20,153 nucleotides of DNA, taken from positions 2,591,208 to 2,611,360 of the forward strand of contig FN649751.1 in NCBI GenBank assembly GCA_000310025.1, given 5' to 3'. The stretch comes from Ectocarpus siliculosus. Its lineage: Eukaryota > Sar > Phaeophyceae > Ectocarpales > Ectocarpaceae. Under the pieces are notes generated by a model, which was given only the letters and a program-made list of their open reading frames with translations, did no database searches and was not told where the DNA came from. Made by a program: the position numbers and the translations under genes. Shown piece after piece: positions 1 to 20,153 of the stretch; positions within the stretch are counted from its first letter, which is position 1; each line of letters starts with the position of its first letter.

Positions 1-490
1 TGGGGGGGTTTAGGTTTTTTTTTTTTAGAAATTCTGCAAAAAGAATTTTTTTTTTGGGGAGGGAAACCCACAAAATGAGGGGGGTACAGGGAGTTGTTTT
101 TATTTATTTTTTTATGGGTGGTGGGGGGGATTTAGAAAACGGGGGGGGGGGCGGGGGAAAAAAAAAAAAAAAAAAAAAAAAAAGGGGCGGAAAAAAAAGT
201 TAAACGGGAGGGTTTCCAAAAATTTTGGGTTACTTCCACCTTTTGGGGGATTTAGGGGCCCCATTGGTTTTTTTTGGCTTAAATATTTTGGGGTAGGGCA
301 AAGATTTGTTGGGGGGGGGCCAAAATTTGTTAAATTAATTTGGGGGCCCCTTTTTTTGAAATTTAGGGGCAGGGAGGTTTAATGTTTTTTTGATATTTGG
401 GGGGCCCCATTGAGAAAATTTCAAAGGGGGCGGGTTGGCTTAGAAAGCCTTAAAGTTTTTGGGGGGGGTAAAAAACTTCCCCCCCCCCCC
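1..490. other. Low-quality contig end (probable base-calling artefact)
   Basis: This stretch consists of long single-base runs (T, G, A, C of 6-25 bases) joined by blurred, near-repetitive text, and it has no reading frame. It ends in a C run right beside the clean splice donor of the last visible COG4 exon. The pattern resembles the over-read tail of a chromatogram, not biological low-complexity DNA. The missing 3' exon of COG4 should lie in or beyond it, so nothing here should be interpreted biologically. A genuine homopolymer-rich intron is the alternative, but mixed runs of all four bases make that unlikely. Confidence 0.75.
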
Positions 491-506
491 CCCCCGCCCC
501 ACTCAC

Positions 507-1100
507 CAGCTCGTTGAGGTCACCGAACTCCATGTTTAGGCTGTCCGTCTCCATCAGCGCCGCCAGGCCTTGCTGCAGCGTTCGCACCTCTTTCCTCAAC
601 AACAGGGCGCCCCACTCGGTGAACCCCCCCCCCCCTCCCCCGGCGCCACCACCACCACCACCACCGTGCCCCTTGGCCCTGGCCGCCATCTCCACGCCCG
701 CAGCGACCCGGCTCGCCAAGCGCCGCACCAGTTCCTCGAACGGTTCCTGCAGCAGCGCAGCGCGGCAACCTCCATCCGCGTCCGCCCCCGCCCCACCACC
801 ACCACCACCACTCTCCCCGCTGTTGTCGCTGCCGGTCATCGCGCGCGTTGCCGCGTGGAGGACGCGGCGGGCGCCGGGGAGGTCGCCCGAACGTAGCTCG
901 TACTGGGCGGGGCCGAGGGCGTACGACGAGGAGCCGAAGGCGTTGGCGAGGGCGCTCGACACGGGGGGTGAGAGTGCTTCCAGGACGTCGTTGAGGCGGG
1001 AGTCCCGCAGGTCCTTGTAGGACCGGAGTATCCGCGCCACCTCGTCGAGCATGAGACCCACCAGAGGGTTGCTCGCTTCCAGGAACCGATTCAACGCGTC
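507..1100 (-). CDS. COG4: COG4 exon 10 (penultimate or last visible)
   Basis: 198 codons from DALNRFLEASNPLVGLML to GDLNEL, acceptor aaatgccag and donor gtgagt at 506-501. It holds LRDSRLNDVLEALSPPVSSA, two poly-Gly insertions absent from typical COG4, and WGALLLRKEVRTLQQGLAAL. The last is the counterpart of the 'GGLQ-D-E-R-L' helix that starts the COG4 C-terminal domain. The continuation is not readable. Confidence 0.85.
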
Positions 1101-3672
1101 CTGGCATTTATTCAATTCATCGTTGCTTTAAAAAGGACGTGTGGAACGTGTCCCAAATCGCGAAGACGGTGAAGCATAGACAAACAAAAATAGTATTTTC
1201 GCACGCCAGCACTCCTCATTATTAAAAAGACTGAAGCAGAATCAGGCGACAAAACAAGCGGTATTGAGATGGTCAGTCGAAAGGAGACCGCCGAGGTCTT
1301 TCGGGCAGAACAAACGAAGAAGGTCGACAAACAGCAAGCACCATTTCTTGAAGGTGCAAAAATATATATATCAGAATCTCTTGGGCGTCGATATTCAAAA
1401 CTCGATTGCTCCACTCCAAGATCGCGCCCCACGCCGAACGCCATGTAAATCTATTCCGAAAACTCTGAAATAGATATTTTCAGCGCCGCCCTTCCCGACA
1501 TAAACAATTCTTCTCCTGAGGAGCAACCCAGCTGTTGAATCTCGGCTTGCTGCCGTACCCTGGTATTCACTGTTGTACCCGGTAGCAAAACAAATGCAAT
1601 GGGTGACATCTTCGAATAGAAGGAGTAGGACAAACGAGCACGAGAAGAGGGTCGGGGGGGGGGGTCGAGGCAGAAAGAGTGCCTGCCGCTCTTTCTCTCT
1701 GGCCTGGCCTTGTAGCCGCCGCCACGCCCCGAGCAAAGCGTACCACAAATCTTTCCGCGCGTGTGTCTGTCCGTGTACGAGCACGCTCGTCAGCAGGGCT
1801 CACGCCCCATCGGGCAACATGTACACAACCTGTCGTGTACCTGAATCGCAGACACCGACGAGAGCGCCACGTGCACGCTATTGATCCCGACCATCGCGCC
1901 CTCGACCTCGCCGAACTCCTCCCCCGCCCCGCTGCCGGCGGCGCGCCCGTCCCCGCTCCCCTCCCCTCTTGGGCCCGAATGCTCGTCCGCGGCTTCTTCG
2001 AGCGCCCTGCGGTTGCCACACCGAAACATACGTAAGAGTTTGCCAGCGACAGCAGAAGGGCGTACGCGAGGAGCCACACGCAAGGCTTCTCGCGAGTCGA
2101 CTAGCTTGTCCACGAGAGTAAACATAGTTGGCTCTTTTAAGACGGGCGAGACGTAACAGAGGTGTTCTGCGGCGCAGCGAACCCGGCGTTCGCCTCAGCG
2201 TTCCGTCGAGGTTTAGCTTACCAACCCCCAGAATCCTGCCTTGAGACAGACGCGGCAGACTCTGTATGACCCCCCCTCCTCCCCCCCCCCTCCGTTCTAC
2301 CGAAACGTCAAATAAACATCAACCCGAACCACCATTGTTCTTTTCGCCGCATTCGCACGGCCCAACGTTATTACGTACTCCACCACACACCCATCCACAC
2401 GCCCCCCTAAACGCGCATCGAAAACGCAGAGCACGCATTAAACTGTTTAATAAAAACGTAGAACCCACTTCGCCAGAGCCGTGGAAAAGTCGTCCGGCTG
2501 CTGATCGCCCCCCTTCTCGCCGTCGCCGCCCCCTCCCTCGCCCCCACCCACGGGGACCCTGTGGTCCGCCTCGGTCGCCAGTCCTCCGAAGAACGATGGC
2601 TCCGGCGCGTGCGGGTCCAGTATCTGCGGGCGGGAGGTCGTGGATGCGGCGGCAGAACGGGCAAGCGACATCGCGGGCGTGAGTGTTTGTATGCGTCATT
2701 TTTATTAGCATCGACCGCGCTAACCGGCTGACCAATAAAAATACGCCAGTCTCAGTGCGGTAGAAAACACAAAATGCTTCAATAGGTAAACGATCTGGGA
2801 CCCTGTGACCGAGGGTCACGGGGGAGTCTACGTTAACCTCAGGATTAAAGTTACACACCGTAGCAATAACAGAAGAAAACTGCACGACTTTGCCGTGGCC
2901 GCTACTACATTGGATGCGCGTGCGTTTTTTTGCATTGTTTTCATCGTCTTCCCTGCTACTTTTTGGCAGGTCCTCTCCAGTCCTGCGGCATATGTTGTGA
3001 GGAAGATCACCTGGCTCAAATCCTTTGCTCTCTTCCACGCCATGTTTTCCTCCTCTATCACCGCCCTCATTCTCCTCTCTTTTCCTTTCCCCTTCTTTCA
3101 TCATCGTCACTCTCAAAACAATACTCTCAATACCATCGTTATCGCTTTCACCAGAACTACTACCGAAACCCCAACCTCCCAACCTATTGGCCGTGGTGAA
3201 AAATGGTCGATCAGTAGTACATGACGCTTGAAAACATCACGAGTTCGTACCGACAGAATACGAGCCAGCTCGAAGGTAAACCGTCTCCGATTAATCGATC
3301 GCCAACCATCTGGCCTACGAAGCCTTTTGCAGGAGGAATTTTTCGCCTGAAGGCTTACCATACAACAGAAATCGGAGACGGTTTACCTTCGAGCTGGCTC
3401 GTATTCTGTCGGTACGAACTCGTGATGTTTTCAAGCGTCATGGACTACTGATCGACTAGTTTGTGTGTTTCTAATACTAGCATCGACCGCGCCAATAGGC
3501 TGGCCCATGAAACTAAGTCAGTCTCAGCGCGGCTGAAAAGAGGAAATGTTTCCAAACGCCATGATCCGGGATTCCGTGAAGGACCAAATCCTTGCGTAAA
3601 GGATATATATATTTTGAAGAAAAACCGTGACTGTCCTTACAGCGGGGGCAAAACTGTGCACACACACAAAAG

Positions 3673-3729
<57 letters not shown>

Positions 3730-6700
3730 CAGAGGGGAAAGATGCACAGAACAAAATGAACAAGGGAAACGGGAAGCGAACAAAAAAACGCAGACGCGTA
3801 CGATACCGTCAAAGGACGACAAAAAAAGTTCGTCTGCTCCCGTGGCGTGGTGGATCATCCCCTAGCCAGCCTCACCTCCGTTACCCTGTTGCACACGGCC
3901 ATGATCGCTTGCTCGCTTCGAGTCGACACCGAGCGCCGCAAGCTCTTGTGGACGAGGAAGCTGGCGTCCTCCACCATCGAGCTCACGTACGTCCCGTCCT
4001 GCACCTGGAAACGAACGGCGTGCAACATTACGGCAGTGTCGGGGACGGTTTGTTTACGTCTCTCTCTTTCTCTGTCTCTGTCTCTTGTCTGTCAGGATGC
4101 TGCCTTTGGTTTGCGCGCCTCTGTCTCGCGTACATTGTCGCAACATTCGAGAGGCCAAGGCTATGCCTCTTTGACCAAGGCTCCGAGAGACCAGTCTTAA
4201 GCGCAACAGCAATAGTGGCAAAACAACGTGGCAAAGTAGTTTTGTTGACAACGGAAACATTCAATATACAGCAGCCATCAGGGGCAGTGACAGAGGGCAG
4301 CCGGGGGCCGAGGCACACCCTCGGGTCAGCTGCATACCTACGAATTAAGGATAACTATTTCCACATCGTCATCGAATGCGTATTATGCTACATGCGCGTC
4401 TCGCACAAGCACAAACGTCATTGGCAAAAAAGACTAGCGTGGCGACAACAGCAACTGTCGCACGGAAGTATTTTTTAACGCCACGGCACCACATCACACC
4501 ACACCACACCACACCCCGTCTCGCCGTACCTCTATGGGCTCGGCTATCCGCATGGCTTCTTCGACGCTCCTGAGGCAGTACGCGTCTTCCAGTTGCACGT
4601 AGGCGCCTTCTATCAATCGCACCTTTTTCATTAGCATACACACAAGTGCAAGGAAAGATGGTCAAGCGGGTGGGTAGGGGCAAGTGGGCCAGCACTTGAC
4701 GCGCTTTGGCTGGTCGTCCGGTTCATCCCGCGTCACCAGTCCAGCTTTCCGGTATAAATGACTACGAGTGATTCACGTCAATCAAAATGTACCCCAGAGA
4801 GAAGGGGTCTCCCATCAAAATGGCGCATATGTTGGGGGCTCCTTAACAATACGACAAGGACAAGACTACGGCAGTCAACACCCGCACAATTACTTAAATC
4901 CTGTCGGCTACTACTATAGCACAGAAAAGGAGAAAAACAACAACAAGGATTCCTGTCTTGTCGATACATTTTACAAAAGGGAAACACAGCAAACCAACGT
5001 AGAGAGGTTTATTAGACTATCCAGAACCAGAAGGAGAAGAAGGTTTGAGCTCCCGGGTACAGCACTCTGTGCCGCGAACTTGTTTTCAGCAACAACAACA
5101 ACCACGGGTTCGCCTACCCCAACCCAGATACTATCCTGTTCGGAACGCCTGTTCGGTCAGAGCATCGCTTGGGGTGCGTGCGAGGGTCTTAGTAGACGCG
5201 AGCTTGCTGCTTGCGTGTGTCGTCATGGGACACCGCTGCCTCAATCCGGATGGGGTGAACGAAACGCTGCCTCTTACGCCCGAACGACGCTAAATAATCG
5301 TCACCTGCTCCTCGTCCCCTTGCCCCCCTCAACAAACATGCACCTGGCCGTTCCATCAAACATGCACACACCTGAGCGTAGAACTCGGACGACTGGTCCT
5401 CCGGCAGACCCAGGTCGTCAGCGACGAAGTCGAGGTATCTGTGGCAGTACTGCACGTCGAATCGGCAGTAATGAAGTAGCGGCGGGATTGTTGTCACGGC
5501 CAATTCAAGGGGTACGCACTGATCACGTATGGGCCTCGGGGTCCCGCCGAACCTGTAGTACGCGTTCATCTGCAGGAAAAGTTATTCTGCCAAAGCTTAT
5601 CTGTAACGTACAAAACCTCGGCGGGATGAACGCCGTCAACTAGGCTTCTCCTGTCTACCCGAGATGAGGTTGGTGTGCAGGTGGTATGCAGTGTCATGGG
5701 CTTTCGATGGTCGTTGGCTGTCCGCCCGCCCACCGACCCACCAACCCACCTGGCAGGCGAGCGCCATCTCATCGATTACAAAATCCATCCCTCGCGCGTC
5801 GAACAAGCCCTCCCCGCCGCCCTCTCCGCTGCCGCCGCCGCCGCCGCTGCCGCTGCCACCGCCACCGCCGCCGCGGCCGTTGCCGCTGGTAGGGGCCGAA
5901 GACGGGCGGCTCCCTCCACCGGCAGCCGCAGCTCGTTGCCCCGCGGTCCTTCCCGAAACCTGTGCTTGCCACTTGGGCAGGTCTGCGTCGTGCTGGAACC
6001 ACTCTAAAATCTTGACCGCCTAATCCGTATGTGTGTGCCCAGCAAATTACAAGCGTGAACAGGCGATTTCAAAAAGGGTGATTTTGAGCGGGCCGGGAGT
6101 CCCATGGATTTTATGTCCTGGAATTCTACGAAATAACAACCTGAACGCATGCATAGTCAGCAGTCGACTTGAACGCCAAAAAAGAAGCAATTCGACAGAG
6201 GCGAAAGGCAAAGGAGAAGCGGCGGGATGGGTGGGACCAGCAGGAGCCCCGATCAAACCGCCTTCAGTCTACTCGCAAGTAAGCTGATACTTCGCGCGCA
6301 TTGCAACGTCTCGACGCACGACGGCAGCTCTACCTCCTCCAAGCGCTGCAGTTGATACACGAGGAAACTTTGATCGAGTTGGCAAGTACTTGGATCACCA
6401 GAAAGCCAGGAGCGCAATTGATGTTTCCAGTCATTTCAGAAAAAAGACGTGGAATCCGTAATCCAGGTGGTACATCGTCGAAAGTCTGACACAAAAAAAA
6501 AATTAGACGTTTTCCAAACAGAACCACGAGTGGCCTACGATCCCTTCGTGAGCGTACCATACCCCCCCCCCCGAAAAAACACACCAGCCACAGCCGTCTA
6601 CCCGTCAAGTATCAACCTGAGTCTTGCTGTCCTTGTGCAGCAGTTCGGCGACCGGCTCCATCACCCCGTCCCCTAGGCTAGACTCAGCGAGCCGGACCAT

Positions 6701-8328
6701 GAGCTTGCTCCCTTCCCCCAAGACGGTCGCAAGAGCCGTGATGTGGGGGTGGGGGTCGGCAGCGGCCGCGGCACCGCCTTCCCCCCCTTCCGACGCGTCC
6801 CCCCCTCCTCCTCCCGCTGCTACCCCGCCGCCGCCGCCTCCGGAGGCGAGGCTCAGGCGGTACAAGGGCCGCAGCGAGGAGAGCTTCTTGACGGCGGCGT
6901 CGTTGGCCTGCTTTAGCCTATTTCGGAGGAATCTGGGTGGCAAGGACCGGGCGGAGAGATGGAAGCGTGTGCGGCGGCAAAGGAGGGTTCTTTTCCCAAC
7001 AAGTGCTTTCATCGTGTTGGTGGTGGAGATCTCTAGCCCTCCCGTTAGAGGGGTGTACTCATGGTAACGCATTGGTATGCCGTAGTCGTTAGACCATTGA
7101 CCTCGCACCCCCCACGATTCTAAGAGTGAGAAGGAGCGAGCTCTGGTCCAATGCCAGTTAGTGGACTGACAGAAGCCAATCAGGCGCGGTCAGTGCTAAG
7201 TAAAGAACGGACAGATCGAAGTCACGCCCCTCCACCCTCACCCGCCGTAGATATTGGCTGCGCCCTCGGCCTTGCCCAACAGGGCGGCGTGGTAGCTGAC
7301 CACCACCGTCTCCTCCTCGCCCAGCGTAGTGCCGCCCTCCCCGCCCATGCGGCCGCCGTCGTCATCGCGGTTCGCGTTAGGCCGGGAAAGCTTCTGGCAC
7401 AGCTTCCGCAGGCGGTCGAGAGTCACCTCTCCCGCCTTCCTGCGGCAGTCTTGCAGCATTTCGTCGTAGACCGCCGCGGACGGCGACGTCGAGGATGGTG
7501 GCGACGCTTGTGGCGGCGCTGCCGCCGACGGCGGTTTCACGGGATCCAGCTGCTGCTGTCTTTGACGCGTGGAATCCACGATCCTTTGCATCTCGTCGAC
7601 ACAGGCCTGCCATCGTTTTGTGTTGGAAGTTTTTTTTGTGTACCGGTCGTATTGTGTTTTTTTAGTGCAGTTCGAGGGTGGTGCACCAGGGATGGGACAT
7701 CGAGCATGTAATTGCTGCCCCAGTCCTTGCACTCCCGTGCTTTGGACTACACATATAACCAGTCTCGAGATCCGCCGTTTACAGCTCTACTGCAGTTGGT
7801 GGGTGCGAGGTGCCTCGACGCTCGAGATAGGAAGGCGTTCTTCGGCCTGCTGTTGTGGACAAACAAGGTCGTCGACAAGCACGTGCTTGCACTCGCTGGG
7901 CGGTGTCACATGTAGCGAGTTGAGATTTGTTCTGCGTGGCACGATTACATTCATAGGAAGGATGAACGCAAATGCGGTGAAATCGCCTCTAGCACTGCTG
8001 CTGCGGTATTACTATTAGGCGGACAGCTCAGAAGAACACTCTAAGCAGCACGGCGGCGAGTCCACAGCGCAAAATCATCTGCCCGAACGCAGTACCAAAA
8101 GTATAGCATGACACGTAGTATTGTAGCGGTTGCCCTTACCACCATGCCCCCAGTCTTGCCCTCGGCAAGCTGCAGGTAAAACTGCTCGAACCTCTCTTCG
8201 AAAGTTGCCTCTAACAGGCCGCCGCTGCCGTCCTGCGCATGTTCCCCAGGCGCTGCCGGGCTCTCTTGCAGCACGTCCGTATCATTCGAGGGCGCGCCAT
8301 TTCCCTCTGCATCGAAAGGCGCCTGCAT
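507..8328 (-). CDS. COG4: Conserved oligomeric Golgi complex subunit 4 (3'-partial, 10 exons)
   Basis: COG4 is a lobe A subunit of the peripheral Golgi COG tether, which captures retrograde intra-Golgi vesicles with SNAREs, SM proteins and Rabs. Exons on the complement strand: 8140-8328, 7242-7606, 6617-6932, 5750-6019, 5372-5449, 4530-4622, 3876-4004, 2469-2623, 1841-2006 and 507-1100. All nine junctions keep phase and together give about 785 residues. Colinear COG4 family blocks, recalled from human and plant proteins, are visible: VVVSYHAALLGKAEGA, VAELLHKDSKTQ, MDFVIDEMALACQ, LIEGAYVQLEDAYCL, SSMVEDASFLVHKSLRRSV, DDFSTALAK, VGINSVHVALSSVSAIQ and LLLRKEVRTLQQGLAAL. Gly/Ala-rich insertions sit between blocks. 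The family N-terminal coiled coil (roughly 100 or more residues) was not found, and the C-terminal 45-50 residues are lost in the low-quality end. The ATG at 8328-8326 lies directly before a possible acceptor (cag at 8325-8323), so exon 1 may instead be internal. Introns are 300-1,252 bp; those not listed separately hold nothing recognised. Confidence 0.87.
1101..2468 (-). other. COG4: COG4 introns 8 and 9 (around exon 9)
   Basis: Intron 9 (1101-1840) and intron 8 (2007-2468) flank exon 9. They contain C-rich and G-rich runs (for example about 1656-1665 and 2266-2292) but no supported gene, repeat family or RNA. Open frames on either strand here have no coding bias and cross exon borders. Confidence 0.6.
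1841..2006 (-). CDS. COG4: COG4 exon 9
   Basis: Acceptor tggcaaccgcag, phase 2 entry. Encodes ALEEAADEHSGPRG, a Gly-rich acidic stretch and VEGAMVGINSVHVALSSVSAIQ, the counterpart of the COG4 'LNN-(V/M)-V--E-I--L' segment. Donor gtacac, phase 0. Confidence 0.83.
2469..2623 (-). CDS. COG4: COG4 exon 8
   Basis: Acceptor ccgcccgcag, start ILDPHAPEPSFFGGLATEAD, then a Gly/Glu/Asp-rich insertion and DDFSTALA. The donor gtgggt at 2468 (phase 2) joins exon 9 to give STALAKALEEAADEHS, which matches the COG4 'ND(Y/F)..AL...I' helix. A neighbouring gt at 2464 would break the frame. Confidence 0.8.
2706..2808 (+). repeat. Diverged direct repeat, copy A
   Basis: Starts TAGCATCGACCGCGC and continues through CAGTCTCAGTGCGG and AAACGATCTGGGA. 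It aligns over about 100 bp, with small gaps, with copy B at 3478-3580. By eye about three quarters of the bases agree. Its function is unknown; it could be one end of a small non-autonomous element. Confidence 0.6.
3206..3292 (+). repeat. Inverted repeat, left arm (87 bp)
   Basis: The reverse complement is found at 3370-3456 with a single mismatch (position 3219), that is 86 of 87 bases. The 77-bp spacer contains a smaller nested inverted pair, AAGCCTT (3320-3326) and AAGGCTT (3350-3356). Transcribed within the COG4 intron, it would fold into a long hairpin. No clear target-site duplication was found. Confidence 0.93.
3370..3456 (-). repeat. Inverted repeat, right arm (87 bp)
   Basis: Partner of the arm at 3206-3292. 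It ends 21 bp before direct-repeat copy B. The very high arm identity points to a recent origin, or to homogenisation of the arms. Confidence 0.93.
3478..3580 (+). repeat. Diverged direct repeat, copy B
   Basis: Starts TAGCATCGACCGCGCC and contains CAGTCTCAGCGCGG and AAACGCCATGATCCGGGA; see copy A. A shorter, weaker match of the first 35 or so bases lies at 7163-7199 on the minus strand. Confidence 0.6.
3675..3726 (+). repeat. (AG)26 microsatellite
   Basis: An uninterrupted 52-bp AG tract inside COG4 intron 7. In the COG4 transcript it reads as a CU-rich polypyrimidine tract. The length is likely polymorphic. Confidence 0.97.
3876..4004 (-). CDS. COG4: COG4 exon 7
   Basis: 43 codons from VQDGTYVSSMVEDASFLV to QAIMAVCNRVTE, phase 0 at both ends, acceptor gtttccag and donor gtgagg. 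The 'SSMV-D--F-V-K---R--S' pattern is the most diagnostic COG4 block in the window. Confidence 0.88.
4005..4529 (-). other. COG4: COG4 intron 6
   Basis: 525 bp. It contains a CACAC/CACAT-rich patch at 4490-4514 and a CTCT-rich patch near 4062-4085. No gene or RNA was recognised. Confidence 0.6.
4530..4622 (-). CDS. COG4: COG4 exon 6
   Basis: 31 codons reading VRLIEGAYVQLEDAYCL then RSVEEAMRIAEPIE. This matches the COG4 'LIG.Y..ME.YF.RE.V.KA' block very closely. Donor gtacgg. The acceptor is an unusual aaaaag with the pyrimidine tract set further upstream, so the exact 5' edge is slightly uncertain. Confidence 0.83.
4623..5371 (-). other. COG4: COG4 intron 5
   Basis: 749 bp. A plus-strand open frame (4768-5643) crosses it, exon 5 and intron 4. 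It has no domain, no coding bias and runs antisense to the gene, so it is not called. Nothing else was recognised. Confidence 0.6.
5372..5449 (-). CDS. COG4: COG4 exon 5 (short)
   Basis: 26 codons, YCHRYLDFVADDLGL then PEDQSSEFYAQ, phase 0 at both ends, acceptor gacgtgcag and donor gtgtgt. Joined to exon 4 it aligns with COG4 without a gap. A second good acceptor 120 bp upstream (tcctgcag before ATGAACGC, 5569) would add 40 residues in the same frame. Homology favours the short form, but the longer one could be an alternative isoform. Confidence 0.72.
5750..6019 (-). CDS. COG4: COG4 exon 4
   Basis: Acceptor acggattag; starts AVKILEWFQHDADLPKW, matching the COG4 helix that follows the 'L..ECD' block. 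A disordered Gly/Ser/Ala insertion of about 50 residues follows (plus-strand GCC/CCG-rich DNA at 5817-5885). The exon ends GMDFVIDEMALACQ at a gtgggt donor, phase 0. No start codon is needed; the frame is open through 90 codons. Confidence 0.82.
6020..6616 (-). other. COG4: COG4 intron 3
   Basis: 597 bp with no recognised repeat, RNA or gene. Short A, C and T runs occur near 6490-6580. Confidence 0.6.
6617..6932 (-). CDS. COG4: COG4 exon 3
   Basis: Starts in phase 2 after ttgccacccag; the split codon gives Gly, reading on as GFLRNRLKQANDAAVKKL. A Gly/Ala-rich insertion follows, then ITALATVLGEGSKLMVRLAE and VMEPVAELLHKDSKTQ. Donor gttgat, phase 0. The order and spacing of the helices match COG4. 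Confidence 0.85.
7050..7106 (-). repeat. Short intronic repeat, copy 1
   Basis: On the minus strand it reads GCGAGGTCAATGGTCTAACG, then ACTACGGCAT, ending with CATGAGTACACCCC. It lies 117 nt upstream of COG4 exon 3 in the sense orientation. It shares the core GCGAGGYCAATGGTCT...CGGCAT with copies at 12084 and 12837. The segment GTC-AATGGTCTAAC-GAC resembles a tRNA D-arm, so a tRNA-derived origin is possible but unproven. Confidence 0.65.
7242..7606 (-). CDS. COG4: COG4 exon 2
   Basis: Acceptor gatggcag and donor gtgagg (phase 2). It encodes the helices ACVDEMQRIVDSTRQRQQQ and VYDEMLQDCRRKAGEVTLDR, then a Gly-rich loop, then the conserved VVVSYHAALLGKAEGAANIYG block that precedes the 'FL..R' helix of exon 3. 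A Pro/Ala/Ser linker of about 20 residues separates the first two helices. Confidence 0.85.
7607..8139 (-). other. COG4: COG4 intron 1
   Basis: 533 bp between exons 1 and 2, with T-rich patches near 7628-7665. No gene, RNA or repeat was recognised. Confidence 0.6.
8140..8328 (-). CDS. COG4: COG4 exon 1 (start uncertain)
   Basis: Begins MQAPFDAEGNG and ends EGKTGGMV at a gtaagg donor, phase 0. The helix FEERFEQFYLQLAEGK lines up without gaps with the COG4 segment before the conserved 'cross-over' helix. The first 40 residues are acidic, Ser/Pro-rich and probably disordered. If the cag at 8325-8323 is an acceptor, the exon starts at 8322 and a 5' exon exists upstream. An open frame ending at a gtaaaa donor near 8462 is compatible in phase, but it has no ATG and no COG4 resemblance. 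Confidence 0.7.
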
Positions 8329-8734
8329 GGGACACGGCCTGGCTATGCTGCACCAGCCAGCTGAACCACGGAGCCAGTCCGCAACAAGAACAAGCACACC
8401 AGACAGCAGAACCGGAAGGGGCTTCTGTGGCTACCGTACCCGCCGTACGATTTTACGGAGCCTCCCTCCACCGCTCTTTGGGCGTGGTGGTTCCTACTGC
8501 TGTGTGCAAACTCTGCAGCGCTTTCCCCCCTCAGCTCGGCAAGCGTAGCCCCCCTCTCCACCCCGGGGCGAGGCAGGTGATGTGTCGGAGCCGTCAGGGA
8601 TCCAGGCGATTGTGGGCTAACACCGGTTTCAGCGGTTTAGGGCGCGACCCGCACACGAAGCAGCAGCTCGTTTTGACGAGAAAAGGAGGAGAGAGCTACT
8701 AGCGAGGGCAGCAGCAGCGCCGGTGGTGGCTGCC
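8329..8734. promoter_or_regulatory. Divergent intergenic spacer / probable bidirectional promoter
   Basis: About 406 bp separate the two predicted start codons, which face away from each other. The promoters and 5' untranslated regions of both genes should therefore lie here, unless COG4 has an undetected upstream exon. No TATA box or other specific motif was convincing. The bases before the plus-strand start (ggctgccATG) are a plausible initiation context. Call based on position only. Confidence 0.5.
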
Positions 8735-8864
8735 ATGTGGAACTTCTTCGGGAAGGGGTACAAGGAGGCCGCCGAGGAGGACGAGGACAATGATTTGTCG
8801 CTCGGGACCGGCCCCGTAGACATGACAACGCTGGACATAACGTACATCACACATCGTTTACTTG
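8735..8864 (+). CDS. PTP-C2-PHD gene exon 1
   Basis: Starts MWNFFGKGYKEAAEEDEDND and ends LDITYITHRLL at donor gtgagt, phase 1. 'D-TYIT-R(L/I)' is the first strand of tensin-type phosphatase domains. ATG at 8735 was chosen because it has a good context and the domain begins about 33 residues later. Confidence 0.83.
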
Positions 8865-8879
8865 GTGAGTGCTTTCAGC

Positions 8880-8917
<38 letters not shown>

Positions 8918-11900
8918 GGTCTTCTGCAAACAGCTCCTGCTGGGTTGGCGGAAAAGTGCGCGTGTGTGTGCGTGTCCCCTTTTTTTCGCGCTCTCTCGTT
9001 GCCGAGCGCTGGCGTGTGGCACATCGTGTAGGCCAACAAGGCGACCCCCAACGCCAGCATGTTTTTCCTCCTGGCAGCCCGTGTTTGAGGTGGCACACCA
9101 GTAGCAGGTGTGTCTGGTTTTGGTTGACGCTCATAAAAAATTGATTACAGAACGGACTTTTTACGGCCCCTTCTCTTATGCCGAGAGGGCCCATCATCCA
9201 TGCGTCGACCGACAGCTGCTGCCTCCCTCTCGCACACAGGAACTCCGTTTCCTACCGCGTGCACCCCACCTCTCGAGGCTTTATCTGGTTGGTGTTTGAG
9301 ATTATCCCCCTTTTGGTAGTGTTCATCATGGCACCATCACCCCCTACTTGTCTACAGCAGTTGCCCCTGTTCTCGCCACAGGCTGTGAACCAACGGCAAG
9401 CTGTGTGCGAGTGAGAAGGTCCCAAGGCTGACAAAACACAGCAGACGCGCGCTGCCCTAAACCAGCCAAGAGTCGCGGCCGTTCGTGTGTTGGTTCAGTG
9501 ACGGCGGCCACCGCTGCACCACCCCCACCAGGGCTGCTAGTGGGGTACTTCAGCACTCGCACATTATGTTCGTGCAGACTCGGACGGGCTACAAACACAG
9601 CAACAGCCAGCATTTTTTTACTCTTCATCCCTATGTGTCTGGCCCTCTCTCGTCACACTTGGGGGGCATGTGTCCCGCCTGTGTGGGTGTGTTGTCACAC
9701 GTGCATAGCTGCGAAGGTCTGGTTGCGTCTGCGTGTCCGGTTCTCCAGAGGGCATTTTATTTAGCACTGCTGTTAGACGCAGAGGTTCGACACAAAAGAA
9801 AGCGCACGTTTGACACATTAGCCGGCAGGCAGGCAGAGGTCTGTTCACCGCTGTGTACGTACCGCAACGGCGGGGTGCGGTGCAACTGCTGCTTCTGTGT
9901 TGCGACCCTGGCCCGTGGGGTAACACGGGTCTCTAGTCTTTTGCGGGTGTTTCATTCACCCGGGGGCGTCTCGGGAGGACGCTGAGAGGCCGAACTCAAA
10001 CGCCAGCTCGTACACACTCGCCAAGCGCTTGGCATTTTCATTTGTAATTTCAGCAGCAGCTACTTGTACGGTACTCGCATCCGAGAGCGAATTTCTTTTC
10101 CACGCCACATGAAGCTTTTCAACGGCAGAGGGTGGGGGTCACGCGCCCCTGTATTTGATCTGATTGGTTTGACCTCACTAACCGCATGAAGAAATAGCTC
10201 CTGTAACGAGATTGGTGATCTAGCGTTCCCACGGCACGAGCATTTAGAGTATTTTGTCGTGAAACACGGACAAACTCGAGCTGTGCTACAGGGTCCAAGA
10301 GGGACGGGGGAATTCTGCTTTGAACTTTGGAGTGTAAACGACATACATGTCCATCGGCTTTCCCTATACAAGTATTATTATGATGTGTCGTTGCTAGTTG
10401 AGCCACGGCCTGACGACCTCGGAACAGGAAGGGCGCTTATTTCCGCCCTGCTTTCCTTTCTTTGTTTCTTTGTTTCCTTCTCTCTCTAAGAACCATACAG
10501 ATTTATCTCCATCCGTGGATAGATACTGCTGACGTGTGACTCATATATTGACATTTTTCATGTTTGTTGGGATGGCCTGCGATATAATTCGGAAAAATCG
10601 CTGGTTTGCCTGGATAAATGCGGAATTGGAGGTACTAGACACGGGAGTTTGTTTTTGTGTAGAGACTGACTCCAAGGGCCCACGAATCGAGTTTCCTGTC
10701 TGTTCAGGGAGGGTTTAAGCGGGTGCAACGTCATCGAACTAAAACTCCGCCGTAAAGCGAGCCTCGCTTTTAGTCGTCTTGAGTCTCACGTGTTCAGCTC
10801 CGTGTGAAACTGTTTTTGTTGTGTAGACATGATTGGCCGACGTGCCGATTCTTGTCGTTGGCTCTAACCCTACAATAAAAATAGACGTAATTTTTTGTTG
10901 AAATTGTTTTGCTGCTGGGGTTGCGTGTGTGGTTGCTCCCCACAGCAGTTGTGATCTAAATTTTGGTTTAGTAGCGTACGTCATTTCCATGTACGTACGT
11001 CCTGGACGCAACCGAACAACGGCGCAGGGCTGTAGTCTTGCATCGATGCTCTCTTCCTCTTGCCGCTTGCGCCATTCTTCTGGCCTAACCTCTATACAAC
11101 ATAGGGTTATGTGGCATAGGGTTGAAGCGAGTGATGTTGTAGAGAGGTGTAGGTTGCCTGCGTAGCATCTCCTCGCACACGTGACGATGCGCCTCCCTCT
11201 TCCCACGCACCCTCTCGTTTCTTGTTGGCGGTACGTTCTTGTGTCATCTTTTCCGTATCGAATTGTGTTCTTTGACAAATATTACTATATAACAGCGATC
11301 GGCTGCCCGGTGGACGGCCCGAGCGACCGAGATGCGAACCGCAACAACGTCGACGACCTCTCCAACTGGTTGGTCAACGACCACAAGGGGCATTTCCTGG
11401 TCTGGAACATCTCCGACCACCGCTCGAACAACGGCGGAGGGCGCGGGGGCGGCGGCGGGAGGCAGCAGGCGGCCGGCACGCAGGTGTCTCGGAAGCTTCA
11501 CCAGCGGCTGCAGGGGCAGGTCCTGGACATCCCGTGGGGCAGCCGGAACCGGCGTTGCTACGTGCCGTCCATCAGACATCTCCTGCGCGTCTGCTACTCG
11601 ATCAAGGTGAGCGAACGAAGGGGGCGTGGGAGCTGCCGTAGATGCCGTCCGGATTGTGTGAGTGATGCACACTACATGCCCTTGTCAGGGAGAAGAACTT
11701 TATTTTGTTGGCTTTGCTTGACGCGTGATGAGCTACATAGCGTGCATTTTTTTTTTGCTGGTTTCGTTGGCAGCACGGCGTAGTGGCACGGCTGCCTTCA
11801 GATCGTAAGCAGCGGCATTGCTCGCGCGCGACTACAGCCAAGTGGGCCTTTTTTTTTTCCCCGTCTCACTCGCGCAGAAACCGATGCTCCTACGGTACTT

Positions 11901-14345
11901 GCTGCCTCTGCCTTTCCGGCGTGTTCTGGCGCTTTCCTCCCGTCAGACTGGCGCGGTAACCCCGAGGTTGCTCGACGTGAAATCGCTTCGCGCAGCACTG
12001 GTGTTTTGAAGATTAACCTGGCGGCTGAATCCATTAGACACACTCATGTCCACGCACTCCACACAAACCCCTCTTGTAGTGTTGCGAGGCCAATGGTCTG
12101 TAGCGACTACGGCATGCGTTTACGTGAGAGCCCCCTCCCTCCCCCCCTCGAAAACCCAATATCCGGGGCGGCCATTTGATTGCGACAGGGCTGGCTCGAC
12201 CTGGATCCGGAGAACATGGCTGCCGTGTTCTGCGCGAACGGAAAGGCGAGGACGTCGGTGCTCTTGGCGTGTTATCTGCGGTTCGAGGGGGAGGAGTCCA
12301 CCGCCCTCGAGGCGTATCGTCGAGTGTGGGCGAAGCGAGACCCGGAGCAGAAGCCCGAGCAGGTATAGTTTACAACCCCAAAGTGCCCTTTCTTTTTCTT
12401 TTGCTCTTTCTCGTCGGCGTTTTTTTCGATTTTTGGAGCAGAAATCGAGCAAAGTAGACCAAATACGTTGTTATTGCTAGTTCTCGTCAATTTTTTTCGA
12501 TGTTTCGATCAAAGCAGGAATCCAAGGGGGTGCTGGTGGAAAGCCATTTTTTTATTCTTTTTCGCTCCATTTTTTGGCGTTTTTGTTTTCGAGCAAGACC
12601 CAAAAATGCAGGAACCCGACCGCAGGTGAGCCGAACGGCGCAAAGGTCGTTGAGAGCTGTGTATCGTATGGTGTCGTTTATCACCACAGCAGAATGCCCA
12701 CGGGCCCAGCGGCTGGGCGTTACACCTGGAGCGAGTCTTGGCGTGTGTTAGGTGCATATGTGTCGGTGTTATTTTCATTATTTTCTCGCGAAAGACGGCA
12801 TGTTGTTGGGTGAGTGCTCGATTGGGGCCAGGGGAGGCGAGGCCAATGGTCTAACTTATTCGGCATGCAAAAACATGAATACCCCCCCCCGATTTGTGAT
12901 CGCCTCTCCCCCCTTGCACCCATACGTACTCCAGGTTATCCTCCACACGCCCCGGAGCCTCTTCGCCCTCTTCGACAACTTCGACTGCTGCATACGGCTG
13001 GGCCGGCCGCCGCGGGGAGGGGCCGGGGGCGGCCTGTTGGTTGGGGTGGCGTTGAATGGCCTGCCTCTTGCGGAGCCCCCGGTGCTCGAGGTGTACGGAC
13101 CGACGCAGCTGCTGTACTCGAGCACCCAGGAAGAAGAGGACAGTCACGTGGTAGGTGCTGGTGTTTAGTCCGTGACGTGGCGTCTTGCGGTAGTTTTGAG
13201 GCTAACATCGTGGTGGTGGTGGTAGGTGGTCTAGCAGCGGTGAAGTTGCAGCTGGTGTGGCAAATCTCAGGCTCTACTCTGCACACGTTGGAGTCGCCTT
13301 CCTTGACCCCTTTGCCCCGCCACCCACGCCTCGCGGTTTTATCAACAACAACAAAAAAATCGCCACGGTAAACAGCTGTGGAACGAAGATCAAGGGTTCT
13401 TCAAGGTCAACAAGCCGCTCACGGGGGACTTCGTAGTAATCGCGCGGTTCAAGGGTACCGACGGGGCCGCAGAGACGGGGCCGGAGGGGGTGTTATTCCG
13501 ATACTGCAACCACACGTGCTTCTTGCCGCAGGGGGAGCAGGTCGTTCTCCGGAAGTCTGAGGTGCGTGGTGTGGCCAGCGCAAAGCGCCCGTCTCGATTT
13601 TCTTGCCGTGGGTTTTGACAGCTTAGAGGCGTTCTTCCCTCACGGGGGTGGTATTGTGTATGTATCCGGGTGTGTCGATAGACCTCCCTTCTTATTTTTT
13701 CTCTCCTTGCGAGCGCGCCGGGCACGTGTACAATATCGAAGGAGAGCAAGGCGGAAAAGTCGTTCCATACCGCGGTAGGACTGCTGCTGTAGACTCTCCT
13801 GTCTTTGTGCTCGTGAGAGCCGCTGGCGTGCTGATTCGAGCGTTTGCGCGAGCTCCCGAACGCGTAGGCATTGCGAAGCCCTCAATATTTGTTGGCACCA
13901 CACTGGAAGAATGCTTTTTATCCTTTTTTCTGCCTGTACATGGCAGTCAAGTCCCCGGCCCCCGGCCTTGCTTGCTGTCGAACCGTTGCCTCTCATACCC
14001 ATGCTCCCGCGATGTCGCGTGCGATGTCGTCCTTTGCTCGCGGCGAACGCGCGCGTCAGAACCCCCAAAAAAGTGCGGACGTAAGCGGGACCTCCATGTG
14101 TCGACAAAAAGACACCCGCCCCCCGGTTCTTAAAGACGAGAAATACCTGCGTGCCCCATGTGCCATGCGTCTGTTTTCTTTTGACAGGTGGACGTGATGC
14201 CGAGCTACCGGGACCAGATCCCGGACGATGTATTCAGCGTGTCCTTGGTCCTTGTGCCTGAAGAAGAAGAGGACGCCGGCTCGAGCTTCTCCTTCCAGGA
14301 GCAGGACCAGGTCAAGGTCGGCCCCGCCGCTACCCAGCAAGGTAC

Positions 14346-14380
<35 letters not shown>

Positions 14381-17300
14381 TGGGGTGCGTTCGTGGATTT
14401 CTTGGTGGGGTTTTGTTCGTGGTGTTGGGGATGATGACCAGCCCTGTGTGTGTGTGTGCGTCCGAGGTGTGTGTGTGTAGCTGTGAACGGGGTTTTGCTC
14501 CGTGGCTTGGACGTTGCGCTCGCGTGGTTTACGCCTGTTTTCGTCTAGTTTTTTTTTCTCGCGGGCAATACGCAACAGCACGCACGCTCCGCCGTGCGAC
14601 AGAACCAGCGTGGATTTATTCCTCACGAGTTCGCGCGGTGTCCCCCCCTCCCCCCGCTGTCTCTCTCCCGGCTTTCGGCACTCGCTAGGCAAGCAAGCAC
14701 CCCCTGTGCGTGTTGGGGTGTAGTTTCGGCCGCAGTGCTCGCCTACTCCCTCCCCGCGTTGTCTTTGCTTGTGTTTGTTCAATCCTCACTTCTCTTCTCT
14801 GCTTTTGTTCACTTTGTCTCCCTTTGTCGACACGGGTGGACGTGTTGGTTAACACAGGCCTGGCGGACCTCAGCTCGTTCCACTTCGTGACCCCCTTGCT
14901 CCCTCGGCTCGACAAGCTCCTGGGGCGGGGTTTCCCTCCCGAGGCGTCGACGCTGGCGCTGCAGCTCGCCAACAACGATCTGAGCGCGGCGATTACGATG
15001 ATGAAGGAGAGCCCGCTGCAGGACCTCATGACGTACCGCCTGGCGCTCTCGCCGAGGTCCTCGGAAGGTTTTTCGCCGAACCGAGGGCTTCGGGCCAAGT
15101 CCATCTCGGTGGTGTCGCCGGGGTCGATGCTCGAGTCGGATCAGGTTCGGACACCGCACGCCGTCGTTGCTTTTTGTTGAGTGACCGGTGGAGGTCGACG
15201 CGCTTGCGAAAAGCAGTAGTAGTAGCGCTACGTAAGCGTCGGCGACTATGCTCACAAGTAGGTGATGGTGCTGCGCGAACGTGCCGCGCTCTTTAAGAAG
15301 CCCTCGTGTGCCTTGGATGCAAGCGTGTTGTCAGCGGTGTATCGTGTGGTCGCATGCTCGACTCGGAATGTGTGCGTGTAGCACCTGCAAAGTACTGTGC
15401 CAGCCAAGAGACTTCGTCCGACCAAAGCCAACTATAATATGTTTTTTCACGCACCAAGTCTTGCCTTCTTTCCTGCGAATACCCCTTTCCGCAAACGCAA
15501 CCGTACCGTCACGTGCAGGGAAACCTGTCGCTCGACCACTACGAGGACTCCCAGCACAGCAGAGACTCGCTCGATGGCCCCGGCGGCGGGATCGGAGCGT
15601 TTAGGCGTGACCACCAGCAGCCTGGCCATTAGGGCGTCGTCCGGCTTCCCTCGCGAGAATTCCGGCGGGATCTCGAGCAGCAACGCGGCTCCCTGGGGCT
15701 CGGGGATGGGGGGCGGGGGCAAGGCAGACGCGGGCGGTGCCGGGGGCGGCCAGCATTACGTGGTTCCCGGCGGTATTTGGTTGCCGACGCCCAGAACGCA
15801 GGGCACGAGTAGCTTTTCTCCGAGCAGCAGCGCCGGCGGCGGCGGGGGCGGAGGGGCGGGGGGCGGCGGCGGGGGCAGCGTTGCGGCGCGGGAGAGAGAA
15901 GAGGGCGGGGCCGAGAGCAGAAGCAGCGCTGCCAACGGCGGGTTCTTTGGTGGCAACGAGCCGCACTGTGCGCGATGTAGCAACGCGGATGCCGGCGGGC
16001 AAGCGCAGGTAAGCGATGGGGGCGAGCTCAGAAGGTTGGATGGGTACTATTGTGCCTCGGGGTTGTCGACCGTATTGTGCTTTTTGTTGTCGAGAGTCAA
16101 GGTCTCCCTCGGTGTATACGTTTGTTGTAAGCGCGACGTATGGAGCCCTCGTTCCTCTTGGACACCCATGCCCATGCGATGATCTCCTCCGATATGCTCA
16201 ACTTACACTGTTTTCTATCTCTCTTGCCGCTTCCCCCTCCTCTCTCTGTCCAGGTGATCACATGCAGCGAATGCAGCCAAGGGTTCCACACCTTCTGCGT
16301 GGGGGAAAAGCGGATACCCTACGCGCTGTTCCCGCCGGAGCAGCGCGTTCTCCGGGACGCCTTCGTCGCCGAGCACATCGGCGCAAGGTGGCAGTGCTCC
16401 AAGTGCCAGACCCAGGCGTCCCAGGCGACCATGTCCCCGTTCCAGGCGGCCGGTAACGACTTGTACACGCCCCCGTACAGAGATTTCGGCTCGCGGTCTT
16501 CGTCCACAAGCAAGCTGCTGGTTCTGCCGGGAGTCAAGGAGGACGGCGGTGGGACGGGGTCTTCCTCTTCCGTCGTCTCCCTGTCGAGGGGGGTGAGCGG
16601 CGACGGGGGCGACTTCGACGCAGACCTCGCGGACGTTTCGCCGTCCAAGGGACCCGTCGAGCCGTCGTCTGCGCCCCTGCCGGCGCCTTGCTGGTCGAGG
16701 TCGGAGTCGAAAGATGCGGTGGTGGTGGAGCCCTCGTCTGCGCCCTCCTGGCTGCTGGCGCCGGGGACGGGTCCCGCGACGCCCCGGAAAGGGAAGGCGG
16801 TTGCCGAGGCAGGGGGAGGCGAAGAGGTTGGGGGTGAAGAGAAGGGTGACGAAGAGGCAGATGGTCCTGAGGCCGGCGGCAGAGCGCAAGAGGCGGCGAC
16901 AGAAGCCGGTGCTGCGAAAGGCGAGGCAGGAGGAGGAGGAGGGAAGCCCGACGGTGCGGAGGATGGCACGGGCGACGACGCCGAGGCAGCGCCGCCGGTT
17001 GAGCGGGAGGGGGGTGAGGGTGAGGGTGAGGTGGTGGCAGTAGACGCGGAAGACAGGGAGGAGTCCGAGATGAGCGCCGATAGTTTGGACAACTTCAAGA
17101 ACGAGCAGCGAGCGGCGGAACTAGCCGTCACAGGTGGCGTTCGCAAAAGCGCAGAGGGAGGCGAGGCGGAGGAAGTCGTTTCTCCTTCCGCCGCCGCCGC
17201 CGCCGCGTCCGCGAGCGATGACGGGCCGGAGTTGTCGACGATAGCCGGGGAGGAGGCCTCGGAATCGGCGGTCGAACCGCCGAAAGAGCTCGGCACAGAG

Positions 17301-18968
17301 GCGCCGGCCGTCGAAGGGGGAGGTGACGGCGAGGAAGCGGGGATTGTAGTGGGGGGGGGTAGCGACGGGGGGGTAGAAGCTGGGGGCGAAAGGGAAGCCC
17401 AGCCCCGAGGAGAGGGGCACTCGGCGGAGGGGTTGGCGGCTGCTGCTCTGCCTGACCTTGTAGCCAAACCCGCGGATTTGGCGGAGTTAGCTCGGGTGCT
17501 GGGGCTGACGGCTGTGGTTACCGTAGCTCCCGTCGGCACTCAAACCGACGATGGTGGTGCCTCCGCGGCAGCAGAAGGGCTGGAAGCGACACCCGCTGCT
17601 GCTTCTGCTGCTGCTGCTGTTGCTGCTTCTGCTGTTGGCGTTGAAGGAGAAGAGGCGGGCAACGAACCAGGTGTCAGTTCTCCGGCTGCTGAGGTTCTGA
17701 CGGGACCCGAAGAGCTGGTGGAGGACGCAGCTCCCGAGAGCGTGGAAGGCGAGGAGGAGTCCCGGAAAGAGTCCGTCGATGTTCCGGTCGCAGCCCCTGG
17801 GTCGGAGGGTCTGGTGGACGACACCGCCGCTGAAAGCCAACCACCGGGAGCAGAGGCCGGTGAAAAAGAATCGGGCGTCGCTGCTATCCCTTCCTACCCT
17901 TCCCCCGGGTCGGGGAGACGGAGGGATTCGTACGATATGGGTGGGATCGCGGCGGGGCAAAGGGTTGTCGGAGAGGCCGCTCTGACTCCCGAAGGGGTCG
18001 AAGAAGATTCTGGAGGGGAGGAGAAGGTGGTCGTGGAAGGAGCTACCTTCTACTCCACTCAGGAGCTCGGAGCCGAGCTCGCCGAGGGAGAAAATAATCG
18101 CGACGATTCGTTCGCCAGCGCCGAGGAGGAGGATGAAGCAGCAGAGGCCGTAGCGGCAGCAACAGCTATCTCCGACGAGGCCGGTATTTTGGAGCACGAC
18201 GGCGATGCCGGATCGCTGTCAGCGCGTCCCCCGCCGATGGCGCCGGTGTCGCAGGCACGGGAAGGAGAGCGGCAGGGGGAGGGGGAGGAGGAGGACGAGG
18301 CAGAAGGCAGCGGCGGCAGCACGTCAGGCAGACGATCGCGACGGCCGCCCCGCCCTGCCGCCATCGCTCTCTCTTCCCACGATGACGACGAACAATATGG
18401 GCGGCAACAACCAGGCGCTCTCTTGCTCGATTTTCCCAGGTCTCCCGCGTCCAGCCCCGCCGCCGGCGGGCGCAGCGCGGCGGGCCCGTCGTCTCTGCCG
18501 TCGCAGCAGTCGCTCTCCTCCCCCGGCGGGGTCGGTGGCTTCCCGGCGGCCTCCTCTCCCGGCAGGATCAGTCCGCCGAGATCGCCGTCCCCGAGCCGCG
18601 TCGGCTTCTCGGCCTCCCTACGGGCCAGGACCCCTCCGCGGTCCCCCCGCCGCCACCCGCCCGTCGGGCAAGAGCCGGGCGACCGGCTGCTGGAGACGAG
18701 TAAAGGCCCCGTCTGGAGCCCGGCCCAGTCCCCGAGGAGAAAGTCGGTGGCGAGGATTGGGCAGACGACGCCCGAACAGGTAGGCGCCGGCGGGAAGCAA
18801 ACACCCCGGGGGGAGAGAGAGCGGGAGGGCGGGCGCGGCGGCTCGCGTAGAGAGTCTTCCAGCTCGAAGTCGTCCTTGCGCCGGTCTTCGTCGTCTTCGG
18901 TGGTAACACGGCCGCTGCTGAGCGACGGGGAAGACGGCGGTGGGAGCGCCGGCAGAGGGGGAAGCAGG

Positions 18969-19006
<38 letters not shown>

Positions 19007-20153
19007 GAGGCGCGGGAGCGGCGCGTCGAGCCTGCTGAGCAGCGTCGTCAGCAACGCGGCCGACGACGACTCTATCCCTTCGAGCGGCAGCGGGGCGGCG
19101 TCGGGGGGCAAGCCCAAGCTCCGGCGGGTGGAGAGCCTCAACAACTTGAGGGAGGATGGGGAAGAGTACGGCGGCAAGTCGGAATCGAGGGACAGGTCGT
19201 TCACCGCCGCCAACATCGACCCTGACGCCTTGGGCCAAGACCTTGCGGCCGTGGTGACCCACTTGAAGGAGGTATGTGTACCCTCCTACCAGTCCCGACA
19301 ATCTTGCTTGAATTGCGTCTAATGTATTCCGCACCGCCGTAGGAGATGTTCCGCAACTCGGAAGTCTCTCTCTGGCCCAAACAACGGATTACAGCAGGTG
19401 TTTCAGTACCTGGGGCATAACCGGTTGGTAGATACGAAACACGCGGCGGGTGCTGTTGGAACTACCATTAACCATTCATTGCTTCGTTCCCCTGTGTTTT
19501 TCATGTGTGGATGGGCACTCTCGTGTGAAATACAAATGGGCCCCGGACATGACGGGCACTTTAGAACAGAAGAGTCTCGAGGCGGAAGACAGAACTCCAT
19601 TCCACACATGTTGACGTTTTCCTCTTGAGCGTGTCCACGGAGCTCCCTCCAAAGGCGCAGTTCTACGCCGTCGAATTCCCACGCGAGCCTTGTTTACCGA
19701 TGCTTTGTCGCTCGGTTTCGTTTTTCTGCCGCCGCTTGCCAGGACGGCCTCACGCCCGAGAAATTTCAGAAATCGCTCCAGAGAAATCACCACAGGACGC
19801 CGTCGATGCCGTCGCCGAGCACCAGCTCTGCTGGCGCGACTCTGGAACCCGAGCCCGCCCCCGCCAAAGGTATGCGGCAGCAGCAGCAGCAGCATCGCCC
19901 GCCGCTCTGGGGGGTCTTGGGCTGGATCGGCGGCGTTGCGAAGGTGGTGACCGGTCAGGGCGGTCGTGGGCACCATGGGGAGGCCGAGCGGGCGGGCGGC
20001 ACGGCCACGGCGGCGGACGCCGCCGAAGAAGCAGGGGAGGCGGAGCCGAAGGTTCTCCCGGCTACGGAGGAGGACGCAGCAACGGCGGTGGCGGCGGCGG
20101 CCCGGCCGAAGATCCTCCCAGCGAGCGACGAACCATATTCCCCTATGATAATG
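8735..20153 (+). CDS. Tensin-type phosphatase-C2 / UBA-like / PHD-finger protein (3'-partial, 11 exons)
   Basis: Exons: 8735-8864, 11296-11606, 12189-12362, 12935-13150, 13376-13561, 14188-14341, 14858-15144, 15519-16008, 16254-19271, 19343-19405 and 19743-20153 (runs off the window). About 1,813 residues are visible. Order: tensin-type PTP domain (about 33-220) with DITYITHRLL, the auxilin-like NNVDDLSNWL block and CX5R loop FCANGKART (Cys162, Arg168); tensin-type C2 (about 230-370); UBA-like domain (about 404-439, LLGRGF...NNDLSAAITMM); Gly/Ser linker; C4HC3 PHD-like finger (about 635-700); about 950 disordered residues; and an Ala/Glu-rich tail. The PTP-C2 pair is that of auxilin, GAK and PTEN, enzymes or clathrin-uncoating cofactors; no J domain or kinase is seen in the window. 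Splice phases agree throughout, except for a +1 frame change inside exon 8. The function is not known: a lipid or protein phosphatase, a trafficking factor, or a chromatin reader are all open. Confidence 0.78.
8881..8916 (+). repeat. (CTG)12 microsatellite
   Basis: An uninterrupted triplet tract 17 nt inside intron 1, close to the 5' splice site. In the transcript it is a CUG repeat. Confidence 0.97.
11085..11150 (+). repeat. Imperfect hairpin in intron 1
   Basis: CCTCTATACAACAT (from 11089) pairs with ATGTTGTAGAGAGG (to 11148) with one mismatch. CATAGGGTT is repeated inside the loop. Significance unknown. Confidence 0.5.
11296..11606 (+). CDS. PTP-C2-PHD gene exon 2
   Basis: Phase 1 entry after atataacag. 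Reads AIGCPVDGPSDRDANRNNVD then DLSNWLVNDHKGHFLVWNIS. This matches auxilin-type domains ('FP...N.(V/I)DD.R.FL...H..HY.VYNLS') closely. A Gly-rich insertion follows, and then YVPSIRHLLRVCYSIK before donor gtgagc. Confidence 0.87.
11607..12188 (+). other. Intron 2 of PTP-C2-PHD gene
   Basis: 582 bp. It contains one copy of the short intronic repeat (12084-12135); nothing else was recognised. Confidence 0.7.
12084..12135 (+). repeat. Short intronic repeat, copy 2
   Basis: Reads GCGAGGCCAATGGTCTGTAG, then CGACTACGGCATGCG, then ACGTGAGAGCCCCC. It lies 53 nt upstream of exon 3, in sense orientation to the gene. See the copy at 7050-7106. Confidence 0.65.
12189..12362 (+). CDS. PTP-C2-PHD gene exon 3 (catalytic loop)
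   Basis: 58 codons, phase 0 at both ends. GWLDLDPENMAAVFCANGKA continues as RTSVLLACYLRF, giving the CX5R signature of protein tyrosine/lipid phosphatases. The usual His before Cys is Phe, but Cys162, Gly165, Lys166, Arg168 and Thr169 are kept. Auxilins keep HC but commonly lose the Arg context, so this copy looks more catalysis-like. Activity is inference. Confidence 0.88.
12363..12934 (+). other. Intron 3 of PTP-C2-PHD gene
   Basis: 572 bp, T-rich at 12380-12600 and with one short intronic repeat copy near its 3' end. Donor gtatag, acceptor gtactccag. Confidence 0.7.
12837..12887 (+). repeat. Short intronic repeat, copy 3
   Basis: Reads GCGAGGCCAATGGTCTAACT, then TATTCGGCATGC, then CATGAATACCCCCC. 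It is in sense orientation, 47 nt upstream of exon 4. The D-arm-like stem of copy 1 is not kept here. Confidence 0.65.
12935..13150 (+). CDS. PTP-C2-PHD gene exon 4
   Basis: 72 codons, phase 0 at both ends. HTPRSLFALFDNFD is the last PTP helix. After a Gly-rich loop, PPVLEVYGPTQLLYSST is the first part of the tensin-type C2 domain ('P...V..G...IYS'). Donor gtaggt. Confidence 0.85.
13376..13561 (+). CDS. PTP-C2-PHD gene exon 5 (C2 core)
   Basis: 62 codons, LWNEDQGFFKVNKPLTGDFV then VIARFKGTDG, and later LFRYCNHTCFLPQGEQVVLR. These are the middle strands of the tensin-type C2 ('L.GD(V/F).(V/I)...', '...F(H/N)T.F(I/L)P'). Donor gtgcgt. Confidence 0.86.
14188..14341 (+). CDS. PTP-C2-PHD gene exon 6
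   Basis: VDVMPSYRDQIPDDVFSVSL followed by VLVPEEEED is the last C2 strand, equivalent to 'P..YP..F.V.L.V' in auxilin. A short acidic/Gln linker follows. Acceptor ttttgacag; donor gtacgt, phase 1. Confidence 0.86.
14348..14377 (+). repeat. (AG)15 microsatellite
   Basis: Begins immediately after the gtacgt donor of intron 6, so the purine tract abuts the 5' splice site. Confidence 0.97.
14858..15144 (+). CDS. PTP-C2-PHD gene exon 7 (UBA-like)
   Basis: Phase 1 entry. LLPRLDKLLGRGFPPEAST followed by LALQLANNDLSAAITMM has the three-helix UBA pattern (L..MGF...A..AL....D...A...L), with Arg-Gly replacing the usual Met-Gly. UBA domains bind ubiquitin in other proteins. The Ser-rich tail ends LESDQ at a weak donor gttcgg, phase 0. 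Confidence 0.8.
15519..16008 (+). CDS. PTP-C2-PHD gene exon 8 (contains +1 frame change)
   Basis: Phase 0 entry reads GNLSLDHYEDSQHSRDSLDG with high GC3, but this frame meets TAG at 15630-15632. From about 15604 the next frame (+1) has the good codon use and reads GVTTSSLAIRASSGFPREN to a Gly-rich linker and FFGGNEPHCARCSNADAGG, the first Cys pair of the PHD finger, ending in phase 0 at gtaagc. The exon is 490 nt, one base too many for an open frame. An indel error, a true mutation, or +1 recoding at TTTAGGC (15600-15606) would each explain it. Confidence 0.72.
16254..19271 (+). CDS. PTP-C2-PHD gene exon 9 (PHD end and long disordered region)
   Basis: 1,006 codons without interruption. It opens VITCSECSQGFHTFCVG and, after about 32 residues, WQCSKC, completing a C4HC3 PHD-type finger begun in exon 8. 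The next 600 residues are Glu/Ala/Gly/Asp-rich and acidic. The last 300 are Ser/Pro/Arg-rich with SPRRKS- and SSSS-type clusters, a poly-Gly run and a closing helix DALGQDLAAVVTHLKE. The disordered part should be nuclear or cytosolic; phosphorylation is plausible but not shown. Donor gtatgt, phase 0. Confidence 0.88.
18969..19004 (+). repeat. (GGC)12 in-frame triplet repeat
   Basis: Encodes a run of glycines within the Ser/Arg-rich part of exon 9. Being in frame, length changes would not disrupt the protein. Confidence 0.92.
19343..19405 (+). CDS. PTP-C2-PHD gene exon 10 (3' edge tentative)
   Basis: After a 71-bp intron (acceptor caccgccgtag), it reads EMFRNSEVSLWPKQRITAG. The donor gtacct at 19406 keeps phase 0 with exon 11. 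The stronger-looking gtgttt at 19398 would put exon 11 out of frame. A gt at 19364 is a third, weaker option. Confidence 0.5.
19743..20153 (+). CDS. PTP-C2-PHD gene exon 11 (runs off window)
   Basis: Acceptor ccgcttgccag; the frame is open for 137 codons to the window end. Starts DGLTPEKFQKSLQRNHHRTP, includes a short Gln run, the hydrophobic stretch LWGVLGWIGGVAKVV and an Ala/Glu-rich tail with the near-repeat PKVLPATEED / PKILPASDEP. The hydrophobic stretch is too short to call a membrane segment with confidence. No stop codon is seen, so the gene continues. Confidence 0.72.

Follow-up and report, generated by a model that had tools for sequence, protein, structure and literature searches.

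With a probability of about one half, the window (the whole stretch of 20,153 nucleotides analysed here) carries a single transcription unit that would encode a large membrane-scaffold protein, in which a pseudophosphatase PTP-C2 module of the PTEN type is followed by a UBA-like domain, a PHD finger and a C-terminal effector. In such a protein the PTP-C2 module, probably catalytically dead, would bind phosphoinositide membranes, the UBA-like helical bundle would bind a partner, probably ubiquitin, and the PHD-type zinc finger would bind a histone tail or another peptide. A long flexible linker would then lead to a C-terminal part lying beyond the readable assembly. By analogy with PTEN-domain formins, PTP-C2 would target the protein and the C-terminal part would act as the effector, most likely an FH1-FH2 unit.

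Exon structure

Translation of the window reveals an open frame shared by seven exons on the + strand, from an ATG at 8735 to 15144, with GT-AG introns (Table 1). Two further exons and the start of a last readable one follow. Genome-wide searches covered the 189-Mb assembly, in 492 contigs.

Table 1. Exons and domain segments of the candidate transcription unit, in window positions
Feature	Positions	Strand	Content
Exon 1	8735..8864	+	ATG, acidic N-terminus, first PTP strand (DITYITHRLL)
Exon 2	11296..11606	+	PTP core with Gly-rich insert
Exon 3	12189..12362	+	PTP P-loop FCANGKART at 12228-12254
Exon 4	12935..13150	+	PTP end; predicted C2 start from ~13076
Exon 5	13376..13561	+	Predicted C2 domain
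Exon 6	14188..14341	+	Predicted C2 end (to ~14253), then acidic linker
Exon 7	14858..15144	+	UBA-like segment ~14887-15012, then linker
Exon 8	15519..16008	+	Frame A closed by TAG 15630-15632; frame B without a stop, coding for linker and first PHD zinc pair
PHD finger, part 1 (exon 8)	15967..16008	+	CARC...
PHD finger, part 2 (exon 9)	16254..16405	+	CSEC...H..C...WQCSKC
Remaining exon 9	16406..19271	+	Low-complexity sequence of ~954 residues with much G, A, S, E and P
Last readable exon	19743..20153	+	Open at window end; phase 0 join with exon 9

A PTEN-type module that has lost its catalytic histidine

The first half of the protein holds the tensin-type PTP and C2 domains that an earlier note on this DNA had proposed. 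In phmmer searches against PDB sequences, the PTP falls in the PTEN/tensin/auxilin type, with E-values of 5.4e-12 for auxilin, 7.5e-11 for PTEN and 3.4e-10 for voltage-sensing phosphatases, the alignments beginning at residue 31-32. The Pfam search that the earlier note had suggested as a check gave a mixed outcome: the PHD finger exceeds its cut-off when taken as a 72-aa piece, PTEN_C2 and UBA stay below theirs, and DSP-type families match weakly. For the 523-aa protein that ends at the first stop in exon 8, Pfam returns just two such weak matches, to other DSP-type phosphatase families (E 0.12 and 0.13).

The segment following the PTP, isolated as a 120-aa piece, matches PTEN_C2 over profile positions 27-131 of 133, with an E-value of 1.3e-5 and 25.3 bits, 1.8 bits below the cut-off of 27.1. 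This match is absent from the scan of the whole 523-aa protein and from the exon-by-exon genome scan, and phmmer with the C2 segment against PDB brings up three unrelated chains (E about 1). Since the Pfam match appears for the isolated segment only and below cut-off, and the PDB search is of no help, we consider the predicted C2 domain a sound assignment, not a strong one.

Active phosphatases of the PTEN type carry an HCxxGxxR signature, which here reads FCANGKAR in both the translation and the alignments: Cys, Gly and Arg are retained and the catalytic His is replaced by Phe. In terms of the essential PTEN residues H123, C124 and R130, the corresponding positions are Phe, Cys and Arg. Because the P-loop has no catalytic His, the domain is probably a pseudophosphatase, and the role in dephosphorylation envisaged by the earlier note is unlikely, although the H-to-F change need not remove all activity.

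How widespread is this substitution in the genome? A search with the 523-aa protein gave 12 matches, eight of them to its own exons and four elsewhere (one on contig C9, two on C11 and one on C5). A P-loop is readable at two of these other PTP loci and keeps its His in both, as HCLTGRGRTS on C9 and HCKAGKGRAG on C11; the C5 match and the second one on C11 showed no P-loop and were left out of the comparison. As the other two of the three readable P-loops retain HC...R, the loss of His appears particular to this gene copy. The C9 paralog shares PTP-C2, with 52% identity over 50 residues around the P-loop, but differs in its intact loop and its acidic tail, and no UBA or PHD was seen in it by eye. 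We found no second locus in the genome carrying UBA or PHD parts: the best other match of the PHD peptide, on contig C6, has an E-value of 0.24. The last-exon peptide has three other genome matches (E 0.2-0.9). Viral and prokaryote contigs, searched with the first 456 aa for relatives, gave 4 and 21 pattern matches, respectively, none of which was confirmed.

UBA-like segment and PHD finger

The UBA-like domain of the earlier note is weakly supported. The exon 7 stretch scores 14.2 bits against the Pfam UBA profile, under the cut-off of 22.4, whereas phmmer against PDB (E<=10) retrieves six chains with E-values of 0.23-1.6: YBL047C, CBL-B (three chains), Mud1 and p62. Mud1 is labelled as a UBA protein, and we take the matched chains of YBL047C, CBL-B and p62 to be UBA domains as well. 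In a shuffle control the segment scored 22.3 bits, a value reached by none of 5000 shuffles; this control has a bias, as the small profile behind it was built from three of the PDB chains that had matched best. We tentatively regard the segment as a probable UBA domain.

The PHD finger passes its profile cut-off when taken alone: it scores 27.4 bits in Pfam as a 72-aa piece (cut-off 24) and 22.1 bits, 1.9 below the cut-off, within a 317-aa piece. The finger, which the earlier note had also recognised, lies in frame B, is divided between exons 8 and 9 and has a complete C4HC3 motif, with eight zinc ligands and a Trp ahead of the last Cys pair. Its spacing pattern, written after seeing the sequence, fits 0 of 20,000 shuffles of the 230-aa stretch around it, and among PDB sequences the finger matches WSTF (0.0018) and MLL3 (0.0019) best.

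Could this finger read histone tails? PHD fingers that read H3K4me3 usually have a Trp two residues before the zinc His. Here a Gly stands in that position, so a role as H3K4me3 reader is unlikely. The connection to chromatin drawn in the earlier note had the PHD finger as its sole basis and is not supported.

Are the two halves one protein?

The earlier note had exon phases linking the PTP-C2-UBA half to the PHD half, which is not confirmed: from donor 15145, acceptor 15519 (CAG) opens frame A for 37 codons up to the TAG at 15630-15632, which closes the 523-aa protein. The PHD frame could be reached from exon 7 through another acceptor (for example 15565) or through an indel of one base, or it could belong to a second gene. 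Acceptor 15565 forms a canonical GT-AG pair with donor 15145 and connects exon 7 with frame B with no intervening stop, giving at least 1777 aa to the window end.

By codon usage, frame A is the better of the two in 15519-15578 and frame B the better in 15579-15638; as the two frames score alike beyond 15639, the contrast is one of about 100 bases. The best point for a frame change is 15600, with near-equal values over 15570-15603. Such a change would be expected if the frame break in exon 8 were a one-base assembly error or an allele, the protein being continuous from acceptor 15519. Scored on codons up to 15780 with three trainings, this indel reaches 24.6, 28.4 and 36.0 nats, compared with 22.9, 21.0 and 31.7 for frame A to the stop followed by frame B, and 11.6, 19.1 and 23.8 for acceptor 15565. 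Its lead is 12 to 21 nats over frame B throughout, 1.8 to 7.6 nats over stop-then-B and 9 to 13 nats over acceptor 15565, and the stretch is G+C rich. However, the pair 15145/15565 links the frames without any indel, and the codon test is itself confined to the same short stretch. We consider the indel quite possible, at somewhat less than even odds, and it would be one route to the single protein proposed above.

In a two-gene arrangement, the PTP-C2-UBA protein of 523 aa would end with the TAG at 15632, and the PHD finger would belong to another protein, which would begin near the frame B ATG at 15574. This agrees with acceptor 15519 running into the TAG and with the preference for frame A in 15519-15578, and the score of frame A to the stop followed by B exceeds that of acceptor 15565 by 2 to 11 nats. 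However, the two coding regions would share about 59 nt of the same strand, with zero intergenic room, and the coding signal of frame A is 0 to 1 nats in 15579-15623, ahead of the stop. Exon 8 also has a consensus-like donor (CAG/GTAAGC, the slash marking the splice site), and the PHD finger ties exon 8 to exon 9. From this donor, and from the finger running on in frame B into exon 9, we infer that at least some transcripts splice exon 8 onward and do not end at the TAG. The same two features favour one transcription unit; two genes are unlikely, and both halves likely belong to one protein through a putative join.

Splice-site scores do not discriminate independently between the acceptors. 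A matrix trained on sites of this gene (nine donors, nine acceptors), the judged ones included, sums to 9.5 for 15519 and 5.0 for 15565, but leaving out donor 15145 and acceptor 15519 reverses the order (-5.0 for 15519, -0.7 for 15565, 1.3 for 15563 and 1.9 for 15560). The preference for 15519 is not independent because the matrix was trained on that site; what is left in its support is codon usage and the CAG, a textbook acceptor. In-frame joins from the internal exon 7 donors 15068 and 15057 score slightly above 15145/15565. The alternative exon 7 donor 15135 was rejected (-3.6 and -3.4 in two splice scorings), as were GT/GC-AG mini-introns in exon 8 that would switch frame A to B, none of which was convincing on our reading: retaining the larger part of frame A requires a GC donor, and those with GT lose frame A from 15527 or 15530.

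The unreadable 3' end and the formin hypothesis

The earlier note's figure of about 950 disordered residues agrees with the low-complexity part of exon 9 after the PHD finger (Table 1). A provisional exon at 19343-19397, with a coding score near zero (-1.6), was dropped. Exon 9 connects in phase 0 with the exon at 19743; in this last exon the frame so chosen has a coding score of 38.1, against 14.6 and -9.9 for the other two. The gene does not end at 20153, the last position of the earlier note's span: its reading frame is still open at 20153, where it enters a run of N, and the gene end lies beyond the window. Readable sequence resumes about 50-55 kb downstream (as sampled) with another gene on the other strand, Sel1-repeat-like by eye.

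What might the missing C-terminus contain? In stramenopile formins, from diatoms and Phytophthora, PTEN domains have lost the His and kept the Arg of HCxxGxxR, from which the authors infer that catalysis is lost; in plant class II and prasinophyte formins it is the Arg that is lost (available part of PMC2386819). The P-loop studied here, with its His gone and its Arg kept, shows the stramenopile type of loss. As diatom and Phytophthora formins share this signature in the available part of the source, a missing FH2 C-terminus becomes the leading specific reading: the gene would be a stramenopile PTEN-type formin whose FH1-FH2 is hidden in the N run past the window end, which is a more specific version of the membrane-scaffold proposal. 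A supplement legend of the same paper also lists PHD among the domains that accompany FH2, in one species only (PMC2386819), and the frame is open where it enters the N run. The ten FH2 matches listed in a genome search fall at just two loci, C17 and C483. Because both sit on contigs without a PTP match, we found no assembled PTEN-FH2 formin that would compete for this role.

Other observations speak against the formin. Profile search, run exon by exon so that weak matches can be missed, detects no FH2 in the last readable exon or on the gene's contig, and the tail has no five-proline run. The H-to-F change could be independent, and the lineage may lack such formins. We hold the formin identity as a tentative possibility, with the balance tipped against it.

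Comparison with other PTEN-related proteins

With the stramenopile formins, as far as the available descriptions go, the protein has in common a PTEN-related domain and the His-lost, Arg-kept P-loop. It differs in that they have FH1-FH2, which was not seen here, the C-terminus being beyond the readable assembly, and in its UBA and PHD, which those descriptions do not include except for PHD with FH2 in one species. Plant class II formins, again from partial descriptions, are alike in their PTEN-like module, eroded catalytic site and membrane targeting, but have lost the Arg and possess FH2. To our knowledge, they have no UBA or PHD. Among formin PTEN domains, that of moss For2A binds PtdIns(3,5)P2, and targeting of rice FH5 to the chloroplast envelope requires its PTEN domain (both in the available part of a review, PMC3817587); apicomplexan Formin-2 has PTEN-C2-like domains (available part of PMC6688858).

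The closest PDB sequence to the PTP is auxilin, which would suit an auxilin-like uncoating factor with PTP-C2, a linker and a J domain in the unreadable part. The auxilin/GAK layout does include PTP-C2 and a long linker, as here. However, the J domain and clathrin motifs of this family were not seen, none of the 48 listed J-domain matches in the genome lies near the gene, and phmmer alignment shows the opposite P-loop loss in auxilin, His kept and Arg absent. The clathrin box, DPF/DPW and NPF are all absent from the 972-aa tail used for motif counts (18 residues of which came from the dropped exon); this absence is weak evidence, since shuffles too expect fewer than one of each. We judge an uncoating factor very improbable. 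Tensins likewise combine a pseudophosphatase PTP-C2 with a long disordered region, but end in SH2-PTB, which was not seen here; UBA and PHD stand in its place.

The earlier note knew of no well-studied family with this domain order, and we found no description of PTP-C2-UBA-PHD in our searches of open-licence papers; PTEN-domain formins, stramenopile ones included, are nevertheless a precedent that it did not name. Several lineages have put modules of the PTEN type to new use as inactive membrane adaptors, for example in formins, and likewise in tensins and auxilins. A copy fused to UBA and PHD would, if true, be a further lineage-specific reuse, linking the recognition of membrane lipids with that of ubiquitin or with recognition by a zinc finger. 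A more elaborate scheme, which we think unlikely, would have a multicellular alga use a single-copy pseudophosphatase formin or scaffold to read phosphoinositides, ubiquitin and a histone or other peptide in one chain, with alternative exon 8 acceptors switching between a short PTP-C2-UBA form (stop at 15630) and a long form containing the PHD finger and the effector.

In the 972-aa tail there is no LIR motif, and two short motifs are in excess over shuffles: RxxS, with 18 occurrences against 7.6, and SP/TP, with 22 against 12.3.

Related genes elsewhere in the genome

The paralog on contig C9 (loci L006 and L027) retains an intact P-loop, HCLTGRGRTS, together with a PTEN_C2 match of 31.6 bits and an acidic tail ending, by eye, in DNLDELEGYLESLAK; we regard it as a candidate active tensin-type phosphatase. 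The P-loop of locus L024, on contig C11, is canonical PTEN-like (HCKAGKGRAG). Two formin genes were found, L003 on contig C17 and L004/L005 on contig C483, with FH2 exons and FH1-like proline-rich stretches, and neither contig carries a PTEN-type PTP match.

Other features of the window

Upstream of the PTP-C2 gene, at 450-8430, the minus strand holds several long open pieces (see table), which probably belong to one intron-rich gene; a Pfam scan with a limit of E<=10 gave no match for any of the five.

Open pieces upstream of the PTP-C2 gene
Feature	Window position	Strand
Open piece	450-1127	minus
Open piece	1790-2194	minus
Open piece	5189-5581	minus
Open piece	6605-7189	minus
Open piece	7238-7786	minus

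Within exon 8, positions 15600-15606 read TTT AGG C in frame A, at the point where a +1 change to frame B, that of the PHD finger, fits codon usage best. This is similar to CUU AGG C, at which +1 slippage of the Ty1 type occurs, a likeness probably due to chance. Inspection by eye also revealed a CTG repeat (8882-8917) and GA repeats (14349-14376) shortly 3' of the exon 1 and exon 6 donors, respectively.
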